64,000 nucleotides of DNA from Clostridia bacterium (lineage in GTDB: Bacteria > Bacillota > Clostridia > UMGS1883): assembly GCA_017505525.1 (NCBI GenBank), contig JAFVPB010000039.1, positions 62,001 through 126,000 of the forward strand, written 5' to 3'. How positions within the stretch are numbered: the stretch's first letter is position 1; each line of letters begins with the position of its first letter. Position numbers and translations under genes: made by a program. A model generated the notes under the pieces. That model made no database searches and had not been told where the DNA came from. It saw only the letters and a list, made by a program, of their open reading frames with translations. This document shows, one piece after another, positions 1 through 64,000 of the stretch.

Positions 1-2
1 TT

Positions 3-134
3 GTGGAGCTTGTCGGTGATATTTCACGGATAGAACTCTTTGCAAGAGAAGAACAGACCGGATGGTTTTCGCTTGGAAATGAAATAGACGGTATGGATAT
101 TCGGGATAGTCTTATTGAAATTGCAAAAATGTAA
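3..134 (+). CDS. MT-A70 family DNA adenine methyltransferase, C-terminal end (partial)
   Basis: Only the last 43 codons lie in the window; the frame is open from the first base. It reads ELFAREEQTGWFSLGNE shortly before the stop, and this LFAR...GW...GNE block is the usual C-terminal signature of MT-A70/N6-adenine DNA methyltransferases carried by phages and Clostridia integrative elements. Such enzymes methylate adenine in DNA, often protecting the element from host restriction. The catalytic DPPW motif would lie upstream of the window, so activity cannot be judged. The gene ends two bases before the first copy of the 25-bp palindrome, and the Tad-like locus starts right after it. Confidence 0.75.
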   Translation: MELVGDISRIELFAREEQTGWFSLGNEIDGMDIRDSLIEIAKM

Positions 135-136
135 TA

Positions 137-161
137 ACCTTATTCCAATTCGGAACAAGGT
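137..161. repeat. 25-bp intergenic palindrome, copy 1
   Basis: Arms ACCTTATTCC and GGAACAAGGT around a 5-base centre. It lies between the methyltransferase stop and the ribosome binding site of the next gene. It is the first of ten copies in the window. Confidence 0.9.
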
Positions 162-179
162 CAGGAAAGGAGCTTGATA

Positions 180-914
180 ATGGGAAAAATAATAACAGTA
201 TGCGGAGGTCACGGCAGCGGTAAAACTACCGTTGCTGCCAATCTCGGCTATATCTTATCTCAAAATAACCTTGTCGGGATATTGTCAACCAATATGGTTT
301 ATGGCAGTATTCAGCACTTGTTCGGAACGGTAATTGATGATTGTCACGGTCTGTATGAAATGTCTTTATCAAAGTACGATACAGCGAAAACATTTGTACC
401 TTGTCTTAATAACAAAAACCTGTTTCTGATGTCACTTGCAAACAGTCACGATTGTCTTATGCTTGCTGATGAAGAAAACGGAATCAATGGAGAAAGGGCA
501 AAAGAAATATTGTCAGAGCTTAAAGAAATGTTTCAGTATCTTATTGTTGACTGTGAACCTGAAATCAATAATCCACTTTCCGTTTACAGTATTATTTATG
601 CTGATAAAATAATAAATCTCATAAAGCCTACAATAACAGGCACGGCATTTTTTAACAGCTATAGGTCCCTGTACTCGGCTCTTGAAATCCCGGACAATAA
701 AATTATTCATGTCGCAAACAATGATAAAAATTATGTTGGGATAAAGAATGTTGAAAAAACTGTCGGACTTAAAATGTTTCTTACGATTCCGCACTATAAA
801 AATGTGGAACAGACAGAAAACAAAGGTCAACTTGCTTGCTTTACTAAAAACGGCTATTTTTACGATATACGCAAGATTGCAGACCGAATAAAGGAGAGTG
901 CTTCTGATGAGTAA
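180..914 (+). CDS. CpaE/TadZ-like (MinD/ParA family) ATPase of a Tad-type locus
   Basis: 244 aa. The N-terminus carries a P-loop, GGHGSGKTT (residues 9-17), followed by AANLGYILS as in MinD/ParA/CpaE proteins. The usual leading lysine of the deviant Walker A motif is not seen. YLIVDCEPE about midway fits the Walker B strand. In Tad systems the CpaE/TadZ protein positions the secretion machine at the cell pole or membrane. The ATG at 180 is chosen over an upstream TTG because GGAG sits seven bases before it. The gene overlaps the cpaF-like gene by eight bases, so the two are probably co-translated. The partners downstream (CpaF, TadB and TadC types in order) support the call. Confidence 0.75.
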   Translation: MGKIITVCGGHGSGKTTVAANLGYILSQNNLVGILSTNMVYGSIQHLFGTVIDDCHGLYEMSLSKYDTAKTFVPCLNNKNLFLMSLANSHDCLMLADEENGINGERAKEILSELKEMFQYLIVDCEPEINNPLSVYSIIYADKIINLIKPTITGTAFFNSYRSLYSALEIPDNKIIHVANNDKNYVGIKNVEKTVGLKMFLTIPHYKNVEQTENKGQLACFTKNGYFYDIRKIADRIKESASDE

Positions 915-2331
915 ATTTAGCGTTTTTCAGGCGATTTATGAGGTTTCACAGCATGAAAAAGCGGTAAAGAAAGAGATTAAATCTGATGCAAAGCCGTATG
1001 AGGAAGTCTTGGAGATTGTGAGGGCAGAAATCAGTAAAAATCATTCAGGAGAACTTGCTAATGTCATATCAGAACCGCAGGGAGCAACACTACTTAAAAA
1101 TCTGCTTTCAAAATACATTTATCAAAAACATATTGCTTGCCGTGAATATGACAGTCTGAATGAATTAGTTGATAAATGCTATGAGGATATGGCTGGGTTT
1201 GGATTCTTGACAAAATATCTGTATGATGACGAGGTTGAAGAAATTAACTGTAACGGCTGGAACGATATTGAGATTGTAACTGTTGATGGGTGGAAAAAGA
1301 TTGACGAGCATTTTTTAACACCCCTGCAATGTATTGATATGACTAAAAAGATGTGTCAGCTTGGTGGCGTTATCATTGACGGTTCACAACCGACACAGGA
1401 TAGTTTTATTACGCAGGGTGTCAGAATATCGGCAATCATACCGCCGTGCATTGACGAGGCTGTAGGAGCAGTATTTTCAATCAGAAAGCAGAAAAATAAT
1501 GTAATTACAAAACAGCAGCTTATTAAATGGGATACTGCAACAGAGGAAGAACTTGACTTATTAACTCTTTGTATTTCTCACGGTGTAAGTGTAGGCATTG
1601 CCGGCTCTACGGGAAGTGGTAAAACTACGGATATTGGTTTTATTCTTCGCAGTATTCCTTATGATAAGCGAATATACAGTATTGAGGATTCAAGAGAGTT
1701 AAATCTGCAAGTTAAAGACCGTGACGGGAAAATATTAAATCGTGTTATCCATACGAAAACAAGACCGTCAACAAACCCGACTCAAGATGTGTCTGCTGAT
1801 GTTCTTTTGAAAAAATCTTTGCGTTTCGATCCGCAGATTATAGTCCCTGCCGAAATGAGAGGCGAAGAAGCAATGACAGCACAGGAAGCCGGACGAACAG
1901 GGCATACAATTATCACATCACTTCACGCATCAACCGCAATGGCGGCATACACCCGAATACTTACAATGTGTATGATGTCGGGTACAAAACTGTCAGAAGA
2001 ACTTATGCTGAAGCTGATTATTGAAGCATATCCGATTATGGCTTTTAAAATGCAGTTGCCCGACAAAACAAGAAAGTATATGAAAATAATCGAGGCAGAG
2101 GACTACCGTGACGGAAAGATTGTGTATCGTACCTTGTATAAGTATGTAATACAGGATAGGGTAATGAATGAGGACGGAACACAGATAGAAAAAATGATAG
2201 GTTATCATAAAAAGGTGAATAACATATCATCACGGCTTGCAAATATCTTACTTGAAAACGGTGCTGATTTACATACTATACGCCGATTTGCAGGAGATAA
2301 TTGGAGTCCTGAAGCGGATACGGAGGAATGA
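907..2331 (+). CDS. cpaF: CpaF/TadA-family secretion ATPase
   Basis: 474 aa type II/IV secretion ATPase. The Walker A motif GSTGSGKTT lies near residues 233-241, a Walker-B-like PAEMRGEEA near 315, and the histidine-box segment GHTIITSLHAS near 335-345, all typical of CpaF/TadA. These cytoplasmic hexameric ATPases power assembly of Tad/Flp pili or related secretion filaments. ATG at 907 is preferred because the AAGGAG box is about ten bases upstream; a GTG at 898 is too close to it. It overlaps the CpaE-like gene and is followed three bases later by the TadB-like gene, forming one operon. The length is normal for the family. Confidence 0.9.
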   Translation: MSKFSVFQAIYEVSQHEKAVKKEIKSDAKPYEEVLEIVRAEISKNHSGELANVISEPQGATLLKNLLSKYIYQKHIACREYDSLNELVDKCYEDMAGFGFLTKYLYDDEVEEINCNGWNDIEIVTVDGWKKIDEHFLTPLQCIDMTKKMCQLGGVIIDGSQPTQDSFITQGVRISAIIPPCIDEAVGAVFSIRKQKNNVITKQQLIKWDTATEEELDLLTLCISHGVSVGIAGSTGSGKTTDIGFILRSIPYDKRIYSIEDSRELNLQVKDRDGKILNRVIHTKTRPSTNPTQDVSADVLLKKSLRFDPQIIVPAEMRGEEAMTAQEAGRTGHTIITSLHASTAMAAYTRILTMCMMSGTKLSEELMLKLIIEAYPIMAFKMQLPDKTRKYMKIIEAEDYRDGKIVYRTLYKYVIQDRVMNEDGTQIEKMIGYHKKVNNISSRLANILLENGADLHTIRRFAGDNWSPEADTEE

Positions 2332-2334
2332 TGT

Positions 2335-3258
2335 ATGATTTACAGAGTTATAATATTTATTCTGCTTTGTATCGGACTTATAGCTGTGGTAAGAGTAAAA
2401 AAGGATGATACACTTGTTTTGAAAAAACAAAGCCTTGCACAGAACAAGAAAAATGCAATGCTCAGTAAAAGGCGTAGGTTTGTTGATAAAAAGCCAAATG
2501 TTTTTGAACGGTTTAAAATAGTTTCGGAAGAAATGTTAAAAAGCAGTCGTTCAAATATGACCTTTTCAAAGTATATAAGAGTGTCTTTGCTGTTTTCTCT
2601 TGGCGGTGTAATTGTAGGATTGCTCCTTAATAACATACTGCTTTCAATCGTGCTTGCTGTGGGTATGCTGTTTGTACCGCTTGAATATCTGGTAGTCAGA
2701 CAGTCATCATATACACAGATGATTAACGAGCAGATGGAAACAGCATTATCGCTTATAACAAACAGCTATTTGCAGTCCGGCGATATAATAAAAGCTGTAA
2801 AAGAAAATCTGCACCGCATTGAACCACCGTTTTATAATCTGTTTGCTGAATTTATTGCTGAAAAAACCTTTGTTGACAGTAATATCAGCAGAAATATCCG
2901 AAAGCTGAAAAACAAGGTCGATAACAGCTTTTTCTCGGAATGGTGTGATACACTCATATTGTGTCAGCAAGACCGTGAGCTTATGTATGTACTGCCGACT
3001 ATTGTTGAAAAAATGTCGGATATAAAGCAGATTCAGGAAGAATTAAATACGCAGATGTATAACATTTACAAAGACCATATCAGCGTAACACTTGTGGTTG
3101 CAGCAAACATACCTTTGATGCGATTTTTAAATGCGGAGTGGTACAGGCTTTTAACACAAACACTTGCAGGGCAGATAATTGTTGCTTTAACCTTTGGTGT
3201 AATCTTTATTGCAACAGCGTATGTAATAAAGGTCAACAAGCCTGTGTCTGTTATGTAA
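2335..3258 (+). CDS. tadB: TadB-like inner-membrane platform protein
   Basis: 307 aa. It has one hydrophobic helix at residues 3-18, a pair of helices near 85-120, a cytoplasmic stretch, and two helices at the C-terminus. The segment INEQMETALSLITNSYLQSG matches the start of a type II secretion F domain, as found in TadB/TadC platform proteins. In Tad systems this protein forms the membrane base that the CpaF ATPase drives. The start is an ATG seven bases after CGGAGG, three bases past the cpaF stop. The next gene encodes a second F-domain protein, the normal TadB-TadC arrangement. Confidence 0.75.
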   Translation: MIYRVIIFILLCIGLIAVVRVKKDDTLVLKKQSLAQNKKNAMLSKRRRFVDKKPNVFERFKIVSEEMLKSSRSNMTFSKYIRVSLLFSLGGVIVGLLLNNILLSIVLAVGMLFVPLEYLVVRQSSYTQMINEQMETALSLITNSYLQSGDIIKAVKENLHRIEPPFYNLFAEFIAEKTFVDSNISRNIRKLKNKVDNSFFSEWCDTLILCQQDRELMYVLPTIVEKMSDIKQIQEELNTQMYNIYKDHISVTLVVAANIPLMRFLNAEWYRLLTQTLAGQIIVALTFGVIFIATAYVIKVNKPVSVM

Positions 3259-3289
3259 GAAAAATACAGATTTTCGGAGGTGATGCAAT

Positions 3290-4159
3290 TTGTATTATTT
3301 ATTGGTTGCCCTGCTGATAGCATTTGGAATATATACATTGGTCGGTAACTTTATAACCTTTCCTACAAAAAGAACCGAAAAGGCAATGTCAACATTCAAA
3401 CGCAAGCAAGGTATAGGCGAAAAGTTTTATACTACAGTAACATATCCGCTAACCAAAATTATCTCAAAGTTTATCCGAATGGAAAACTATCAAAAAAGAA
3501 AGCTGGAAAAAGATTTACAAAGAGCCGGAATCAGTCTTACCCCTGCTGAATACTACGCAAAAGCGTATGTAACAGCAGGGCTTACTATTTTATCTTCGTT
3601 TCTCTTTATTCCGCTTGGTTTGACCGTAATTACTATGTGCGTACTGCTTCTTGGAATTATGTTATTTTTCAAAGAAAGACAGTCTGTTAAGGATAAGCTG
3701 AAGAAGATTAACGGTAAAATTCTTGATGAATTACCGAGGTTTGTCAGAACATATAACAATTCGCTCAAAAGCAGTAAAGACATTCTGAAATTTATGGAGC
3801 GATACCGCAAAATTGCAGGGGATGATTTTAAGTATGACCTTGATATTCTGATTACAGATTTAAAAACAGGAAATACGGAAGAAGCTCTGCAAAGGTTTGA
3901 TGAGCGTGTAAACATACCGCAGCTATCAACCTTTATAAGCGGTGTTATAGGAACAAGTAAAGGTGTAGATCAGGAAACTTTCTTTTACCTTATGGAACAG
4001 GATATGAAAATATTAGCAAGAGAAAACATCAAGCGTGAGATTGCAAAACGCCCCGGAAAAATCAAAAAGGCAACGGTTGCAGTCGGCGTTATGATGTTTC
4101 TTTTATACCTATATCCGATTTTCATTGATTTGAAAAACGGATTGGGAATTTTTAATTAA
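3290..4159 (+). CDS. tadC: TadC-like membrane platform protein
   Basis: 289 aa with a N-terminal transmembrane helix, a central pair of helices (about residues 90-125) and a C-terminal helix before the stop. The segment ILDELPRFVRTYNNSLKSSKDI resembles the start of a T2SS F domain, as in TadC. It probably partners the TadB-like protein just upstream in the membrane platform. The start appears to be TTG at 3290, nine bases after GGAGG; an ATG at 3283 is in another frame. Divergence from classic TadC is visible and the assignment leans on gene order. Confidence 0.65.
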   Translation: MYYLLVALLIAFGIYTLVGNFITFPTKRTEKAMSTFKRKQGIGEKFYTTVTYPLTKIISKFIRMENYQKRKLEKDLQRAGISLTPAEYYAKAYVTAGLTILSSFLFIPLGLTVITMCVLLLGIMLFFKERQSVKDKLKKINGKILDELPRFVRTYNNSLKSSKDILKFMERYRKIAGDDFKYDLDILITDLKTGNTEEALQRFDERVNIPQLSTFISGVIGTSKGVDQETFFYLMEQDMKILARENIKREIAKRPGKIKKATVAVGVMMFLLYLYPIFIDLKNGLGIFN

Positions 4160-4180
4160 AATCAGGAAGGAGATTTAAGC

Positions 4181-4402
4181 ATGAAAAATTTAGTTGTGAG
4201 AGGTAAAACCATTATGAGAAAAGCAAAGGAAAGACTATTAAATCCTTCAGCGGTAAAAAGCGGTGAGGGATACCTTGATGTGTTAATCAAAATCCTTATT
4301 ACCGTAATTATCGGTGCAGCACTCTTGGCATTGATGCGTGTGGCTATCCCCGAACTGTTTAATGACATCATTGACAAAATCAAAAATGTATTCACAATCT
4401 AA
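4181..4402 (+). CDS. Small single-helix membrane protein, possible Flp-type pilin
   Basis: 73 aa with a basic first third and then SGEGYLDVLIKILITVIIG leading into one hydrophobic helix (about residues 30-52). The layout of basic leader, Gly-containing site, helix and short tail, and the position right after the TadC-like gene, suggests a Flp-like prepilin. A prepilin cleavage site of the G|xxxxE type is not clear. Similar small proteins are common in Clostridia conjugative elements. An alternative role is a generic membrane component. A good AAGGAG box precedes the ATG. Confidence 0.5.
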   Translation: MKNLVVRGKTIMRKAKERLLNPSAVKSGEGYLDVLIKILITVIIGAALLALMRVAIPELFNDIIDKIKNVFTI

Positions 4403-4413
4403 GGAGCAAGAAA

Positions 4414-4839
4414 ATGAGTCGAAGATATATGGATAGAGGTCATCTGTCAAATATTCTTCTTGCTCTTACAGCTAACGAATTAACCGATAGCAGAATTGTT
4501 GGGTATGTCAGTAATCAGCAGACAGCGATTGTTGATTATAAAAATACTTGGTTTTGTATTTGGGATAATGGCGGTGAAATCGGGGTTGAAAAGGTCAATG
4601 GTGACGAACCCCGATTCACACCTATGGCAATTTATGATAAACCGCTTAATGCACTTACTATGGGCTATCGGTTAAAGCAGATGATTGAAGGCAAAGAGAT
4701 TGATTATGACTTTGAACACAGAGATGAAGAAAGTGAAATTTTCTTGAAATGCTTTAACAGAGAAGAAAAGATGTATGAGTATTTTTCTATGAAAGATTGT
4801 GAGGTCAACTATGAAGAAGATGATGAAGAAGAAATGTGA
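4414..4839 (+). CDS. Unknown protein with acidic C-terminal tail
   Basis: 141 aa; I do not recognise a family. There is no signal peptide or membrane helix. The middle is rich in W, Y and F (NTWFCIWDNGGEIGVEK), and the protein ends EEDDEEEM. It shares this kind of acidic tail with six other proteins of the element. It begins 12 bases after the pilin-like gene, with AAGGAG before the ATG, so it belongs to the Tad-like operon. Its TGA stop overlaps the next palindrome copy. Function not assigned. Confidence 0.7.
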   Translation: MSRRYMDRGHLSNILLALTANELTDSRIVGYVSNQQTAIVDYKNTWFCIWDNGGEIGVEKVNGDEPRFTPMAIYDKPLNALTMGYRLKQMIEGKEIDYDFEHRDEESEIFLKCFNREEKMYEYFSMKDCEVNYEEDDEEEM

Positions 4840-4863
4840 CCTTGTTTCAAATCGGAATAAGGT
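4839..4863. repeat. 25-bp intergenic palindrome, copy 2
   Basis: Arms ACCTTGTTTC and GGAATAAGGT, the opposite orientation to copy 1. The first base is the last base of the preceding stop codon, and the next ribosome binding site follows. Confidence 0.85.
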
Positions 4864-4884
4864 TCGGAAAGGAGGCATTGTTAA

Positions 4885-5652
4885 ATGTCAGAAATCAGAC
4901 CGATTGATAAAGCAATCGAAATTCTTAGCCGTACCAATGACGGTAACGATTTATCACCAACGCATTTAACACTTATGGAACACGCTGCTAACGGCTTTCT
5001 GAACGAAAAAGGTCTTGAAAAATTAGAAGAAATATATCAGCAAGTAATGGCAGGAGAATATAAAAAGCCCTATTTACAAGGTGTAGAGTTTATGACAAAT
5101 GATAATGATGGATTTGTATATTTTAAGGATAAACAGGTGGAGCATTTTAGTTGGGATTATATGTATTCTCCGGCAGCTAAAGATTATCTGATTGAATTGC
5201 AAGATAAATATTTGTTTATGGAACGCAATGGGCTTACAGGGAAGTCTGTTTATGATGAAGATTTCTGTGCAATGTATAATTCAGAAAATCTTGATAAACT
5301 ATCAAAATCCGCAGAGGGAAACACTATAATGTTTTCAAACATCAGAAGCAACGGAGGTTCTTCAATATCTTTTTTTCTTCCCGGCAGAGTTGATGAAGAT
5401 GATGTATGGGATTGTGAACATCAAAAGTATTTGGTTCAGCAGTATGACTATGTAAGGGAGTTTAAAAGTGCTATTGAACTTTTTAAATTTGGCTCTGGTG
5501 AAGAACGCCCTGCAACCGAGGAAGAATTAAAACTCATAAATTGCAGTTTCAGATTTTTAAAAGACAATAACCACATAGAGAGTGTAGATTCAATGGGATT
5601 TGAAAGATACGCTAATTTTGTTGACGAAGATGAAGAAGGTGTTGAATTATGA
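4885..5652 (+). CDS. Unknown protein, paralogue of the next gene
   Basis: 255 aa cytoplasmic-looking protein with no recognised domain. Its first 130 residues align by eye with the following gene: both have LTNDG/RTNDG, NGFLNEKG/GKYLNERG, GFVYFKDK/GYLYFKDK and KYLFMER/KCLFLER at matching places, so the pair arose by tandem duplication. The C-terminus is acidic (DEDEEGVEL). The AAAGGAGG box is well placed. It lies inside the Tad-like operon, but nothing in the sequence ties it to secretion directly. Confidence 0.75.
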   Translation: MSEIRPIDKAIEILSRTNDGNDLSPTHLTLMEHAANGFLNEKGLEKLEEIYQQVMAGEYKKPYLQGVEFMTNDNDGFVYFKDKQVEHFSWDYMYSPAAKDYLIELQDKYLFMERNGLTGKSVYDEDFCAMYNSENLDKLSKSAEGNTIMFSNIRSNGGSSISFFLPGRVDEDDVWDCEHQKYLVQQYDYVREFKSAIELFKFGSGEERPATEEELKLINCSFRFLKDNNHIESVDSMGFERYANFVDEDEEGVEL

Positions 5653-5676
5653 CCTTAATCCGAATTATTACAAGGG
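5652..5676. repeat. 25-bp intergenic palindrome, copy 3 (degenerate)
   Basis: ACCTTAATCC then a decayed right arm ending ACAAGGG. Same placement as other copies: it begins on the last base of a stop codon and precedes a ribosome binding site. Confidence 0.6.
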
Positions 5677-5694
5677 CAGAAAGGAGCATAAAGT

Positions 5695-6519
5695 GTGATG
5701 GATAAAATAAAACTTAAAGAAATGGTAACGCAGATTTATTCGCTTACCAATGACGGAAAGAATTTACCGCCCCCAATACTTGAAACGGTTGAATTGGCAG
5801 AAGGCAAATACCTGAACGAAAGAGGATATGAAGCTATACAGGGGATTCTTGCTCTGGCAGAGGCAGGGCTATATAGTAATCCTACACACGGACAGGATAT
5901 ACGCAAACTGCACGATTTAGAGCATATAACCACAGACAGCGAGGGGTATCTGTACTTTAAGGATAAATTTGTTTCAAGAAGAAGCGGAGATTTTGAAAGC
6001 ATATTTGGGAAAAGAAAGCTGGAACAGCTACAGTCAAAATGCCTGTTTCTTGAAAGGTGTAAAATCGGCGTAACATCCTTCAATGTTCAGTTTCCGTTTG
6101 AGTTTATGAAAGATGCGTATAATCGGGATATGTTTCTTGATTTGGATAAGCTCACAAGAGGTCGGTCAATTATATTTACGCATATTACGATAGACGGAGA
6201 GAACACAGAAAGTCACAGTTATTTTATGTCGGGGCAAATTCCTGAAAAAGTTGTAAAGTACAATGAACATCAGCTTGCTTTTAATCAGTTATATCCCGAA
6301 AACACATCTTGTACTGCAACGGTAAATGAATATGTGTTTAATAACGGCGGTCATACACCGCAAGCTGCAACCCAAAAGGAATTAAGGCAGATAGAATTGG
6401 CTTTTGATGCTCTTTGTAATCGCTGTGTACTGCATAAGTCAAATTCCGCAGAGTACAGTTGGGATATGTCCCCGGAAGATACGGAGGATGACGAAGATGA
6501 TGAAGAAATGGAAATGTAA
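5695..6519 (+). CDS. Unknown protein, paralogue of the preceding gene
   Basis: 274 aa. It shares spaced motifs with the upstream 255-aa protein (LTNDG, YLNERG, YLYFKDKF, CLFLER), then diverges. No enzyme motif is visible. The end is strongly acidic, DDEDDEEMEM, one of seven such tails in the element. Translation can start at GTG 5695 or ATG 5698, both after AAGGAG. The end of the gene overlaps the next gene (start 6497), which uses the same GGAGG/ATG cluster in another frame. Confidence 0.75.
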   Translation: MMDKIKLKEMVTQIYSLTNDGKNLPPPILETVELAEGKYLNERGYEAIQGILALAEAGLYSNPTHGQDIRKLHDLEHITTDSEGYLYFKDKFVSRRSGDFESIFGKRKLEQLQSKCLFLERCKIGVTSFNVQFPFEFMKDAYNRDMFLDLDKLTRGRSIIFTHITIDGENTESHSYFMSGQIPEKVVKYNEHQLAFNQLYPENTSCTATVNEYVFNNGGHTPQAATQKELRQIELAFDALCNRCVLHKSNSAEYSWDMSPEDTEDDEDDEEMEM

Positions 6520-6925
6520 GCGTAAACGGTCAGAGGCATTTTTGGATGTACTCTTTCAGTTTGCAATCGCAATGAGTCTTATATTCTGCTTTGTGGCATT
6601 GTGGAAACCGTTTATTTACAAGCAAAACATGGACTATATGGCGAAAACCCTTGTCAGAGCTGTTGAAGCAAGCGGATGTATTGATAGTGATATAACTGCA
6701 CTTGCAAATGAACTTAAAACCGAAATGGGTGTAACGCCGACAATATCTTGGAGTGCGCCGTACATATCAGGAACAAATAAGATTCAGCTACGGCAGAAAT
6801 TCACTTTAACAGTCCGTGACACCATAGACATTAAACTGATTGAGCCTACATTCGGTTCACCGCTTGTTATAAGCATACCGATTGAGAAAAAGTTTATAGG
6901 TATCAGTCAGGTGTATTGGAAGTAG
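6497..6925 (+). CDS. DUF4320-like membrane-anchored pseudopilin
   Basis: About 142 aa. A very basic start (KKWKCKRKRSEAF) precedes LDVLFQFAIAMSLIFCFVAL, one helix at about residues 15-37. Single N-terminal helices after an [S/A]-E/AFLDV segment are seen in DUF4320/TadE-type pseudopilins of Clostridia elements. The rest is a small extracytoplasmic domain. ATG 6497 is nine bases after GGAGG at 6483-6487 and overlaps the preceding gene. It is followed directly by a second single-helix protein, as with TadE/TadF pairs. Confidence 0.65.
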   Translation: MMKKWKCKRKRSEAFLDVLFQFAIAMSLIFCFVALWKPFIYKQNMDYMAKTLVRAVEASGCIDSDITALANELKTEMGVTPTISWSAPYISGTNKIQLRQKFTLTVRDTIDIKLIEPTFGSPLVISIPIEKKFIGISQVYWK

Positions 6926-6934
6926 GTGGTGTGT

Positions 6935-7390
6935 GTGAACAGAAAAAGCGGTGCTGCTAATGTTTTCTTTATTCTGTTTATCTTTGTATTTATCATAATC
7001 ACAGTTGTAACAGTAGAGTTTTACCATATTTTCACCGTTAAAGAGTATATAGATACGGAGCTTTCAAGAGCGTTAAATATTGCTACAGATTATGCTATGC
7101 TTGACGAGTACAGGATGGAGCATATTTCTATGATTCATATTCCAACGGCAGTAAGCGAATTTGAAAGCTATCTGCATAATGAAATGCAGCTTAATTCATC
7201 AAATGAGCGTATCGAGGGTGGAGAGGTAAAATATAAGCTGATTATCAACAATACCGATATTGTAAGCAGTCCGGCTTCATATCAGGTATCGGGAGTTGTC
7301 AGAATTAAGCCGATTTTACTATCGTCATTAGTACCCATTGATATTGATATTCCGTTCAAAGCAAAAGCAAGAAATCAGCGTTATGAATAA
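6935..7390 (+). CDS. TadE/TadF-like single-helix protein
   Basis: About 151 aa. NRKSGAANVFFILFIFVFIIITVV forms one N-terminal helix. It is followed by EYIDTELSRALNIATDYAM, which resembles pseudopilin helices, and a beta-rich C-terminus. The preferred start is GTG 6935, five to six bases after AGGTGG; upstream in-frame GTGs at 6926 and 6929 lie inside that box. It starts ten bases after the DUF4320-like gene. It is the last gene of the Tad-like set, since a new promoter follows it at 7407. Confidence 0.6.
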   Translation: MNRKSGAANVFFILFIFVFIIITVVTVEFYHIFTVKEYIDTELSRALNIATDYAMLDEYRMEHISMIHIPTAVSEFESYLHNEMQLNSSNERIEGGEVKYKLIINNTDIVSSPASYQVSGVVRIKPILLSSLVPIDIDIPFKAKARNQRYE

Positions 7391-7406
7391 AAATTTTGTT
7401 TAGGTG

Positions 7407-7435
7407 TTGACAGGTGGCGACACCTATGTTATAAT
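7407..7435 (+). promoter_or_regulatory. Sigma-A promoter with overlapping AGGTG operator repeats
   Basis: TTGACA (7407-7412), a 17-base spacer and TATAAT (7430-7435) match consensus exactly. Two direct AGGTG repeats ten bases apart (7402 and 7412) and an inverted CACCT (7421) overlap the -35 and the spacer. The tandem spacing suits a ribbon-helix-helix protein such as the gene directly downstream, suggesting autoregulation. Confidence 0.8.
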
Positions 7436-7467
7436 AGAGTCGAAAAATGAAACGGAGGTATCTTATT

Positions 7468-7647
7468 ATGGGTGCAGTACATAGAACAAAAACGGCGATA
7501 TATCTTGATAATATAATTTTTGCGTGGTTAATGGATAAACACGAAAAGACAGATATTCCAAACAGCAGAATTATAGAAAGAGCATTACTTGAATACTACA
7601 AGGATGAAATCGAAGAATTTAAAAAGAATTATAAGGAGGCTGAATAG
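7468..7647 (+). CDS. Small ribbon-helix-helix-type DNA-binding protein (likely)
   Basis: 59 aa. MGAVHRTKTAIYLDNIIF looks like the N-terminal beta-strand (basic, alternating) of RHH proteins, followed by two helices with IPNSRIIERALLEYY, typical of CopG/MetJ-like folds. The ATG at 7468 is ten bases after CGGAGG; an upstream ATG at 7447 has no such box. It is the first gene after a consensus promoter bearing repeated AGGTG boxes, so it probably represses itself and the SLH gene starting two bases after its stop. Confidence 0.65.
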   Translation: MGAVHRTKTAIYLDNIIFAWLMDKHEKTDIPNSRIIERALLEYYKDEIEEFKKNYKEAE

Positions 7648-7649
7648 CT

Positions 7650-8813
7650 ATGATGAAAAGATTTATAACGGCTGCCGTATCAGCATGTATGCTTCTTGCA
7701 AGTACAACCGCATTTGCAAACGGTATAACATTAAGTCTTGGTGCAGACACATCACAGGTGATTGCACAGACAAATTCACAGTCTGCAATATTTTCTGATA
7801 CGAATATAAACGATTGGTATTATCCGCACATGGAAATGCTTGTTGAAAAAGGCGGCATCAACGGATATACGGACGGAACTTTCAAACCCAATAATACAAT
7901 TACAAATGCAGAGTTTGTAAAAATAATTGTAGGGCTTGTAAGTGAAGCTGATACAAACACATCCGACCATTGGGCAGAAGGATATATCCAAAAGGCAAAA
8001 ACACTTGGTATCGTGGATGCAGACGAGCTTGTAAGGTCAGATTATGACGAACCGATAAGAAGGCAGTCGATGGCAAAATACGCAGCCCGAACAATGAATA
8101 AAGTGTTAGGAGAAACACCTACCGCAGATACAAGCACATACATATCCGAAATAAAGGATTGGTCTGATGTGTGCGAGAACTGCAAAGAATATGTTGCAGA
8201 GGTTTATTCAAAGGGCGTTATATGCGGTATGCCTGACGGAACTTTCTCCGGCGGTAGTTATACCACAAGAGCAGAAGCAACTACAATGCTTGTAAGAATG
8301 ATTGATGCAAACTACCGTGTAAAAATGTATAGCGGTGTTGCCTTTAATCAGACTACAGATGTTATGACGGACGGAAAAATGACCGTTGAGAAATCAAAGA
8401 ACTTTATGGATATAACTCTTGAAAACCTGAAATTCTATGAAGAAAACGGCAAATATTATGTAAGCGGTACATTTCCCGAACTTCCGCAGGGCTATGAGAA
8501 TTGGCTGACAATAGATATTGAACGCAACGATGGCGGTGCAGTTGTTTCATACACAAGCGGATTTACAATGATTGAGGAACAGAAGATACCGACTACGGGC
8601 AGCTTTGTAAAAGAAATCAGCATACCTTCACCTAATAAAATAAATTATATCCATATCAAGATAGGTGTTGAAGCAACGGAAAATCAAAAGACAAATTCCA
8701 AATCGGCTTACTACAATATCCTTTCAACCAAAGAAAATATTGTATCGTGCGTAGGTTCGGAAAGCGGTTCAACGCAGTTTGAGTATGATTTTTCTAAACT
8801 GTTTCAATGGTAA
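7650..8813 (+). CDS. Exported SLH-domain surface protein
   Basis: 387 aa. The signal peptide is residues 1-23 (cleavage near AFA-NG). Three S-layer-homology repeats follow at about residues 48-210: one has GYTDGTFKPNNTITNAEFVKI, another GMPDGTFSGGSYTTRAEAT. SLH domains bind pyruvylated cell-wall polymers, so the protein is held on the cell surface. The C-terminal ~170 residues are a beta-rich domain of unknown role. It starts two bases after the RHH-type gene with AAGGAGG upstream. Placed beside Tad-like genes, it could help anchor a filament or adhesin; that is inference. Confidence 0.85.
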   Translation: MMKRFITAAVSACMLLASTTAFANGITLSLGADTSQVIAQTNSQSAIFSDTNINDWYYPHMEMLVEKGGINGYTDGTFKPNNTITNAEFVKIIVGLVSEADTNTSDHWAEGYIQKAKTLGIVDADELVRSDYDEPIRRQSMAKYAARTMNKVLGETPTADTSTYISEIKDWSDVCENCKEYVAEVYSKGVICGMPDGTFSGGSYTTRAEATTMLVRMIDANYRVKMYSGVAFNQTTDVMTDGKMTVEKSKNFMDITLENLKFYEENGKYYVSGTFPELPQGYENWLTIDIERNDGGAVVSYTSGFTMIEEQKIPTTGSFVKEISIPSPNKINYIHIKIGVEATENQKTNSKSAYYNILSTKENIVSCVGSESGSTQFEYDFSKLFQW

Positions 8814-8828
8814 GGAGGAAAACTGAAT

Positions 8829-10361
8829 ATGAGAAAATTTAAAACCTATGGAGGGCGATTATTCGCTCTCCTTTTTGTTTTATATACTGTTTTCAGCAGT
8901 ATAACAGTTAGTGCAAAGAGTAATGCTTGGGAACAATGGCAGTCTGTTATTACAGAGGAAAATGCAAGTGATGAAAATTTGCTTATGTCGGTAAGAAATA
9001 CATTTGCTATTGAGCTATGGCACTATTCCGGCGGTTATTGGGGCAACAACTTTGTTAAAATCTATGACAGTCAGGTTTTTGATGATCCTGACGAGCTTGC
9101 AGATGCAGTTAATGCAGTTATGGATTTTGAAATGCCGTTACCCCAAGAGATTGTTAATGTATTAAATGACGGATATAATGTTGATGTTGTTTTGAGTGCT
9201 AATGGCATACCGTTATATCAAATATTTAATATCAATAAGGGCTTCACCTTTAAATATGAAAATGGAAATCTTGTATTTAAGGCATATCCGAAGTTTAATT
9301 TTTCAACAGATTATAAGTATAATAACTTCGTAAGCGGTTTGTCAAAGCAGATTCCTTTTGTTGTTGCACCATACGGATATAACCGTTATGCAATGTGGAC
9401 GAGAAACGGAAGCTCTGTAGGAGCAGCTAATGGATATTTTAACCCGGACAATCCTTATGACATAGGTTCAGAGGGGATCATCCATCCGTCACAGATTATA
9501 AACAATATTGGGCATTTGCAAAATGGTCTAAATATCTATGTTGACCGTGAAAATGGCACTCACGAATGGAAAAGCAGTAATAATATCGCAGTTGGTTATA
9601 AGACCTTTGCAAACGCCGGAGCAGTTGCGGTACATTTTGATTACCCTGTAACTCTTTCTTTCTACAAAGGCGGTAAAATGCCTGATGAACAGGAAGATGA
9701 ACCTGACGAACCTGAATGTAATCACGAAGAACCAAATCAGCCCAAATTACCCGAAGAAAACACGGAGAATTGTGGCGAAGTTATCCGTTGGACTGAAAAG
9801 GATTCGCACACAATCACAAAGCCGTGTGCAAGACATGGCTCACATAGCTATACTTGTAACCATAGCTTTGTTTATGAAACAAGTCTGACAACAAATCATC
9901 TGGTATCACCGAGGACACTAAAAAGCGGATATGGATTTGAAGTTGAGGCTTCATCTATGATTACAACAAGACTTGTATCACATACGGGCGGTTGCAGTAG
10001 TTGGGGTTCAGATAGAAGTGCTGAAAAGACACCGCAGGCCCCGACAAAAGCAGAGGTGAGGCTTGGATATACCGTAACAAATATTATCGGGACTCAAGGT
10101 AGTACGGTAGCATTGGAAAGGAGCAGTAACAATACTACAAGCACAACATTTATTACTGCACAAAATCCTATATCTGTCTTGGGTGCAAGAACAATATTTA
10201 CAGATGTAGCACTTCCCGGAACGGCTGAAGCTCCTGCCGTAAACAATTTTGAAATTTATATATACGGTGGTGGCGTAAACGGTGTTGAGTTCTGCAAAAC
10301 CATACACGAAAGCATTACAATCAATGGCTCAATGTATGATGATGACGGAACAACATCCTGA
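8829..10361 (+). CDS. Large exported protein of unknown function
   Basis: 510 aa with a signal peptide (about residues 1-30, cleavage near VSA-KS). A globular N-terminal half precedes a short acidic Pro/Glu linker (about residues 282-310). The C-terminal part contains several Cys and His residues (CARHGSHSYTCNH), perhaps for metal binding or disulfides, and a Thr/Ser/Asn-rich beta region. No family recognised. It lies 15 bases after the SLH gene with AAGGAGG before the ATG, so the two probably act together on the surface, for example as an adhesin or filament tip. Confidence 0.75.
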   Translation: MRKFKTYGGRLFALLFVLYTVFSSITVSAKSNAWEQWQSVITEENASDENLLMSVRNTFAIELWHYSGGYWGNNFVKIYDSQVFDDPDELADAVNAVMDFEMPLPQEIVNVLNDGYNVDVVLSANGIPLYQIFNINKGFTFKYENGNLVFKAYPKFNFSTDYKYNNFVSGLSKQIPFVVAPYGYNRYAMWTRNGSSVGAANGYFNPDNPYDIGSEGIIHPSQIINNIGHLQNGLNIYVDRENGTHEWKSSNNIAVGYKTFANAGAVAVHFDYPVTLSFYKGGKMPDEQEDEPDEPECNHEEPNQPKLPEENTENCGEVIRWTEKDSHTITKPCARHGSHSYTCNHSFVYETSLTTNHLVSPRTLKSGYGFEVEASSMITTRLVSHTGGCSSWGSDRSAEKTPQAPTKAEVRLGYTVTNIIGTQGSTVALERSSNNTTSTTFITAQNPISVLGARTIFTDVALPGTAEAPAVNNFEIYIYGGGVNGVEFCKTIHESITINGSMYDDDGTTS

Positions 10362-10375
10362 TAGGCGGTGAGAGT

Positions 10376-10981
10376 ATGGATTACAGAAAGACTATTGATT
10401 GCGGTATATGGACTGAACCTGATGAACAAAACAGGATAAGAAAGATTGATATGCGTACCTTTCAGGAAGTATTTGATGAACTTAAATCAAGGCTGGAAGA
10501 TGCAGGGCTTATACCTGATGAATATTTTAATATGAGTTCAAGTATAAGGGATAATGAAAAAATGCCTGATTTTAACGAGGCTATTTGTCATGTAAATTAC
10601 GGTGGAAGTGAAGGCATTTATCTTAATATTATCCTTGCATACACAGACAAAAACGAGAAAAGAACACATTTCAAAGATTTTGCAACAGGCAAAACTCTTG
10701 GGGAAACTACGGCAGATTATTACAGAATGTCATTGATTGCCGGAGAGTGTTCAATGCTTCTGAATGGTAACGGATGCAAGATTCAGGATAATACCAAATC
10801 ACTTCTTATTTTGGACGAAACAGAAACAGATATTGTTACAAGGTCGCTTGAACTTCAGGTGGCCTTTAATAATGATGTGAACAGAAGCAATACGGAGATA
10901 TATAACCTTTTGCAAGCTGTAAACCCAAACGCATTAAATAAATTCCTCGAAAATGAGGATAACGAAGAATTGGAGGTTTAA
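10376..10981 (+). CDS. Unknown protein with acidic C-terminus
   Basis: 201 aa cytoplasmic-looking protein without a recognised domain. It ends FLENEDNEELEV, one of the recurring acidic tails of this element. It begins 14 bases after the exported protein and ends four bases before ssb; the ssb ribosome binding site lies inside its last codons. Position next to ssb hints at a DNA-processing or replication role, but no motif supports this directly. Confidence 0.7.
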   Translation: MDYRKTIDCGIWTEPDEQNRIRKIDMRTFQEVFDELKSRLEDAGLIPDEYFNMSSSIRDNEKMPDFNEAICHVNYGGSEGIYLNIILAYTDKNEKRTHFKDFATGKTLGETTADYYRMSLIAGECSMLLNGNGCKIQDNTKSLLILDETETDIVTRSLELQVAFNNDVNRSNTEIYNLLQAVNPNALNKFLENEDNEELEV

Positions 10982-10985
10982 TTTT

Positions 10986-11312
10986 ATGGTAATCGAATTA
11001 TGCAAACTTTTAAATGAGGTAACTACCAAAACAGTCCCAACAGAAAACGGAGAAAAGATTGTACTGAATAATCGTGTAATGATTTATCAGGGCAAGAACA
11101 AAAGCACTTTTGTTGATATAACGGCTTGGAACGGTATGGCAGAATTTATCGAAAGAAACTTTAAAAAAGACGATCAAATCTATATTGAGGGAGAGCTTAA
11201 AAATAAGCCGATAACAGTCGGGGAAAAGACATTTCAAACTTGCTATATTCTTGTTAATAATGCAAAGTTGGTGTTTGGAAAAAACGAACAGAAGCCGGAA
11301 CAGGAGGGATGA
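10986..11312 (+). CDS. ssb: Single-stranded DNA-binding protein (SSB/PriB-like OB fold)
   Basis: 108 aa. VDITAWNGMAEFIERNF and DQIYIEGELKNKP are the core strands of SSB OB folds, followed by a last strand ending NAKLVFGKNE. It would bind single-stranded DNA during transfer or replication of the element. It is shorter than housekeeping SSB and lacks the DDDIPF-type acidic tip, ending KPEQEG instead. ATG 10986 is nine bases after GGAGG; the frame is open further upstream but without a proper start. Such SSBs are typical of integrative conjugative elements. Confidence 0.85.
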   Translation: MVIELCKLLNEVTTKTVPTENGEKIVLNNRVMIYQGKNKSTFVDITAWNGMAEFIERNFKKDDQIYIEGELKNKPITVGEKTFQTCYILVNNAKLVFGKNEQKPEQEG

Positions 11313-11314
11313 TA

Positions 11315-12244
11315 TTGAAACCTATTGTTAATATTGATGCTTTCAGACAGTATTATCAGGAAGCCATCGACTGCAAGACGGTTTTAAATGCTAACGCTGA
11401 CACATTGGCGCTTGAAGATGAACGCAGGCTTGAAGCACTTTTGCCGATATATGATGTTCACGGTATGGAAATGGTAAAAAGGCTTATAATTGAGGCTGTA
11501 AAACAGGATTCGCAAAACCATAGCGAACAAGTCCGTAAATGGGCTGATAATGCCATTGTATCTATGTTTATTTATGAAACCGATAATGTTCTTTCTGATT
11601 ACATTCCTGACCATTTATCCGAGGCAGCAATAGAAGCCATTGCAAAGGATTTAATAGAAAAGGAAAAGCAGAGGACTATTCTGAAATCGCAAGAAGGTAC
11701 AGAGTATGAGGTTATATGCCACGATAAGTATTATAGCCTGTTGAAATTCCAAAATGAGGGAATAACAATGTATGCTCATCACGGAATAGTGCCTACCAAC
11801 GCTGCGAATATAACTTTTTCTGATAGCAATATACAAGATGTATTTTTGAGTTATCCAGAAGCAATGTCTGGTTATCTTAAAGCAGTTATTGACGGTGAAC
11901 GCTTGCAGAAAGCACATGATAAAATTCTGGAACAGTATAATGAATTTAAGGACAGTATGCTTGAAATGAGCAGAGAGGATATTTTTGATAATTGCTACAA
12001 AATAGCTGCTGTTGAGGATTCGTATAATTACTTGATTGAAGGAATTACTTTAACAGAAGAACAGCAGAATTATATCATACATTCCGGCGATAATGTGCTT
12101 ATGAATCTTGCAAATGATTGGTATGAATACGGGAATTATAACCAAAGTCTAAAAGACCATTTAGGAGAGGCATTTGATGAACAGATGAAGGGTTTTGAGC
12201 TTACGCAAGGCTCTGATGATTCAGAGGAAGAAGAATTGGAGTGA
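11315..12244 (+). CDS. Unknown element-encoded protein, possibly DUF3848/3849-like
   Basis: About 309 aa. The start is probably TTG 11315, seven bases after AGGAGG; an in-frame ATG at 11309 is too close. No catalytic motif is seen. A region near residues 215-260 (SYNYLIEGITLTEEQQNYII) resembles helical domains of DUF3848/3849 proteins common in Clostridia conjugative elements, but this is from memory. It ends SDDSEEEELE, another acidic tail. It is packed against ssb upstream and the AAA gene downstream. Confidence 0.6.
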   Translation: MKPIVNIDAFRQYYQEAIDCKTVLNANADTLALEDERRLEALLPIYDVHGMEMVKRLIIEAVKQDSQNHSEQVRKWADNAIVSMFIYETDNVLSDYIPDHLSEAAIEAIAKDLIEKEKQRTILKSQEGTEYEVICHDKYYSLLKFQNEGITMYAHHGIVPTNAANITFSDSNIQDVFLSYPEAMSGYLKAVIDGERLQKAHDKILEQYNEFKDSMLEMSREDIFDNCYKIAAVEDSYNYLIEGITLTEEQQNYIIHSGDNVLMNLANDWYEYGNYNQSLKDHLGEAFDEQMKGFELTQGSDDSEEEELE

Positions 12245-12248
12245 GGCT

Positions 12249-12815
12249 ATGAAAACTCTTGTTGTTAATCTCTTTGCAGGCCCCGGTGCAGGGAAAACCA
12301 CTTGTGCGTGGGAAATTGCCTCTGAATTAAAGAAAAGAGGTATAGTGACGGAGTATGTACCTGAATATGCAAAGGAGCTTGTATGGGACGAAAATCACGA
12401 AGCTCTGGCAGACCAAGAGGGCATATTTGCAGAGCAAGCGCACAGAGTAAACAGACTTATCGGAAAGGTTGATGTAGTTGTGACAGATTCGCCCATACTG
12501 TTCAGCCATATTTACGGTGAAAACAATTCCGAGGAATTTAGTAAACAGATATGGGATGAGCATTATTCTCACCATAACTTTAATCTGTTTATAAATCGTG
12601 GGAGTAAATTTGAGCAGCAAGGGCGAATACATAATCTTGCAGAGAGTAAAGAGAAAGATGCAGAAATCAAACAAATGCTTGATGAAAATATGGTGTATTA
12701 CGGCAATTATTATCACAAGACAGTACCCGTCATTATAGATAATATTGTCAAGACATTAAACCGTATTCAGGCGTATGAAGAACAAGACGAAGATGATGAA
12801 GAAATGGAATTTTGA
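12249..12815 (+). CDS. NadR-like AAA ATPase/kinase
   Basis: 188 aa. The N-terminus reads NLFAGPGAGKTTCAWEIA, a perfect P-loop near residues 7-17, followed by EYAKELVW and VVTDSPILFSH, as in AAA_28/NadR-type nucleotide-binding proteins. These bind ATP and often phosphorylate small molecules. Copies on phages and conjugative elements are common, and their substrate is not known. The C-terminus is acidic, EDDEEMEF, almost the same as the tail of the 274-aa protein at 5695. It follows the previous gene by four bases. Confidence 0.75.
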   Translation: MKTLVVNLFAGPGAGKTTCAWEIASELKKRGIVTEYVPEYAKELVWDENHEALADQEGIFAEQAHRVNRLIGKVDVVVTDSPILFSHIYGENNSEEFSKQIWDEHYSHHNFNLFINRGSKFEQQGRIHNLAESKEKDAEIKQMLDENMVYYGNYYHKTVPVIIDNIVKTLNRIQAYEEQDEDDEEMEF

Positions 12816-12863
12816 CAAGGGGCGGCTACGGCTGCCCCTTTTTCAAGTTAAGGAGGAAAAGTC

Positions 12864-13490
12864 GTGAATAATAATTTATATAAAATCAATGAAGTAACAC
12901 AGCACAAATATTATCAAGTGCCGAAAGAACTATACATAAATCCGAGATATAAAACCGTTATCAATAACGATGCAAAAATGCTTTATGCCTTGCTTCTTGA
13001 CAGAATGGAACTGTCAAGAACAAATGGCTGGGTTGAAGATGACGGAACTATATTTTTGATTTTTAAGCGTGAAGATCTGGCTGATATGCTCGGTATATGC
13101 GTTACAACCGTGTGGAGAGCTATTAAGCAGCTTAAAGAGGTTGGGTTAATAGAAGAAAAAAGACAGGGTTTAAATAGACCAAATCTCATTTACATTGGCA
13201 AAATTGATTATAGTGTGCCGAATGAAGAAGTTACTGAAACTGATAAAATTGTTGTTGACGATAATACCTCTGAATCTTTTATATCTTCGGACATTGAAAA
13301 TTTAAAGGTCAGGACATTTACGGCTGAAAAGTCGGGAGTTTTAAATAATAAAAGTCAGGACATTTCAAATTTAAAACCAAATGATACTGATAATATAAAT
13401 AACCCTGATTTTATAGATACTGATGATATTGAAACTGAGAGTATTTATAAAGCTAAAGAAAAAAATATTATAGCTAACAATAGTAGTTAA
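12864..13490 (+). CDS. RepA_N-family replication initiator, apparently shortened
   Basis: 208 aa. YYQVPKELYINPRYKTVIN and LYALLLDRMELSRTNGW match the winged-helix N-terminal domain of RepA_N initiators of Firmicutes plasmids and elements, and REDLADMLGICVTTVWRAIKQL is the helix-turn-helix. Full-length relatives usually carry a further C-terminal domain. Here the coding stops in the polar Asn/Ser/Asp linker, so the protein looks truncated. A palindrome copy and a terminator follow at once. It may still bind an origin or act as a regulator. Confidence 0.75.
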   Translation: MNNNLYKINEVTQHKYYQVPKELYINPRYKTVINNDAKMLYALLLDRMELSRTNGWVEDDGTIFLIFKREDLADMLGICVTTVWRAIKQLKEVGLIEEKRQGLNRPNLIYIGKIDYSVPNEEVTETDKIVVDDNTSESFISSDIENLKVRTFTAEKSGVLNNKSQDISNLKPNDTDNINNPDFIDTDDIETESIYKAKEKNIIANNSS

Positions 13491-13497
13491 TAAAAAG

Positions 13498-13522
13498 ACC
13501 TTATTCCAATTCGGAACAAGGT
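13498..13522. repeat. 25-bp intergenic palindrome, copy 4
   Basis: Arms ACCTTATTCC and GGAACAAGGT, same orientation as copy 1. It lies seven bases after the stop of the RepA_N gene. Confidence 0.9.
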
Positions 13523-13546
13523 TAAATCATAGTCAAAATACAAATT

Positions 13547-13586
13547 GGGAGAGGCTTTTTCTTTGATTGAGCTTCTCCCTTTTTTT
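13547..13586 (+). terminator. Intrinsic terminator after the RepA_N gene
   Basis: GGGAGAGGCT pairs with AGCTTCTCCC (one G-U) around a 13-base loop, followed by seven T. It closes the 7.4-13.5 kb transcription unit. The ~210 bases between it and the integrase gene hold no gene I can support. Confidence 0.8.
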
Positions 13587-13797
13587 CGGATAGTATTTGA
13601 TTATATGACAAAGACGGTAAATAGTCTTAAACCTTGGTATTACAGGCAATTACAGCACTTTGCCAATATAAAAATTTGCTTAATTATTATATCATATAGT
13701 TACGGATTTTACAAGACTTTAAGACATAAAAGGTAGTTTTACACAAATAATATTCCGTCAAAAATATCGTCAAAAAAATAAAGGAGGTTATAGATCT

Positions 13798-14907
13798 ATG
13801 GCAAGAAAAGGTGAAAATATTTATAAACGAAAAGATGGTCGATATGAAGGTAGATATAAAAAGGGGTATGATACAGAAGGAAAGCCTATGTGGGGTTCTG
13901 TTTACGGCAAAACATACACAGAAGTTAAAGAAAAACTGACACTTAAAAAGGTTGAGTCAAAAGTCCAAAATAATATTATTTCTTCTTCAGCTTTACTTCA
14001 AAATTGGATTGAAAAATGGATAGTTACTCAAAAGCACATCAAGCCTACAACGAAAATGATGTATTACTCTCATTTGAAAAACCATATCAAACCATTTATG
14101 GGCAATATAATGCTGAAAAGGCTTACGGCTGATGTTATACAGAAGTTTGTTGATAGTGAAACAGAAAAATATGAGCCTAAAACTGTTCATGCTGTTTTTT
14201 CAATGCTTAAACTATCACTAAAGGCTGCAAAAAGTAAAGGATATATTGCAAATATTTATTCCGACATCAGACTTCCAAAAGTCAGGCGTAAAGTGCTTCG
14301 TGTTTTTACTCCACAAGAGCAGAAACGATTTGAGAAAGCTATACAAGGCAGCAACAATCGTTATGACATCGGCATACTTCTATGTTTATACACAGGAATG
14401 AGAATTGGTGAACTTTGTGCTTTGCGTTGGGAAAACATAGACTTGGAAAACGGCACTCTTTATGTATTGCATACTGCTGAAAGAGTTTTGAATGACGATA
14501 AAAAAAGCAAAAAGAAAACTAAAATAAGCATAGAAGAACCTAAAAGCGATACCTCAACAAGACCGATACCTATTCCGGCATTTCTTGTAAAAATGCTTGC
14601 AGATTATGAACGAACAGAAGGCTATATATTGCGTGACAATGGCAGCTATACAGACAGTAGAAATATATCACGCCGATTTAAAAAGCTACTTGAAATTGCA
14701 GGGTTGCCGGATTCGTTCAAATTCCATATTCTTCGTCATTCGTTTGCTACCCGTGCTTTGGAACTCGGTATGGATATAAAAACTTTGTCTGAAATTCTCG
14801 GTCACGCAAGTATAACAATTACTCTGAATTTGTATGCTCATTCGCTTCCTGAATACAAGAAAAAACAGATGGATAAATTTAACGATCTGTATAATTCTCC
14901 GTCATAA
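13798..14907 (+). CDS. int: Tyrosine integrase, Tn916/phage type
   Basis: 369 aa. An N-terminal arm-binding domain (KRKDGRYEGRYKKGYDTEG) is followed by a SAM-like core-binding domain and a catalytic domain. The catalytic residues are visible: Arg in YTGMRIGELCAL, HxLRH in FHILRHSFATRAL, and Tyr in SITITLNLYAH. It would catalyse integration and excision between att sites. The ATG follows AAAGGAGG. CCGTCA repeats flank the gene on both sides and may be arm sites. Since the big element also has serine recombinases, this could belong to a nested or older element. Confidence 0.9.
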   Translation: MARKGENIYKRKDGRYEGRYKKGYDTEGKPMWGSVYGKTYTEVKEKLTLKKVESKVQNNIISSSALLQNWIEKWIVTQKHIKPTTKMMYYSHLKNHIKPFMGNIMLKRLTADVIQKFVDSETEKYEPKTVHAVFSMLKLSLKAAKSKGYIANIYSDIRLPKVRRKVLRVFTPQEQKRFEKAIQGSNNRYDIGILLCLYTGMRIGELCALRWENIDLENGTLYVLHTAERVLNDDKKSKKKTKISIEEPKSDTSTRPIPIPAFLVKMLADYERTEGYILRDNGSYTDSRNISRRFKKLLEIAGLPDSFKFHILRHSFATRALELGMDIKTLSEILGHASITITLNLYAHSLPEYKKKQMDKFNDLYNSPS

Positions 14908-14952
14908 TAATCCGTCAGACTATTGTATTAGCTGAATAAATCTGTATAATTT

Positions 14953-14998
14953 TATACTGTGTCTTATAGTCAAATATTATAAGACACAGTATATTTTT
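14953..14998. terminator. Bidirectional terminator after the integrase gene
   Basis: A perfect 16-base inverted repeat (TATACTGTGTCTTATA and its complement) around a 9-base loop, followed by a T run. It separates the integrase from the next operon. Confidence 0.8.
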
Positions 14999-15077
14999 GC
15001 TTCAAATAAACCGTCATATACATATTTCAACATATTATGGCGATATACTTATGTCTTGAAATAAAGGGGGATAAAGT

Positions 15078-16262
15078 TTGTTTAAATGGACTAAAAAAAG
15101 GAATATAGCATTGTTGCTTATTATGGTTTTTATGATGCTGTTTGTTACAGGATGCGATAATGTAGATGTATCAGAAAACCAAAACGGAGTTGAAGCACAG
15201 GCAGTAGAGGAAACGAAAAAGCCCGGCAGACCGAGAGAAGATTTAGATGTTGAAATTGCAGAAGGAATATATGCAATACAAGGACTTATGCGTGTTCACT
15301 TTATTGATGTAGGACAGGCAGATAGTACATTTATAGAACTTGGCAACGGACAGACAATGCTGATTGATGCCGGATTAGGCGGAGATGATGTAGTAAAATA
15401 CATAAGGGAGTTGCAGTACAGCGACATAGATTTTGTTGTTGCAACACATCCGCACGATGACCATATCGGCGGTATGGCAACCGTGCTTGACAGTTTTGAC
15501 ATTGGTAAAATGTATATGCCGAGGCAAGAGCATACAATAAGTGCATTTACCAATATGCTTGATGTTATCGAAAATAAAAACATTGAGCTTCATGAAGCAA
15601 AAGCTGGAGTTAATATAACAACAAGTGGAATTATTAAAATTGATATTCTTGCACCCTTTGCGGAAAGTTATTCAAACTTAAATAATTGCTCGGCGGTTGT
15701 AAAACTTACATACGGCGAAACTGTAATGCTATTTACGGGTGATGCGGAACAAGTAATAGAAACGCAGTTGCTTAATTCAGATATTGATGCCGATGTTTTG
15801 AAAGTCGGTCATCACGGGGCTGGTTCGTCATCTGCACCGAGTTTTATTAAGGCGGTATCGCCGGAAATTGCAGTAATTTCTTGTGGTAGAGATAATTCAT
15901 ACGGACACCCTGATTATGAAACACTTGCTATTTTGAATGAAGTCGGAGCAGATATTTATAGAACTGATGAACAAGGAACTATTCAGGTAACGGCAGATCA
16001 GCACAAAAAAATAACGGTTGATAAAAAAGCATCAACCGTTAAAGAAAATGCACCACCGACTGAAAACAACGGTGAACAGGAAGAAAACAATGATAATTCA
16101 GTTATAAATGATAATCAAAGTGAGGTTGTTTACCGAACAAATACTGGAAAGAAATATCATAGGTCTGGATGTTCCTATCTAAAGAGTAAGATAGAAACAA
16201 CGGTAAGTGAAGCACAGGCAATGGGGCTTGGCCCCTGCTCAGGGTGTAATCCACCGAGGTAG
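15078..16262 (+). CDS. Exported metallo-beta-lactamase-fold lipoprotein, ComEC C-domain-like
   Basis: 394 aa. A lipoprotein signal ends in a lipobox (LFVTGC, Cys26). The MBL domain has VHFIDVGQADSTFI and the metal motif THPHDDHIGG (His124, His126, Asp128, His129), then LKVGHHGAGSSS, as in the nuclease-like domain of ComEC. The C-terminal ~40 residues carry KKYHRSGCSYLK and CSGC, a small zinc-binding module seen on many such proteins. It may be an extracellular nuclease or phosphodiesterase. The start is TTG 15078, seven bases after AAAGGGGG. It sits with a DUF3006 gene, the usual partner. Confidence 0.85.
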   Translation: MFKWTKKRNIALLLIMVFMMLFVTGCDNVDVSENQNGVEAQAVEETKKPGRPREDLDVEIAEGIYAIQGLMRVHFIDVGQADSTFIELGNGQTMLIDAGLGGDDVVKYIRELQYSDIDFVVATHPHDDHIGGMATVLDSFDIGKMYMPRQEHTISAFTNMLDVIENKNIELHEAKAGVNITTSGIIKIDILAPFAESYSNLNNCSAVVKLTYGETVMLFTGDAEQVIETQLLNSDIDADVLKVGHHGAGSSSAPSFIKAVSPEIAVISCGRDNSYGHPDYETLAILNEVGADIYRTDEQGTIQVTADQHKKITVDKKASTVKENAPPTENNGEQEENNDNSVINDNQSEVVYRTNTGKKYHRSGCSYLKSKIETTVSEAQAMGLGPCSGCNPPR

Positions 16263-16271
16263 GAGGTATAT

Positions 16272-16487
16272 ATGAAAATCACAATAGACAGATTTGAAGG
16301 CGAATATGCCGTATGCGAAGTTGAAGCCGGAAAATTTATAGATATTCCGAAAGCAGATATACCCAAAGGAGCAAAAGAGGGAGATATTCTGTCAAAAGCG
16401 GATAACGGCTATCGTATAGAAAAAGCAGGAACAGAAGCAAAAAAAGATGAAATCAAAAAACGAATGAATAGGCTATTTGTGGATTGA
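16272..16487 (+). CDS. DUF3006 family protein
   Basis: 71 aa. MKITIDRFEGEYAVCEVE followed by IPKADIPKGAKEGDIL is the DUF3006 pattern. Members are small beta-barrel-like proteins regularly encoded just after ComEC-like MBL proteins, as here (ten bases after). The biochemical role is unknown; it may modulate the hydrolase. AGGAGG precedes the ATG. Confidence 0.85.
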   Translation: MKITIDRFEGEYAVCEVEAGKFIDIPKADIPKGAKEGDILSKADNGYRIEKAGTEAKKDEIKKRMNRLFVD

Positions 16488-16490
16488 GGT

Positions 16491-16898
16491 ATGGATATGG
16501 GAAAAGAGATAAACTACAATGACTATAATTTTTTGACGGATGTGCAAAAGGAAATTTATCTGAAAGTCAAAGACGGAGCAAAGTTTGCACACATCGCAAG
16601 AGAAAAAGGTGTGAATCCCGAAGCTGTACGGACTGCTTTTAGGAGAGCAGAGCGCAGAGTTAAAGAATACGAAAGATTCCACGCTATAAAAGAACGCAAT
16701 CTTGAAGTGATAGATATGCAAATAACTCGTGGCGAATTAAAGGCAATGAAAGAAGCAGTTTATTCTTTGAGGCTCAACTATCAGAACAAAGTCGGCAGAC
16801 CGCTTGTATCTGATTGGGCAGAAACATATCCGTATATGTATGATGTTGTTTGTGGTTTGTATGATAAAATCGAACAAACTTTAGAAGAAAATAAATGA
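16491..16898 (+). CDS. Small helix-turn-helix (sigma-70 region 4-like) protein
   Basis: About 135 aa (133 if the ATG at 16497 is used). YLKVKDGAKFAHIAREKGVNPEAVRTAFRRAERRVKEY matches the layout of a sigma-70 region 4 or phage-type HTH: helix, turn, recognition helix, then a basic tail. The remaining residues are mostly helical. It starts four bases after the DUF3006 gene and probably regulates transcription in this unit. Confidence 0.6.
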   Translation: MDMGKEINYNDYNFLTDVQKEIYLKVKDGAKFAHIAREKGVNPEAVRTAFRRAERRVKEYERFHAIKERNLEVIDMQITRGELKAMKEAVYSLRLNYQNKVGRPLVSDWAETYPYMYDVVCGLYDKIEQTLEENK

Positions 16899-16913
16899 TT
16901 TGGAGTAAGTAAT

Positions 16914-18035
16914 ATGAAAAAACGAATTTTAATTTTAGTAACAACCTTAATGATGATTATTACATTGCCTTTTTCTGCTTTTGCACACGGAGGCAGAACA
17001 GATGGAAGTGGCGGTCATAAGGATAACAAAAACAAAAGCGGTCTTGGTGGCTATCATTATCATTGCGGAGGCTATCCCGCACATCTGCATACAGGCGGTG
17101 TTTGCCCTTATACCGGCGGTGGTTCATCAAGCAGTTATTCAAGTACACCAAAAACAGTATATGCAACAAGTATTACCGCAAAGAATGTGCCATCTAAAAT
17201 AAATGCAGGAGATACGGCAACTCTTGAAGCTTCTGTATATCCTTCAAATGCAGAGGACAAAACAATCACTTGGGAAAGTTCGGACTCAAGTATATTAACT
17301 GTAAGTAGTTCAGGTGTATTAACTGCTGTGGGCGTTGGTACTGCCACAATAACTGCAAAGACATCAAGAGGAACATCTAAAAAATTCACAATTACGGTTA
17401 ATGAAGTTGCAGCAGAAAGCATAAGTATAGCAGATAACGAAACCGAAATATTACTCGGAGATAATAAAACATTGATTTGTAGTTTTACCCCTGACAATAC
17501 TACTGATAAAAGCGTTGAATGGAGTTCTTCTGACGAGGCAATTATTTCTGTGTCGGCAGACGGAGAAATCACGGCTAATAAAATCGGTGTTGCTACCATA
17601 ACAGCTACGCACAAGGAATTAACAGATGCTTTGTTAATTGAAGTAAAGCCTGTTGATGCAAAAAGCATTGATATTATTTTACCTGAAGATGTAGAAACAA
17701 ACGATAGTGGTAAAACGAAACTGAAAAAAGGTTCTCAAATGCAGCTTAATGTGGAATTTGAACCCGAAAACACTACATACAAGGATGTTGAATGGAGCGT
17801 AAGCGAAGAAGGTATTGCAACAGTAGATGAAAATGGTGTAATTACTGCCCGTGCAAGCGGAATAGTGATTGTTACCGCAACAGCGAAAAGTGGTGCTACA
17901 GAAGAAATTGAAATAGAAGTATATTCCGATGCCGGAAACATAGCAACAGGGATAGTCGGACTTGCGGTTCTTGGTGGCGGTGGTGCTGCTCTGTATTACA
18001 AAAAGAAAAAGAAGAAAGAAGCTGAAATAGAATGA
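16914..18035 (+). CDS. Exported YHYH-domain protein with bacterial Ig-like repeats
   Basis: 373 aa. A signal peptide (about residues 1-24) is followed by GRTDGSGGHKDN and GGYHYHCGGYPAHLH, the YHYH histidine-rich domain found on Firmicutes surface proteins. Three BIG2/Ig-like domains follow; each has a WxSS-D motif and an ATITA-like strand (about residues 82-165, 166-245, 246-342). A C-terminal helix (GIVGLAVLGGGGAALYY) and a lysine-rich tail anchor it in the membrane. It is likely an adhesin or metal-binding surface protein. Confidence 0.85.
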   Translation: MKKRILILVTTLMMIITLPFSAFAHGGRTDGSGGHKDNKNKSGLGGYHYHCGGYPAHLHTGGVCPYTGGGSSSSYSSTPKTVYATSITAKNVPSKINAGDTATLEASVYPSNAEDKTITWESSDSSILTVSSSGVLTAVGVGTATITAKTSRGTSKKFTITVNEVAAESISIADNETEILLGDNKTLICSFTPDNTTDKSVEWSSSDEAIISVSADGEITANKIGVATITATHKELTDALLIEVKPVDAKSIDIILPEDVETNDSGKTKLKKGSQMQLNVEFEPENTTYKDVEWSVSEEGIATVDENGVITARASGIVIVTATAKSGATEEIEIEVYSDAGNIATGIVGLAVLGGGGAALYYKKKKKKEAEIE

Positions 18036-18232
18036 AATTCGGATTAAGAACGCCGTCATTAAAAAAATCCTTTAGAGCAAGAACCACAGGGAGAGCAAAA
18101 AGAGCAGTAAAAAAAGCTATTATCCCCGGTTACGGCAAAAAGGGTATGGGATGGATAAAAAATCCTAAAAAGGCAGCTTACAATAAGGTTTATAATAAAA
18201 CATCATTTAGTATTTGGGATTTGTTTAAATAA
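18032..18232 (+). CDS. Small basic protein of the phage/element type
   Basis: 66 aa, very basic, with MKFGLRTPSLKKSFRARTTGR at the start and WIKNPKKAAYNKVYNKTSF near the end. Short proteins with this pattern recur in phages and conjugative elements of Clostridia, but I know no function. It overlaps the YHYH gene by four bases (ATGA), so it is translationally coupled. Confidence 0.7.
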   Translation: MKFGLRTPSLKKSFRARTTGRAKRAVKKAIIPGYGKKGMGWIKNPKKAAYNKVYNKTSFSIWDLFK

Positions 18233-18292
18233 AAGCAAATTTGTCGGAAATGTAAACTCTTTTGTCAAAATGACTAATTTTATTTTCACGGA

Positions 18293-18320
18293 TTGACAAA
18301 CCAAAATTAAGTGGTATAAT
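18293..18320 (+). promoter_or_regulatory. Sigma-A promoter of a probable small RNA
   Basis: TTGACA (18293-18298), a 16-base spacer and TATAAT (18315-18320). No gene with a ribosome binding site follows before the terminator about 40 bases further on. Confidence 0.8.
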
Positions 18321-18326
18321 AAAACA

Positions 18327-18407
18327 TAGAAAATAAGAAACGCAATCTTATTATAAACGGATAAAGACTATTGCTGCTTCACGGCTCAATGGTCTTTATT
18401 CTTTTTT
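18327..18407 (+). ncRNA. Probable small RNA of about 80 nt
   Basis: The RNA would start about seven bases after the -10 box. It has a first hairpin (AATAAGA with TCTTATT, 18332-18352) and a second made of ATAAAGACTATTG and CAATGGTCTTTAT (18361-18399) followed by a T-rich run, an intrinsic terminator. No start codon with a ribosome binding site lies inside. No known RNA family is recognised. Confidence 0.55.
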
Positions 18408-18419
18408 GCAAAATATATA

Positions 18420-18444
18420 ACCTTATTCCAAATTGGAACAAGGT
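18420..18444. repeat. 25-bp intergenic palindrome, copy 5 (promoter-associated)
   Basis: Arms ACCTTATTCC and GGAACAAGGT. It lies 67 bases upstream of the -35 box of the next promoter; copies 9 and 10 have the same layout. An AAAATAGCAGAA-like block between palindrome and promoter is also shared. Confidence 0.9.
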
Positions 18445-18511
18445 TATGGTTAATTGCAACGATAGAAGATAAAAAATATTTTGTCAAAATAGCAGAATTT
18501 TCATATAACTG

Positions 18512-18540
18512 TTGGAATATCAACAAGAATATGGTATAAT
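18512..18540 (+). promoter_or_regulatory. Sigma-A promoter downstream of palindrome copy 5
   Basis: TTGGAA (18512-18517), 17 bases, TATAAT (18535-18540) within TATGGTATAAT. It drives the two small overlapping genes at 18585 and 18758. Confidence 0.75.
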
Positions 18541-18584
18541 ATGGGTAAGGGACATCCGGTTATTCTGAAAGGAGTGTGAGAGAT

Positions 18585-18761
18585 ATGGAGTCTGCATCAG
18601 TAAAGCCTTGCAGTATTCAGCTTGCAAAAAACACATATTTAAAAGCCTGTATCTCTTACATAACACAATTCAGAAAAAGCATATTAACTGCAATTTCCGC
18701 ACAAACCAACATATACGGAGCTTTGAAAAATATCGTGCAAGGCTCGGAGCATTGCCGATGA
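18585..18761 (+). CDS. Small unknown protein coupled to a zinc-ribbon protein
   Basis: 58 aa, no recognised domain; Lys- and Ser-rich with IQLAKNTYLKACISYITQF. The ATG at 18585 follows AAAGGAG, and its stop overlaps the next start (ATGA). The overlap and the good ribosome binding site support it as a real gene. A longer alternative frame starting at 18608 covers the same bases but is less likely, because the downstream gene has its own coupled start. Confidence 0.5.
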   Translation: MESASVKPCSIQLAKNTYLKACISYITQFRKSILTAISAQTNIYGALKNIVQGSEHCR

Positions 18762-18943
18762 TCTATGTATGCGAAAAATGCACAAAGGTATTTGTATCTG
18801 ATAATACCCCTGAAAGTTGTCCCCGTTGTAAAAGTGCTGAGTTTCGCAGAGCAACCGATAGAGAGGTTATAGATTACATAGGCAGTATTTTTTTAGCTCC
18901 GCTTGATAATGGTAAGGAAATGGGCGGCAAAATAACTGAATAA
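18758..18943 (+). CDS. Rubredoxin-like zinc-ribbon protein
   Basis: 61 aa. MIYVCEKCTKVFVSDN and ESCPRCKSAEFR give two CxxC knuckles 15-16 residues apart, the rubrerythrin C-terminal or zinc-ribbon pattern, binding Zn or Fe. It overlaps the preceding small gene by four bases. Small proteins like this are frequent on Clostridia elements; the role is unknown. A strong terminator follows 17 bases after the stop. Confidence 0.7.
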   Translation: MIYVCEKCTKVFVSDNTPESCPRCKSAEFRRATDREVIDYIGSIFLAPLDNGKEMGGKITE

Positions 18944-18960
18944 TTAAATATTTGTATTGG

Positions 18961-19001
18961 AAAGACACAGGTTTTTATATTGTGAAGCCTGTGTCTTTTT
19001 G
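18961..19001 (+). terminator. Intrinsic terminator
   Basis: An 11-base stem, AAAGACACAGG with CCTGTGTCTTT, and a T run. It isolates the recombinase locus from upstream transcription. Confidence 0.85.
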
Positions 19002-19167
19002 ACTTTGTTTATAGAAAATGACATAGCACTTGCAAATCTTCTTACAAAACAAAAATGGTAGTAAATAGCAAAACGGAAAATAAAAAGAAGGAACACCAAA
19101 CCATTGACAGCTTCACAGTATATTATGAAGCAAGTGATAAAATAATATAAAAAAGGAGTTGTCAATT

Positions 19168-20007
19168 ATGAGAAAAATCACTAATGAACTTATATTGAAA
19201 TTTAAGGAGTATCTTGTGAGCGAAGAAAAGTCATCGGCTACACTTGAAAAGTATATCCGTGATATTACTGCTTTTGTAGCATGGATGTGTGGCAGGGAGT
19301 TAAATAAGGACTTGGTTCTGGAGTATAAACAAAATATAGTTGCCTCTTATGCTCCGGCAAGCGTTAATTCAATGCTGTCATCACTCAATAGCTTTTTTGC
19401 ATATAACGAATGGTATGAGCTTCGTGTAAAGGCTCTGAAAATCCAAAGACAGATTTTCGCAAATAAAGATAAGGAGCTTACGAAAGCGGAATATGAAAGC
19501 CTGTGCAGGGCTGCCAAAAGGAAAAATAACGAACAGCTATATTTGCTTATGCAGACAATATGCTCATCAGGTCTGAGAGTATCGGAGCTATCTGCTGTAA
19601 CGGTTGAAGCCGTAAGGCAGAAACGAGCTAATATAAACTGTAAAGGGAAAATGCGTATTGTTATTCTTCCTGATGACCTTTGCAGAGTTCTTATGAAGTT
19701 TATCCGAGAACAAAAAATAACAAGCGGTGCAGTATTCGTAACACGAAACGGCAAACCGCTTGATAGAAGCAATATATGGCGATTGATGAAAAGTCTGTGT
19801 GAAAGTGCCGGAGTATCAAGGGAGAAGGTATTTCCACATAATTTGAGGCATCTTTTCGCACGAACATTCTACGGAATCGAAAAAGACATCGTTAGACTTG
19901 CAGATATTTTGGGACATTCTTCGGTAAATACTACCCGTATTTACACTATGGAAAATAGTGAAGTCCACCGTCAGCTTATTCAAAAGTTAGGACTTTTATT
20001 ATGCTGA
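19168..20007 (+). CDS. Tyrosine recombinase next to an invertible promoter (likely invertase)
   Basis: 279 aa XerD-like recombinase. A SAM-like N-domain (residues 1-90) precedes a catalytic domain with GLRVSELSAVTVE (first Arg), HNLRHLFARTFYG (HxLR..), LGHSSVNTT and the nucleophile Tyr in TTRIYTM. ATG 19168 lies nine bases after AAAGGAG; an upstream TTG is in frame but too close. The gene ends 16 bases before inverted repeats that flank a promoter. This is the arrangement of phase-variation invertases, so it probably inverts that segment. It could instead be a general XerC/D-type resolvase. Confidence 0.85.
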   Translation: MRKITNELILKFKEYLVSEEKSSATLEKYIRDITAFVAWMCGRELNKDLVLEYKQNIVASYAPASVNSMLSSLNSFFAYNEWYELRVKALKIQRQIFANKDKELTKAEYESLCRAAKRKNNEQLYLLMQTICSSGLRVSELSAVTVEAVRQKRANINCKGKMRIVILPDDLCRVLMKFIREQKITSGAVFVTRNGKPLDRSNIWRLMKSLCESAGVSREKVFPHNLRHLFARTFYGIEKDIVRLADILGHSSVNTTRIYTMENSEVHRQLIQKLGLLLC

Positions 20008-20022
20008 TAAAATAAAAAAACA

Positions 20023-20042
20023 CATAATTCGCATTATGTTGT
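20023..20042 (+). repeat. Inverted repeat L of the invertible segment
   Basis: CATAATTCGCATTATGTTGT. It is an exact reverse complement of the repeat at 20282-20301 and is itself nearly palindromic around an asymmetric TCGC centre, like a tyrosine-recombinase core site. It starts 16 bases after the recombinase stop codon. Confidence 0.85.
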
Positions 20043-20281
20043 ATCAAAAGGCAAGAAATAGATGTTGATTTGGCTATTTTAGAAAAACAGACACTAAAAT
20101 CTGAAAATCGACATAGCAAAGCTGACCGATGTAATAGGCGTTTTGTAGCATCGGTCTTGTTTCCATGTGTATTTTTTATGCAGAACGGAGAAATTATAGA
20201 AAAAACCTCAAAACCATTGACAGAATGTATAGATGATGCTATAATATTATCGTCTATTGGTATGTACTTAATAGATACTTA
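20043..20281 (+). promoter_or_regulatory. Invertible segment carrying a terminator and an outward promoter
   Basis: About 240 bases between exact 20-base inverted repeats. It holds a hairpin (20124-20156, GACCGATG with CATCGGTC, then TTGTTT) that would stop readthrough from the recombinase gene. After that comes a consensus promoter pointing right. A 70-codon frame crosses the segment but has no ribosome binding site and resembles no protein, so I treat it as chance. In the present orientation the promoter reads into the regulator and surface genes (ON). Inverted, it would face the recombinase and the surface genes would be OFF. Confidence 0.75.
20217..20245 (+). promoter_or_regulatory. Consensus sigma-A promoter inside the invertible segment
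   Basis: TTGACA (20217-20222), 17 bases, TATAAT (20240-20245), all perfect matches. Transcription would start near 20252 and cross the right repeats into the gene at 20426. The leader contains a 10-base imperfect hairpin (TTGCCACTAC with GTGGCGGCAA, 20353-20398). Confidence 0.9.
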
Positions 20282-20301
20282 ACAACATAATGCGAATTAT
20301 G
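20282..20301 (-). repeat. Inverted repeat R1 of the invertible segment
   Basis: ACAACATAATGCGAATTATG, exact reverse complement of repeat L (20023-20042). Confidence 0.85.
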
Positions 20302-20315
20302 GTGTAAGTGCCGTT

Positions 20316-20335
20316 CACATAATGCGAATTATGTG
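20316..20335 (-). repeat. Inverted repeat R2, second right-hand copy
   Basis: CACATAATGCGAATTATGTG shares the core and arms with R1 in the same orientation. Recombination of L with R2 would invert about 300 bases; R1 with R2 would delete 34. Confidence 0.75.
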
Positions 20336-20425
20336 TCAAAGGCATATTTTTTTGCCACTACTTGTAGCGACCATTACAGTTAAGAATCGTGGCGGCAAGT
20401 ATATTATGAAAGAGGGCTGAAAAGT

Positions 20426-20998
20426 ATGGATAGTATAGACCTGTCCGACAAAAAGAAAGAGATTGCAAAGACCGCTTGGGAGTATATGTTAAAAACAGGC
20501 TTGTCAAATGCTTCTATCGGCGGTTTGTGCAGAGAAACTGAGTATGGCGAAAGTACCCTGTATCATTACTACAAAAATAAAGATGATATTTGGATAACCG
20601 CCGGAAAGTATGGTATATCAAAGGTTGTGGGAAAACTTTTAGACTTTACATTTAAGCATACTGATGATATACGAACCTTTTTTGATACCTTTTTGAATGA
20701 GGTGGAAAAATACAAGCTGGAATTACGGCTTGCAATTCAAATTACAACAAGCCCCATTTACGGTGAGCGTATGAGGGGCAAGGCAAGGGATTTCAGACTT
20801 TGGTACGAAAAGTACGCAAATGAACTGATAAACATTTTCGGATGTTCATATCTGCAAGCTGAAACCTTTATTTACTCAATTATTGCATTTGTAATTGATT
20901 ATGCAATATGGGACGATTGCGACAAAACACAAATGCTTCTTGATAACCTTTACGGAAGAATTATCAAACTTCTGAATAAGGACGAAACACAGATGTAA
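20426..20998 (+). CDS. TetR/AcrR-family transcriptional regulator
   Basis: 190 aa. KKEIAKTAWEYMLKTGLSNASIGGLCRETEYGESTLYHYYKNKDDI (residues about 9-54) is a TetR-type helix-turn-helix with the usual LYHYYKNKD ending. The C-terminal 130 residues are helical and would bind a ligand. It is the first gene after the invertible promoter and 50 bases before the surface-protein genes, so it probably adjusts their expression on top of the switch. Confidence 0.85.
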   Translation: MDSIDLSDKKKEIAKTAWEYMLKTGLSNASIGGLCRETEYGESTLYHYYKNKDDIWITAGKYGISKVVGKLLDFTFKHTDDIRTFFDTFLNEVEKYKLELRLAIQITTSPIYGERMRGKARDFRLWYEKYANELINIFGCSYLQAETFIYSIIAFVIDYAIWDDCDKTQMLLDNLYGRIIKLLNKDETQM

Positions 20999-21047
20999 TT
21001 TTATTTACATACAACTAAAATACAGAAAAACGGAGGCAACAAGAAAA

Positions 21048-23213
21048 ATGTACTTCAAAAAATTGAAAAAGCTGCTCTCAGGCGTATTAGTCGGAGCAAT
21101 GATGCTGACATCAATATCAGCTATGCCCGTAATGGCGGCAGATAGCTATGATGTTAAACTCATCATCAAAAATGTAACGGAAACAGACACAAACAGCGAT
21201 ACCCTTACAGGAGAAGCAAAATTCAAAATCTCCATGAGTGGAATAACAGATAAATTAACCTACGCACAGGTACTTCTTGGATTTGAGTCGGACAGTATGA
21301 CATTCAAATCTGTAGAGTATATTCACGGGAATGACAATGCACTTAATGTAAATGTTTCAAACAGAGTAATTGCAGAAGATAAAATTGTAATGCCCGGATT
21401 TGCTTGTGCTACAAGTCCTATTGAAGATAGTGACGGAATTGTTGATATGTTTATTATTACCTTTGAAGGTGGTTCGGAAGGTGATAGCATAACTCTTACA
21501 CCTGAACTTTCTGATACCTTTGCAGGTATAGCTAAAGCAAGCGGTACTCCCGGTTCTTCATACACAGCTACACTTGCAGATGATAATGAATATACTGCAA
21601 ATGCAAGCACAACTACAAACACGGGTATAACAGCAAAGATAAACATTTCAATGGATGCAGTAAAAAGTATCAGATCACTTGACGAGCAGAATCCTATAAC
21701 AGTTTCTCTCAGAAGTGACAGCGGTGTTACTACAGAAGAACTCACATTGGATACAACAGGCTCAACGCCAATCCTTTCATTTGAGGAAAAAGTAGTTAAT
21801 AAAGAATACACTCTTGAAATTAAAGCTAACGGTTATAAAACCTATAGCAAAACTGTATCAGGCAATTCTCTTAAAAATATGACAATCAGCACAGATGAAT
21901 TTATGCCCGGTGATGTAAATGCTGATGATAAAATTGACTTGCAGGATTACACCTTGTTTATGTCTGTGTATGACAACGAGCTTGATATTCACCCTTCACT
22001 CACAGACTATGACAGAAACGGAACTACAAACTATCTTGACCTTAACGCATTAAAGACATCACTTGCAAGCACAAAGGCAAATGGCAAGATAAATGATACA
22101 ACAGGAACAAAGGCATTGACAGTTAGTGCAGATGACACCTCTGTTAAGGTTGATGATACCTTTACATTAACCCTTAAAGCGGAAGATGTTTATACATACT
22201 TTGTAAACGGTACTTGGGATAACACCATAGCAACACTTGAAAGTGCTACAGTAAAAGGTACAACGGAAGATAACTATAAGGCTTTGAATGTAAGCAAAGA
22301 CGGAAAATTCAGTTTTATGAACACAGTAAATTCAGCAGACAGTAATGACAAGATTTACGAGCTTACATTTAAGGCAAAGAAGGCTGGTTCATTCTCACTT
22401 ACATTTAATGATTCCTATACAATGGATAAAGTTTCTGATGTAAACGATGCAGATGTAAATAAAATCAATGTTACAAACGCAACAGTAACCATTACTGCTA
22501 ATGAAGGTGGCTCCGGCGGTGGAACTGGTGGAGGTACTGGCGGCGGCACCGGAGGCGGTGGCGGTGGTGCTGGCGGTGGCGGCGGTTCAACACCTTCAGT
22601 AACCACACCATCAACAACTACACCTTCCACAACAACTCCGTCAACAACCACTCCTTCAAATGAAACATTTACAGATATTGAAAATTATGTTTGGGCTAAG
22701 GATTCTATCTATATGCTCAAAGACAAAGGTATTATCAGCGGTGTGAGTGCAACAGAATATGCTCCTGCAAATAATATCAAGCGTGGCGATTTTATCCTTA
22801 TCCTTACAAGAATGTTGAACCTTACAACAGAGTATTCCGAAAACTTTGCGGATGTTCCCGAAAGTGCATACTATTATGATGCTCTCGGCAAAGCAAAGGC
22901 AGCCGGAATTGCAACAGGTGATGGAATCAACTTTATGCCTGAAAATTCAATCACAAGACAGGATTTGATAACTCTTGCATACAGAGCTTTCTTAAATGCA
23001 GGATATATCACAGAAAATACAGATACAACCGCACTTGATAACTTCAATGACAGAGCAGAAATATCTGATTACGCAGTAAATGCTATGGCAAGTATGGTTA
23101 ATGCCGGAATTATTAAGGGCAGCGACAACGGCGGTGTAAACCCCAAAGGAAATGCAACAAGAGCCGAGGTAGCTGTAATGTGTGCAAGACTTGTTGAGCT
23201 TATGAATAAATAA
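21048..23213 (+). CDS. Scaffoldin-like surface protein: cohesin-like, dockerin, SLH
   Basis: 721 aa. A signal peptide (about residues 1-30) is followed by a cohesin-like beta domain (31-200). A dockerin-like pair of calcium loops lies at about 286-345 (GDVNADDKIDLQDYTLFM and DYDRNGTTNYLDLNALK). A second cohesin-like domain follows (about 350-480), then a Gly-rich linker and TTPS repeats (484-540), and three SLH repeats to the end. SLH anchors it to the wall, and cohesin/dockerin modules build multi-protein complexes. AACGGAGG precedes the ATG. It is probably part of the unit controlled by the invertible promoter. Confidence 0.8.
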   Translation: MYFKKLKKLLSGVLVGAMMLTSISAMPVMAADSYDVKLIIKNVTETDTNSDTLTGEAKFKISMSGITDKLTYAQVLLGFESDSMTFKSVEYIHGNDNALNVNVSNRVIAEDKIVMPGFACATSPIEDSDGIVDMFIITFEGGSEGDSITLTPELSDTFAGIAKASGTPGSSYTATLADDNEYTANASTTTNTGITAKINISMDAVKSIRSLDEQNPITVSLRSDSGVTTEELTLDTTGSTPILSFEEKVVNKEYTLEIKANGYKTYSKTVSGNSLKNMTISTDEFMPGDVNADDKIDLQDYTLFMSVYDNELDIHPSLTDYDRNGTTNYLDLNALKTSLASTKANGKINDTTGTKALTVSADDTSVKVDDTFTLTLKAEDVYTYFVNGTWDNTIATLESATVKGTTEDNYKALNVSKDGKFSFMNTVNSADSNDKIYELTFKAKKAGSFSLTFNDSYTMDKVSDVNDADVNKINVTNATVTITANEGGSGGGTGGGTGGGTGGGGGGAGGGGGSTPSVTTPSTTTPSTTTPSTTTPSNETFTDIENYVWAKDSIYMLKDKGIISGVSATEYAPANNIKRGDFILILTRMLNLTTEYSENFADVPESAYYYDALGKAKAAGIATGDGINFMPENSITRQDLITLAYRAFLNAGYITENTDTTALDNFNDRAEISDYAVNAMASMVNAGIIKGSDNGGVNPKGNATRAEVAVMCARLVELMNK

Positions 23214-23230
23214 ACATTGTAATATAAGTC

Positions 23231-23291
23231 GGTTATTCGATGTATTCCTGACACCTTCGATTCTTGCACAATGGGAATACATCGGATAGCC
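23231..23291 (+). terminator. Long hairpin between surface genes (possible partial terminator)
   Basis: An 18-base stem with two G-U pairs (23231-23248 with 23274-23291) and a 25-base loop. A T run follows eight bases later (23300-23305). It could reduce transcription into the next, very long gene or stabilise the upstream mRNA. Confidence 0.6.
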
Positions 23292-23322
23292 TTAAACTGT
23301 TTTTTAGGAGAGTGATTTTAAG

Positions 23323-26300
23323 TTGAAAAAACGAATATTATTGCTATTTCTCTCCGCTGTGATGATGCTTTCCAATCTTGCGACACCAATATATGCGGCT
23401 GCCAATGACGATAAGCGAGAGGTATATTTACATGCACAAGATAACCCCGACCTTACCGCACCATCCGGCGGTGAGGCATTTCTTGGACAGGATGTAAATG
23501 TATATTTGGCGGTGGACAAACCTAACAAGGGAGAAACAAAACTAAACGGATATTTCGTAAAGCTGTATTATGACAGCGAATATCTGAAAGCTAAAAATGT
23601 TAATTATGATAGTGGTAAACATCCATTAAACTATAAACTTCCAGCGCCGGACGAAAGTTGGGGATATGTTGCACCAAATGGTACGGCTGCTGCAAAGAAC
23701 AATTTTAGCGGTCCCGACATTTCGGGAACGGAAACCGTTGACGGAATAAAATATAATGTTATTTCGGCTTTGGTTTTCTTTAGTGGATTTGAACTTGAAA
23801 ATAATGATGCTTTAAGCTGGTATAACATTTTAGGCGTTACCTTTGAAGCCCTACAGGAAGGCACAACCGAAGTCTTTATTGACACAATGGACTTTGACGA
23901 GGCAGAAAACGGCTTTGAACTTTTTGCAAAGCATGAAGCCGGAGGAAAGAAATATTTTACAACAAACATACGAAACGGCGGACATTATCTCTTGAATATA
24001 AAAAACATATCAAGACCTGCTGCTCCGCAGATTGATAAGCCTTCGGGTTCATATAATCCCGAAGACCTTGTGGCAAACACAATTACCATAACAGCAGAAA
24101 CAGGCTGTGATATATGGTACACAACCGAGCCTGATGCACCTGATTATCTCGATTTAGACGAATATGGTAATGATAAAAACGGCTATATCCGTGTTTCAGG
24201 CAATAAATTTGTATATCCCAAGCCAATAAGCGGAACAACAACATTAAAAGCTATTGCAAGCCGTTCATCAAATGACGGAGAAACAATGCGGTACAGCTAT
24301 GTAAAAAAGAACACATATTACATCGTACCTCATTCTCCTTCTTTGTTTGTTGTAGAGAAAAAAGATGGTGGAGTCGTATCTTCTGCTAAAAGAATCAATC
24401 CGCCATATTACAACTCAGTAACCCCGTTTGAAATATGTATTGATGACGGCAACACTTTTGATGGTTTACTTGATGGATTTAATGAAATATACTATACCTT
24501 CTCTCTTGCAGATGTTAGCGAGGTTTTAAATTACGATACAACAACGCAAAAAAACGATAAAACAGAATGGGTGCAGCTTCGCCCCGATGAATTGAAATTT
24601 CCTATACCTATTACAGAAAATTGTTATATCAGAATTGTAACAAAAAGAATTGGTGAATTAAGCGGTGTTACACAGTATGAGTTGTGCATCAGCCCTGCTC
24701 CGGCTCTTGTAACGGAAGATTATATGCTGCCCGAAAATGCAAAATCATCTGTTGATGTCAAACTGAAATCAGAAACAGACGGAGCAGAAATCTTTTACAC
24801 CCTTGACGGTAGCGATCCGAGAATACAGGGTGGCAGCCGTACAAAGTATAAAGATGGTGATGTAATTCCTGTTCAGAAATCTCTCATACTCACAACCGTT
24901 GCATATTATAACGGTGTGTATTCAGAGCTTACACCCTATACCTACGATTTTGGTATTCCCGGTTCGTTGTGGGTAGATGCTTCTCATCAGTCAGGCGATT
25001 ATGACGGTGAGGTTGAGGTTCATCTTATAAGTGCAAATATAGATGATGAAATCTATTACACTACAGACGGAAACGAACCTACAGACCAAAGCATTAAATA
25101 TGACAGAACAAAACCAATAAAAGTAACCGAGGATATGGTTATTAAGGCTGTTGCAAAAGACAAAGAGGGCAACTACAGCGAAGTAAAAACATTTTTCTAT
25201 TATATAAAGCCTAAAGCCCCTGAGTTCAGACCGCAGACAACGCAGTTTTCCGAAAATGGCGAAGTGCATATCCATTCCGAATATGACGAAAGCGGTTATG
25301 AGCTTTGGATAACAACAGACGGAACTGATCCCCGTGAACAAACACAAAATACTATTAAAATAGTAGGTAACTTCTATGCAGTAAAGGATATTGACGATTA
25401 TACGGTTATTAAAGCAGTAGTAGCAAAAACAAGCGGAGCAGATGTTGTTTTCTCCGACCTTGTTATGCACACATATGATGTAGTAACTTCAAGACCGTCA
25501 AAGCCTACACCTACACTCGTTCCCGGAACATATACAATAACACCCGAAAGCTCCGGCTTCTCAACAAAGTTTGTATATCCCGGCGAAAATATCAAGATTT
25601 ATTACACAATTTCAACATCGGAGGAAAGCCCGTACCCACCAAATGATCCCGTTGGTTCTAAACTGTGGGAGGGTGAGTCGATTCCTGTTAAGGGCGAAAC
25701 AATTATAAAAGCCGTTGCAGAGGATATTTTCGGCAGAAGGTCGCAGATAGGCTTGTACTACTATAAGATAGTACCCGAAGCTCCGACTGCTCCTACAAGT
25801 GCAAATTATAACGAAATGGACTTCATTCCTGTAACTGCTGTAAAGGGTAGTGAAATCACATATACCATAAACGGTGTAACTCACACTATCCCTGCAAGCA
25901 ATATGGCAGACAGAACAATCTTCTATATTGATAGCAAAACAGGCAAGGCATATACAGGAACAGATAGACAGACACAAATTAGCAGCGGTGATGACCAAAG
26001 CATTACCGAACCCATAACTCTTGAACTTTCATGCGAAAAGGACGGAGTTCCAAGCAGTACATCAACCTATCACTATAATATTGGTGAAAATCCTGCACCC
26101 CCGTTTGTATCTGCAAATCCCGGCGGTGAATATCCGCAGAAATCACAGACTCAAAGCGGAGCGTATGTAAAGGTCGAACTTGACACTCTTGAAAAAGATG
26201 CTGAAATCTGGTATTGCACCGATTCAGAAAATATTTCTGATGAAACTGCATGGCAAAAATATGATAAGGATTCAGGTATTGAAATTTTTGACGATACCAC

Positions 26301-28053
26301 ACTTCACGCAAGAGTGAAAAAAGACGGTAAATTCAGTAATATGATTACTGAGGTTTACACCTTTAAGCCAATGCCGCCCGTTGTAACCCCTGATTCGGGT
26401 ACATATAGCGGAGAACAGGAAGTAACCATAAAATTTGATGATAATGCAAAATCCCCTGACGGTAGCAGTTATATTATTAAATATAGTATAAACGGCGAAG
26501 TTCAGGATGATGAAGTTTATCCCGGACAGGAGCGTAAAATCCCCGTAACCGATACAACCACAGTAAAGGCGTGGGTAGTGGAAGTTGATGACAGGACAGG
26601 AAAAACTCTTGACGAAAGCGAACCCGTTATCAACTACTATTTCATAGACACCACAACAGCCGGACAGGGTACAGTTAAGTTTGGTGAACCCTTTGATACA
26701 AGACACCGTTTTGCAACTTGGGAATTGGATAAAATTTCGGGTATCAAATTAAAAGGTGAACCAAGTAACTATCAGATATATTATGAATATCGCTATCAGG
26801 ATGCAGACGGTACTTGGTATCCGTCAGCAACCGACTATACCGATGAAACGATTTATAACAATGTTCCTATAGGTATATCTCCGGCAATGAAGCAGATTGT
26901 AGTTCATGCTTGGCTGATGGACGGAGGCAACCCCGTACCCGGCAGCGAAATTGAAAAAACATTTACATTTGTTGATTTGGGTATTCCGCAGCCTACACCC
27001 GATGAAGGCTCATATACAAGCAATCAGACGGTTAAGCTGATAAACGAATATAGCAAAACGGAATATCCTAACAGATTTATTTATTACACTACCAATACCT
27101 CTGCCGACTATACAAAGGGAGAGTTCACAAAGTACACCGATGAAATTGACGAAAAAGGTATTACCATTTCATCAAATACAACTTTAAGGACTGTTTATTA
27201 TGATGCTTGCGGTGAAGATAGCTGTATCGGATGCGTAAGCGGAAACTATGAACAATGTCAATACCCTGTATGGGGCGATGTTGGAGAATTTAAGTATTAT
27301 ATCACCAAATCCACAGGTGGTGGTTCATCCGGCGGTGGCGGTGGTGGAGGTTCTACCACAACAAAGAAGAAATACACCATAGACCACTTCGGCAACGAAC
27401 ATCCGCACCATACAAATTACTTATACGGCTATCCTGACGGAACAGTACAGGGTGACGGGAATATAACAAGAGAAGAAACAGCAGCTATCCTCTACAGAGT
27501 ATATCATATAGACTATGTAGAGCCTCATCCGGCACAGGGCGATCAGTACCCTGATGTAACAGCCGATATGTGGTCTGCCGCTTCTATTGAATATCTTTCC
27601 GATGTTGGCTTGATTATGGGCTATCCTGATGGAACATATCAGCCCCGAAATCAGATAACAAGAGCAGAGTTTGTTGCTATGATTACCCGTTGGCTCAAAC
27701 TCGACACAAATGTTAAGTTGACAAGCAAAGATACAAAATTCTCCGATTTGGAAGAAAGCCACTGGGCATATAACGAAATTTATGCTTTGTCAAAGATAGG
27801 TTACATCAAAGGCTATGAGGACGGAACTTTTAAGCCCCAACAGCCTATAACCCGTGCCGAAGCAGTAACAATTATAAACAGAATACTCGGCAGAAAGCCC
27901 GACAGAAGCTATCTCCAAAAGTCTGATTTTAACCCATATACCGACCTTAAAGGCGATGAATGGTATTACGAGCAGATTTTGGAGGCAACAATCAATCATT
28001 ATTATGATTTGAAAGATACCGAGAATCCTTGGCATCTTCAAATAAAAGACTAA
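23323..28053 (+). CDS. Giant SLH surface protein with chitobiase-C/Fn3-like repeats
   Basis: 1576 aa. A signal peptide (about residues 1-26) precedes a cohesin-like N-terminal domain (30-225). Then come about ten repeats of the CHB_HEX_C type, each with an IxYTxDGSxP-like strand such as IFYTLDGSDP, IYYTTDGNEP and LWITTDGTDP. After a Gly/Ser linker there are three SLH repeats (about 1360-1525; GYPDGTVQGD, GYPDGTYQPR, GYEDGTFKPQ). Such repeats usually act as spacers or carbohydrate-adhesion modules in wall-bound proteins. The start is TTG 23323 with AGGAG upstream. It is an adhesin or second scaffold in the phase-variable unit. Confidence 0.85.
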   Translation: MKKRILLLFLSAVMMLSNLATPIYAAANDDKREVYLHAQDNPDLTAPSGGEAFLGQDVNVYLAVDKPNKGETKLNGYFVKLYYDSEYLKAKNVNYDSGKHPLNYKLPAPDESWGYVAPNGTAAAKNNFSGPDISGTETVDGIKYNVISALVFFSGFELENNDALSWYNILGVTFEALQEGTTEVFIDTMDFDEAENGFELFAKHEAGGKKYFTTNIRNGGHYLLNIKNISRPAAPQIDKPSGSYNPEDLVANTITITAETGCDIWYTTEPDAPDYLDLDEYGNDKNGYIRVSGNKFVYPKPISGTTTLKAIASRSSNDGETMRYSYVKKNTYYIVPHSPSLFVVEKKDGGVVSSAKRINPPYYNSVTPFEICIDDGNTFDGLLDGFNEIYYTFSLADVSEVLNYDTTTQKNDKTEWVQLRPDELKFPIPITENCYIRIVTKRIGELSGVTQYELCISPAPALVTEDYMLPENAKSSVDVKLKSETDGAEIFYTLDGSDPRIQGGSRTKYKDGDVIPVQKSLILTTVAYYNGVYSELTPYTYDFGIPGSLWVDASHQSGDYDGEVEVHLISANIDDEIYYTTDGNEPTDQSIKYDRTKPIKVTEDMVIKAVAKDKEGNYSEVKTFFYYIKPKAPEFRPQTTQFSENGEVHIHSEYDESGYELWITTDGTDPREQTQNTIKIVGNFYAVKDIDDYTVIKAVVAKTSGADVVFSDLVMHTYDVVTSRPSKPTPTLVPGTYTITPESSGFSTKFVYPGENIKIYYTISTSEESPYPPNDPVGSKLWEGESIPVKGETIIKAVAEDIFGRRSQIGLYYYKIVPEAPTAPTSANYNEMDFIPVTAVKGSEITYTINGVTHTIPASNMADRTIFYIDSKTGKAYTGTDRQTQISSGDDQSITEPITLELSCEKDGVPSSTSTYHYNIGENPAPPFVSANPGGEYPQKSQTQSGAYVKVELDTLEKDAEIWYCTDSENISDETAWQKYDKDSGIEIFDDTTLHARVKKDGKFSNMITEVYTFKPMPPVVTPDSGTYSGEQEVTIKFDDNAKSPDGSSYIIKYSINGEVQDDEVYPGQERKIPVTDTTTVKAWVVEVDDRTGKTLDESEPVINYYFIDTTTAGQGTVKFGEPFDTRHRFATWELDKISGIKLKGEPSNYQIYYEYRYQDADGTWYPSATDYTDETIYNNVPIGISPAMKQIVVHAWLMDGGNPVPGSEIEKTFTFVDLGIPQPTPDEGSYTSNQTVKLINEYSKTEYPNRFIYYTTNTSADYTKGEFTKYTDEIDEKGITISSNTTLRTVYYDACGEDSCIGCVSGNYEQCQYPVWGDVGEFKYYITKSTGGGSSGGGGGGGSTTTKKKYTIDHFGNEHPHHTNYLYGYPDGTVQGDGNITREETAAILYRVYHIDYVEPHPAQGDQYPDVTADMWSAASIEYLSDVGLIMGYPDGTYQPRNQITRAEFVAMITRWLKLDTNVKLTSKDTKFSDLEESHWAYNEIYALSKIGYIKGYEDGTFKPQQPITRAEAVTIINRILGRKPDRSYLQKSDFNPYTDLKGDEWYYEQILEATINHYYDLKDTENPWHLQIKD

Positions 28054-28198
28054 AATATAGGCGATTGCGTTCTAATTAAAGAAAGGGTGATTCCGATGGT
28101 TTGGACATAGAAATATATAAATCATCAAAAACAACAGATAAGTTGTAAAAATCAAGATAAGAAAAAAACAAAAATTTTAAGAAAAGAGGTAATTATTC

Positions 28199-29203
28199 AT
28201 GAAAAAATTCTTATCAACAATTTTAGCAGTAGTTATGGTTCTCAGTTCTATGGCTATGGTGGTTTCTGCAAATGATGTGGATTACGCAGAGGGTTACTAC
28301 TATGTAAACGGTGTTCAGTACACAGATTTTATGGCAGCAGTTTCAGCAGCTAACGGCGGCACTGTTATTGTTTCAGGCGAATGTGCATTTAGCTCAAGAC
28401 TTGCTGTAAACTCAAGCGTTACATTACAGGGTGTAAATGATGCAACAATCGTTCCTTCAGCATCTTATGGTTCAACAGATAGCGATACTAACTGGAAAGG
28501 TCTTTTGAACATTCAGGCAAGTGATGTAACAATTAATGATATTACCTTTGATGGTAGCCTTTATGGAATAGGTAAAGGAACTTCTACAGATTTTGTGGTT
28601 TTAAGAATTAATGAAGGTACAGATATCGTCCTTGATAATGTTACTGTTCTTGGTTCAGAAAGAACTCTGATCAGCATTGGAACAAGTTCAACATCAGCTG
28701 AAGTTGAAGTGGGTGAGGGCGGCTTGTACTGTGAAGCACCTATGAAAAAATTAAGCCTTGTTGCTTCGTATGCAGATATTTTAGTTAAAAATGGTAGATT
28801 AGATATGGACTATGGTATTGTTAATGGCTTTATTGCTGAAGATAAAGATACAAACGCTGGTACTATTGATGTTGGCGCTGCTGGTCATTATACATTTGAA
28901 TATACAACAGGATTCAAAAAAATTGATATAGCTACAACACCGAAGCACATCGCAAATTCATATCTTGACAACAATTTAAATGTCCTTGAAGAATCTGCAT
29001 ATATTAGTCTTATTGGTAAAAATGACGCTGTTACTCAGCAGATGATGCAGTATGTTTACAATAATAGAAATACTCTGACAGAAGAAATGACAGATCTCAA
29101 TACAATGCTTGATGACATGATTGCAGGAACAATTTTTGGTGCTTACAAAACAGAACTTCAGAACTATAAAGCAATTTTAGCTGGAACAGTTACAGTTCAG
29201 TAA
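28199..29203 (+). CDS. Exported beta-helix (pectin-lyase-like fold) protein
   Basis: 334 aa with a signal peptide (residues 1-24, VVSA-ND). GGTVIVSGECAFSSRLAVN, VTINDITFDGSLYGI and VLDNVTVLGSERTLISIG have the stacked short-strand rhythm of right-handed beta-helices. No lyase catalytic residues can be identified. The C-terminus is a polar helix. It belongs to the surface operon and lies 14 bases upstream of a dockerin protein. The 145 bases before it contain no other gene. Confidence 0.7.
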   Translation: MKKFLSTILAVVMVLSSMAMVVSANDVDYAEGYYYVNGVQYTDFMAAVSAANGGTVIVSGECAFSSRLAVNSSVTLQGVNDATIVPSASYGSTDSDTNWKGLLNIQASDVTINDITFDGSLYGIGKGTSTDFVVLRINEGTDIVLDNVTVLGSERTLISIGTSSTSAEVEVGEGGLYCEAPMKKLSLVASYADILVKNGRLDMDYGIVNGFIAEDKDTNAGTIDVGAAGHYTFEYTTGFKKIDIATTPKHIANSYLDNNLNVLEESAYISLIGKNDAVTQQMMQYVYNNRNTLTEEMTDLNTMLDDMIAGTIFGAYKTELQNYKAILAGTVTVQ

Positions 29204-29216
29204 TTGGAGGGTAATT

Positions 29217-31439
29217 ATGAAAAAAATCGTTTCACTGATGCTGTCGATTTTGCTTGTGTGTTCTACATTCGCATCTATAACTGTATTTGCTGATGAAATT
29301 ATTGTAGATTCAAGTAATTCGGTAGTTCAACTATTTAAGACAAATATCGAAAACCAAGAAGGCTTGGTTTTCGATGAAAATTACTTCTTTATTGGTAAAA
29401 TTATTGGTGACTATACAAATGGCGCTGTTGGTGTTAAAATTTCTACAAGTTCAGAAAAAGAATTGACATTAGGTGTTGGTCTTGCTTATGAAAATATGGG
29501 TGCTATGGGCTTGGTTGATAGAAAAGAAAATGAGTACCATAAGGTTGATATAAGCTTGAATGAGCCACATTTTGAACCTCTTTCATATTGGGATCACGGT
29601 ACAACGAATGGTTATTATGTGTGTGCAACACTTCAAAATCCTGATGTTCTCGAAAAGAATGAAACAGTGACGATTGAAATTGTTAAATCAGTAAAAGATA
29701 ACAGCAGTGAATCAGTTTCATATTCTGCTGGAGAAGTATTAAATACATTCTCTAAAGAATTTGAAGGCCCTGTAATATTTACTGACACCGACTATGCTAA
29801 TATGGCCTCAGTTCTCACTGATTTGAAGTTTGAAAGAACCCCTGATTATTCTAAGGTTGTTGCTGCACTTTCTTCATTAAAAAATGATTCTGATAGAACA
29901 TCGGAAGATGATTTGAATGCTTTACTTTACGGTGAAAACAACTATATTGAAGTTATTTCAAAGGTAATTACAGACAACAATAATAAGATAACCATGGCAA
30001 ATGCAGAATCTGTAGCAATCCCCTATGCTGTTTTGGCTGATATTCCTACTGACGACGGCATTGCCTATGAAGTCGATGTAACATCCGGAATAGGAGTTGA
30101 GAAGAAGGATCTTCCAACACTTATCGAGGCAGATGGCGTGAATGACGCCGTTGTTGCAAACGAACAGGTTGCTTACGAAATTAAAATAATGGCAAATAAC
30201 ACTCCTATTTCTTCTCCCGTTATAACTCAAAAAGTTATTGTTGATCTTCCGGATACTTGGGATTTGAGCAACGGTGTTAAGTATTTGCACGGTGCCAATT
30301 GGAAAACGGCAGACATTGTAAAGGGCAAGGCTGTTATTTATACTGATTCCTTCAGTAACTTTGTATTTGCTGGTAAATCTGCAACTGTGGCAAGCGAAGA
30401 AACTGGTCGTACTGAAAGTGTAAAGTATGAACTCATTCAGGATGAAGTTGATAAGAGCAAATTCCAGATAGTTGCAACACCTACTGACGGAAAGCAGATT
30501 ATAAAATTCGCTACTACTCCTGTAAAATTATTGTTCAGCACTACAAATGTTGCGGAAGAAGAAGCGATGAAGAGTATGGCCTTGGAGCTTGTTGAGGTTG
30601 ATGGCATTGATTTGACAAACGAAAATTATCTTCCTGCCGGAATAGCAAGTCTCGGAGGTGTAGAATTTGTGGCAACTGCTATTGCCGGAGAGAATGGTGA
30701 ACTTAAAACAATTCCTGTAGGTCAGTCACTTGTTCTTGCTGAACTTATTGTTAAAGGTCATGGTACATTTGCAACAGTATCATCTGCAAGTGAAAATGAA
30801 AAGCCTTTCTGGATGGAGTCTTTAGATAATAACATAGCAGTAAAAGCTACTGTTGAACAGAATCAGCTTATTCCTATGATGAATATTCCTGAAAAGAAAT
30901 ATACACTTACAATTAATATGGATTTTGCAAATAGAATTGAATCTACGGATGCTGATTATATCGGTATGACTATTGAAATTAACGGTTCAATCTCAGGTGA
31001 GCAGGAAACAATCGTGATTGGTAGTGAAGATATGCCTGTTAACATAGCTCCAGATGGTGTAGAAGCTACATCTAAGGCTATTGAACTTGCTGCGAATGAA
31101 ACATATTCATTTGTAGTTAAGGGTGCTGGTTTTAGAACATTCAGAGGTTCTGTATATCTTGATGCAAACAAAAAAATAAATCTTTGGAACAATGCTATTG
31201 ATGACGGAACAAAAGTGAATGTTGTTGATGATGATAAAACTACAGCTAAAACTGTGACATTCCTTGTTGGTGACATTTACGAAGATGGAATTGTTGACAT
31301 TTATGACCTGTCTGCTGTAACTGCTTACTATTCAGGTGATAAGACTGTTGATAAAAAGTATGTAACTTACGATCTTAACAGAGATGGTCTGATTAACACA
31401 GCAGACATCGCTTATGTTCAGGTATCTTACGGTAACTAA
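29217..31439 (+). CDS. Exported protein with C-terminal type I dockerin
   Basis: 740 aa. The signal peptide is residues 1-26. A long N-terminal and central part (30-670) shows no recognised enzyme domain. The C-terminal ~60 residues are a dockerin: GDIYEDGIVDIYDLSAVTAYY and DLNRDGLINTADIAYVQVSYG, two calcium-binding loops each followed by a helix. It could dock onto cohesin-like domains of the SLH proteins encoded just upstream. AATTGGAGG precedes the ATG. A terminator follows. Confidence 0.8.
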   Translation: MKKIVSLMLSILLVCSTFASITVFADEIIVDSSNSVVQLFKTNIENQEGLVFDENYFFIGKIIGDYTNGAVGVKISTSSEKELTLGVGLAYENMGAMGLVDRKENEYHKVDISLNEPHFEPLSYWDHGTTNGYYVCATLQNPDVLEKNETVTIEIVKSVKDNSSESVSYSAGEVLNTFSKEFEGPVIFTDTDYANMASVLTDLKFERTPDYSKVVAALSSLKNDSDRTSEDDLNALLYGENNYIEVISKVITDNNNKITMANAESVAIPYAVLADIPTDDGIAYEVDVTSGIGVEKKDLPTLIEADGVNDAVVANEQVAYEIKIMANNTPISSPVITQKVIVDLPDTWDLSNGVKYLHGANWKTADIVKGKAVIYTDSFSNFVFAGKSATVASEETGRTESVKYELIQDEVDKSKFQIVATPTDGKQIIKFATTPVKLLFSTTNVAEEEAMKSMALELVEVDGIDLTNENYLPAGIASLGGVEFVATAIAGENGELKTIPVGQSLVLAELIVKGHGTFATVSSASENEKPFWMESLDNNIAVKATVEQNQLIPMMNIPEKKYTLTINMDFANRIESTDADYIGMTIEINGSISGEQETIVIGSEDMPVNIAPDGVEATSKAIELAANETYSFVVKGAGFRTFRGSVYLDANKKINLWNNAIDDGTKVNVVDDDKTTAKTVTFLVGDIYEDGIVDIYDLSAVTAYYSGDKTVDKKYVTYDLNRDGLINTADIAYVQVSYGN

Positions 31440-31481
31440 TATTTAAAAACAGCTTGATTGCATCAGGCTAAACACATTCGG

Positions 31482-31514
31482 CGGAGGTACGGCTTGCCGT
31501 ATCTCCGTTGTTTT
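31482..31514 (+). terminator. Intrinsic terminator ending the surface operon
   Basis: CGGAGGTACGG pairs with CCGTATCTCCG (one G-U) around a 4-base loop, followed by TTGTTTTT. Confidence 0.9.
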
Positions 31515-31545
31515 TAATCCCCCGGCGAAATGAGGCAAAAGAACT

Positions 31546-31890
31546 ATGAAAATACTACTTGGAATACTTACAATTTTAATATTAGCATTTTGCGTTGTCG
31601 CAATGTATTGTGCGATAATTGTCGCTGGTCGCTCTGACGAAGAATATAGCAACAAGGATAATAACAACGGAGGAGATGACGATATGTTTTTTAAGAAACA
31701 ATTATGCCCCAAATGTGCAGTAGGGCAAAGAAGCTATGAGCTTGACAAACATTCAGACATTTGCCCCTATATCGGCTGCCTGAAAGACGGTAAATGTCAC
31801 TTCTATGAACCTATCAAATCAGGTTCTAAAAAAGGCGTTTTTAACGCTATTAAAAATAAGCGAAGCGTTACCCCCCCCCCCGAAAAATAG
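31546..31890 (+). CDS. Small membrane protein with cysteine cluster and poly-C tract
   Basis: 114 aa. One N-terminal helix (residues 2-27), then a polar Asn/Asp stretch, then LCPKCAVGQ...ICPYIGC...KCHFYEP, a likely zinc-binding set of cysteines. No family known. A run of eleven C (31871-31881) codes the end of the protein (TPPPEK). Slippage by one base would replace the last three residues by a longer tail in either direction. The start could also lie downstream, but this ATG keeps a membrane helix. Confidence 0.55.
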   Translation: MKILLGILTILILAFCVVAMYCAIIVAGRSDEEYSNKDNNNGGDDDMFFKKQLCPKCAVGQRSYELDKHSDICPYIGCLKDGKCHFYEPIKSGSKKGVFNAIKNKRSVTPPPEK

Positions 31891-32002
31891 GGCTTTACAA
31901 GCCATTTTACGGGGGCTTGTGGGTGGTTGCGTAACACAAATTAAATAACATAACTTTGAAAATAACAAACGGAATTTTAACCCCGTTTTTTGATATAAAT
32001 TA

Positions 32003-32027
32003 ACCTTGTTCCAATTTGGAATAAGGT
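32003..32027. repeat. 25-bp intergenic palindrome, copy 6
   Basis: Arms ACCTTGTTCC and GGAATAAGGT. It lies ten bases before the ribosome binding site of the next gene. Confidence 0.9.
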
Positions 32028-32050
32028 TGAATGAAAGTAAGGAATTTAAG

Positions 32051-32755
32051 ATGAGTGGTAGAACGAGCGATAAAACAGGAAACAGCATAGCATTTGTCGC
32101 ACTTATAGTTTCAATTATAGGTGTTTTTCTTACTGTAATCGCATTAAGATATTCACATATAGCATACGAAAGTGAAATTGATAATTATAAATTACAACCG
32201 ATATATGAATTGGACGAAAATGGACTGAGGATAATAAATAATCATCCTGAACTTTTTGAAATAAAAGAAATATATGTTACAGGATATGACCAACTAAGGA
32301 TTGAAAAAAATCATTTGTTTAATTTGGCAACATTAAATTACGCAAGATTTGATTTTGACGAACCAAAGCCGAATTTAAACAATGTTTATATAGACTTTAA
32401 TATTCCAAATCAGCACGGCGGAGAGATATATGATGTCAAGAATTTTAAAGAATGGTATTGGCTTAAAAGAGCAGAGCTTGATGAAACCTACTCCGTTATG
32501 CTGAATCGCAGAATTTTAGAGGTTAATATAAGTTATGAAAACAAGAGAACCTACAGAAATATGGCAGAACAGGTTGACTTATACATAACCGATGATTATA
32601 AAATACGAAGTATATGGGAAGGCGAGTCAAATTCTTTCCGGCATCCTACATTTAACCTTGTAGGAGATTATGAACCTGAATGTGCGGAAGAAGATTGGCA
32701 GTTTTTTATGGATGAAGTGAGTGCTGCAATTAACGCAGAGAATTATGAAGAATGA
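32051..32755 (+). CDS. Single-pass membrane protein of unknown function
   Basis: 234 aa. An N-terminal helix (about residues 12-33, SIAFVALIVSIIGVFLTVIAL) precedes a ~200-residue soluble domain with DWQFFMDEVSAAINAENYEE at the end. No family recognised. ATG 32051 is chosen because TAAGGAA precedes it; the longer upstream frame would include the palindrome. It is followed by another membrane protein and a radical SAM gene, and the three may form one unit. Confidence 0.6.
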   Translation: MSGRTSDKTGNSIAFVALIVSIIGVFLTVIALRYSHIAYESEIDNYKLQPIYELDENGLRIINNHPELFEIKEIYVTGYDQLRIEKNHLFNLATLNYARFDFDEPKPNLNNVYIDFNIPNQHGGEIYDVKNFKEWYWLKRAELDETYSVMLNRRILEVNISYENKRTYRNMAEQVDLYITDDYKIRSIWEGESNSFRHPTFNLVGDYEPECAEEDWQFFMDEVSAAINAENYEE

Positions 32756-32787
32756 ATAGGCTACTGATGTAGTCTTTAAAAATAATG

Positions 32788-32812
32788 ACCTTGTTCCAAA
32801 TCGGAATAATGT
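32788..32812. repeat. 25-bp intergenic palindrome, copy 7
   Basis: Arms ACCTTGTTCC and GGAATAATGT (one mismatch). Between the two membrane-protein genes. Confidence 0.8.
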
Positions 32813-32843
32813 TGAACGGAAGAAAAATAAGGAAGTTGAAAAA

Positions 32844-33503
32844 ATGAGAAAAATACACAAAGATAAAGAACTTAATTTGGCGGTTGAAGAAAAGAAAGAC
32901 ATGCTCGATTTTCTTATTATGGAATTTAAGGAAATTTCAGAAAAATTAGAAACTACTGATAAAAAGGTTCAGTTTTGTACGCAACTATACATAACACTTA
33001 TTACTGCTATTGTTGCGGCTGCTATTGGAGCAGAGGCTGTGTTTGAAATACCAAATTCTAATTTCTGCTTTGGTATTTTGTTTTTTGTATTATATTTAAT
33101 GGGACAATTCGTATTATTTTATATGATTTCCGGACAAAGAATACATTCTGATTATTTATGTCGGTTAAACAGTATAAGATATTTGATTTTGAAAAAGATG
33201 AATAAATCGGAGAATTTTATTGAAGCATATGGATATACAAAGTGTAGTGTTTCCAAAAAATCAGGGATGAATGATTATATGATATATTTAAGTGTCGCAC
33301 TAATAGGATTCTTTTATGCTTTAGGGGCGTACATTATATGGGATTTATCGCAAGATTGTTGGGTAAAGTCTGGCGTAATATACGGTGCTGTTTTCTTGGT
33401 TTTTATAAATGGAAAACAATTAGCAAATAGAAAAAAGGTGATGGCTGAAAACGCTGAAAAATATGAAAAAAATAAAAAAATTTTATGTAAGGAAATCTTG
33501 TAA
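32844..33503 (+). CDS. Four-helix membrane protein, possibly SLATT-like
   Basis: 219 aa. A Lys/Glu-rich helix (residues 1-45) is followed by two helices (about 50-95) and, after a cytoplasmic segment, two more (about 150-195). The last part is again charged (LANRKKVMAENAEKYEKNKK). Two paired helices with coiled-coil flanks resemble SLATT-type effector membrane proteins known from defence systems, but I cannot confirm homology. It ends two bases before the radical SAM gene, whose ribosome binding site lies within it. Confidence 0.5.
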   Translation: MRKIHKDKELNLAVEEKKDMLDFLIMEFKEISEKLETTDKKVQFCTQLYITLITAIVAAAIGAEAVFEIPNSNFCFGILFFVLYLMGQFVLFYMISGQRIHSDYLCRLNSIRYLILKKMNKSENFIEAYGYTKCSVSKKSGMNDYMIYLSVALIGFFYALGAYIIWDLSQDCWVKSGVIYGAVFLVFINGKQLANRKKVMAENAEKYEKNKKILCKEIL

Positions 33504-33504
33504 A

Positions 33505-34614
33505 ATGCAAGGGGAACACCAATTTTCAAATAATAAATTGTTTTTCTATGCCGATAGACTGAAAACATCTTTATCAGGCAGGGTAGCTAACCCCATAGTG
33601 TATGAACTTTCTTTAAGTGGATTTTGTAATTGTTCTTGTGAATATTGCTGTTGTCAAAATTACCATAGTAATAATATGTTGTTGCAACAAGATATTGATA
33701 TTATTGTAACTCAGTTAAAATCCGTTGATGCTAAAGCTGTTACGCTTACGGGTGGTGGAGAACCATTGACTAACCCTCTATTTTCGTATTGCGTTAAGAA
33801 ACTAAATGAAAATGACTTACGAGTTGGTGTTATAACAAATGGAATTCTGTTAAATGATGAAGCCATAAAGAACATTGTTAAATGTGCAAGTTTTGTGAGA
33901 ATAAGTCTTGATACTGTTGATAAAGATGCCTATAAAAGCATAAGAGGTATTGATATTGAACTTGATAAGATGTTTAATAATCTAAAGGCACTTGCAAAAT
34001 ATAAGAAAAAAGTAAAATCAGAAATTTTAATTGGCTGTCAGATTGTATATTTTAATCAGTCTATATCTGATGTGAAGAAAACAGTTAATTTTGTAAAGAA
34101 GTCTGGAATTGATTTTATACAAATAAGACCTGTTGACAACATTCCGCAAGAAGATTTAAAAAGAAATTATGATTTTTATATCAAGAACAGAGCCGGATTA
34201 AAAAAACTTGTCAACAAATATTCTGATAATAATTTCAGCGTAATTTTAAACGATAATAAGTTTGAAGAATACTATAACAGTTCAGTAACAAAAGAGTATA
34301 GCAAATGTTTGGGTGCTAATTTTACTGCTTCAATCGGACATGATATGAATTTATATTTTTGTTGTTCTCATATTGGGAATTTGACTTTTTCTGTTGGTAA
34401 TTTAAGAGAGAGGTCTTTAATAGAGTTGCTTGCTGATTCTAAACGAAAAAGTTTAATTGAAAATCCGTGTTTTTCATATTGTCAGACACAATGCAGAAAT
34501 CATAATATAAATAAAATATTGAATGATTTGTCAAAAATGGATGCGGAGCAACTTGATATACTGATTAACGAAAAGAATAGAGAACCTCAACCAATACATT
34601 GCGATTTTTTATAG
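33505..34614 (+). CDS. Radical SAM/SPASM-type enzyme
   Basis: 369 aa. The radical SAM motif CNCSCEYC gives Cys41, Cys45 and Cys48 for the 4Fe-4S cluster that cleaves S-adenosylmethionine. VTLTGGGEPLTNP follows (the GGE motif). The C-terminal third has further cysteines (SKCLGANFT, LYFCCSHIGN, CFSYCQTQC), as in SPASM domains that hold auxiliary clusters, often in peptide-modifying enzymes. No precursor peptide gene is obvious nearby. ATG 33505 is preferred over 33463 because AAGGAAA precedes it. It pairs closely with the membrane protein upstream. Confidence 0.85.
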   Translation: MQGEHQFSNNKLFFYADRLKTSLSGRVANPIVYELSLSGFCNCSCEYCCCQNYHSNNMLLQQDIDIIVTQLKSVDAKAVTLTGGGEPLTNPLFSYCVKKLNENDLRVGVITNGILLNDEAIKNIVKCASFVRISLDTVDKDAYKSIRGIDIELDKMFNNLKALAKYKKKVKSEILIGCQIVYFNQSISDVKKTVNFVKKSGIDFIQIRPVDNIPQEDLKRNYDFYIKNRAGLKKLVNKYSDNNFSVILNDNKFEEYYNSSVTKEYSKCLGANFTASIGHDMNLYFCCSHIGNLTFSVGNLRERSLIELLADSKRKSLIENPCFSYCQTQCRNHNINKILNDLSKMDAEQLDILINEKNREPQPIHCDFL

Positions 34615-34635
34615 GGTTATATATAGATCTGACGA

Positions 34636-34676
34636 ACAGCGGTATTCACTTTGAATACTGCTGTCTTTTCTCTTTT
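34636..34676 (+). terminator. Intrinsic terminator after the radical SAM gene
   Basis: ACAGCGGTATTC pairs with GAATACTGCTGT (one G-U) around a 5-base loop, followed by a T/C-rich tail. Confidence 0.85.
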
Positions 34677-34730
34677 ATAATGAATTTTTTTGCCGAAAGT
34701 GGAAAAAATATTTAATGTTTTCAAAATCAC

Positions 34731-34759
34731 TTGAAAAAATATTAAATATGTGATATAAT
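34731..34759 (+). promoter_or_regulatory. Sigma-A promoter of the DUF4143 ATPase gene
   Basis: TTGAAA (34731-34736), 17 bases, TATAAT (34754-34759). The leader to the ATG is about 43 bases. Confidence 0.85.
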
Positions 34760-34808
34760 GAATTTGCAAAAATGCCGTTGGTGGCAAAAAAATTAAGTGG
34801 AGGATATT

Positions 34809-36110
34809 ATGGAGATTAAAAGAGATATATACCTCAATAGGCTTATTGTTCGTAAACACAATAGCTTTGTAAAGGTTATAACCGGAATAAGAAGATGTGG
34901 AAAGTCTTATCTTTTAAATACAATTTTCTATAATCATTTAGTTGCAGAAGGTGTAGATAAGGAGCATATTATCAAGTTTGCTTTTGATTCAGCAGATGAC
35001 CTCAGACTTATCGGAGAAGATTTAACTGAAATTGATGCAGATAACAGAAAAGTTGATCCGGCAAAATTTATGGACTATATCAGCAGTAAAATTTCAGATG
35101 AAAAAATGTATTATCTTCTTCTTGATGAAGTTCAGAAGCTCGGCAGCTTTGAGTCCGTACTGAACGGATATTTAAGAAAAAACAACATGGATATATATGT
35201 TACGGGCAGTAACTCCAAATTTTTATCAAGTGATATTTTGACCGAATTTGAAGGACGGGGTGACGAGGTTCATGTTTTACCTCTGTCTTTTTCGGAATTT
35301 TATAGTGCCTATGACGGAACAAAAGAAGAAGCCTTTGATGATTATATGGTATATGGTGGACTTCCGGCTGTTGCATTGATGCAGACTGATGAACAGAAAG
35401 CAAATTACCTTATAACGCAGATTGAAAATGTTTATTTAAAAGATATTGTAAAAAGATATAACCTGAACAGCGATGAAAATATCAGCGAACTTCTTGATAT
35501 TATTGCATCAGGTATATCTTCTTTGTGCAATCCCAAAAAGCTGGCGGCAACATTCAGAAGCGAAAAGAAGAAACAGTCAACAATTAGTGATGTAACCGTT
35601 GCAAAGTATATTTCATATTATATTGATTCTTTTCTTGTGAGCATTGCCAAGAGATATAATGTAAAGGGCAAAAAGTATATAGAAACGCCATATAAGATTT
35701 ATTTTGAAGATTTGGGCTTGCGTAATGCAAGACTTAATTTCAGACAGATTGAGCCTACACACATTATGGAGAACATTATATATAATGAGCTTCGCTACAG
35801 GGGCTACCGTGTAGATGTGGGCGTTGTAGAATCCCGTGAAAAGGACAAAGACGGTAAGGAAATCAGAAAACAGTTAGAGATAGATTTTGTTGCAAATCAG
35901 GGCAGTAAAAGATATTATATTCAGTCGGCCTATGATATTCCCGATAATGCAAAGTGGGAGCAGGAAACCCGTTCCTTTGATAAGACCAACGATTCATTTA
36001 AGAAAATCGTTATTGTGGAACGCAGTATGAAACCACGCAGGGATGATAAGGGCTATGTTACTATGGGCGTGAAAGAATTTCTGCTCACAGATAACAGTCT
36101 GGAGCTTTAA
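34809..36110 (+). CDS. AAA ATPase with DUF4143 domain
   Basis: 433 aa. Walker A GIRRCGKS (residues 26-33), Walker B YLLLDEVQ (about 101-108) and TGSNSKFLSS are the hallmarks of the AAA_14/DUF4143 ATPase family. The C-terminal DUF4143 part contains LEIDFVA and a conserved restriction-enzyme-like core (DVGVVES...LEIDFVANQ). These proteins are common in gut anaerobes in many copies and their role is unsettled. It has its own promoter, and palindrome copy 8 follows 19 bases after the stop. Confidence 0.85.
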   Translation: MEIKRDIYLNRLIVRKHNSFVKVITGIRRCGKSYLLNTIFYNHLVAEGVDKEHIIKFAFDSADDLRLIGEDLTEIDADNRKVDPAKFMDYISSKISDEKMYYLLLDEVQKLGSFESVLNGYLRKNNMDIYVTGSNSKFLSSDILTEFEGRGDEVHVLPLSFSEFYSAYDGTKEEAFDDYMVYGGLPAVALMQTDEQKANYLITQIENVYLKDIVKRYNLNSDENISELLDIIASGISSLCNPKKLAATFRSEKKKQSTISDVTVAKYISYYIDSFLVSIAKRYNVKGKKYIETPYKIYFEDLGLRNARLNFRQIEPTHIMENIIYNELRYRGYRVDVGVVESREKDKDGKEIRKQLEIDFVANQGSKRYYIQSAYDIPDNAKWEQETRSFDKTNDSFKKIVIVERSMKPRRDDKGYVTMGVKEFLLTDNSLEL

Positions 36111-36128
36111 ATTTTAAATATCAAAATA

Positions 36129-36153
36129 ACCTTATTCCAATTTGGAACAAGGT
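36129..36153. repeat. 25-bp intergenic palindrome, copy 8
   Basis: Arms ACCTTATTCC and GGAACAAGGT, between the ATPase gene and the agr operon. Confidence 0.9.
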
Positions 36154-36201
36154 CGGTAGTGATGGCAGATGTAGGTTTGGCAACAAGGAAAGGATACAAA
36201 T

Positions 36202-36927
36202 ATGAAGGATAAAATAGAAATATACATTTGTGATGATAATCAAAATTTCATTGAAGAAATTTCACAAAGGACTCAAGCATTGGTTGGCAAGAACAGAACC
36301 CTGATTGTGAAAACTTTCAATGATGGTAGAGAACTTATTGCACAATGGAATGAAAAATTTGCTGATGTAGTATTTTTAGATATTGATATGCCGTCTATTA
36401 CTGGCTTTGAAGTAGCAGAGGAATTGCAAAAATCAAAGCGTGATGCAATAATTATCTTTATAACAAGTCATGAAGATAAGGTGTATCAGTCGTGGGACTT
36501 TCAACCGTTTTGGTTTGTCAGAAAGAGTCATCTTAACGATTTGGACAAGGTGTTTCCTCGGCTTTTGTTAAAAATTGATTCCGAAAACGAAAAGGAAAAA
36601 CATATATTTAATCTGGTAGCTGAAACAAAGGTTGTAGAATTAGATATAAATTCCGTAAAATACATACAGGCATTAAAACATTATGTACTTATAAAATACA
36701 TAAATGGAGAACAAATAAAGGTTAGGTGTAAAATATCTGATGCAGAGCAACAGTTGCAACAGCTTTACTTTATCAGGATACAAACAAGCGCTCTTGTAAA
36801 TATCAGATTTATTGCAAAGATTACGAGCAGGGATGTCATTCTTACTGATGGTGAGAGTTTGCATGTAAATAGAGAAAGACTTGAAAGTGTCAGAGATGAG
36901 TTTCAGAAATTTATAAGGAGTAGATAA
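36202..36927 (+). CDS. agrA: LytTR-family response regulator (AgrA-like)
   Basis: 241 aa. A receiver domain (residues 1-125) contains the acidic pair DD at 11-12, the phospho-acceptor Asp60 in VVFLDIDMPS and FITSHEDKVY. A LytTR DNA-binding domain follows (about 135-235; IKYIQALKHYVLIKY, FIRIQTSALVNIRFI). It would respond to the kinase encoded next and activate agrBD from the direct repeat at 38273. It starts about 48 bases after palindrome copy 8 with AAGGAAAGG upstream, and ends two bases before the kinase gene. Confidence 0.9.
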   Translation: MKDKIEIYICDDNQNFIEEISQRTQALVGKNRTLIVKTFNDGRELIAQWNEKFADVVFLDIDMPSITGFEVAEELQKSKRDAIIIFITSHEDKVYQSWDFQPFWFVRKSHLNDLDKVFPRLLLKIDSENEKEKHIFNLVAETKVVELDINSVKYIQALKHYVLIKYINGEQIKVRCKISDAEQQLQQLYFIRIQTSALVNIRFIAKITSRDVILTDGESLHVNRERLESVRDEFQKFIRSR

Positions 36928-36929
36928 TT

Positions 36930-38228
36930 ATGGTGGAGCTTGCCTTTGAGTTAGGAATAAATTTATTGGAAACATTCATAGCGATAGAATTTGTCACAAG
37001 GTATCTTGGATGTAAATATGATGATTGGAAAAGAAATCTTGGCTTTATAGCTGTGTGGATTATTGCTTTTATTGAATTATCCGTGATGAACCATATAACC
37101 GAATTTGAAAGTTTTGGTGCATATATTCCGGCGGTAATTTATTTTGTGTATGCAACATTATTTCTAAAGGGAAGTGTTTTCCTAAAATTATGGATTTCGG
37201 TTTTGATTCAGATTTTAGTCACAGCTATTGCGATAGGAACAAATTTATTTGTATGCAACATAATAGGTTATGATCCGTATTTGATGATTACGGTATTTAA
37301 TAGTATAAGGGTTATTAGTGTTATAATAACAAAAATATTATTGTTTTACATAACACGGTTGATTTTAAAACAAAAATATAAAAATCCGTTGGCGAACGGA
37401 GCTTGGTTATTACTAATCATTATCCCCATAATATCTATTATTTCCCTTAGTGCTTTAATGTTGGCTGCAATAAACCATGAGGAAATAAAGGTATATATTC
37501 TTACGGGTATGAGTTGTATAGTTGTTGCAAATATTATTACATACTATTTCTTTACTATGCTAAATAAGGATTATGATACGAAACTAAAGGTAAAACTTCT
37601 TGAAAGTCAAAACGAAAACGCTCTGAAAAATATAGAAAACATTGATGCTTTTGTTCAACAGATGAAGGCGGTTCGGCATGATATGAAAAACCAACTGCTA
37701 ATAGTCAGAAACTATATCAATTCAGGGAAAAATGATGAAGCTGTTGAATATATAAATTCACTTACTGATAATTATATGCCTAACATACAAGAGTTTTTGG
37801 TTACTGAGAACGATGCTTTTAATGCTATTGTAAATTCAAAAATAGCAATTTGTAATCAAAAAGGAATATACATAGAGATAAAGGAGAAAAAATCGTCTTT
37901 GAAGGACTTGGATGCCGTTGATACAGGCGTTTTGTTTGGAAATTTACTTGATAATGCGATAGAAGCAGCAGAAAAAACGGTTGACAAGCGAATTGTTGTA
38001 GAAGTACAGACGAGAGATAGTTATTTATCAATTTTAATAACGAACAGTATCAATGATTCGGTATTAAGGGATAACAAGGAACTTGCAACATCCAAAAGTG
38101 ACAAAGAACTACATGGTATCGGAATAAAGTCTGTTGAGGCTATAGTAAAAAAGTATGATGGTATGATAAAATTTTATGAAGAAAACGGTGAATTTTGTTG
38201 CCATATTCTTCTCTATATTGAAAAATAA
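36930..38228 (+). CDS. agrC: GHKL sensor histidine kinase (AgrC-like)
   Basis: 432 aa. Six or so membrane helices fill residues 1-210. The phospho-accepting His250 lies in AVRHDMKNQLLIVRNYI. The ATPase domain has FGNLLDNAIEAAEKT (N box) and HGIGIKSVEAIVKKYDG (G box). In Agr systems this kinase senses the cyclic autoinducer peptide outside the cell and phosphorylates the response regulator. It follows agrA by two bases. A terminator separates it from agrB. Confidence 0.9.
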   Translation: MVELAFELGINLLETFIAIEFVTRYLGCKYDDWKRNLGFIAVWIIAFIELSVMNHITEFESFGAYIPAVIYFVYATLFLKGSVFLKLWISVLIQILVTAIAIGTNLFVCNIIGYDPYLMITVFNSIRVISVIITKILLFYITRLILKQKYKNPLANGAWLLLIIIPIISIISLSALMLAAINHEEIKVYILTGMSCIVVANIITYYFFTMLNKDYDTKLKVKLLESQNENALKNIENIDAFVQQMKAVRHDMKNQLLIVRNYINSGKNDEAVEYINSLTDNYMPNIQEFLVTENDAFNAIVNSKIAICNQKGIYIEIKEKKSSLKDLDAVDTGVLFGNLLDNAIEAAEKTVDKRIVVEVQTRDSYLSILITNSINDSVLRDNKELATSKSDKELHGIGIKSVEAIVKKYDGMIKFYEENGEFCCHILLYIEK

Positions 38229-38241
38229 TATTTATGAAGAT

Positions 38242-38268
38242 AAGTCGGTAAATTACCGGCTTATTTTT
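38242..38268 (+). terminator. Intrinsic terminator after agrC
   Basis: AAGTCGGTAA and TTACCGGCTT (one G-U) form a tight stem, followed by ATTTTTG. Confidence 0.8.
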
Positions 38269-38272
38269 GTGT

Positions 38273-38338
38273 CTATTGTGCCGATATTTGCGGCTATAGT
38301 GCCAACCCCATTGAAGATAGGAATATTTATGATAAAAT
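38273..38338 (+). promoter_or_regulatory. Probable AgrA/LytTR direct repeat and agrBD promoter
   Basis: CTATTGTGCC (38273) and CTATAGTGCC (38294) are direct repeats exactly 21 bases apart, the spacing of LytTR-family operators. Eight bases later comes a weak -35 (TTGAAG, 38311), a 16-base spacer and TAAAAT (38333). This fits autoinduction of agrB and agrD by the regulator encoded upstream. Confidence 0.7.
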
Positions 38339-38363
38339 AGGATTACAAGGAAGGAAAATACCA

Positions 38364-38942
38364 ATGGATAAATTAGCAAATATTCTTACTGATTTTTGTA
38401 TGAATAGAAATAAAATACAAGAGGACAGGCGTGAGATATATTGTTATGGATTCAAGCTGATAATAGCAGACATCATAAATTTTTCAATAGTGCTTATTGT
38501 TGGCTTGCTTCTTAACAAAGTCTTTGATAGTATTTTGTTTTTAATTACATTATGTGGAACAAGACAGTTCAGCGGCGGTTTTCATGCAAGGTCATTTTGG
38601 TTATGCCGTTTGTCAATGATAATAACATTTATATCAGTTTTCGCAATTAGTAATATAGTTGCAAAATCGCATTGGGAATTAGTTTGGTGTACTTCGATAA
38701 ACATTCTTTGTGTTATAACTATGGCTGTTTTGGCCCCGGTCATACATCCAAATAAAATTCTAACGGAAATACAAAAGCAAAAAAACAAAATTAAATCAAT
38801 AATAACATCTTTTATCATGGCAGTAATATCAATAGTCTTGGTATTGTTGGATGTTGATGGAGGTGTTACTATATCAATAACTTTATTGGCTGTTATTGTT
38901 TTGATGATTGTCAGCCTGATAATGCACAGGGAGGTGAATTGA
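38364..38942 (+). CDS. agrB: AgrB-type accessory gene regulator protease
   Basis: 192 aa membrane protein. GTRQFSGGFHARSFWLCRLS contains the catalytic pair His74 and Cys81 in the positions of AgrB cysteine endopeptidases. Four to six helices surround it. AgrB cleaves the AgrD precursor and helps form the cyclic peptide. It starts after AAGGAAGG and ends one base before the agrD start. Confidence 0.9.
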   Translation: MDKLANILTDFCMNRNKIQEDRREIYCYGFKLIIADIINFSIVLIVGLLLNKVFDSILFLITLCGTRQFSGGFHARSFWLCRLSMIITFISVFAISNIVAKSHWELVWCTSINILCVITMAVLAPVIHPNKILTEIQKQKNKIKSIITSFIMAVISIVLVLLDVDGGVTISITLLAVIVLMIVSLIMHREVN

Positions 38943-38943
38943 A

Positions 38944-39105
38944 ATGTTTAATTGGATCAGTAGCCTTTTTGCCGGAGCAGCGTTTGATATGGCAATTTAT
39001 TCGGCTGGTCTTGCTTCTGGAAGTGGCATGCATCAGATGAAAGAGCCTGAAACCCTCCAAAAAGTAGTACAGGAATACAAGGAGATGGGTGAAGTTGAAA
39101 AATAA
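38944..39105 (+). CDS. agrD: AgrD-like autoinducer peptide precursor without cysteine
   Basis: 53 aa. It begins one base after the agrB stop, with AGGGAGG upstream. The layout fits AgrD: an amphipathic N-terminal helix (FNWISSLFAG), a core ending GLASGSGMHQM, and a charged tail starting KEPETLQKV. Clostridia AgrD cores often have A-S-x-x-G-x-Y-Q-P-K-E-P, and ASGSGMHQMKEP lines up with this. There is no Cys, so ring closure would have to use Ser (a lactone); that is inference. Confidence 0.8.
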   Translation: MFNWISSLFAGAAFDMAIYSAGLASGSGMHQMKEPETLQKVVQEYKEMGEVEK

Positions 39106-39640
39106 ATCATTAGCCTATAGGCTAATGAAGAATACTACATATTCTTCATTAAACATCTCTAACTGCTTTAAATGGCAAGAGGTAGGTTGCGTAAATATCG
39201 CAAAAACATTTTAGGCTTATTCTAAAGGGATTCTGTCCCCAAAGGATAAAGGGAATTATCACTATATGTAAAAGCTGTCAGTAATCAGTTAAATGCTTCT
39301 GGAAATTCAGCTTGGTGAGGCTATCACAACGAGAACGCAATCGGATAATGGTAACGGAATATACTCAGGTGTGTGATAACAGATTTAATGATGGTTGTGT
39401 AGTAGAGGTTAATTCCAAAAAACTACAGTAATAACGCTGAATAATATAAATTCTTTATAAACAAAAAGAGAAACCACTTTACAAATACCATAAGCAACTT
39501 GACAGAAACTTAATAATTTGTCGGTGGAATCTCCGCTTATAAGTATATACAAGACAAGATGTTTTGTCAATGCTTGAAAAGCCTTTTTGTAAAATATGAA
39601 TTTAAAAGTTTGCGTTAAAAAAACGGAAAGGACGATTTGT
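39106..39640. other. Intergenic region with stacked hairpins, no gene seen
   Basis: Right after agrD lie a perfect 18-base palindrome (39109-39126) and an overlapping 11-base-stem hairpin (39124-39150, AATGAAGAATA with TATTCTTCATT). They share AAT, so the two structures are mutually exclusive. The remaining ~490 bases have only very short open frames without ribosome binding sites, and I see no promoter of good quality. It may be an untranslated RNA or decayed sequence. Confidence 0.5.
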
Positions 39641-40090
39641 ATGAAAAAGTTTAAAAAGATTATTGCAATGTGTATGGCAACAGTTATGGCTATGTCGGTT
39701 ATGTGCGTTGGAGCATTTGCAGCAGAAACAGATGTAGAGATAGAGGTAGAGAACATACAGGAATTTCCCGAATGTATAATGATTGAGAGGGAAGTTATTG
39801 CAGAGGATGGAAGCGTTAGCATCGCTGTTGATCCTATTTACCTTCTTGGGATGGGATATATAACAGGAGATGGAGTAAATTTAAGACAAGGGGCATCAAC
39901 ATCAACTGCTTCAAAGGGGTTAATGTATAGAGGTGATGCTTTGGCTGTTTATGGAGATATGAGAGTAACAGGTCCTTGGTACTATGTTTCTGTAAGGTCA
40001 GGAAACTGTAATGGTAAAACTGGATATGTTCATATGGATTATGTGACAATCGTTGATCCTGCAAAGACTGTTGATACAGTAACGGAATGA
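39641..40090 (+). CDS. Exported SH3-domain protein
   Basis: 149 aa. The signal peptide is residues 1-27 (GAFA-AE). A bacterial SH3 domain occupies about 70-135: GDGVNLRQGASTSTASKGLMYRGDALAVYG and WYYVSVRSG...GYVHMDYV, typical of wall-binding SH3_3 domains. ATG 39641 follows GAAAGGAC. The start region, from the ribosome binding site to residue ~12, is nearly identical to that of the gene at 41057, showing local duplication. It is the first exported product after the agr locus. Confidence 0.85.
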   Translation: MKKFKKIIAMCMATVMAMSVMCVGAFAAETDVEIEVENIQEFPECIMIEREVIAEDGSVSIAVDPIYLLGMGYITGDGVNLRQGASTSTASKGLMYRGDALAVYGDMRVTGPWYYVSVRSGNCNGKTGYVHMDYVTIVDPAKTVDTVTE

Positions 40091-40107
40091 AATGATAATC
40101 TGTGATA

Positions 40108-40126
40108 GAGGGGGGATTTCCCCCTC
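40108..40126 (+). other. GC hairpin between exported-protein genes
   Basis: GAGGGGG and CCCCCTC around a short loop. No T run follows, so it is more likely an mRNA hairpin than a full terminator. Confidence 0.5.
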
Positions 40127-40155
40127 CATTACGATTTTGAAAGGAGATTTAAAAT

Positions 40156-41034
40156 ATGTTGGTGAATAAAAAAATTGTTTTACCGATTATATGCTTTTGT
40201 CTTGTGGCGTTAATTGGAGGATTGGTATATGCAACTGTAAATACTAATGCTACCTCAGAAACAGACGCTATCGATTTTGGTGAGTTTGCTGGTGAACTCC
40301 AAAAGACTGTAGAAAATCAATGTAAAGATAAAGAAGATGTGAACATTGTGTTTTATGAAAGCAAAGGCAAAGATATAATAGCTACATATGGAGACACTAA
40401 CATCAAGTTTAAACCTTCTTCTTTGTTTAAATATATTGTTTTGGGAATAGGAATTAACGAGGGTGTAGTTCAAGATAATGATACTTATACTTGTAACGGT
40501 AGTTATAAGGTTGGTGAATTAAACTTTAGATGCTTTGAAAAAAACGGACATGGAGAATTGAATATTTGTTCAGGAATACAAGAGTCATGTCCAATGGCGT
40601 GTGTAGAAATTGCAAAGAAAGTAGATGATGCAACTTTTTATAATTATCTAAAAAAACTTGGGATTTCCCTTCTTGATTCAAATGAAAAGGATTCACCTAA
40701 AGGCTTAAATATAATTCCAACAGCAATAGGTAACGGAATTGAAGTTACTCCCGAAGAACTCCTTTCAGTGTATTCTGAAATTTTAAATAACCCTGAAATA
40801 TTTTCAGACACATGCAGAAAATCTATATATGAATATATGTCTTGTGAAGCTATGAATGACGAAGTTGTTTATATTGAAGGAATATGTTATTCAGAGGCAA
40901 TAGAGATTCCAACAGTTATTTCTGTTATCAAAAAGAACGATGGCTTTTTAGTTGGTATGACATATAGTGAAAAACATGATAAAAAAGAACTTTTAGATAT
41001 TACGAAGAAAATTTTGAATGATTATACATTATAA
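40156..41034 (+). CDS. Exported penicillin-binding-like transpeptidase domain, degenerate
   Basis: 292 aa. One N-terminal helix (residues 9-27) anchors or exports it. KPSSLFKYIVLGIGINEGVV carries SxxK (Ser89-Lys92), and NGHGELN...IQESCPMACVEIAKKV corresponds to the GHG...L..SCN.A block of transpeptidases. The SxN position reads S-C-P instead of S-C-N, and no KTG motif is visible. So it is probably inactive or of changed function, perhaps a beta-lactam or peptidoglycan sensor. AAAGGAG precedes the ATG. Confidence 0.65.
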   Translation: MLVNKKIVLPIICFCLVALIGGLVYATVNTNATSETDAIDFGEFAGELQKTVENQCKDKEDVNIVFYESKGKDIIATYGDTNIKFKPSSLFKYIVLGIGINEGVVQDNDTYTCNGSYKVGELNFRCFEKNGHGELNICSGIQESCPMACVEIAKKVDDATFYNYLKKLGISLLDSNEKDSPKGLNIIPTAIGNGIEVTPEELLSVYSEILNNPEIFSDTCRKSIYEYMSCEAMNDEVVYIEGICYSEAIEIPTVISVIKKNDGFLVGMTYSEKHDKKELLDITKKILNDYTL

Positions 41035-41056
41035 TAAAATTGAAAGGACGATTTGT

Positions 41057-41578
41057 ATGAAAAAATTTAAGAAATTGATTGCAATGTGTTTGACAGCGGC
41101 AATGGCACTCTCTATGATGAGTATTGGGGCATTTGCAGCCACAGAATCAACAGAACCAACATCTTATACTACGGAAGATGGTATAACAGTTACTCTTTAT
41201 GATCCTGATATTACAGTCGAGTTTACGGAAAAAACTAATAATGGAATCACAAGGGCAAGCAGTATTACAGGATATGTTTATATTGCTAATCCAACAAATG
41301 GTATTGGAAATGCCACAGAAACTTTTTCTGCAACAGGTACAGGCACAGCCAAAGCTAAATTTGGGCTTGATTTGTGGGAAGGTGGTCCTTCTTACAATGT
41401 AAGTCTTTGTAAAGTTGGAGCAAATGGAAGTGCGTCTGTTTTAGCAGTATGTGAAAATATACCTAAAATACAAGAAGCAACATTGAATGGATTAGCTGCT
41501 CCGGGAAATTATTTCTTCAGAGTAAGCACATATTACACACCCGGTAATGCATCTTATTATGCTTATGCGCAGAACTAA
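41057..41578 (+). CDS. Small exported protein, leader paralogue of the SH3 protein
   Basis: 173 aa. The signal peptide (residues 1-27, GAFA-AT) and ribosome binding site region repeat those of the gene at 39641 almost exactly, but the mature part is unrelated: a Thr/Gly-rich beta domain (ATETFSATGTGTAKAKFGL) ending in a Tyr-rich strand. No family recognised. It lies 22 bases after the transpeptidase-like gene. Confidence 0.75.
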   Translation: MKKFKKLIAMCLTAAMALSMMSIGAFAATESTEPTSYTTEDGITVTLYDPDITVEFTEKTNNGITRASSITGYVYIANPTNGIGNATETFSATGTGTAKAKFGLDLWEGGPSYNVSLCKVGANGSASVLAVCENIPKIQEATLNGLAAPGNYFFRVSTYYTPGNASYYAYAQN

Positions 41579-41633
41579 AGAAACAATAGTTTCTAAGTAC
41601 AAACAAATTGACGAGTTGTTAGTGTAAAAAGTG

Positions 41634-41658
41634 ACCTTGTTCCAATTTGGAACAAGGT
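41634..41658. repeat. 25-bp intergenic palindrome, copy 9 (symmetric, promoter-associated)
   Basis: Arms ACCTTGTTCC and GGAACAAGGT pair completely. A promoter follows 71 bases downstream. Confidence 0.95.
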
Positions 41659-41729
41659 CATCATATAAAACATAATTGGTAAAATAGCAAAATTTCTTTG
41701 TAAACTATTCGTGAAAATCCATTTTTCTA

Positions 41730-41758
41730 TTGCGGTATGAAGAAAAATATGGTATTAT
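41730..41758 (+). promoter_or_regulatory. Promoter downstream of palindrome copy 9
   Basis: TTGCGG (41730-41735), 17 bases, TATTAT (41753-41758) in TATGGTATTATT. It reads into the 23-codon frame at 41793. Confidence 0.65.
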
Positions 41759-41792
41759 TAAATAAAGAAATATGAAACGGAGGAATTTGACA

Positions 41793-41864
41793 ATGGTACA
41801 TTATATAAAATGGGATATGTCTTGGCAAATATGTAACTTTTGTTATATTCCTCATAGAGTGTGA
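41793..41864 (+). CDS. Very small peptide gene (23 aa), possible leader or signal peptide
   Basis: ATG at 41793 follows a strong ACGGAGG box. The peptide is aromatic- and Cys-containing: it starts MVHYIKWDMSW and ends NFCYIPHRV, with a CNFC pair. It sits between its own promoter and a strong terminator 25 bases after the stop, so the transcript appears dedicated to it. It could be a secreted signal, a toxin-like peptide or a leader peptide. No homology is claimed. Confidence 0.45.
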   Translation: MVHYIKWDMSWQICNFCYIPHRV

Positions 41865-41889
41865 AAAATAATACGGATTGCAATATTAG

Positions 41890-41933
41890 CATACAAGTCA
41901 TATCCCGGAAAGATGTGATTTGTATGTTTTTTT
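41890..41933 (+). terminator. Strong intrinsic terminator
   Basis: A 15-base stem with two G-U pairs (41890-41904 with 41912-41926) and seven T. It separates the 23-aa frame from the protease gene at 42045, so it may act as an attenuator. Confidence 0.85.
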
Positions 41934-42044
41934 GTTAATGAAGTTTAAGCGAGTTCTTTGAAAGAAAGGTGTGATAATGTGTCATGTGGAGAGGTTTAAT
42001 GTAGTAAGAAGTTAAAACACCGTTGATTTTAGGAGGAATATCTT

Positions 42045-43277
42045 ATGAAAAAATTATTATCTATTGTACTTTCAATTTCATTATTACTTTCAATGGGTAC
42101 GGTTTCTTTTGCAGAAGAAAACTCGGTTGAAGTCATAGATGCCGTAACAGCACAAAAAATTGCTACGAATTTTGCTATTGCAAGAGCACAATCTGAGGAT
42201 ACCGAAGAAAGTTTCCCATTACCATTTAAAGTTGTATTTGATGAAACAATGTATGATTTTGAAGGGAATGTATCTGCATACAAATTTGATGTTGTAAATA
42301 TTGATGAAGAATATAGCGGATATATAATTACGGGTGCGCAATCTGAATATGCGCCAATTATTGAATACAGCACATCAGGTACAGAGTCATTTATTGATAA
42401 CGCAAAAGCCGAAATCTCTAATAACGAGAATGCCTTAAAAGTCTATTATAATGGTGGCTTTGATTACTTTGTAGAAAGTACCGAAGCAGATAGTGCCGGA
42501 GTTTATGATGCAAGTAATTCTTCAATGGTTAGTAGAAGCGTTGCAATGCTTGCTAATAATGCAGAACTAACGAATATTACGGCAGGGGCTACTGCATCAT
42601 TAGTTAGCGAACAGCAGTTGGAAACGGAGTGGGAGAACACATTGGCACAGGTGATGTCAAGTAATCCACCTACAAGTGGGTATATAAGTGATCCTTTTGA
42701 CCATGAAACTGGATATTCAGGATATACGATGGATTATATAAATAATGCAACGGGACAACCGTATGTAAGTACGACAACGACACCGTATTCTAATTATTCT
42801 ACGGGTTGTGGTCCCATTGCCGCAACAAATTTAATGATATATAATAGCAGAGCTAATGGAAAAACATCACTTATGTATAATGGTAGTTGGGCAAATACAT
42901 TCCAAAGATTTAGAACATTGACAAATCATGTTGATGGCTATTATGTTATTGTTAGAAATCTAACTGCTGCAATAGAGAATTTTTGTATAGCACAAGGGTA
43001 TTCAAATTCTGATGCATATTTTCAGGACAATCCTTCCGTTAATTATATGATTTCATCAGTTCAATCGGATGATCCGCAAATAATATTGGTAAATAATCAT
43101 TATACTTATGATGACCATTATATGCTGACATTGGGTTATGAAACATATCGCTATAGCAATGGCTCATCTACAACATATTTTAGGGTTGCTGATGGAGTTA
43201 GCGGTAATTCTGTAAATAGATATATATACTATGATGCACCAATTTTTGTTTCAGTTATAAATGTTGATGTTTCATAA
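42045..43277 (+). CDS. Exported papain-fold peptidase (C10/C39-like) with propeptide
   Basis: 410 aa. A signal peptide (residues 1-23) is followed by a ~170-residue propeptide-like region. The catalytic domain has STGCGPIAATNLMIYN with Cys near 255 and DDHYMLTLGYE with His near 358, the Cys/His layout of streptopain-like C10 and C39-type peptidases. It would act outside the cell. A GGAGG box precedes the ATG. The position after agr suggests a quorum-controlled protease, though the terminator at 41890 means it needs its own or attenuated transcription. Confidence 0.8.
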   Translation: MKKLLSIVLSISLLLSMGTVSFAEENSVEVIDAVTAQKIATNFAIARAQSEDTEESFPLPFKVVFDETMYDFEGNVSAYKFDVVNIDEEYSGYIITGAQSEYAPIIEYSTSGTESFIDNAKAEISNNENALKVYYNGGFDYFVESTEADSAGVYDASNSSMVSRSVAMLANNAELTNITAGATASLVSEQQLETEWENTLAQVMSSNPPTSGYISDPFDHETGYSGYTMDYINNATGQPYVSTTTTPYSNYSTGCGPIAATNLMIYNSRANGKTSLMYNGSWANTFQRFRTLTNHVDGYYVIVRNLTAAIENFCIAQGYSNSDAYFQDNPSVNYMISSVQSDDPQIILVNNHYTYDDHYMLTLGYETYRYSNGSSTTYFRVADGVSGNSVNRYIYYDAPIFVSVINVDVS

Positions 43278-43294
43278 TAAGTAGGTGAGTATAA

Positions 43295-43771
43295 TTGAAA
43301 AAAATATTTGTAATGTGTTGTGCGGTGTTATGTGTATTATGCCATAATATCTATGCAATGGATAATAACACAGAACCTCATAGAACAATGATTGTAACCA
43401 TAGAAAATGGGAATTTGCAAATTTCTATAAATAATGAAATAGTGTCATTCAAGAACTCACCATTCATTGATGAAAATGGAAGAACTCAAGTACCCGTAAG
43501 AGAATTATGTGAGTTTTTAAACAAAAGAGTTTACTGGTATGAAAATCCGCAAAGAGTTACAATTTCAACAGTTCCGGCATATTTGGATAATGCTAATGGT
43601 GGCGGTGCTGGTGGTGACAGTATTCAGTTTGTTATCGGAGATAATAAATATTTGAAAAAAGGACAGGAATATCCAATGGATACTGCTGCGAGGATTATCA
43701 ATAACCGTGCCTACATTCCTTTGAGGATTGCCGGAGAGTTCTTGAATTATGAGGTAATATGGCAAGAATAA
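43295..43771 (+). CDS. Exported copper-amine-oxidase N-terminal-like (stalk) domain protein
   Basis: 158 aa. The signal peptide is about residues 1-21. NNEIVSFKNSPFIDENGRTQVPVRELCEFLNKRVYWYE and RIINNRAYIPLRIAGEFLNYEVIWQE are the two repeats of the CuAO_N1 domain, common in Firmicutes surface proteins. The start is TTG 43295 after AGGTGA, 18 bases past the protease gene. It likely partners that protease on the wall. Confidence 0.8.
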   Translation: MKKIFVMCCAVLCVLCHNIYAMDNNTEPHRTMIVTIENGNLQISINNEIVSFKNSPFIDENGRTQVPVRELCEFLNKRVYWYENPQRVTISTVPAYLDNANGGGAGGDSIQFVIGDNKYLKKGQEYPMDTAARIINNRAYIPLRIAGEFLNYEVIWQE

Positions 43772-43793
43772 ATTAAGTTAATATGTTGAAGTG

Positions 43794-43818
43794 ACCTTGT
43801 TCCAACTCGGAACAAGGT
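43794..43818. repeat. 25-bp intergenic palindrome, copy 10 (symmetric, promoter-associated)
   Basis: Arms ACCTTGTTCC and GGAACAAGGT. The last copy going rightwards; a promoter lies 49 bases downstream. Confidence 0.95.
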
Positions 43819-43867
43819 CATTTTATAGAATTTAATTGGTAAAATAGCAGAAATATAGCATTTTATA

Positions 43868-43896
43868 TTGCTTAAATCAGAAAAATATGGTAAAAT
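43868..43896 (+). promoter_or_regulatory. Promoter downstream of palindrome copy 10
   Basis: TTGCTT (43868-43873), 17 bases, TAAAAT (43891-43896) within TATGGTAAAAT. Confidence 0.7.
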
Positions 43897-43934
43897 ATAT
43901 ATAAGAATTTCAACAAATGCAGGGTGTGATAACA

Positions 43935-44132
43935 ATGAATGATGAAGAAAGACAAATATTGAATGAGGTCATTGCCGCCCTGCAAAGCAAAGAGTACGAT
44001 CCGTATGGTCAGATATACGCTTATGTCAAAACGGGCAATGACTTATATATAACAAGCAAGGACGATGCTCGGAACAAAATTAAACAAGTGAGTGATACTG
44101 CTTTGGAACAGTATTTAAAGGAAAATATTTAA
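43935..44132 (+). CDS. IreB-family (UPF0297) small regulatory protein, divergent copy
   Basis: 65 aa. EYDPYGQIYAYVKTGNDLYITSKDDARNKIKQV corresponds to the IreB core (KGYNPINQIVGYLLSGDPxYITxHxxAR). IreB is normally a core protein encoded near ruvX and is phosphorylated by the IreK kinase in enterococci to control envelope stress tolerance. Here it is a second-type copy within accessory DNA. It has its own promoter and a following HTH_16-type gene. Confidence 0.75.
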   Translation: MNDEERQILNEVIAALQSKEYDPYGQIYAYVKTGNDLYITSKDDARNKIKQVSDTALEQYLKENI

Positions 44133-44152
44133 AAGGACGGAGGAATTGTCTT

Positions 44153-44374
44153 ATGAAACAGGAATTGTCATACGATATAATTAAGGCAGCTTGTGACGGA
44201 GATATTGAGGCTCGGAATAAAATTGTCGAACACTATTCAGACTATATTGATGAACTTTCCGGCGGTGACGAGGATATGCGTCAGGCACTAATACTAAAGC
44301 TACTCGAAGAAATTCCGAAGTTCGATTGTGAAAACCCTGAAAACAACGAGAAATTACTACAGGAATTAGAGTAA
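44153..44374 (+). CDS. Small helix-turn-helix conjugative-element protein (HTH_16-like)
   Basis: 73 aa. IIKAACDGDIEARNKIVEHYSDYIDELSGGD and RQALILKLLEEIPKFD follow the pattern of the small HTH_16 proteins found in Tn916-like elements beside sigma-factor genes. It likely regulates element genes. ACGGAGG precedes the ATG, 20 bases after the IreB-like gene. A terminator follows. Confidence 0.75.
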   Translation: MKQELSYDIIKAACDGDIEARNKIVEHYSDYIDELSGGDEDMRQALILKLLEEIPKFDCENPENNEKLLQELE

Positions 44375-44402
44375 AATTTAATAATCAAAATATAGGTATT
44401 GT

Positions 44403-44436
44403 AAGGTGATTGGCATTTTGTCAGTCACCTTGTTTT
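44403..44436 (+). terminator. Intrinsic terminator
   Basis: AAGGTGATTG pairs with CAGTCACCTT (one G-U), then GTTTT. The ~220 bases between it and the promoter at 44655 contain no gene I can support. Confidence 0.75.
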
Positions 44437-44654
44437 AGTTTAAGAACAAAAGAATAATTAGTATGGAATTACCCTATGAGCTTGTATGTTCATTATTAGT
44501 CTGAATAACTGTATAATACGAAGTATAGTTCGTTGTGAAAACCCTGAAAATAGAATAAAGTAATAATATATCGTTATTTGGAATAATATATAATAAAGGC
44601 TCTGAAATTGGCAATTCTTGTCTAACGATTCTTGGAATATTTGTACCGTATGTA

Positions 44655-44683
44655 TGGACTTCTCTTGCGAAAAATGGTATAAT
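44655..44683 (+). promoter_or_regulatory. Sigma-A promoter
   Basis: TGGACT (44655-44660), 17 bases, TATAAT (44678-44683) within ATGGTATAAT. The same -35 hexamer and spacing occur at 48723. Confidence 0.7.
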
Positions 44684-44786
44684 AAGGGTAAAATAATGGC
44701 ATTTTCGATAATTTGTTCTATTGCTGTTGATATTGGAGGTAAAACAAAAAATTTAATAAATATTCGCAGAGAGGTGTTGAATATAT

Positions 44787-44858
44787 ATGGTTACTGTCAA
44801 AAAAAGAATACTGAGAATAAATACATGGAATTTAAAGCCCGATTTTAGGTCTTACTAA
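44787..44858 (+). CDS. Very small frame (23 aa) running into a terminator stem
   Basis: ATG 44787 follows AGAGGTG. The peptide starts MVTVKKRILRINTW and ends KPDFRSY. Its last codons form the left arm of the terminator at 44835, the layout of a leader peptide controlling attenuation or of a tiny stand-alone gene. No homologue known. Confidence 0.3.
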   Translation: MVTVKKRILRINTWNLKPDFRSY

Positions 44859-44876
44859 AATCGGGCTTAATTTTTT
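44835..44876. terminator. Strong bidirectional terminator
   Basis: A perfect 14-base inverted repeat (AAGCCCGATTTTAG and complement) around a 6-base loop, followed by a T run. Confidence 0.9.
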
Positions 44877-44937
44877 GCGAAATTTCTTGTTATTTAATAT
44901 ATATTGTCAAATATTGGAAAATAAGGAGATGATTGGT

Positions 44938-45042
44938 ATGACACATACAGAAAGCGAAGAAAACTGCTTTACTAACTTTGAATCTAAACAGATGAATAAT
45001 GATTTTGAAATTTGGCGTGGCATTTTCGCTGCACGCACATAA
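44938..45042 (+). CDS. Small unknown protein (34 aa)
   Basis: ATG 44938 sits ten bases after AAGGAG. The peptide is acidic at the start (MTHTESEENCF) and ends WRGIFAART. It is the first of a series of short frames leading to the regulator at 45434. Coding support is only the ribosome binding site. Confidence 0.35.
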   Translation: MTHTESEENCFTNFESKQMNNDFEIWRGIFAART

Positions 45043-45094
45043 GGTTATTCGCTTCTGCCGACAGCGGATATGCCGTGCGGTAGGAGTGATATAA

Positions 45095-45328
45095 ATGTTA
45101 ATATCTTTCATACGCTTTTTTAGAAACAGACACAGGAAAGCACATCACAATAGGACAAGCCATAAATCGCAAACTGATGATGCTCACGGAGGTCGCTCTG
45201 ACCGTACAGCCAAAACGAACCCGAAAACAAGGGTAGTTTTTGGCTGTTTTCTTTTTATAGGAGCAGAGCATACATATCGTTGCCGTTCACCGCCTTCCGG
45301 CAAATCAAATTTTTTCGGCTTAATTTGA
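45095..45328 (+). CDS. Small basic protein, doubtful
   Basis: 77 aa, Arg/His/Ser-rich, with a TAGGAG box before the ATG. A terminator-like hairpin (45206) lies inside the frame, which argues against it being a protein of this full length. No family recognised. Confidence 0.3.
   Translation: MLISFIRFFRNRHRKAHHNRTSHKSQTDDAHGGRSDRTAKTNPKTRVVFGCFLFIGAEHTYRCRSPPSGKSNFFGLI
45206..45256 (+). terminator. Terminator-like hairpin inside the doubtful 77-aa frame
   Basis: ACAGCCAAAA and TTTTGGCTGT with an inner ACCC/GGGT pair, followed by TTTCTTTTT. Confidence 0.65.
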
Positions 45329-45344
45329 TTTGGAGGAAACGGTA

Positions 45345-45437
45345 ATGAAAAAAATTTTAAAAACTTTTTTGAATATGAAAATTTCTGTCAGGTTCGCCCT
45401 GTATCATAGTCCACAAGGAAGAAGGTGTCGGCTATGA
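45345..45437 (+). CDS. Small basic peptide (30 aa) overlapping the next start
   Basis: ATG 45345 follows TTGGAGG. The peptide (MKKILKTFLNMKISVRF...) is cationic and ends in the ATGA overlap with the HTH regulator at 45434, so it may serve to couple that gene's translation. It resembles a leader peptide more than a functional protein. Confidence 0.45.
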   Translation: MKKILKTFLNMKISVRFALYHSPQGRRCRL

Positions 45438-45772
45438 AAGATAACCTGACAGCTTATGAACGCAGAGAAAGCATAAAGGCTCTTTTAATTAAGAACCGAT
45501 TTGCTACTGCGCAAGAATTGGCATACAGGTATGGAGTATCTCAACGGACAATATTCCGAGATATTATGTATCTTAGCAGTCGGCTACCTATCATAACCAA
45601 AGTCGGCGGTGGCGGCGGTATCTTCCTCGACTCGGATTTTGAAAACCCGAAGCAGTATCTTAATGCGGAAGAAGAAAATTTGTTATTGAGATTATCAGAA
45701 ACACTTTCAAAAAAAGACAAGCTGATAATACATAACATCATAAATAAGTTTTCCGTGCATCAGGGTAAGTAA
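45434..45772 (+). CDS. HTH_11/DeoR-type DNA-binding protein
   Basis: 112 aa. RRESIKALLIKNRFATAQELAYRYGVSQRTIFRDIMYLSSRLPI is a winged helix of the HTH_11 type found at the N-terminus of DeoR and WYL-domain regulators. No ligand-binding domain follows, so it is a stand-alone DNA-binding protein. GGGGGIFLDS marks the wing. It sits directly upstream of a structured RNA candidate and a helicase gene. Confidence 0.8.
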   Translation: MKDNLTAYERRESIKALLIKNRFATAQELAYRYGVSQRTIFRDIMYLSSRLPIITKVGGGGGIFLDSDFENPKQYLNAEEENLLLRLSETLSKKDKLIIHNIINKFSVHQGK

Positions 45773-45787
45773 AAATCCATTTGATCC

Positions 45788-46142
45788 TTGACAACTGAAT
45801 AGATTGTTGTCTGCACATAGCCTATGGCGGTGAAAGCCAAAGCGACACATCAGAACACGCTTGCGATAATGTTTGTGATGATTACCTCTTATGGTGAGAG
45901 GAATTGCAATGATTCCATAGGCTTTATAATGATACTTCTGCTAAGTCCTAACCTCAAGTCTGGATAGCAGCCCAACAAGGCGATTGGGGGAACGCCCGCC
46001 GTATTTGCGAAAGAATACGGAGTGGATTCCATGATACCTGTCTAACCAACAGGATGCAGGGAATGAGAGAAATTGGCAGAAGATTTGCAATATTACGCGC
46101 GGCGGTTTGGTCCCTCCTAAAAGAACAGACCGCCGCTTTTGT
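45788..46142 (+). ncRNA. Candidate structured RNA of about 350 nt
   Basis: No good reading frame crosses this region, but several helices are visible. A 6-base hairpin (GACAAC/GTTGTC, 45790-45811) opens it. A long-range 9-base helix (AGCCTATGG at 45819 with CCATAGGCT at 45915) encloses GGC/GCC and a CCTCTTA/TGAGAGG hairpin. Then comes CCGTATT/AATACGG around a TGCGAAAG loop (45999-46020), and finally a strong GC terminator stem with T run (46099-46142). It also resembles in wording sequences I associate with Tn1549-like elements, but I cannot name a family. No convincing promoter was found. Confidence 0.55.
46099..46142 (+). terminator. Strong intrinsic terminator at the end of the RNA candidate
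   Basis: GCGGCGGTTTG pairs with CAGACCGCCGC (one G-U), followed by TTTTGT. Confidence 0.9.
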
Positions 46143-46169
46143 CTAAAAAAGCCGAAGGAGATAAAAGCT

Positions 46170-48413
46170 ATGATTGATTTATGTGTATGTGATGCCGAAA
46201 ACAAATTATATGAAAATAAAATGATAGGAAAAAATGATACAGTAAAATTTGTAACAGAAAACTGCGCTGTTACAGAAAATTATGATAATGGATTTTTCAC
46301 TTATTATGCAGTAAACCTTAATTCCTTAAAAAAGAAATATTTATCGAAAAGAAAAAGTCCGATTTTGGAAGAATTTTATGAGCAGCTTGCTCAAAGAGTA
46401 AAAGAACTTGATATAAATAAAAATGATATGACGATGAAAACTACAAGATATGACCGTGCAAATAATCTGCTCCGTCATATCTTTTCTTATATATTACCGA
46501 CAGAAGGCTTTTCATTCAGAAAAAATCAACTTGACTTGGCACTTGAAATGCTTAACGGTTTTGAAACAAAAAATGTTGCTCTGATGGAGGCAGAAGTCGG
46601 AACGGGTAAAACTCACGCATATATTATTGCCGTGATTATTTACAATCTTTTTCACGATATAAACAGTACAACCTTGATTTCTACATCTACAATAGCACTT
46701 CAAAAAGCTATTACGGAAGAATATATACCGCAAATTAGCGATATTTTAATAAAATATAGAATAATCAGAAAACCGCTTGATTTTGCAGTACGAAAAGGGA
46801 AATCCCATTATATATGCGATATTAAACTGAAAACATATCTTTCATCACTTGAAAAGAATAAATCTGAAAGGGATGAAGCACTTGTAAAGACACTTCGCAG
46901 ATTATCAGGAGTGAGCGAACAGGAGATAGACTTGGACTTATACCCGTTGACAAGATATGTTAAAGACAGAATTTGTGTAACCAATAAATGTAATGAGTTA
47001 TGCAACCGTTATGATACATGCAGATTTATACGGTTTACAAACAGTTGCTTGTACCATAAATATTATTTTCAGATTGCAAATCATAACTATGTATTTGCTG
47101 ACCTTATGAGCTATAGGCCCCTGTTACCTAAATATAAGGTTATAATTTTTGATGAAGCTCACAAACTGTATGATGTAGCAAAGCAGATGTACGGATGTTA
47201 TTTATCAACTTCCGAATTTACAGAGCTTATAACCTACATTGAAGATTGCGGAGCAGAACCGCTAAAGGGCTTTTGTGATTCCATAAATAACAGTTATCCA
47301 AAACTCTTTGGCAGAATAACAGGAACACTTGAAGAAAATGAACGAATCCCGGAACGCAGGGATGCGGATATTGATGCGTATTGTATCAGCTATATGAAAA
47401 GCATAATTGAAATGCTTGAATGTATAAGCGAAACTGTATATAGCTGTGACGAGATTAAAATTCATATAAAGAAGAGAAGAATACGCAAGATGTCTGAAAG
47501 TATTAAAAATAAACTGCAAACCTTTCTTGCCCCGGAACAGCTTGTGTGCTGGTATGAATACAATAATAATGCTTGTAATTTGTGTTCTATTCCTAAAGAT
47601 TTAAGCAAGCAGATATATACTAACCTCTGGAACAGAGAGGTATTGTCTATTCTGACATCAGGTACATTATCCGCAAACGGAGATTTTAACCTGATGAAAA
47701 ACAAATTGGGCATAGAATATCTGCAAGCTGATAAAATTGCAGAAACAAGCAAAAAATCACCTTTTAATTATAAGGAAAATGCTCTTATATACATTCCTGA
47801 ATATATACCATTTCCGAATGTGAAGCGTGAGGGATATATCAGAGCCGTTACAAACGAGATTGACAGGCTTTTGAAAGCTACATACGGTCATTCGCTTGTT
47901 TTATTTACTTCTTATCGGCTTATGGAGATAGTTTTCAATACTATCAGTAAAAACAACTATGATTATCCGTTTTTCATAATGGGTAGAGGGCGTATTGATG
48001 CCTTAAAGGATTTCAAGATAAGCGGTAACGGTGTCCTGTTTGCGAGTGATGCTGCCGGAGAAGGTGTTGATATTGTTGGCGATACATTATCTAACCTGAT
48101 AATTGTTAAATTGCCTTTTGCAGTACCCGATCCTATATCAAAATATGAGCAGTCTGTTCTTGGCGGTCTTGATACATACTTGAAGCAAATTAACACACCG
48201 AATATGCTTATAAAATTAAAACAGTATGTAGGCAGACTAATCAGGAGCGAAAAGGACACAGGCATAGTTGCTATTCTTGACAGCCGAGTAAACTCTGAGG
48301 GAAAATACCGTAATGTTGTATTGGAATCACTTTTTGATGCAGATGTAACTAACAACATTACCGAGGTTGAAAGGTTCATAATGGATAAGAAGGACAAGAC
48401 ATATTTTGAGTAA
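46170..48413 (+). CDS. DinG/XPD-like superfamily 2 helicase
   Basis: 747 aa. Walker A MEAEVGTGKTHAY (about 139-151), FDEAHK (DEAH box, about 327-332) and a C-terminal YVGRLIRSEKDTGIVAILDSRV motif VI are those of DinG/XPD helicases. Four cysteines between motifs I and II (CVTNKCNELCNRYDTC, about 269-284) probably hold a 4Fe-4S cluster. It would unwind DNA 5'-3', perhaps during element transfer or recombination repair. ATG 46170 follows AAGGAG by nine bases. Confidence 0.85.
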   Translation: MIDLCVCDAENKLYENKMIGKNDTVKFVTENCAVTENYDNGFFTYYAVNLNSLKKKYLSKRKSPILEEFYEQLAQRVKELDINKNDMTMKTTRYDRANNLLRHIFSYILPTEGFSFRKNQLDLALEMLNGFETKNVALMEAEVGTGKTHAYIIAVIIYNLFHDINSTTLISTSTIALQKAITEEYIPQISDILIKYRIIRKPLDFAVRKGKSHYICDIKLKTYLSSLEKNKSERDEALVKTLRRLSGVSEQEIDLDLYPLTRYVKDRICVTNKCNELCNRYDTCRFIRFTNSCLYHKYYFQIANHNYVFADLMSYRPLLPKYKVIIFDEAHKLYDVAKQMYGCYLSTSEFTELITYIEDCGAEPLKGFCDSINNSYPKLFGRITGTLEENERIPERRDADIDAYCISYMKSIIEMLECISETVYSCDEIKIHIKKRRIRKMSESIKNKLQTFLAPEQLVCWYEYNNNACNLCSIPKDLSKQIYTNLWNREVLSILTSGTLSANGDFNLMKNKLGIEYLQADKIAETSKKSPFNYKENALIYIPEYIPFPNVKREGYIRAVTNEIDRLLKATYGHSLVLFTSYRLMEIVFNTISKNNYDYPFFIMGRGRIDALKDFKISGNGVLFASDAAGEGVDIVGDTLSNLIIVKLPFAVPDPISKYEQSVLGGLDTYLKQINTPNMLIKLKQYVGRLIRSEKDTGIVAILDSRVNSEGKYRNVVLESLFDADVTNNITEVERFIMDKKDKTYFE

Positions 48414-48426
48414 GGGAGGATTTTGT

Positions 48427-48678
48427 ATGAATAATAATACTATTGTTGAAATGAAGCATACAGATATAAGAACAGTTGATAAATCAAAACTTGTTGATAT
48501 TAGTACAATCAAAATCAATCCTTCTGACAGCCCGGAAAAGAAAATGAAGGACTATGTAGAGCAAGTTAAAAATCCATATTGCTTTTTGTGCGGCGGTTAC
48601 GCTGTTAAACTTGAATTTGAAAATAACGAAAAGACTATGGAGGATTGTTTTATTAACTACATAAATTCACTTGTATAG
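48427..48678 (+). CDS. Small element-encoded protein before the recombinase cluster
   Basis: 83 aa. DIRTVDKSKLVDISTIKINPS and VKNPYCFLCGGYAVKLEFENN are motifs I remember from small proteins regularly placed next to large serine recombinases (annotated as transposon-encoded or DUF6870-like), with a CxxC pair. Function unknown; it may be a recombination directionality or accessory factor. GGGAGGA precedes the ATG. Confidence 0.6.
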   Translation: MNNNTIVEMKHTDIRTVDKSKLVDISTIKINPSDSPEKKMKDYVEQVKNPYCFLCGGYAVKLEFENNEKTMEDCFINYINSLV

Positions 48679-48717
48679 ATTCGTGTATGATGCACAAATT
48701 TTAATCAAATCCGAAAA

Positions 48718-48763
48718 AAGTCTGGACTCTTAAAGATTTTTATGCTATAATGAGTCCAGACTT
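48718..48763 (+). promoter_or_regulatory. Promoter embedded in a 12-base inverted repeat
   Basis: AAGTCTGGACTC (48718-48729) and its complement (48752-48763) flank 22 bases. A promoter uses TGGACT inside the left arm as -35, a 17-base spacer, and TATAAT (48746-48751) just before the right arm. A protein bound to the symmetric arms would block it, so this is a likely operator for the recombinase operon. Confidence 0.65.
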
Positions 48764-48853
48764 ATAAAAATTAAATAGATTTTCCGAAACTCTTGGATAT
48801 TGACGATTCGGGTTTGATTCCCCGTATATTGTTGATAGACAGGAGGTTTTTTT

Positions 48854-50479
48854 ATGTCAAAAATAGAGTACAATGCCGCCCTTTATCTTCGTTTATCTAA
48901 AGAAGATGGAGATAAAGAGGAAAGTGACAGCATTGCAAATCAGCGAGCATTAGGTTTACATTTCATCAAGAAGAACCCTGATGTTAAATTATACAAGGAA
49001 TTTGTAGATGATGGATATACGGGTTCAAACTTTGACAGACCTGATTTTCAGGATATGATTGATTTAATCCTGAAAGGAAAAATTAACTGCGTTATAGTTA
49101 AGGATTTGTCACGATTTGCAAGAGAATATATAGATGCAGGGTATTATCTTGAAAAACTTTTCCCTGCAATGGGCGTAAGATTTATTTCAATCAATGACAA
49201 CATTGATTATAAGGTTGATAGCAGTAATAACACAAAGCTGATTGTTGCCTTTAAAAACATACTTAATGATTCTTATATCCGTGATACATCAATAAAAATC
49301 AGAAGCCATCTTGAAGTTAAAAGACAGAGTGGTGAATATATTGGTGCATTTGTGGTTATGGGGTATCAGAAATCGAAAGAGGATAAGCACAAATTAGAGA
49401 TTGACAAGGATGCTGCCGTATTTATAAAACAGATTTTTTCGTTATATTTTATGGGTATAAGTGCATCTGCAATTTCTAATAAGCTGAATTTATGCGGTGT
49501 GCCGTCACCTGCTGAATACAAAAAACAATGTGGCAGTAAATACAAGGCAAATGCACAGAAAAGGCATACTGCACGATGGTCGGCAAAAGCAGTTATACGA
49601 ATATTAAGCAACCCGATTTATATGGGTACGCTTATACAGGGTAAGCATACAACGGTTAATTATAAGGTGAAAAAAGTCATTGTGAAGGATGAAAGCGAAT
49701 GGGCGGTAAAGTATGATAACCACGAAGCGATCATACCGCAAGACTATTTTGAACGAATACAACACCTTTTAAAACAAGACACAAGAGTATGCCCCGGAAA
49801 TGAAGAACCATATCTCTTTTCAGGCTTTTTGAAATGCGGTGATTGTGGTGACAGTCTTATCAGAAGAAATAACAGACAGAACGGCAAAGAATATGTGTAT
49901 TATATGTGTTCGCAAAACAAATTAAAAATGGGATGCACTTCTCATAGAGTAAGTGAAACGGTATTATACACATCTGTTTTTACCGCAATAAATACTTATT
50001 GTAAAAATGTTGCTGATTTATCTGAAAGATTAAACGCAGTACCACTTGATAAGATAAAAGCAGTCAAACTTGCAAGAATTGATAAGGCAAGCTACGATAA
50101 GAAAATGGAGATAAAGGACTTAGAACGCACAATAGCTCTTGTTGAAAGACGATTTATTGATAAAAAAGAAAGTAAAGAAACCTTTGATGAAGTGTGTTCG
50201 GATATAGAATTATCCATTGATAGCTTGGAAAAAGAGATTGCACAGTTGGCAGTTGAAAAAGAGAATATCCAAAGCGAAGTTCAAAGAAATATGGCATGGA
50301 TTCAGGTATTTACCGAAAACGGTGAGATAAAGGAATTAAACCGTTTATTGTTGGCAAATTTGGTTAAAGAAATTGTTGTATATGAAGATAAGAGAATTAT
50401 TGTAAGGTTCAATTATCAGGATAAATATATGCAGCTTTTATCTCTTGTGGAACAAGTTAATATTAAGGAGGCGGTATAA
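48854..50479 (+). CDS. Large serine recombinase 1
   Basis: 541 aa. The resolvase domain starts AALYLRLSKEDGD with catalytic Ser15, and VKDLSRFAREYIDAG is the conserved LSRF block. A recombinase domain follows, then a zinc ribbon (LKCGDCGDSL...MCSQNKLKMGC) near residues 325-360 and a coiled coil to the end. Such enzymes integrate and excise Tn4451/Tn1549-type elements. AGGAGG precedes the ATG. The stop is directly followed by the next recombinase gene. Confidence 0.95.
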   Translation: MSKIEYNAALYLRLSKEDGDKEESDSIANQRALGLHFIKKNPDVKLYKEFVDDGYTGSNFDRPDFQDMIDLILKGKINCVIVKDLSRFAREYIDAGYYLEKLFPAMGVRFISINDNIDYKVDSSNNTKLIVAFKNILNDSYIRDTSIKIRSHLEVKRQSGEYIGAFVVMGYQKSKEDKHKLEIDKDAAVFIKQIFSLYFMGISASAISNKLNLCGVPSPAEYKKQCGSKYKANAQKRHTARWSAKAVIRILSNPIYMGTLIQGKHTTVNYKVKKVIVKDESEWAVKYDNHEAIIPQDYFERIQHLLKQDTRVCPGNEEPYLFSGFLKCGDCGDSLIRRNNRQNGKEYVYYMCSQNKLKMGCTSHRVSETVLYTSVFTAINTYCKNVADLSERLNAVPLDKIKAVKLARIDKASYDKKMEIKDLERTIALVERRFIDKKESKETFDEVCSDIELSIDSLEKEIAQLAVEKENIQSEVQRNMAWIQVFTENGEIKELNRLLLANLVKEIVVYEDKRIIVRFNYQDKYMQLLSLVEQVNIKEAV

Positions 50480-52150
50480 ATGGCAAGAAAAAGCAAGCGA
50501 CAGCCGAGATTAACAGATATATCGCCGGAATTGTTGGGCGTATATAATGTCGGTGTATATTTAAGACTTTCTGCTGAAGAAAAAAGAGATAACCCTGACA
50601 GAGAATCAATCGAATATCAAAAGCAGATATGTCTGTCGTATTTGCAGGACAGACCTGAAATGATTTTACACGATATTTATGTTGATAATGGCGAAACAGG
50701 CACTAATTTTGAGCGTGATGATTTTCAGCGAATGATGTATGACATTTATAACGGAAAAATCAACTGTATTGTTGTAAAGGATTTATCCCGTTTCGGCAGA
50801 GAATATATTGAAATGGGAGATTATGTAGAGAAGGTATTTCCGTTGCTTGGTGTCAGATTTATTGCGGTTAATGATAGGGTAGATAATGAGGCAACACCGC
50901 TTGATATTTCTGTACCGATTAAGAATGTTATAAATTCCATGTATGCAAAGGATTTATCAAAAAAATCAGCATCCGCATTAAGAATGAAACAGTTGAACGG
51001 TGAATTTGTCGGTGGCCCTGCTCCATTCGGATATGTAAAATCAGAGGAAGATAAGCATAAATTTGTTATTGATCCTGAAGCTGCCGAGATTGTAAAACTG
51101 ATATTCAAACTGAAAATGCAGAAAATGGGCAATATGACTATTGCTCGCAGATTGTTTGAAATGGGAATACCCACACCCTCAAAATATAAGTATGACAAAG
51201 GGCTTGTGCGACATAAGAAATATGCTGAATCTTTGTATTGGCATACAGGTACGGTAAGTAAAATTCTTAAAAGCGAAGCATATATCGGAAATATGGTACA
51301 AGGCAAGACAAAATCGCACTTTTTTGACGGTATGCCGAGTGAGTATGTTAATAGACAGGATTGGATAATAGTAGAAAATACACATCAACCTATTATTCCC
51401 AAAGAGGTATTTTACGCAGTTCAAGAGATTTTGCAAGCTGAAAAAGAAAAATTTGAAGCAACTCACAAAGGTTCAAAGAGTAGTGAGAAATCTAATATTC
51501 TCAAAGGGCTTGTTGTATGTGGTGAATGTGGTCATAAGACGAAACGCATGAAATGCAAGGATGGTAACTTTAGATATACTTGTACTACTCACATGAATTT
51601 TCCTACAGAGTGCAGTATGACATCAATCAATGAGTCTGTATTAAAAAATATTGTTATGCAGTCGGTGAAGTCGCAGATGTCGGCTGTTCTAAATCTTGAA
51701 ACAGCAATACAAAAGGCTTTGTATAGTACAGAGGTAAAACAAGAAGCTGTAACATTAAAAAACAGGACAGACCAAGCACTTGCAAATATCATTTACCTGA
51801 AAAGCAACAGGGTAAGACTTACGGCTGATTTTGCAAAAGGACTTCTTGATGAAACTGAATATGAAATTGCAAGAGAACAGTTTGAAGCAGAGTTGCGTAC
51901 AGAAAATGATACTCTTGAAACTTGCAATAAGGCAAGAGAGAAATTCAACAAACTGTTATCTGCTGAAAAATGGATTGCTGAGTTAAAGAAACATACAACT
52001 GCAAAAAGGTTAAATGCAGAAGTTGTAAATGCCTTTATTAAGCAAATCAGAATTTATCTTGATAAACGCATAGAGATAGTATGGAAATATGACGAATGTT
52101 TTTCTGAATATCTGTCTATGCTGAACGGAGGTGAGAGCCTTGCAGGATAA
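50480..52150 (+). CDS. Large serine recombinase 2
   Basis: 556 aa. An N-terminal extension of about 24 residues precedes VGVYLRLSAEEKRD with catalytic Ser31; VKDLSRFGREYIEMG follows. The zinc ribbon is VVCGECGHKTKRM...YTCTTHMNFPTEC (about residues 350-375), then a coiled coil. It starts on the base after recombinase 1 ends. All catalytic motifs are intact, so it should be active. Confidence 0.95.
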   Translation: MARKSKRQPRLTDISPELLGVYNVGVYLRLSAEEKRDNPDRESIEYQKQICLSYLQDRPEMILHDIYVDNGETGTNFERDDFQRMMYDIYNGKINCIVVKDLSRFGREYIEMGDYVEKVFPLLGVRFIAVNDRVDNEATPLDISVPIKNVINSMYAKDLSKKSASALRMKQLNGEFVGGPAPFGYVKSEEDKHKFVIDPEAAEIVKLIFKLKMQKMGNMTIARRLFEMGIPTPSKYKYDKGLVRHKKYAESLYWHTGTVSKILKSEAYIGNMVQGKTKSHFFDGMPSEYVNRQDWIIVENTHQPIIPKEVFYAVQEILQAEKEKFEATHKGSKSSEKSNILKGLVVCGECGHKTKRMKCKDGNFRYTCTTHMNFPTECSMTSINESVLKNIVMQSVKSQMSAVLNLETAIQKALYSTEVKQEAVTLKNRTDQALANIIYLKSNRVRLTADFAKGLLDETEYEIAREQFEAELRTENDTLETCNKAREKFNKLLSAEKWIAELKKHTTAKRLNAEVVNAFIKQIRIYLDKRIEIVWKYDECFSEYLSMLNGGESLAG

Positions 52151-53696
52151 ATATGTTATTGTGAAGTATCTTCGCCTTTCGCTTGAAGATGGGGATTGCC
52201 CTGAAAGTGACAGTATTAAAAATCAAAGGACATTGCTTGATAGTCATATATCATTTGTGTTTAAGGATATAGATTATGAGGTGATTGAATTGATTGATGA
52301 TGGATATACGGGAACGAATTTCAACAGACCTGATTTCAAGAAACTTTTGGTTTTGGCAGAAACACATCAAATTCAATGCGTAATCGTAAAAGATTTTTCG
52401 AGATTTGCAAGAGATTACATAGAGGTTGGGAGATATATGGATATAATATTTCCCAAATTGCAAATACGCTTTATATCCGTAAATAACAATTATGATAGTA
52501 AAGACTATGCAGGAACTACAGGCGGTTTGGATGTTGTAATAACAAACTTAACTTATGCTATGTATAGTCAGGACTTATCCGAAAAGATAAAGAGTGTTCG
52601 TAAAATGAAGTATCAGAGGGGGGAATATATCTCTAATTACGCAATTTACGGATACATGAAAAATCCTGAAAATACCAAGCAGTTGATTGTTGATCCCGAA
52701 GCTGCCGAGGTTGTAAAAAGGATATATCTGATGCGTTATCAGCAGATGCAGTATAAAAAAATTGCTATTATCTTAAATCAAGAAGGCGTTTTGTCACCGA
52801 GTATGTATAAGAAAAGCAAGGGAATTACCAATCGTGATTGGACGGGCTTGAACACAACAGCATATTGGTGTGATGCCGTTGTAAGAGTGATTTTAACTGA
52901 CGAGCGATACACCGGAAAAATGGTGGCACGAAAAAGCAAACAACCTCTTGGCAGTACAAAACGGATTTATGTTGATAAGGAGCAGTATTATATTGTCGAG
53001 AATACACATGAGGCAATTATCTCACAAGAGCTTTTCGATAGCGTACAACTTGTAAACACGAATAAAACAACGAAAGTACATAACAAAAAGCTATTTACAG
53101 GATTACTTCGGTGTGGTGGATGTAGTCACCTTCTTACGCAATCAGGTAAAAACTATTATTGCAGACATAATGATTATGTTGGTAGTGCAGATTGTCTATG
53201 TGAACGCATAAGTCATCAGGAGCTTGTGGATGTGGTTGGAAAAGCTGTTGAAACTGAGCTTTTAAAAACAGCAGATATTATAAAAGCCCAAAGCGAAATT
53301 GATGCAAAATCAAAAATGCACAGAAGCAAGGTACAACATATCCAAAATCAGATTGACAGACTCAAGCGTAAGAAAGTGGATGGTTACATAAAGCTCACTA
53401 AAGGAGAAATATCAGACGAGGAATTTCAAGCGATTACAACTGATATTGAAAAGCAAATTGCACTTTGTAATGAGCAAATGCAGATGCAACAGGAAAAAAC
53501 ATTGTCTGCCGAGGATTTGTCGGTTTTACAGTTGTTTGGTAAATATGTAGGTATTAAAGAAATGACAAATGAAATATTGTCTGATGTGATAAAAAGTATT
53601 TATGTGTATAATGATAAGCGTATAAAAATTGTATGGAACTTTAAGGAAAGGTTGGTCGAAAATGTTATTTGTGAAGAAAAAGAAACAAGTGCCTAA
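52140..53696 (+). CDS. Large serine recombinase 3
   Basis: 518 aa from TTG 52140, eight bases after ACGGAGG; GTG 52131 overlaps that box. Catalytic Ser14 lies in IVKYLRLSLEDGD, with VKDFSRFARDYIEVG (LSRF reads FSRF). The zinc ribbon is LLRCGGCSHLLTQ...YYCRHNDYVGSADCLC. A coiled coil (KVQHIQNQIDRLKRKK) follows. It overlaps recombinase 2 by eleven bases, forming one operon. Confidence 0.95.
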   Translation: MQDKYVIVKYLRLSLEDGDCPESDSIKNQRTLLDSHISFVFKDIDYEVIELIDDGYTGTNFNRPDFKKLLVLAETHQIQCVIVKDFSRFARDYIEVGRYMDIIFPKLQIRFISVNNNYDSKDYAGTTGGLDVVITNLTYAMYSQDLSEKIKSVRKMKYQRGEYISNYAIYGYMKNPENTKQLIVDPEAAEVVKRIYLMRYQQMQYKKIAIILNQEGVLSPSMYKKSKGITNRDWTGLNTTAYWCDAVVRVILTDERYTGKMVARKSKQPLGSTKRIYVDKEQYYIVENTHEAIISQELFDSVQLVNTNKTTKVHNKKLFTGLLRCGGCSHLLTQSGKNYYCRHNDYVGSADCLCERISHQELVDVVGKAVETELLKTADIIKAQSEIDAKSKMHRSKVQHIQNQIDRLKRKKVDGYIKLTKGEISDEEFQAITTDIEKQIALCNEQMQMQQEKTLSAEDLSVLQLFGKYVGIKEMTNEILSDVIKSIYVYNDKRIKIVWNFKERLVENVICEEKETSA

Positions 53697-54099
53697 ATGT
53701 GCGATATATTGCAGGGTGGGTACATACGAACAGTTAAAATGTGCAGGGTTAAAGGTTGTTATCTATGCAAGAAGCTCCAATCGCAAGGAGTTAAAAAGCC
53801 AAATACGAAAACTTGTTAATTACTGCGAGAAAAATCGTTTTGAAATTGTTGCAGTCAAATCGGAAGTCGGCAGAGGTAAAGGCTATTTCAGAACGCCATT
53901 GAATATAGCAATATCAAACAAAGACGCAGAGGCAATAGTCATAACAGACTTATCGAGATTTTCAAGAAATATTCCTTTAAGTTTACAGTTGTTAAGCCGT
54001 GTCTATGATAATAAAAAATTTTTGATAGGTGCAGATTGCGATAAGGTTATAGACTCAAGCATAGAACATACATTGCGTGTGTCATCAATCTTTGAATAA
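53662..54099 (+). CDS. Truncated serine recombinase 4 (resolvase domain only)
   Basis: 145 aa. VVIYARSSNRKELKSQIRKLVNYCEKN with Ser39 is a resolvase start, and VITDLSRFSRNIPLS is the LSRF block. The recombinase domain and zinc ribbon are absent. A second degenerate start lies ahead of it: CAIYCRVGTYEQL resembles the canonical YCRVSTxEQ, with Gly in place of the catalytic Ser. It overlaps recombinase 3 by 35 bases. It may be a remnant or a regulator of the other three. Confidence 0.75.
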   Translation: MLFVKKKKQVPKCAIYCRVGTYEQLKCAGLKVVIYARSSNRKELKSQIRKLVNYCEKNRFEIVAVKSEVGRGKGYFRTPLNIAISNKDAEAIVITDLSRFSRNIPLSLQLLSRVYDNKKFLIGADCDKVIDSSIEHTLRVSSIFE

Positions 54100-54122
54100 A
54101 ATCCAAAAGCCAAATGAACAGA

Positions 54123-54163
54123 AAAGAGTGCTGAAAGGTTAAATACCTTTTGGCACTCTTTTT
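54123..54163 (+). terminator. Intrinsic terminator of the recombinase operon
   Basis: A 16-base stem with two G-U pairs (54123-54138 with 54146-54161), 7-base loop and T tail. Confidence 0.9.
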
Positions 54164-54186
54164 CTGCGTGAAGGGAGTGAGAAAAG

Positions 54187-55011
54187 ATGTATAAGCATTG
54201 TTATTTTTACATTGAATCAGGCTATATGAATGTATCTGCTGCACAGCAAGAAAAGTTTTATGATGAAATATTGGACTTGTTTGCTAAAAACGGTTGGGAA
54301 ATAAAAACAGAACGCTCTACGGGTGTATGCCCGGAAATACGAAACGGAAAAAGCGAATTGTATATTCATCCTCAATCTTTATCCGGCAATATTGATGTTG
54401 AGCTTATCGGAAAAATAAGCAATATTCTAAATAAAGGTACGCAGTTTAAATATTACAGATTTACCGATTACGGAGAGGTATATGATTGGAGTGATGCACA
54501 GTATTTGGAATATCTGGAACAGAACAAATCGGATATTGAAAAAGATTTATTAAAAGCATTTCAAACCAAACGGCGAAATCTGTATATGCAAGATGGAGCA
54601 TTGAATGGCCCGTTGTGTGATGTGAGAGAAAAATACAAAAGGTATCGTCTTGGGTGTGACAGAGGTGGAAACAGCGACAACTTGGAATGGAAGTATGTGT
54701 CGGAGCGCTTTAAGGATTTAGTCCTATCAGGACAGATTCTTCCCGGCGAAACAAGAATTGGGATGTGTTTCAGGACAGCGAAAAGTGATGAAACCGAAGC
54801 TATAAAAAATTATCTGGCTTGGTGCAAGGGAAATGATAAGCTCATAAATGATAGTACGGTTAATGAATATTCAAGAGAAACCTTTAATTTCAGTAGTAAG
54901 CCTGATTGCGACAAAATGAATATTCTGTTTGGGTATTCAGCTTTTATTAAAGATTTATCAGAAGAACAAAAGGGCAGAGTGGATGTCGAAGATGAAGAAT
55001 TAGATTTGTAA
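54187..55011 (+). CDS. Unknown protein with acidic C-terminal tail
   Basis: 274 aa, no recognised domain or membrane segment. It has many Tyr and Trp residues (FKYYRFTDYGEVYDWSDAQYLEYL) and ends VDVEDEELDL. That acidic ending is shared with six proteins of the left part, which links this gene to the same element although 40 kb away. Its ribosome binding site (AAGGGAGTGAG) follows a terminator by a few bases. Confidence 0.7.
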   Translation: MYKHCYFYIESGYMNVSAAQQEKFYDEILDLFAKNGWEIKTERSTGVCPEIRNGKSELYIHPQSLSGNIDVELIGKISNILNKGTQFKYYRFTDYGEVYDWSDAQYLEYLEQNKSDIEKDLLKAFQTKRRNLYMQDGALNGPLCDVREKYKRYRLGCDRGGNSDNLEWKYVSERFKDLVLSGQILPGETRIGMCFRTAKSDETEAIKNYLAWCKGNDKLINDSTVNEYSRETFNFSSKPDCDKMNILFGYSAFIKDLSEEQKGRVDVEDEELDL

Positions 55012-55047
55012 ATTATGGCGAAAAATTTATCAAATGATTGTGAAATC

Positions 55048-55076
55048 TTGATTATCAAAGCATTATATGTTATAAT
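55048..55076 (+). promoter_or_regulatory. Promoter reading into the cassette region
   Basis: TTGATT (55048-55053), 17 bases, TATAAT (55071-55076). It lies about 85 bases before the first att-like repeat and could transcribe whatever gene is inserted behind it. Confidence 0.8.
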
Positions 55077-55160
55077 AAATACCAAATGAATTAAAATAGC
55101 GTGATGAAAATTTTTCAAAAAAATGTGAAAAATTTTTGTTCACTTACTTGACAAAAGAAT

Positions 55161-55200
55161 ACTATCGGAAGCGAGAAAATCCAGTATTCTCGCGGGTTCT
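55161..55200 (+). repeat. Att-like direct repeat, copy A
   Basis: Starts ACTATCGGAAGCGAGAAAAT and ends CGCGGGTTCT, with a GCGAGAA/TTCTCGC hairpin. Copies B (56161) and C (57268) are nearly identical. After GGGTTCT, A and B share about 75 further bases. Confidence 0.85.
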
Positions 55201-55328
55201 AAGGAATAGTGTTAAAGGAAAAACAGTTGAAAAAATCAGGAAAAATTAGTAGGTCCTAATATTCACTGTTCGCCTGACTTGACACGAGTAAGAATTGTGT
55301 CGAATGATGGAGAAAACGAGGTGTAGAT

Positions 55329-56021
55329 ATGGGAAAATTGATTTTGAATTGCCAAAATATGAAAAGAGTATTTTTAATTAAGAGAAAAGGTTTTAATTTT
55401 TATAGAGATTACACCGAATTATATCTTCATCAATCTTTTGAGAATAAAGGATATCATCTTGTTAAAGAAAAAGATAAGAAGTTGTTTGGAGCAATAGTAG
55501 ATGTTTCAATGTCTGAAAAATATATGACAGTTCTATCTCCTTATTTCGATACACTTACAGAAGATGAGGCTAAAGTGTTTGCAGACATATTAAGTGACAA
55601 TTTCAAGAGTGAAGTAAACATCGACTATGTTACAGGCGATTATGAAGTTAAAGAAATTCCCTATGTGTTTATGTTCAGTGATGTGCATAATGCCTTTGAT
55701 GAAGATATTTATGTGTATGATAATGCACCTGAGTTTGTCAGAGAGTCACATTCTACATATTGCAAGTCTGGTGATTTATATTCAGAAGAATATGTAAATT
55801 ATGGCGGAGGGTTTAAAGGAATAGAAATAAGCATTTCATTTGATGTAGAAGATGTTGAGATAGAGAATGCATTCTTAACATACGAACCTCACAAGGAAAT
55901 AGAGAGATGCCAAATAGTCTTTGAAAAGAAAAATGGTATGTTTGTCTGTGTTTTGGATGACTTTTCTATGGATAAAGGTATCAATAAACACAGTGCAGTT
56001 TTAAGATACAAAAAACTGTAG
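55329..56021 (+). CDS. Unknown cassette-borne protein
   Basis: 230 aa, cytoplasmic-looking, no family recognised. It is rich in acidic and aromatic residues, with EYVNYGGGFKGIEISISFDVEDVEIENAF near the end. It sits alone between att-like copies A and B behind a module with a TTGACA-N18-AATGAT promoter-like pair (55279-55308), so it appears to be a separate cassette. The ATG follows a weak GAGGTG box. It could be a toxin, antitoxin or defence gene as in other cassette systems; nothing in the sequence shows this. Confidence 0.6.
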   Translation: MGKLILNCQNMKRVFLIKRKGFNFYRDYTELYLHQSFENKGYHLVKEKDKKLFGAIVDVSMSEKYMTVLSPYFDTLTEDEAKVFADILSDNFKSEVNIDYVTGDYEVKEIPYVFMFSDVHNAFDEDIYVYDNAPEFVRESHSTYCKSGDLYSEEYVNYGGGFKGIEISISFDVEDVEIENAFLTYEPHKEIERCQIVFEKKNGMFVCVLDDFSMDKGINKHSAVLRYKKL

Positions 56022-56416
56022 AAAGAAAAATGGAAACATGGTTTTAGTATACACTTTAAGCCAAAAAGTGATGCCGAAAGTCTTGTTCCTAAAGTAAGTG
56101 TTAAATCATTATAACATTTAATTTAATACAATAGTTTGCCGATAATAAATATTTACATATCGGGCAGGAAAATCCAGTATTCTCGCGGGTTCTAAGGAAA
56201 AGTGATTAAGGAAAAACAGTTGAAAAAATAGGGAAAAGTTAGTAGGTCCTAATACGAGCTTGCGAGTATCAAGGTTCTCCGAAATATAGAAATCTTTGAT
56301 TTCGTTATATTTCGTGACGGTTCTTATTATTCACTGTTCTCCTGTCTTGACAAAAGTCGAATTGAGTCGAATGATGTTGAAAAATGTTTGAAATACGAAG
56401 AAAAGAGGAATAACAA
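56022..56416. other. Cassette boundary module with att-like copy B and hairpins
   Basis: Contains att-like copy B, the shared AAGGAA...AAAACAGTTGAAAAAAT block, and a paired CGAAATATA/TATATTTCG hairpin with an inner GAAAT/ATTTC stem (56280-56315), an extra piece that copy A lacks. A promoter-like TTGACA-N17-AATGAT (56348-56376) precedes the hydrolase gene. No gene. Confidence 0.6.
56161..56193 (+). repeat. Att-like direct repeat, copy B
   Basis: AAAATCCAGTATTCTCGCGG and GTTCT are identical to copies A and C; the left hairpin arm is altered (GGCAGGAA). Its left flank (TAGTTTGCCGAT...) matches that of copy C. Confidence 0.85.
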
Positions 56417-57172
56417 ATGGAACAAAAAGAAATTTTGGTAAAATCAACTTTGGATTCGTCAATGCAACCATCGTTATTTTATAAATCAGAAACCAATGAA
56501 AAACGGCCACTGTTAGTTGGTCTTCATACCTGGAGTCATGATAGGTTTAATCAAATCAATAATATGTTGCCTTATGCTCGAAAATATGATTTTAATTTGT
56601 TGTTGCCTGAATTCAGGGGCAACAACCTTGAAACAAATCCTATTTGTACTCAGGCTTGTGGTTCTGATTACGCAAAACAAGATATAAAAGATGCTATTGA
56701 TTATGTTATAGATAAAGAGAATGTAGATAATGAAAACATATTTTTATTGGGTTTGAGTGGAGGAGGACATATGTCTCTTCTTATGGCGGGATTTTGCCCT
56801 GAATATTTTAAGGCAATTGGGGCATATGTGCCGATTACTGACCTTGAAAAATGGACAAAGCAAAACAAGAATTATTGTGAGCATGTTTTGGCTTGTTGCA
56901 GTAACAATGTTGACGAAATGAAAAAAAGATCTCCCTTATCTTATGTAGAGAACATTGCAAAAGCGAACCTGAAAATTTTTCACGGTAAATTTGATCCCGT
57001 TGTTCCCGTATCACATAGTTTGGAATTATACGAAGAAATAATGTCAAAACATCCAAATGCGCGAATATTTCTTGATGTTTTTGATGGTGGTCATGAAATT
57101 GATATGGAAACGGCTTTTTATTGGATCATATCACAGTATAAGGGCGTAAAAAAGGCAAAAGTCACTGGTTGA
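56417..57172 (+). CDS. Alpha/beta hydrolase (prolyl-oligopeptidase-like)
   Basis: 251 aa. PLLVGLHTWSHDRF gives the oxyanion loop region, LLGLSGGGHMSLLMAG the nucleophile Ser (GxSGG), HGKFDPVVPVSHS the acid Asp, and DGGHEIDM the His, completing a catalytic triad. It would hydrolyse an ester or peptide bond in the cytoplasm. It is a single gene between att-like copies B and C, probably the second cassette. AAGAGGA precedes the ATG. Confidence 0.85.
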   Translation: MEQKEILVKSTLDSSMQPSLFYKSETNEKRPLLVGLHTWSHDRFNQINNMLPYARKYDFNLLLPEFRGNNLETNPICTQACGSDYAKQDIKDAIDYVIDKENVDNENIFLLGLSGGGHMSLLMAGFCPEYFKAIGAYVPITDLEKWTKQNKNYCEHVLACCSNNVDEMKKRSPLSYVENIAKANLKIFHGKFDPVVPVSHSLELYEEIMSKHPNARIFLDVFDGGHEIDMETAFYWIISQYKGVKKAKVTG

Positions 57173-57267
57173 CGCTTAAGAACACAGGAGGCAGAACTGT
57201 TGCGTTTATTTGTGTCAAGTCCATACAATTTAAAAGATTAGTTTGCCGATTTATAATATTTATATAT

Positions 57268-57307
57268 ACTATCGGATGCGAGAAAATCCAGTATTCTCGC
57301 GGGTTCT
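57268..57307 (+). repeat. Att-like direct repeat, copy C, junction with chromosome
   Basis: Starts ACTATCGGATGCGAGAAAAT and ends CGCGGGTTCT. After GGGTTCT the sequence diverges from A and B and runs into the azlC region, so this copy marks the right end of the cassette array. Confidence 0.85.
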
Positions 57308-57371
57308 GATGAAAATTAATGTGTCGCCGACATGGCGGGAGATATACAAAAAACATAAAAACAAAAGACGG

Positions 57372-58100
57372 ATGAAATATATGAAAAGAAAAAGCAGTTT
57401 TATTAATGGAATAATAGACGGAATGCCTATTTGCCTTGGATATTTATCGGTGGCATTTGCGTTTGGAATATTTGCCACAGAAAGCGGACTTAGTGTTTTG
57501 GAAACACTGTTTATATCAATGGCAAACGTAACATCGGCAGGGCAGCTTGCGGCAGTTCCGATAATTACTGCAGGCGGCTCTCTTGCAGAGCTTTGCTTGT
57601 GCCAGATTGTGATTAATTTAAGGTATGCGCTTATGTCGACCTCTCTTTCGCAGAAAATGGATAAGTCCATACGTTTGCTCGATAAACTTATAATTGCATT
57701 TGTGAATACCGACGAGGTGTTTGCAGTTGCATCGGGAAAGAGGAAAAACGTTAAAAGAAGCTATATGTATGGCTTAATACTTATGCCGTATCTGGGATGG
57801 AGTGTTGGCACATTAACAGGTGCGCTTGCTGGGAATATTCTTCCAACGGCGATAGTTTCGGCACTTGGAATTGCAATATACGGAATGTTTGTGGCAATTG
57901 TGGTGCCTGAAATGAAAGAAAACACAAAAACGGCGTGGGCTGTTATTTTAGCCATAGTGCTCAGCTGTGCTTTTGAATTTTTGCCTCTTTTAAATAAAGT
58001 GCCCGATGGATTTACCGTAATAATATGCGCGGTAACAGCAAGCCTTATATTTGCCTTGGCTTTCCCTATAGATTTAAAGGAGGAATGTGAAAATGAATAA
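57372..58100 (+). CDS. azlC: AzlC-family branched-chain amino acid permease subunit
   Basis: 242 aa. GIIDGMPICLGYLSVAFAFGIFATESGLS and MANVTSAGQLAAVPIITAGGSLAELCLCQIVINLRYALMSTSLSQ are AzlC signatures; there are about six helices. With AzlD it exports branched-chain amino acids and analogues. The frame is open far upstream through the att-like copy, but that part is unlike AzlC, so a start at 57372 or 57381 is more likely. Native upstream promoter sequences may have been displaced by the insertion. It overlaps azlD by eight bases. Confidence 0.9.
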   Translation: MKYMKRKSSFINGIIDGMPICLGYLSVAFAFGIFATESGLSVLETLFISMANVTSAGQLAAVPIITAGGSLAELCLCQIVINLRYALMSTSLSQKMDKSIRLLDKLIIAFVNTDEVFAVASGKRKNVKRSYMYGLILMPYLGWSVGTLTGALAGNILPTAIVSALGIAIYGMFVAIVVPEMKENTKTAWAVILAIVLSCAFEFLPLLNKVPDGFTVIICAVTASLIFALAFPIDLKEECENE

Positions 58101-58410
58101 CACGCCGTTCTTCCTTTATCTTCTGCTTATGGCAGGGGTAACATACCTTATCCGAATGCTTCCGCTTGTGCTTATAAAAAAGAAAATAACCAACAGAACA
58201 ATGCTTTCGTTTTTGCACTACATACCGTATACTGTTCTTGCTGTAATGACGGTGCCTGCGATTTTCAGCTCAACATCGTCTGTCGTTTCGGCAACAACAG
58301 GCTTTATAGTAGCGATAGTGCTTGCACTTAAAAATAAAAGTTTACTTACGGTTGCAGCTTTTTCATCGCTGACTGTTTTAGTTGTTGAATGGCTGATAAA
58401 CAAAATATGA
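58093..58410 (+). CDS. azlD: AzlD-family permease subunit
   Basis: 105 aa with four helices. YLIRMLPLVLIKKKI, LHYIPYTVLAVMTVPAIFSS and ATTGFIVAIVLALKNKSLLTVA match AzlD. It is the small partner of AzlC in amino-acid export. The start is ATG 58093 or GTG 58087, after AAAGGAGGA. A terminator follows 26 bases after the stop. Confidence 0.9.
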   Translation: MNNTPFFLYLLLMAGVTYLIRMLPLVLIKKKITNRTMLSFLHYIPYTVLAVMTVPAIFSSTSSVVSATTGFIVAIVLALKNKSLLTVAAFSSLTVLVVEWLINKI

Positions 58411-58435
58411 GTTTAAATGAATGTAAAATAAAAAT

Positions 58436-58464
58436 CCCCCCGTATAACGGGGGGTATTTCATTT
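58436..58464 (+). terminator. Intrinsic terminator after azlD
   Basis: CCCCCCGT and ACGGGGGG around a 3-base loop, then TATTTCATTTT. Confidence 0.85.
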
Positions 58465-58570
58465 TCGGGCATAGCCCTAATGCTACTGGCGACGCACAAG
58501 TGCGTTTTTTGTTGGCCTGCCAGCCATGCAAACTGTTACTTGCTACCCATAAATGGGTTATCTTTTTGTA

Positions 58571-58704
58571 GGCTTCCCCTTGAGGGGAAGCTGTCGAGCA
58601 AGGCGAGACTGATGAGGTGTTTTTATAAAGCTTTTTAGTATCTACATTACCACCTCATCCGAGTTTTGTTCCGCAAAACCCACCTTCCCCTCAAGGGGAA
58701 GGCT
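58571..58704. repeat. Intergenic MITE-like repeat with terminal inverted repeats
   Basis: Begins GGCTTCCCCTTGAGGGGAAG and ends CTTCCCCTCAAGGGGAAGGC. Each end is itself palindromic, and GATGAGGTG/CACCTCATC pair inside. Elements with such CTTCCCCT..GGGGAAG ends are scattered between genes of gut Clostridia. The surrounding 58.46-58.84 kb holds no gene. Confidence 0.7.
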
Positions 58705-58837
58705 TTCCAACAATTTACTTGTGCTATGCTACAATGTTGCATAATAATATACTTTTTTCTATACTTTACTTTTCCATCTGTTTATCAGTTAACCTTTTTT
58801 GAACCACGCGACTATCGCGTGGTATTCGTTATACAAT

Positions 58838-58867
58838 AAAAAAGACCATCAGCAGATGGTCTTTTTT
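58838..58867. terminator. Bidirectional terminator between azlD and uraA
   Basis: AAAAAAGACCATC and GATGGTCTTTTTT with a 4-base loop. It serves mainly the leftward permease gene. Confidence 0.9.
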
Positions 58868-58885
58868 ATTGAAGCTAATAATTTA

Positions 58886-60238
58886 TTATTCCTGATCAGA
58901 ACCTTTTGAAACAACGATATTAACGATGATACCAAGAATCAATGCGCAAGCAACTGATGTGATTGTAATCTTGCCAAAGTTAAGTGTAAGACCACCAATA
59001 CCTGCGATAAGGATTGTTGATACAACGAAAAGATTCTTGTTGAGGTTTAAGTTAACACCCTGTACCATCTTAAGACCTGATACTGCGATGAAACCGTAGA
59101 GAGCCATACAAACGCCACCCATTACGCAAGAGGGGATAGAATTAACAAAAGCAATGAATGGTGAAATGAATGCAATAATGATTGCCATAATAGCTGCTGC
59201 AATTATTGTGTAGATAGAAGCATTCTTTGTGATAGCTACGCAACCAACTGATTCTCCGTATGTTGTGTTAGGGCAACCACCGAAAATAGCACCGAGGAAT
59301 GAACCGATACCATCACCAACAAGTGTTCTGTGAAGACCGGGCTCAACAAGTAAGTCTGATTCGATGATTGAAGATATGTTTTTATGGTCTGCAATATGTT
59401 CTGCAAATACAACGAATGCAACAGGAATATAAGCAACAGCAATTGTGCCTATGTAAGCATCGTTTAATTCGCTGAAGCCATCTTTTGCAGTCATAAAAGT
59501 GAAATCGGGAACTGATAAGAATGTGTTTATTGTAATGCCATCAGCAAAAAGTGCTTTAAGAGGTTCTAAATTAAGAACTCTGATAGCATCTATTTCAAGT
59601 GCATTACCGATAAGTGTGAATATAAGTGCTGCTGCATATCCGCCGAGAATACCAAAAATGAAGGGGATAAGCTTGCCAATCTTTTTTCCGTAAACCGAGC
59701 AAACAATTGTGATGAGCAGTGTGATAACACCGCAAAGCACTGTGATTAAAGGTGAAGCCTGAACATCGGGAATGCTTCCTTTTGTAAGGTCGCCTACAGC
59801 GTTTCCTGCAAGAGAAAGACCGATGATAGCAACTGTTGGTCCGATAACTGATGCGGGCATAAGCTTGTTAATCCAGTTAACACCTGCAAACTTAACGATG
59901 ATTGCAATAACAACATAAACAAGACCTGCAAAAAGTGCGCCAATAATAAGACCTAAATAGCCAAGGCTCATTGATACGCCACCTGCAAATGCTGCAAGCA
60001 TTGAACCAATAAATGCAAATGAAGAGCCGAGGAAAACAGGGCTTTTAGCTTTTGTGCAAAGCACATAAAAAAGAGTTCCTATACCTGCACCAACAAGTGC
60101 TGCAGCGGGACTCATTCCATTACCGATAATAACCGGTACAACAAGTGTAGCCGTCATAATTGCGAGTAACTGCTGAATAGCAAAAATGATCAGCTGGCCA
60201 AATTTGGGTTTGTCTTTTACTCCGTAGATAAGTTTCAT
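58886..60238 (-). CDS. uraA: Uracil/xanthine permease, NCS2 family
   Basis: 450 aa with about 12-14 helices. FGQLIIFAIQQLLAIMTATLVVPVI at the start, VFAEHIADHKNISSIIESDLL and LHRTLVGDGIGSFLGAIFGGCPNTTYGESVG are the UraA/PyrP signature. It imports uracil with protons. The start is at 60238 with GGAGA just upstream; a longer start at 60256 lacks spacing for that box. It has its own promoter (60295-60323) and terminator. Confidence 0.95.
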   Translation of the reverse strand: MKLIYGVKDKPKFGQLIIFAIQQLLAIMTATLVVPVIIGNGMSPAAALVGAGIGTLFYVLCTKAKSPVFLGSSFAFIGSMLAAFAGGVSMSLGYLGLIIGALFAGLVYVVIAIIVKFAGVNWINKLMPASVIGPTVAIIGLSLAGNAVGDLTKGSIPDVQASPLITVLCGVITLLITIVCSVYGKKIGKLIPFIFGILGGYAAALIFTLIGNALEIDAIRVLNLEPLKALFADGITINTFLSVPDFTFMTAKDGFSELNDAYIGTIAVAYIPVAFVVFAEHIADHKNISSIIESDLLVEPGLHRTLVGDGIGSFLGAIFGGCPNTTYGESVGCVAITKNASIYTIIAAAIMAIIIAFISPFIAFVNSIPSCVMGGVCMALYGFIAVSGLKMVQGVNLNLNKNLFVVSTILIAGIGGLTLNFGKITITSVACALILGIIVNIVVSKGSDQE

Positions 60239-60294
60239 TGGATTATCTCCCTTCAAAAAAGTTACTTATATAAATATTAAATTTATACAAATAG

Positions 60295-60323
60295 ATTTTA
60301 CTATTTTAGTCGATTTTTGTCAA
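60295..60323 (-). promoter_or_regulatory. Sigma-A promoter of uraA
   Basis: On the minus strand TTGACA (60318-60323), 17 bases, TAAAAT (60295-60300). No PyrR or riboswitch structure is evident in the ~50-base leader. Confidence 0.8.
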
Positions 60324-60360
60324 TACCACACAAGAAAAGAATTATAATAATTATTATTTG

Positions 60361-60389
60361 TTGAAAAATAAAAACAAAAGGTATATAAT
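60361..60389 (+). promoter_or_regulatory. Sigma-A promoter of the phosphatase gene
   Basis: TTGAAA (60361-60366), 17 bases, TATAAT (60384-60389); divergent from the uraA promoter. Confidence 0.8.
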
Positions 60390-60421
60390 ATTTTTATTGC
60401 AGATTTAAGAGGTGGAAAGAT

Positions 60422-61153
60422 ATGAAACTTTTAATTATACGCCATGCCGACCCTGATTACTCGATAGATTCGTTAACTCCACAGGGAAAGATAGAGGCAC
60501 AGGCTTTAGCCGAAAAGCTGGTGGATGAAAAAATAGATTATTTTTATTGTTCTCCACTTGGACGTGCTAAAGATACGGCGGAGTATACTCTTAAGAAAAA
60601 GGGTAGAAAGATTGATGAAATTTACGATTGGCTGCAGGAATTTCCTCCGCAAATTCAAAGGCCTGATTGTGAGCATGATAAAGGAACGTGGGACTGGCTT
60701 CCCTCACATTGGACAAAGGAAGAAAAATTCTACTTGAAGGACGAATGGTATAACGTGGACGTTATGAAAGGCGGAAACGTGAAAGAGGAATATTTAAAAG
60801 TAACAAACGGATTTGATGCTCTATTGGAAAAACACGGGTATGTTCGTGATGGAAATATCTATAGAGTGGAGAAAGCAAATGATGATGTTCTGGCGATTTT
60901 TTGCCATTTCGGGCTTGAATGTGTGCTTTTAAGCCATTTGATTGGTGCATCACCAATGGTGCTGTGGCACGGATTTTGCGCTCCGCCATCCTCCGTTACA
61001 ACTGTGTACACAGAGGAAAGAAGAAAGGGAATTGCAAGCTTTCGCATAAGCGGATTCGGCGATATATCCCATCTTTACATAAAAGGGGAAAAGCCAAGCT
61101 TTGCCGCAAGATTCTGCGAGATGTATGATAATTTTGATGAACGACACGACTGA
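60422..61153 (+). CDS. Histidine phosphatase family protein
   Basis: 243 aa. LIIRHADPDY gives the RHG-type motif (Arg7-His8, with Ala for Gly). YCSPLGRAKDTAEYTL holds the second Arg, and AIFCHFGLE the second His. These belong to the phosphoglycerate-mutase-like histidine phosphatases. The long insert (residues 75-140, Trp-rich) is unlike classical mutases, so the substrate is unknown. AGAGGTGG precedes the ATG. Confidence 0.9.
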   Translation: MKLLIIRHADPDYSIDSLTPQGKIEAQALAEKLVDEKIDYFYCSPLGRAKDTAEYTLKKKGRKIDEIYDWLQEFPPQIQRPDCEHDKGTWDWLPSHWTKEEKFYLKDEWYNVDVMKGGNVKEEYLKVTNGFDALLEKHGYVRDGNIYRVEKANDDVLAIFCHFGLECVLLSHLIGASPMVLWHGFCAPPSSVTTVYTEERRKGIASFRISGFGDISHLYIKGEKPSFAARFCEMYDNFDERHD

Positions 61154-61187
61154 AAAAAAGAGATGATTCTATCATCTCTTTTTTTTC
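61152..61187. terminator. Bidirectional terminator
   Basis: GAAAAAAAGAGATGA and TCATCTCTTTTTTTTC around a 5-base loop. It is shared by the phosphatase gene and the converging AraC gene. Confidence 0.9.
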
Positions 61188-61963
61188 TCTTTCCGATATT
61201 CACTTGGTGTGCAATTAAACTTTGCCTTAAACCGCCTTGTAAAGTTAGTGTAATCGGTAAATCCTGATGTTGTGCACACTTCCGAAACAGATAATTGAGT
61301 GAATTTAAGAAGCTTGGTTGCATAGTCGAATCTTATTTCGTCGAGATATGTTTTGAAATTGGTGCCCGTTTCTTTTAAAAACAAGGTGCTTAAATATGCG
61401 GGGGCAAGTTTTGTGTGTTCGGCGGTGCTCTTTAAGGTGATGCTGCTGCGAAAGTTTTCAAGTGTATATATAATAGCCGATTGGATATGAGATTGTGTGC
61501 TTTGAGGTACACCTTTTTTATTTTCAACCATATTTGAAAGCTTGAGTGTTACTGCGCGAAGAAAGTGCACCATATAGTTAATATCATTTGATTTTGTTAT
61601 TTCTATAAGCATTTTTTCTATTAATATACTATCCTCATCAGATAAATTTAAAGCACAAAGATTTTCAAATGAGGAAAGATAGTATATAGAATTGGTATCG
61701 CACAGATTGCAGGAAAACATAATATTTATAATTTCGGCATCACAGTCTTTAATTGCGTGAAAATTTGATGGAGACATAAAAAAAAGCGTGTTTTTACAAA
61801 TGGGATAGGAAATGCCGTCAATTATATATGTTCCGCTTCCGCTGATAACATATTCGATTTCGAAAAATTTATGGCCATGCTCTGTAAAACTACCTGTAAT
61901 GTGCTTTTTTGATGCAGTAATTATTCCGTTTTGTATTAAATTTTCTTTTTCAAGTAATCTCAT
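61172..61963 (-). CDS. AraC-family transcriptional regulator
   Basis: 263 aa. An N-terminal cupin sensor domain (EHGHKFFEIEYVISGSGTYIIDG) binds a ligand, probably a sugar. The C-terminal double helix-turn-helix has TLKSTAEHTKLAPAYLSTLFLKETGTNFKTYL and VSEVCTTSGFTDYTNFTRRFKAKFNCTPSEYR. It is divergent from the alpha-mannosidase gene and likely activates it in response to glycan breakdown products. Confidence 0.9.
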   Translation of the reverse strand: MRLLEKENLIQNGIITASKKHITGSFTEHGHKFFEIEYVISGSGTYIIDGISYPICKNTLFFMSPSNFHAIKDCDAEIINIMFSCNLCDTNSIYYLSSFENLCALNLSDEDSILIEKMLIEITKSNDINYMVHFLRAVTLKLSNMVENKKGVPQSTQSHIQSAIIYTLENFRSSITLKSTAEHTKLAPAYLSTLFLKETGTNFKTYLDEIRFDYATKLLKFTQLSVSEVCTTSGFTDYTNFTRRFKAKFNCTPSEYRKEKKKR

Positions 61964-62093
61964 AAAAAGGCTTCCTTTTTAGTTGCGTTTTTTTGAGGAT
62001 AACATAAAATCTAAAAAAAAGCAATATTTACATTTAAAAAAGATATGGTTTGTAATTTGCCAAAAATATATAATTAAAAAGAGGAGTGATTCT

Positions 62094-64000
62094 ATGAAAA
62101 AAATGCACCTTATCGGAAATGCACATCTTGACCCTGTGTGGCTGTGGAGATGGCAGGAAGGATTTTCAGAAATCCTTGCAACCTTTCGCAGCGCACTCGA
62201 CAGAATGAAGGATTTCCCTGATTATATTTTTACAAGTGCCTGTTCAGCCTATTACGAGTGGATAGAAAAGATTGACCCGACGATGTTTGAAGAAATTAAA
62301 CAGAGGGTGAAGGAAGGTCGCTGGCATATAGTTGGAGGCTGGTATTTGCAACCCGATTGTAATATTCCTGATGGTGAAAGCTTTGCAAGGCACGGATTAA
62401 TCGGACAACGCTATTTTAAAGAAAAATTCGGCATTACAGCTAAAACCGGCTACAATGTCGACTCTTTCGGGCACAATGCCGCCTTGCCTAAAATACTAAA
62501 AGCAAGCGGTATGGATAATTATACTTTTATGCGACCTTATCCTGAAGAGCAAGGGAGAAGTGAGTCTCTTTTTAAATGGTTAAGTGATGATGGAAGCTTT
62601 GTATACGCTTATCGTCTGCCGTTTTTATACTGCATCACGCTGAACGAAATGGAATTGTTTGAAAAAATCAATGAAATGGTACAAAAAGACAATATGGACC
62701 ATATGGCTTTCTTCGGCGTTGGAAATCATGGAGGAGGCCCCACGATAAGATTAATTGACGAGATTAACAAGCTTGATATGAATAAAATACTTTCAACTCC
62801 TGATCGCTATTTTAAAGAAGCTGATAAAGATAATCTTCCAGTTTTTAATGGAGATTTGCAGCACCATGCAAGAGGTTGCTACAGTGCAGTTTCAAACATT
62901 AAAAAAATGAACAGAAAAGGAGAGCACAACCTTTTGGCTGCAGAGAAGTTGTGCGTTATGGCAAAGGAACTGACGGGGATTCCGTATCCTGCAGAAAAAC
63001 TGAAAGAAGCATGGAAAAATCTTTTATTCAATCAATTTCACGATATTATATGCGGTTGTGCTATTAAAAAAGCATATACAGATGCAGAATATCTCTATGG
63101 TGAAATTATGAGCATCACAGAGCACGCGATAAATTCTGCAATGCAAAGTATTGCCTGGAATATTGATACCCTTAAGGGAGAAAAACTGCCGGCTTATAAA
63201 TTAAAAAATTTTAAATTATGGGAGCACGAGGTGCTTGGTACTCCAATTACTGTTTTTAATCCTCACACATGGGCGGTAAGAACTGTTGTGCAGATAAACC
63301 ATAATGCAACAAGAATTGAAGATTCTAAAAACAGGGAAATTCAATTTCAGCTTGTGCGCGGAGATCAAACAAACAGAAATAACGACATATACCACACTGC
63401 TTTCGTTGCTGAAGTGCCTGCTATGGGTTATGCAACCTATCGTCTCTTTGCAGAAAAAGAGAGTGCGATGCCTCAAAACAGCGATATCAGCGTAACGGAA
63501 AGATGCCTTGAAAACAGTAAGATCAGGGTTGTTTTTGATGAAAAAACAGGGGATATTTGTGAGCTTTACGACAAGGAAGATAAAAAGTATATTATAGAAA
63601 AACCTTTAAGAACTATTCTTTTGGATGAAACCTCGTGTGATACATGGGCGCATGATAAGGAAACTCTTGGAGAGAAAATCGGTGAATTTTCCTCGCCAAT
63701 TTTTAAAATCGTGGAAGCAGGACCTGTTCGTGGAAAGCTTAAGGTAAAAACTAGATATAACGAATCTGAAATTGTGCGAGAATATATTATTATTCCACAC
63801 TCAAAAGAAATACGTGTAAGGACAGTGATCGATTTCCACGAAAAGCACAGAACATTAAAATTTACTTTTCCAATGAAAGATGAAAAGATAACTGTAAAAA
63901 TCCCTTATGGTACAATTGAAAAGCAGGGATATAAAGGGGAAGAGCCTTGTGGAAGTTGGTTTGCAAGCGGAAATTTATGTGTTGCTAACGACTCGAAATA
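62094..64000 (+). CDS. Alpha-mannosidase, GH38 family (3' end beyond the window)
   Basis: 635 codons are present and the frame is still open at 64000. HLIGNAHLDPVWLWRWQEG (metal ligands His11, Asp13), GYNVDSFGHNAALPK with the nucleophile Asp123, and LFNQFHDIICGCAI are GH38 signatures. C-terminal beta domains follow from about residue 370. It hydrolyses alpha-mannosides from host or yeast glycans. There is no signal peptide, so it acts in the cytoplasm on imported oligosaccharides. GAGGAG precedes the ATG. Confidence 0.95.
   Translation, partial: MKKMHLIGNAHLDPVWLWRWQEGFSEILATFRSALDRMKDFPDYIFTSACSAYYEWIEKIDPTMFEEIKQRVKEGRWHIVGGWYLQPDCNIPDGESFARHGLIGQRYFKEKFGITAKTGYNVDSFGHNAALPKILKASGMDNYTFMRPYPEEQGRSESLFKWLSDDGSFVYAYRLPFLYCITLNEMELFEKINEMVQKDNMDHMAFFGVGNHGGGPTIRLIDEINKLDMNKILSTPDRYFKEADKDNLPVFNGDLQHHARGCYSAVSNIKKMNRKGEHNLLAAEKLCVMAKELTGIPYPAEKLKEAWKNLLFNQFHDIICGCAIKKAYTDAEYLYGEIMSITEHAINSAMQSIAWNIDTLKGEKLPAYKLKNFKLWEHEVLGTPITVFNPHTWAVRTVVQINHNATRIEDSKNREIQFQLVRGDQTNRNNDIYHTAFVAEVPAMGYATYRLFAEKESAMPQNSDISVTERCLENSKIRVVFDEKTGDICELYDKEDKKYIIEKPLRTILLDETSCDTWAHDKETLGEKIGEFSSPIFKIVEAGPVRGKLKVKTRYNESEIVREYIIIPHSKEIRVRTVIDFHEKHRTLKFTFPMKDEKITVKIPYGTIEKQGYKGEEPCGSWFASGNLCVANDSK

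Follow-up and report, generated by a model that had tools for sequence, protein, structure and literature searches.

A putative self-contained promoter-inversion cassette for a surface operon in a Clostridia bacterium, with related modules in gut bacteria

A 64,000-nucleotide stretch of a Clostridia genome (hereafter the window) very probably carries a self-contained phase-variation cassette in which an invertible promoter serves a surface operon. The case is built on the anatomy of the locus, paired site cores, both promoter orientations among homologous loci, and a conserved linkage to exported genes. Judged from sequence, dozens of related gut bacteria have similar modules, with the promoter pointing in one direction or the other. 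Invertible promoters driven by adjacent tyrosine recombinases are established, and a preliminary description of this DNA had proposed one here; the co-varying cores, the two orientations in homologous loci, and the co-directional exported genes downstream speak for that proposal.

In the proposed mechanism, the recombinase would act on site A and an inverted partner, B (or C), turning round a segment of ~245 bp (or ~280 bp). In the ON state, the sigma-A promoter would read into a TetR-family gene and the genes of four exported surface proteins. In the OFF state, it would face the end of the recombinase gene, and the surface operon would be left with no promoter. The asymmetric 4-base core of the sites would fix their polarity, so that only inversion would be productive. 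We infer that this recombinase catalyzes the exchange, that the segment flips in the strain, that flipping affects expression, and that the TetR regulator takes part, probably as a co-switched second regulatory layer. By its predicted promoter, which points toward the TetR gene and the four exported proteins, the cassette is assembled in the ON state. The region from 19003 to 31510 looks like a self-contained unit, because a terminator precedes the recombinase and a strong terminator follows the last gene (Table 1).

Table 1. Predicted features of the cassette, in window coordinates.
Feature	Position	Strand	Remarks
Terminator-like hairpin closing the preceding transcription unit	18957..19002	+	upstream of recombinase
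Tyrosine recombinase, Xer-like, presumed invertase	19168..20007	+	279 aa, complete ORF
Site A, ACATAAT-TCGC-ATTATGT, left switch end	20022..20039	+	A and C perfect
Invertible segment, 245 bp between A and B	20040..20284	.	inverted-site pair
Hairpin GACCGATG...CATCGGTC, T-rich tail 20172-20177	20124..20156	+	-17 kcal/mol
Sigma-A promoter TTGACA-N17-TATAAT, extended -10 (TG), toward TetR (ON)	20217..20245	+	
Site B, inverted relative to A	20285..20302	-	last base differs (one outer mismatch)
Candidate intrinsic terminator in ON leader, site C inside GTGCC/GGCAT, then T7	20308..20353	+	
Site C, repeats B in the same orientation, 32 bp downstream	20317..20334	-	
TetR-family regulator, first gene of switched operon	20426..20998	+	190 aa
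Exported protein: borderline dockerin-like segment, Gly-rich linker, three SLH repeats	21048..23213	+	721 aa
Near-perfect 19-bp hairpin between both SLH genes	23231..23291	+	
Exported protein: CHB_HEX_C/Fn3-associated repeats and SLH	23323..28053	+	1576 aa
Exported protein, family not assigned	28199..29203	+	334 aa; N-terminal signal-like sequence by inspection
Exported protein, C-terminal type I dockerin	29217..31439	+	740 aa
Strong intrinsic terminator, operon end	31479..31510	+	

The recombinase combines an N-terminal SAM-like domain with a Phage_integrase domain (1.7e-26), and the R...K...HxxR...H...Y residues are kept, as judged by inspection of an alignment with XerA/XerD structures. Against PRK09870, a model of tyrosine-type DNA invertases, the protein scores 39.5 bits, far under the model cut-off. 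Whole-genome searches located three further strong copies in the window's own genome (62-65% identity), and a near-identical recombinase, 99% over 196 residues, is kept in another genome. Single-sequence structure models reached a mean pLDDT of 44 for the recombinase and 37 for the first surface protein, and were not used.

The recombinase gene adjoins the repeats as previously described, at a distance from its stop codon of 15 rather than 16 bases. There are two overlapping pairs of exact 20-nt inverted repeats, the reported one at 20023-20042/20282-20301 and another at 20020-20039/20317-20336, and their common core resolves into three 18-bp sites of the form ACATAAT-NNNN-ATTATGT. Sites A and B are identical over 20 nt, and their 4-base cores, TCGC and GCGA, are asymmetric and match each other. 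Within the 2.4 Mb genome, the 16-mer core CATAATKCGMATTATG is confined to the three sites; the control gave 0 matches. A literature search for the site motif returned no match on such a switch. The consensus promoter and the hairpin earlier placed between the repeats are both present: the promoter is one of two perfect TTGACA-N17-TATAAT matches in the window (0.05 expected), and paired changes in close relatives indicate that the hairpin is conserved. An Rfam search yielded nothing relevant.

Downstream, the earlier account of a TetR regulator followed by four surface proteins holds for the four exported proteins and is slightly weaker for the regulator, whose Pfam match lies just below the cut-off (23.8 vs 24); TetR homologues hold the same position in related loci. 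Its terms "cohesin-like" and "scaffoldin-like" find no support. No cohesin was detected in the operon-protein domains tested, by Pfam searches up to E=10, by a PDB sequence search, or by profile comparison with the cohesins of related loci. The operon encodes one clear dockerin, in the 740-aa protein, and one borderline dockerin, in the 721-aa protein. Genome-wide, Pfam finds that one dockerin and one cohesin, the latter elsewhere. The label of a scaffoldin- or cellulosome-type cluster is therefore best dropped pending structural evidence, no cohesin having been detected in the operon, though a dockerin partner is present.

The broader evidence comes from homologous loci. Scanning 84,980 species genomes gave 210 recombinase relatives; the best 80 of the 210 were carried forward, and whole-genome searches supplied additional loci. 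Counting was confined to the 86 distinct loci that had 420 bp or more of downstream sequence, a site being a score of at least 12/14 and a pair at least two such sites per locus. A site pair is present in 80 of the 86, inverted, 218-385 bp apart, and directly after the recombinase; 18 such sites occur outside the module in 1.12 Mb of background. Within a locus, the 4-base cores are reverse-complementary in 78 of the 80, against a mean of 3.0 and a maximum of 10 when right-hand cores are permuted. The 80 loci use 42 distinct cores, none palindromic, which extends to the family the asymmetry first noted for TCGC and GCGA. A core that is free to vary and apparently must agree within its locus is what tyrosine-recombinase strand exchange requires. 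Among the few pairs of paralogues compared within one genome, no core is held in common. An isolate plasmid of Pusillibacter (L159) carries a related recombinase and then an SLH protein; no site pair was found there by the strict motif, although the SLH gene comes next. Six recombinase relatives lie on viral contigs, several of which end at the recombinase stop, presumably at provirus boundaries, and are uninformative.

Promoters face both ways among these loci. By promoter score within each segment, a score that is weaker in distant relatives, 15 loci including the window point toward the downstream genes (ON), 70 point toward the recombinase (OFF), and 2 are ambiguous. One locus (L137) has an extra site that misleads automatic pairing, and its orientation was taken from separate locus scoring. 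The ON loci are scattered across the recombinase tree, with 12 parsimony changes as counted before this locus was reassigned. Alignment within the closest clade shows the segments of eleven relatives all lying opposite to that of the window. Homologous loci led by a TetR gene occur in both states, ON in the window, L133, L142, and L149, and OFF in L138, L139, and L145, with L142 counted as TetR-led from the same TetR start as in L133. The two orientations are thus a comparison between species, and no close DNA match came up when the genus was searched for a near-identical locus of opposite orientation. Among 80 loci, 12 have a contig end no more than 400 bp downstream of the recombinase and 2 have one no more than 400 bp upstream, in a tally made by eye from the listing for contigs of at least 3 kb. 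The downstream excess fits assemblies broken at a mixed-orientation junction, and is suggestive only.

The genes that follow the switch are consistently placed and enriched in exported products. Of 82 loci, 81 have a co-directional first gene downstream. Among downstream ORFs, 104 of 194 begin with a signal-like N-terminus, compared with 38 of 289 among upstream ORFs, a difference seen in both the close group (34/56 downstream vs 12/63 upstream) and the distant group (70/138 vs 26/226). Downstream Pfam domains include SLH, cohesin, dockerin, BspA-type LRR, Listeria-Bacteroides repeats, and collagen repeats, and other cargo comprises a helicase and zinc-ribbon SPFH/Band 7 proteins. Cohesin-domain cargo occurs in two relatives, L015 and L008, and in L015 an SLH/cohesin protein is followed by a dockerin protein. 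Cargo of the SLH/cohesin/dockerin kind, once called unusual for such a switch, recurs in these relatives, and SLH also follows the related plasmid recombinase.

A second recurrent element is a terminator directed outward from the left site. Leftward terminators are found there in 60 of 78 loci; the control strand yields 2 and shuffled sequence 22. The hairpin is the site itself in the close clade, lengthened by G-C pairs and followed by T's, and a separate, G+C-rich structure in the distant clade. In the window, the hairpin of site A with its outer A-run makes a weak leftward terminator (-4 to -5 kcal/mol). Such a terminator likely keeps an OFF-facing promoter from antisense transcription of the recombinase gene. 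Rightward terminators after the right site are rarer, at 16 of 81 loci; the window carries a candidate of this kind, built around site C.

The window's third site adds a possible complication. The window, L138, and L146 have tandem sites 32-35 bp apart on the right, and L142, L145, and L151 have them on the left; every one of the four pairings of promoter direction with tandem side is represented among these six. Inversion between A and C would carry the B-C spacer and the extra site leftward, and the right- and left-tandem relatives are what this inversion would produce. The alternative inversion first proposed for the third copy is plausible. Its companion, a 34-base deletion between B and C, was rejected as unlikely, since tyrosine recombinases require a longer loop. 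When the arrangements of the window are built in silico, a hairpin of about -14.5 kcal/mol stays immediately ahead of the T7 run in three of four; the one that lacks it is the ON arrangement whose extra site lies to the left. A four-state switch that could give OFF, low ON, and high ON may be imagined from these predictions, and is doubtful. In L142, an ON locus with a left-hand extra site, a hairpin is nonetheless present farther along the leader, a poor fit to a four-state reading. The candidate terminator in the ON leader of the window could weaken expression and counts against the promoter-inversion reading.

Three other explanations were weighed. The sites might instead belong to a mobile element, as att-like or resolution sites, with the recombinase serving integration or dimer resolution. 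The enzyme is Xer-like, and RepA_N, T2SSE, ParA-like, and integrase genes lie upstream of the switch; a mobile-element location is itself plausible from this gene content, with no element ends defined. However, integration sites would flank the element and resolution needs direct repeats, whereas these sites are inverted, sit 218-385 bp apart right after the recombinase, and enclose a promoter found in both orientations, with the next gene nearly always co-directional. This function for the sites is highly improbable.

It is also quite unlikely that the window holds a fossil, a switch invertible in ancestors and locked in this strain. The outer mismatch of site B and the single orientation in the assembly would suit a locked switch, but the recombinase ORF is intact with its catalytic residues, sites A and C are perfect, A and B are identical over 20 nt, and the 99%-identical recombinase persists in another genome. 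Also unlikely is a segment that acts mainly through RNA, as a terminator or attenuator, and not through promoter direction. The model is cwpV of C. difficile, where the promoter is outside the inverted DNA and a terminator has been proposed to fold in the OFF transcript (PMC2784873); the hairpin within the segment and the candidate terminator after site C, predicted in three of four arrangements, would fit. Here, though, a perfect promoter lies inside the segment, and promoter-like sequence inside the segment is conserved in relatives.

Read as an invertible promoter, the cassette belongs to a family whose site grammar, ACATAAT-N4-ATTATGT, is tied to putatively phase-variable surface genes across many, mostly uncultured gut Clostridia. 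With this grammar, such switches would be findable from sequence alone, ON and OFF would be readable from assemblies, and the sites that recombine with one another could be predicted. Surface variation in rumen and gut Clostridia thereby becomes directly testable.

The arrangement resembles several known systems. In E. coli fim, the adjacent tyrosine recombinases FimB and FimE invert a promoter segment of a surface structure (PMC2784873). The window shares with fim an adjacent tyrosine recombinase and an inverted promoter for surface genes, but the sites are different and the sequence similarity is remote, as the PRK09870 score indicates. PsrA of streptococci is a named tyrosine-type DNA invertase related to this recombinase, with only 29% identity. 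The cwpV/RecV system is alike in its 195-bp invertible segment with 21-bp repeats upstream of a cell-wall protein, its site-specific recombinase, and the role proposed for terminators; it differs in that recV is encoded elsewhere and the promoter is not inverted, whereas the window has its recombinase adjacent and its promoter inside (PMC2784873).

The closest likeness is to a Clostridia-dominated inverton group, 139, of the hCom2 community, which in PMC11892184 is most strongly linked to an adjacent tyrosine-recombinase group, 35, and whose flipping in culture is shown there by reads. Both involve Clostridia and a tyrosine recombinase adjoining the inverton, and the inner segment in two named examples, about 205-227 bp, is similar to that of the window (PMC11892184). 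The window family is probably the same as group 139/35, a match drawn from these shared features. The text read makes no mention of a variable 4-base core, outward terminators, a third site, or TetR-led surface operons. The new details would be the recurrent leftward terminators, the TetR-led operons, and, speculatively, a third site as a possible means of grading the ON state.

Genome G000, which contains the window, holds two more complete switches of the same family, at the homologous recombinase loci L133 and L134. A fourth recombinase copy, on contig C57 of this genome, lacks recognisable sites. Lone, unpaired sites occur in G000 at C32:93989 and C61:73294.

Sister switches in G000. Core, the variable four bases of the site ACATAAT-NNNN-ATTATGT; ON, segment promoter facing the downstream genes; OFF, facing the recombinase (called from promoter score)
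Switch	Position	Core	Orientation	First gene
L133	C61:74052-74320	CGAC	ON	TetR
L134	C15:2596-2843	CAAC	OFF	

Among the nearest relatives of the window recombinase, the promoter is ON in 4 of the 7 loci led by a TetR gene (the window's own, L133, L138, L139, L142, L145, and L149) and in 2 of the remaining ~20. Although these counts are small, TetR might bias or report the orientation of the switch. At L138, L139, L145, and L149, TetR is followed by a small membrane-like protein (84-95 aa) and, where the contig extends further, by a giant secreted protein whose length ranges from at least 1105 aa up to 1880 aa, which together form a recurrent cassette.

Many close relatives carry ATTGACA 62-74 bp 5' of the recombinase start (19102-19110 in the window). 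The surrounding sequence resembles that of the switch promoter, with AAACCATTGACAG present at both places in the window; this is possibly a shared control sequence.

Within the window operon, the two SLH genes are separated by a near-perfect 19-bp hairpin (23231-23291, -27 kcal/mol) with a T6 run ~10 bases past it, which could act as an attenuator inside the operon or as a processing site. Elsewhere in the window, a radical SAM enzyme and, farther along, an AgrC-like histidine kinase (33463-38942), together with an AgrB family protein, are possible peptide signalling or modified-peptide genes. Three large CcrB/XisF-like serine recombinase genes lie in a row at 48854-53696, preceded by a DinG-like helicase gene, and this region is likely a separate mobile element.
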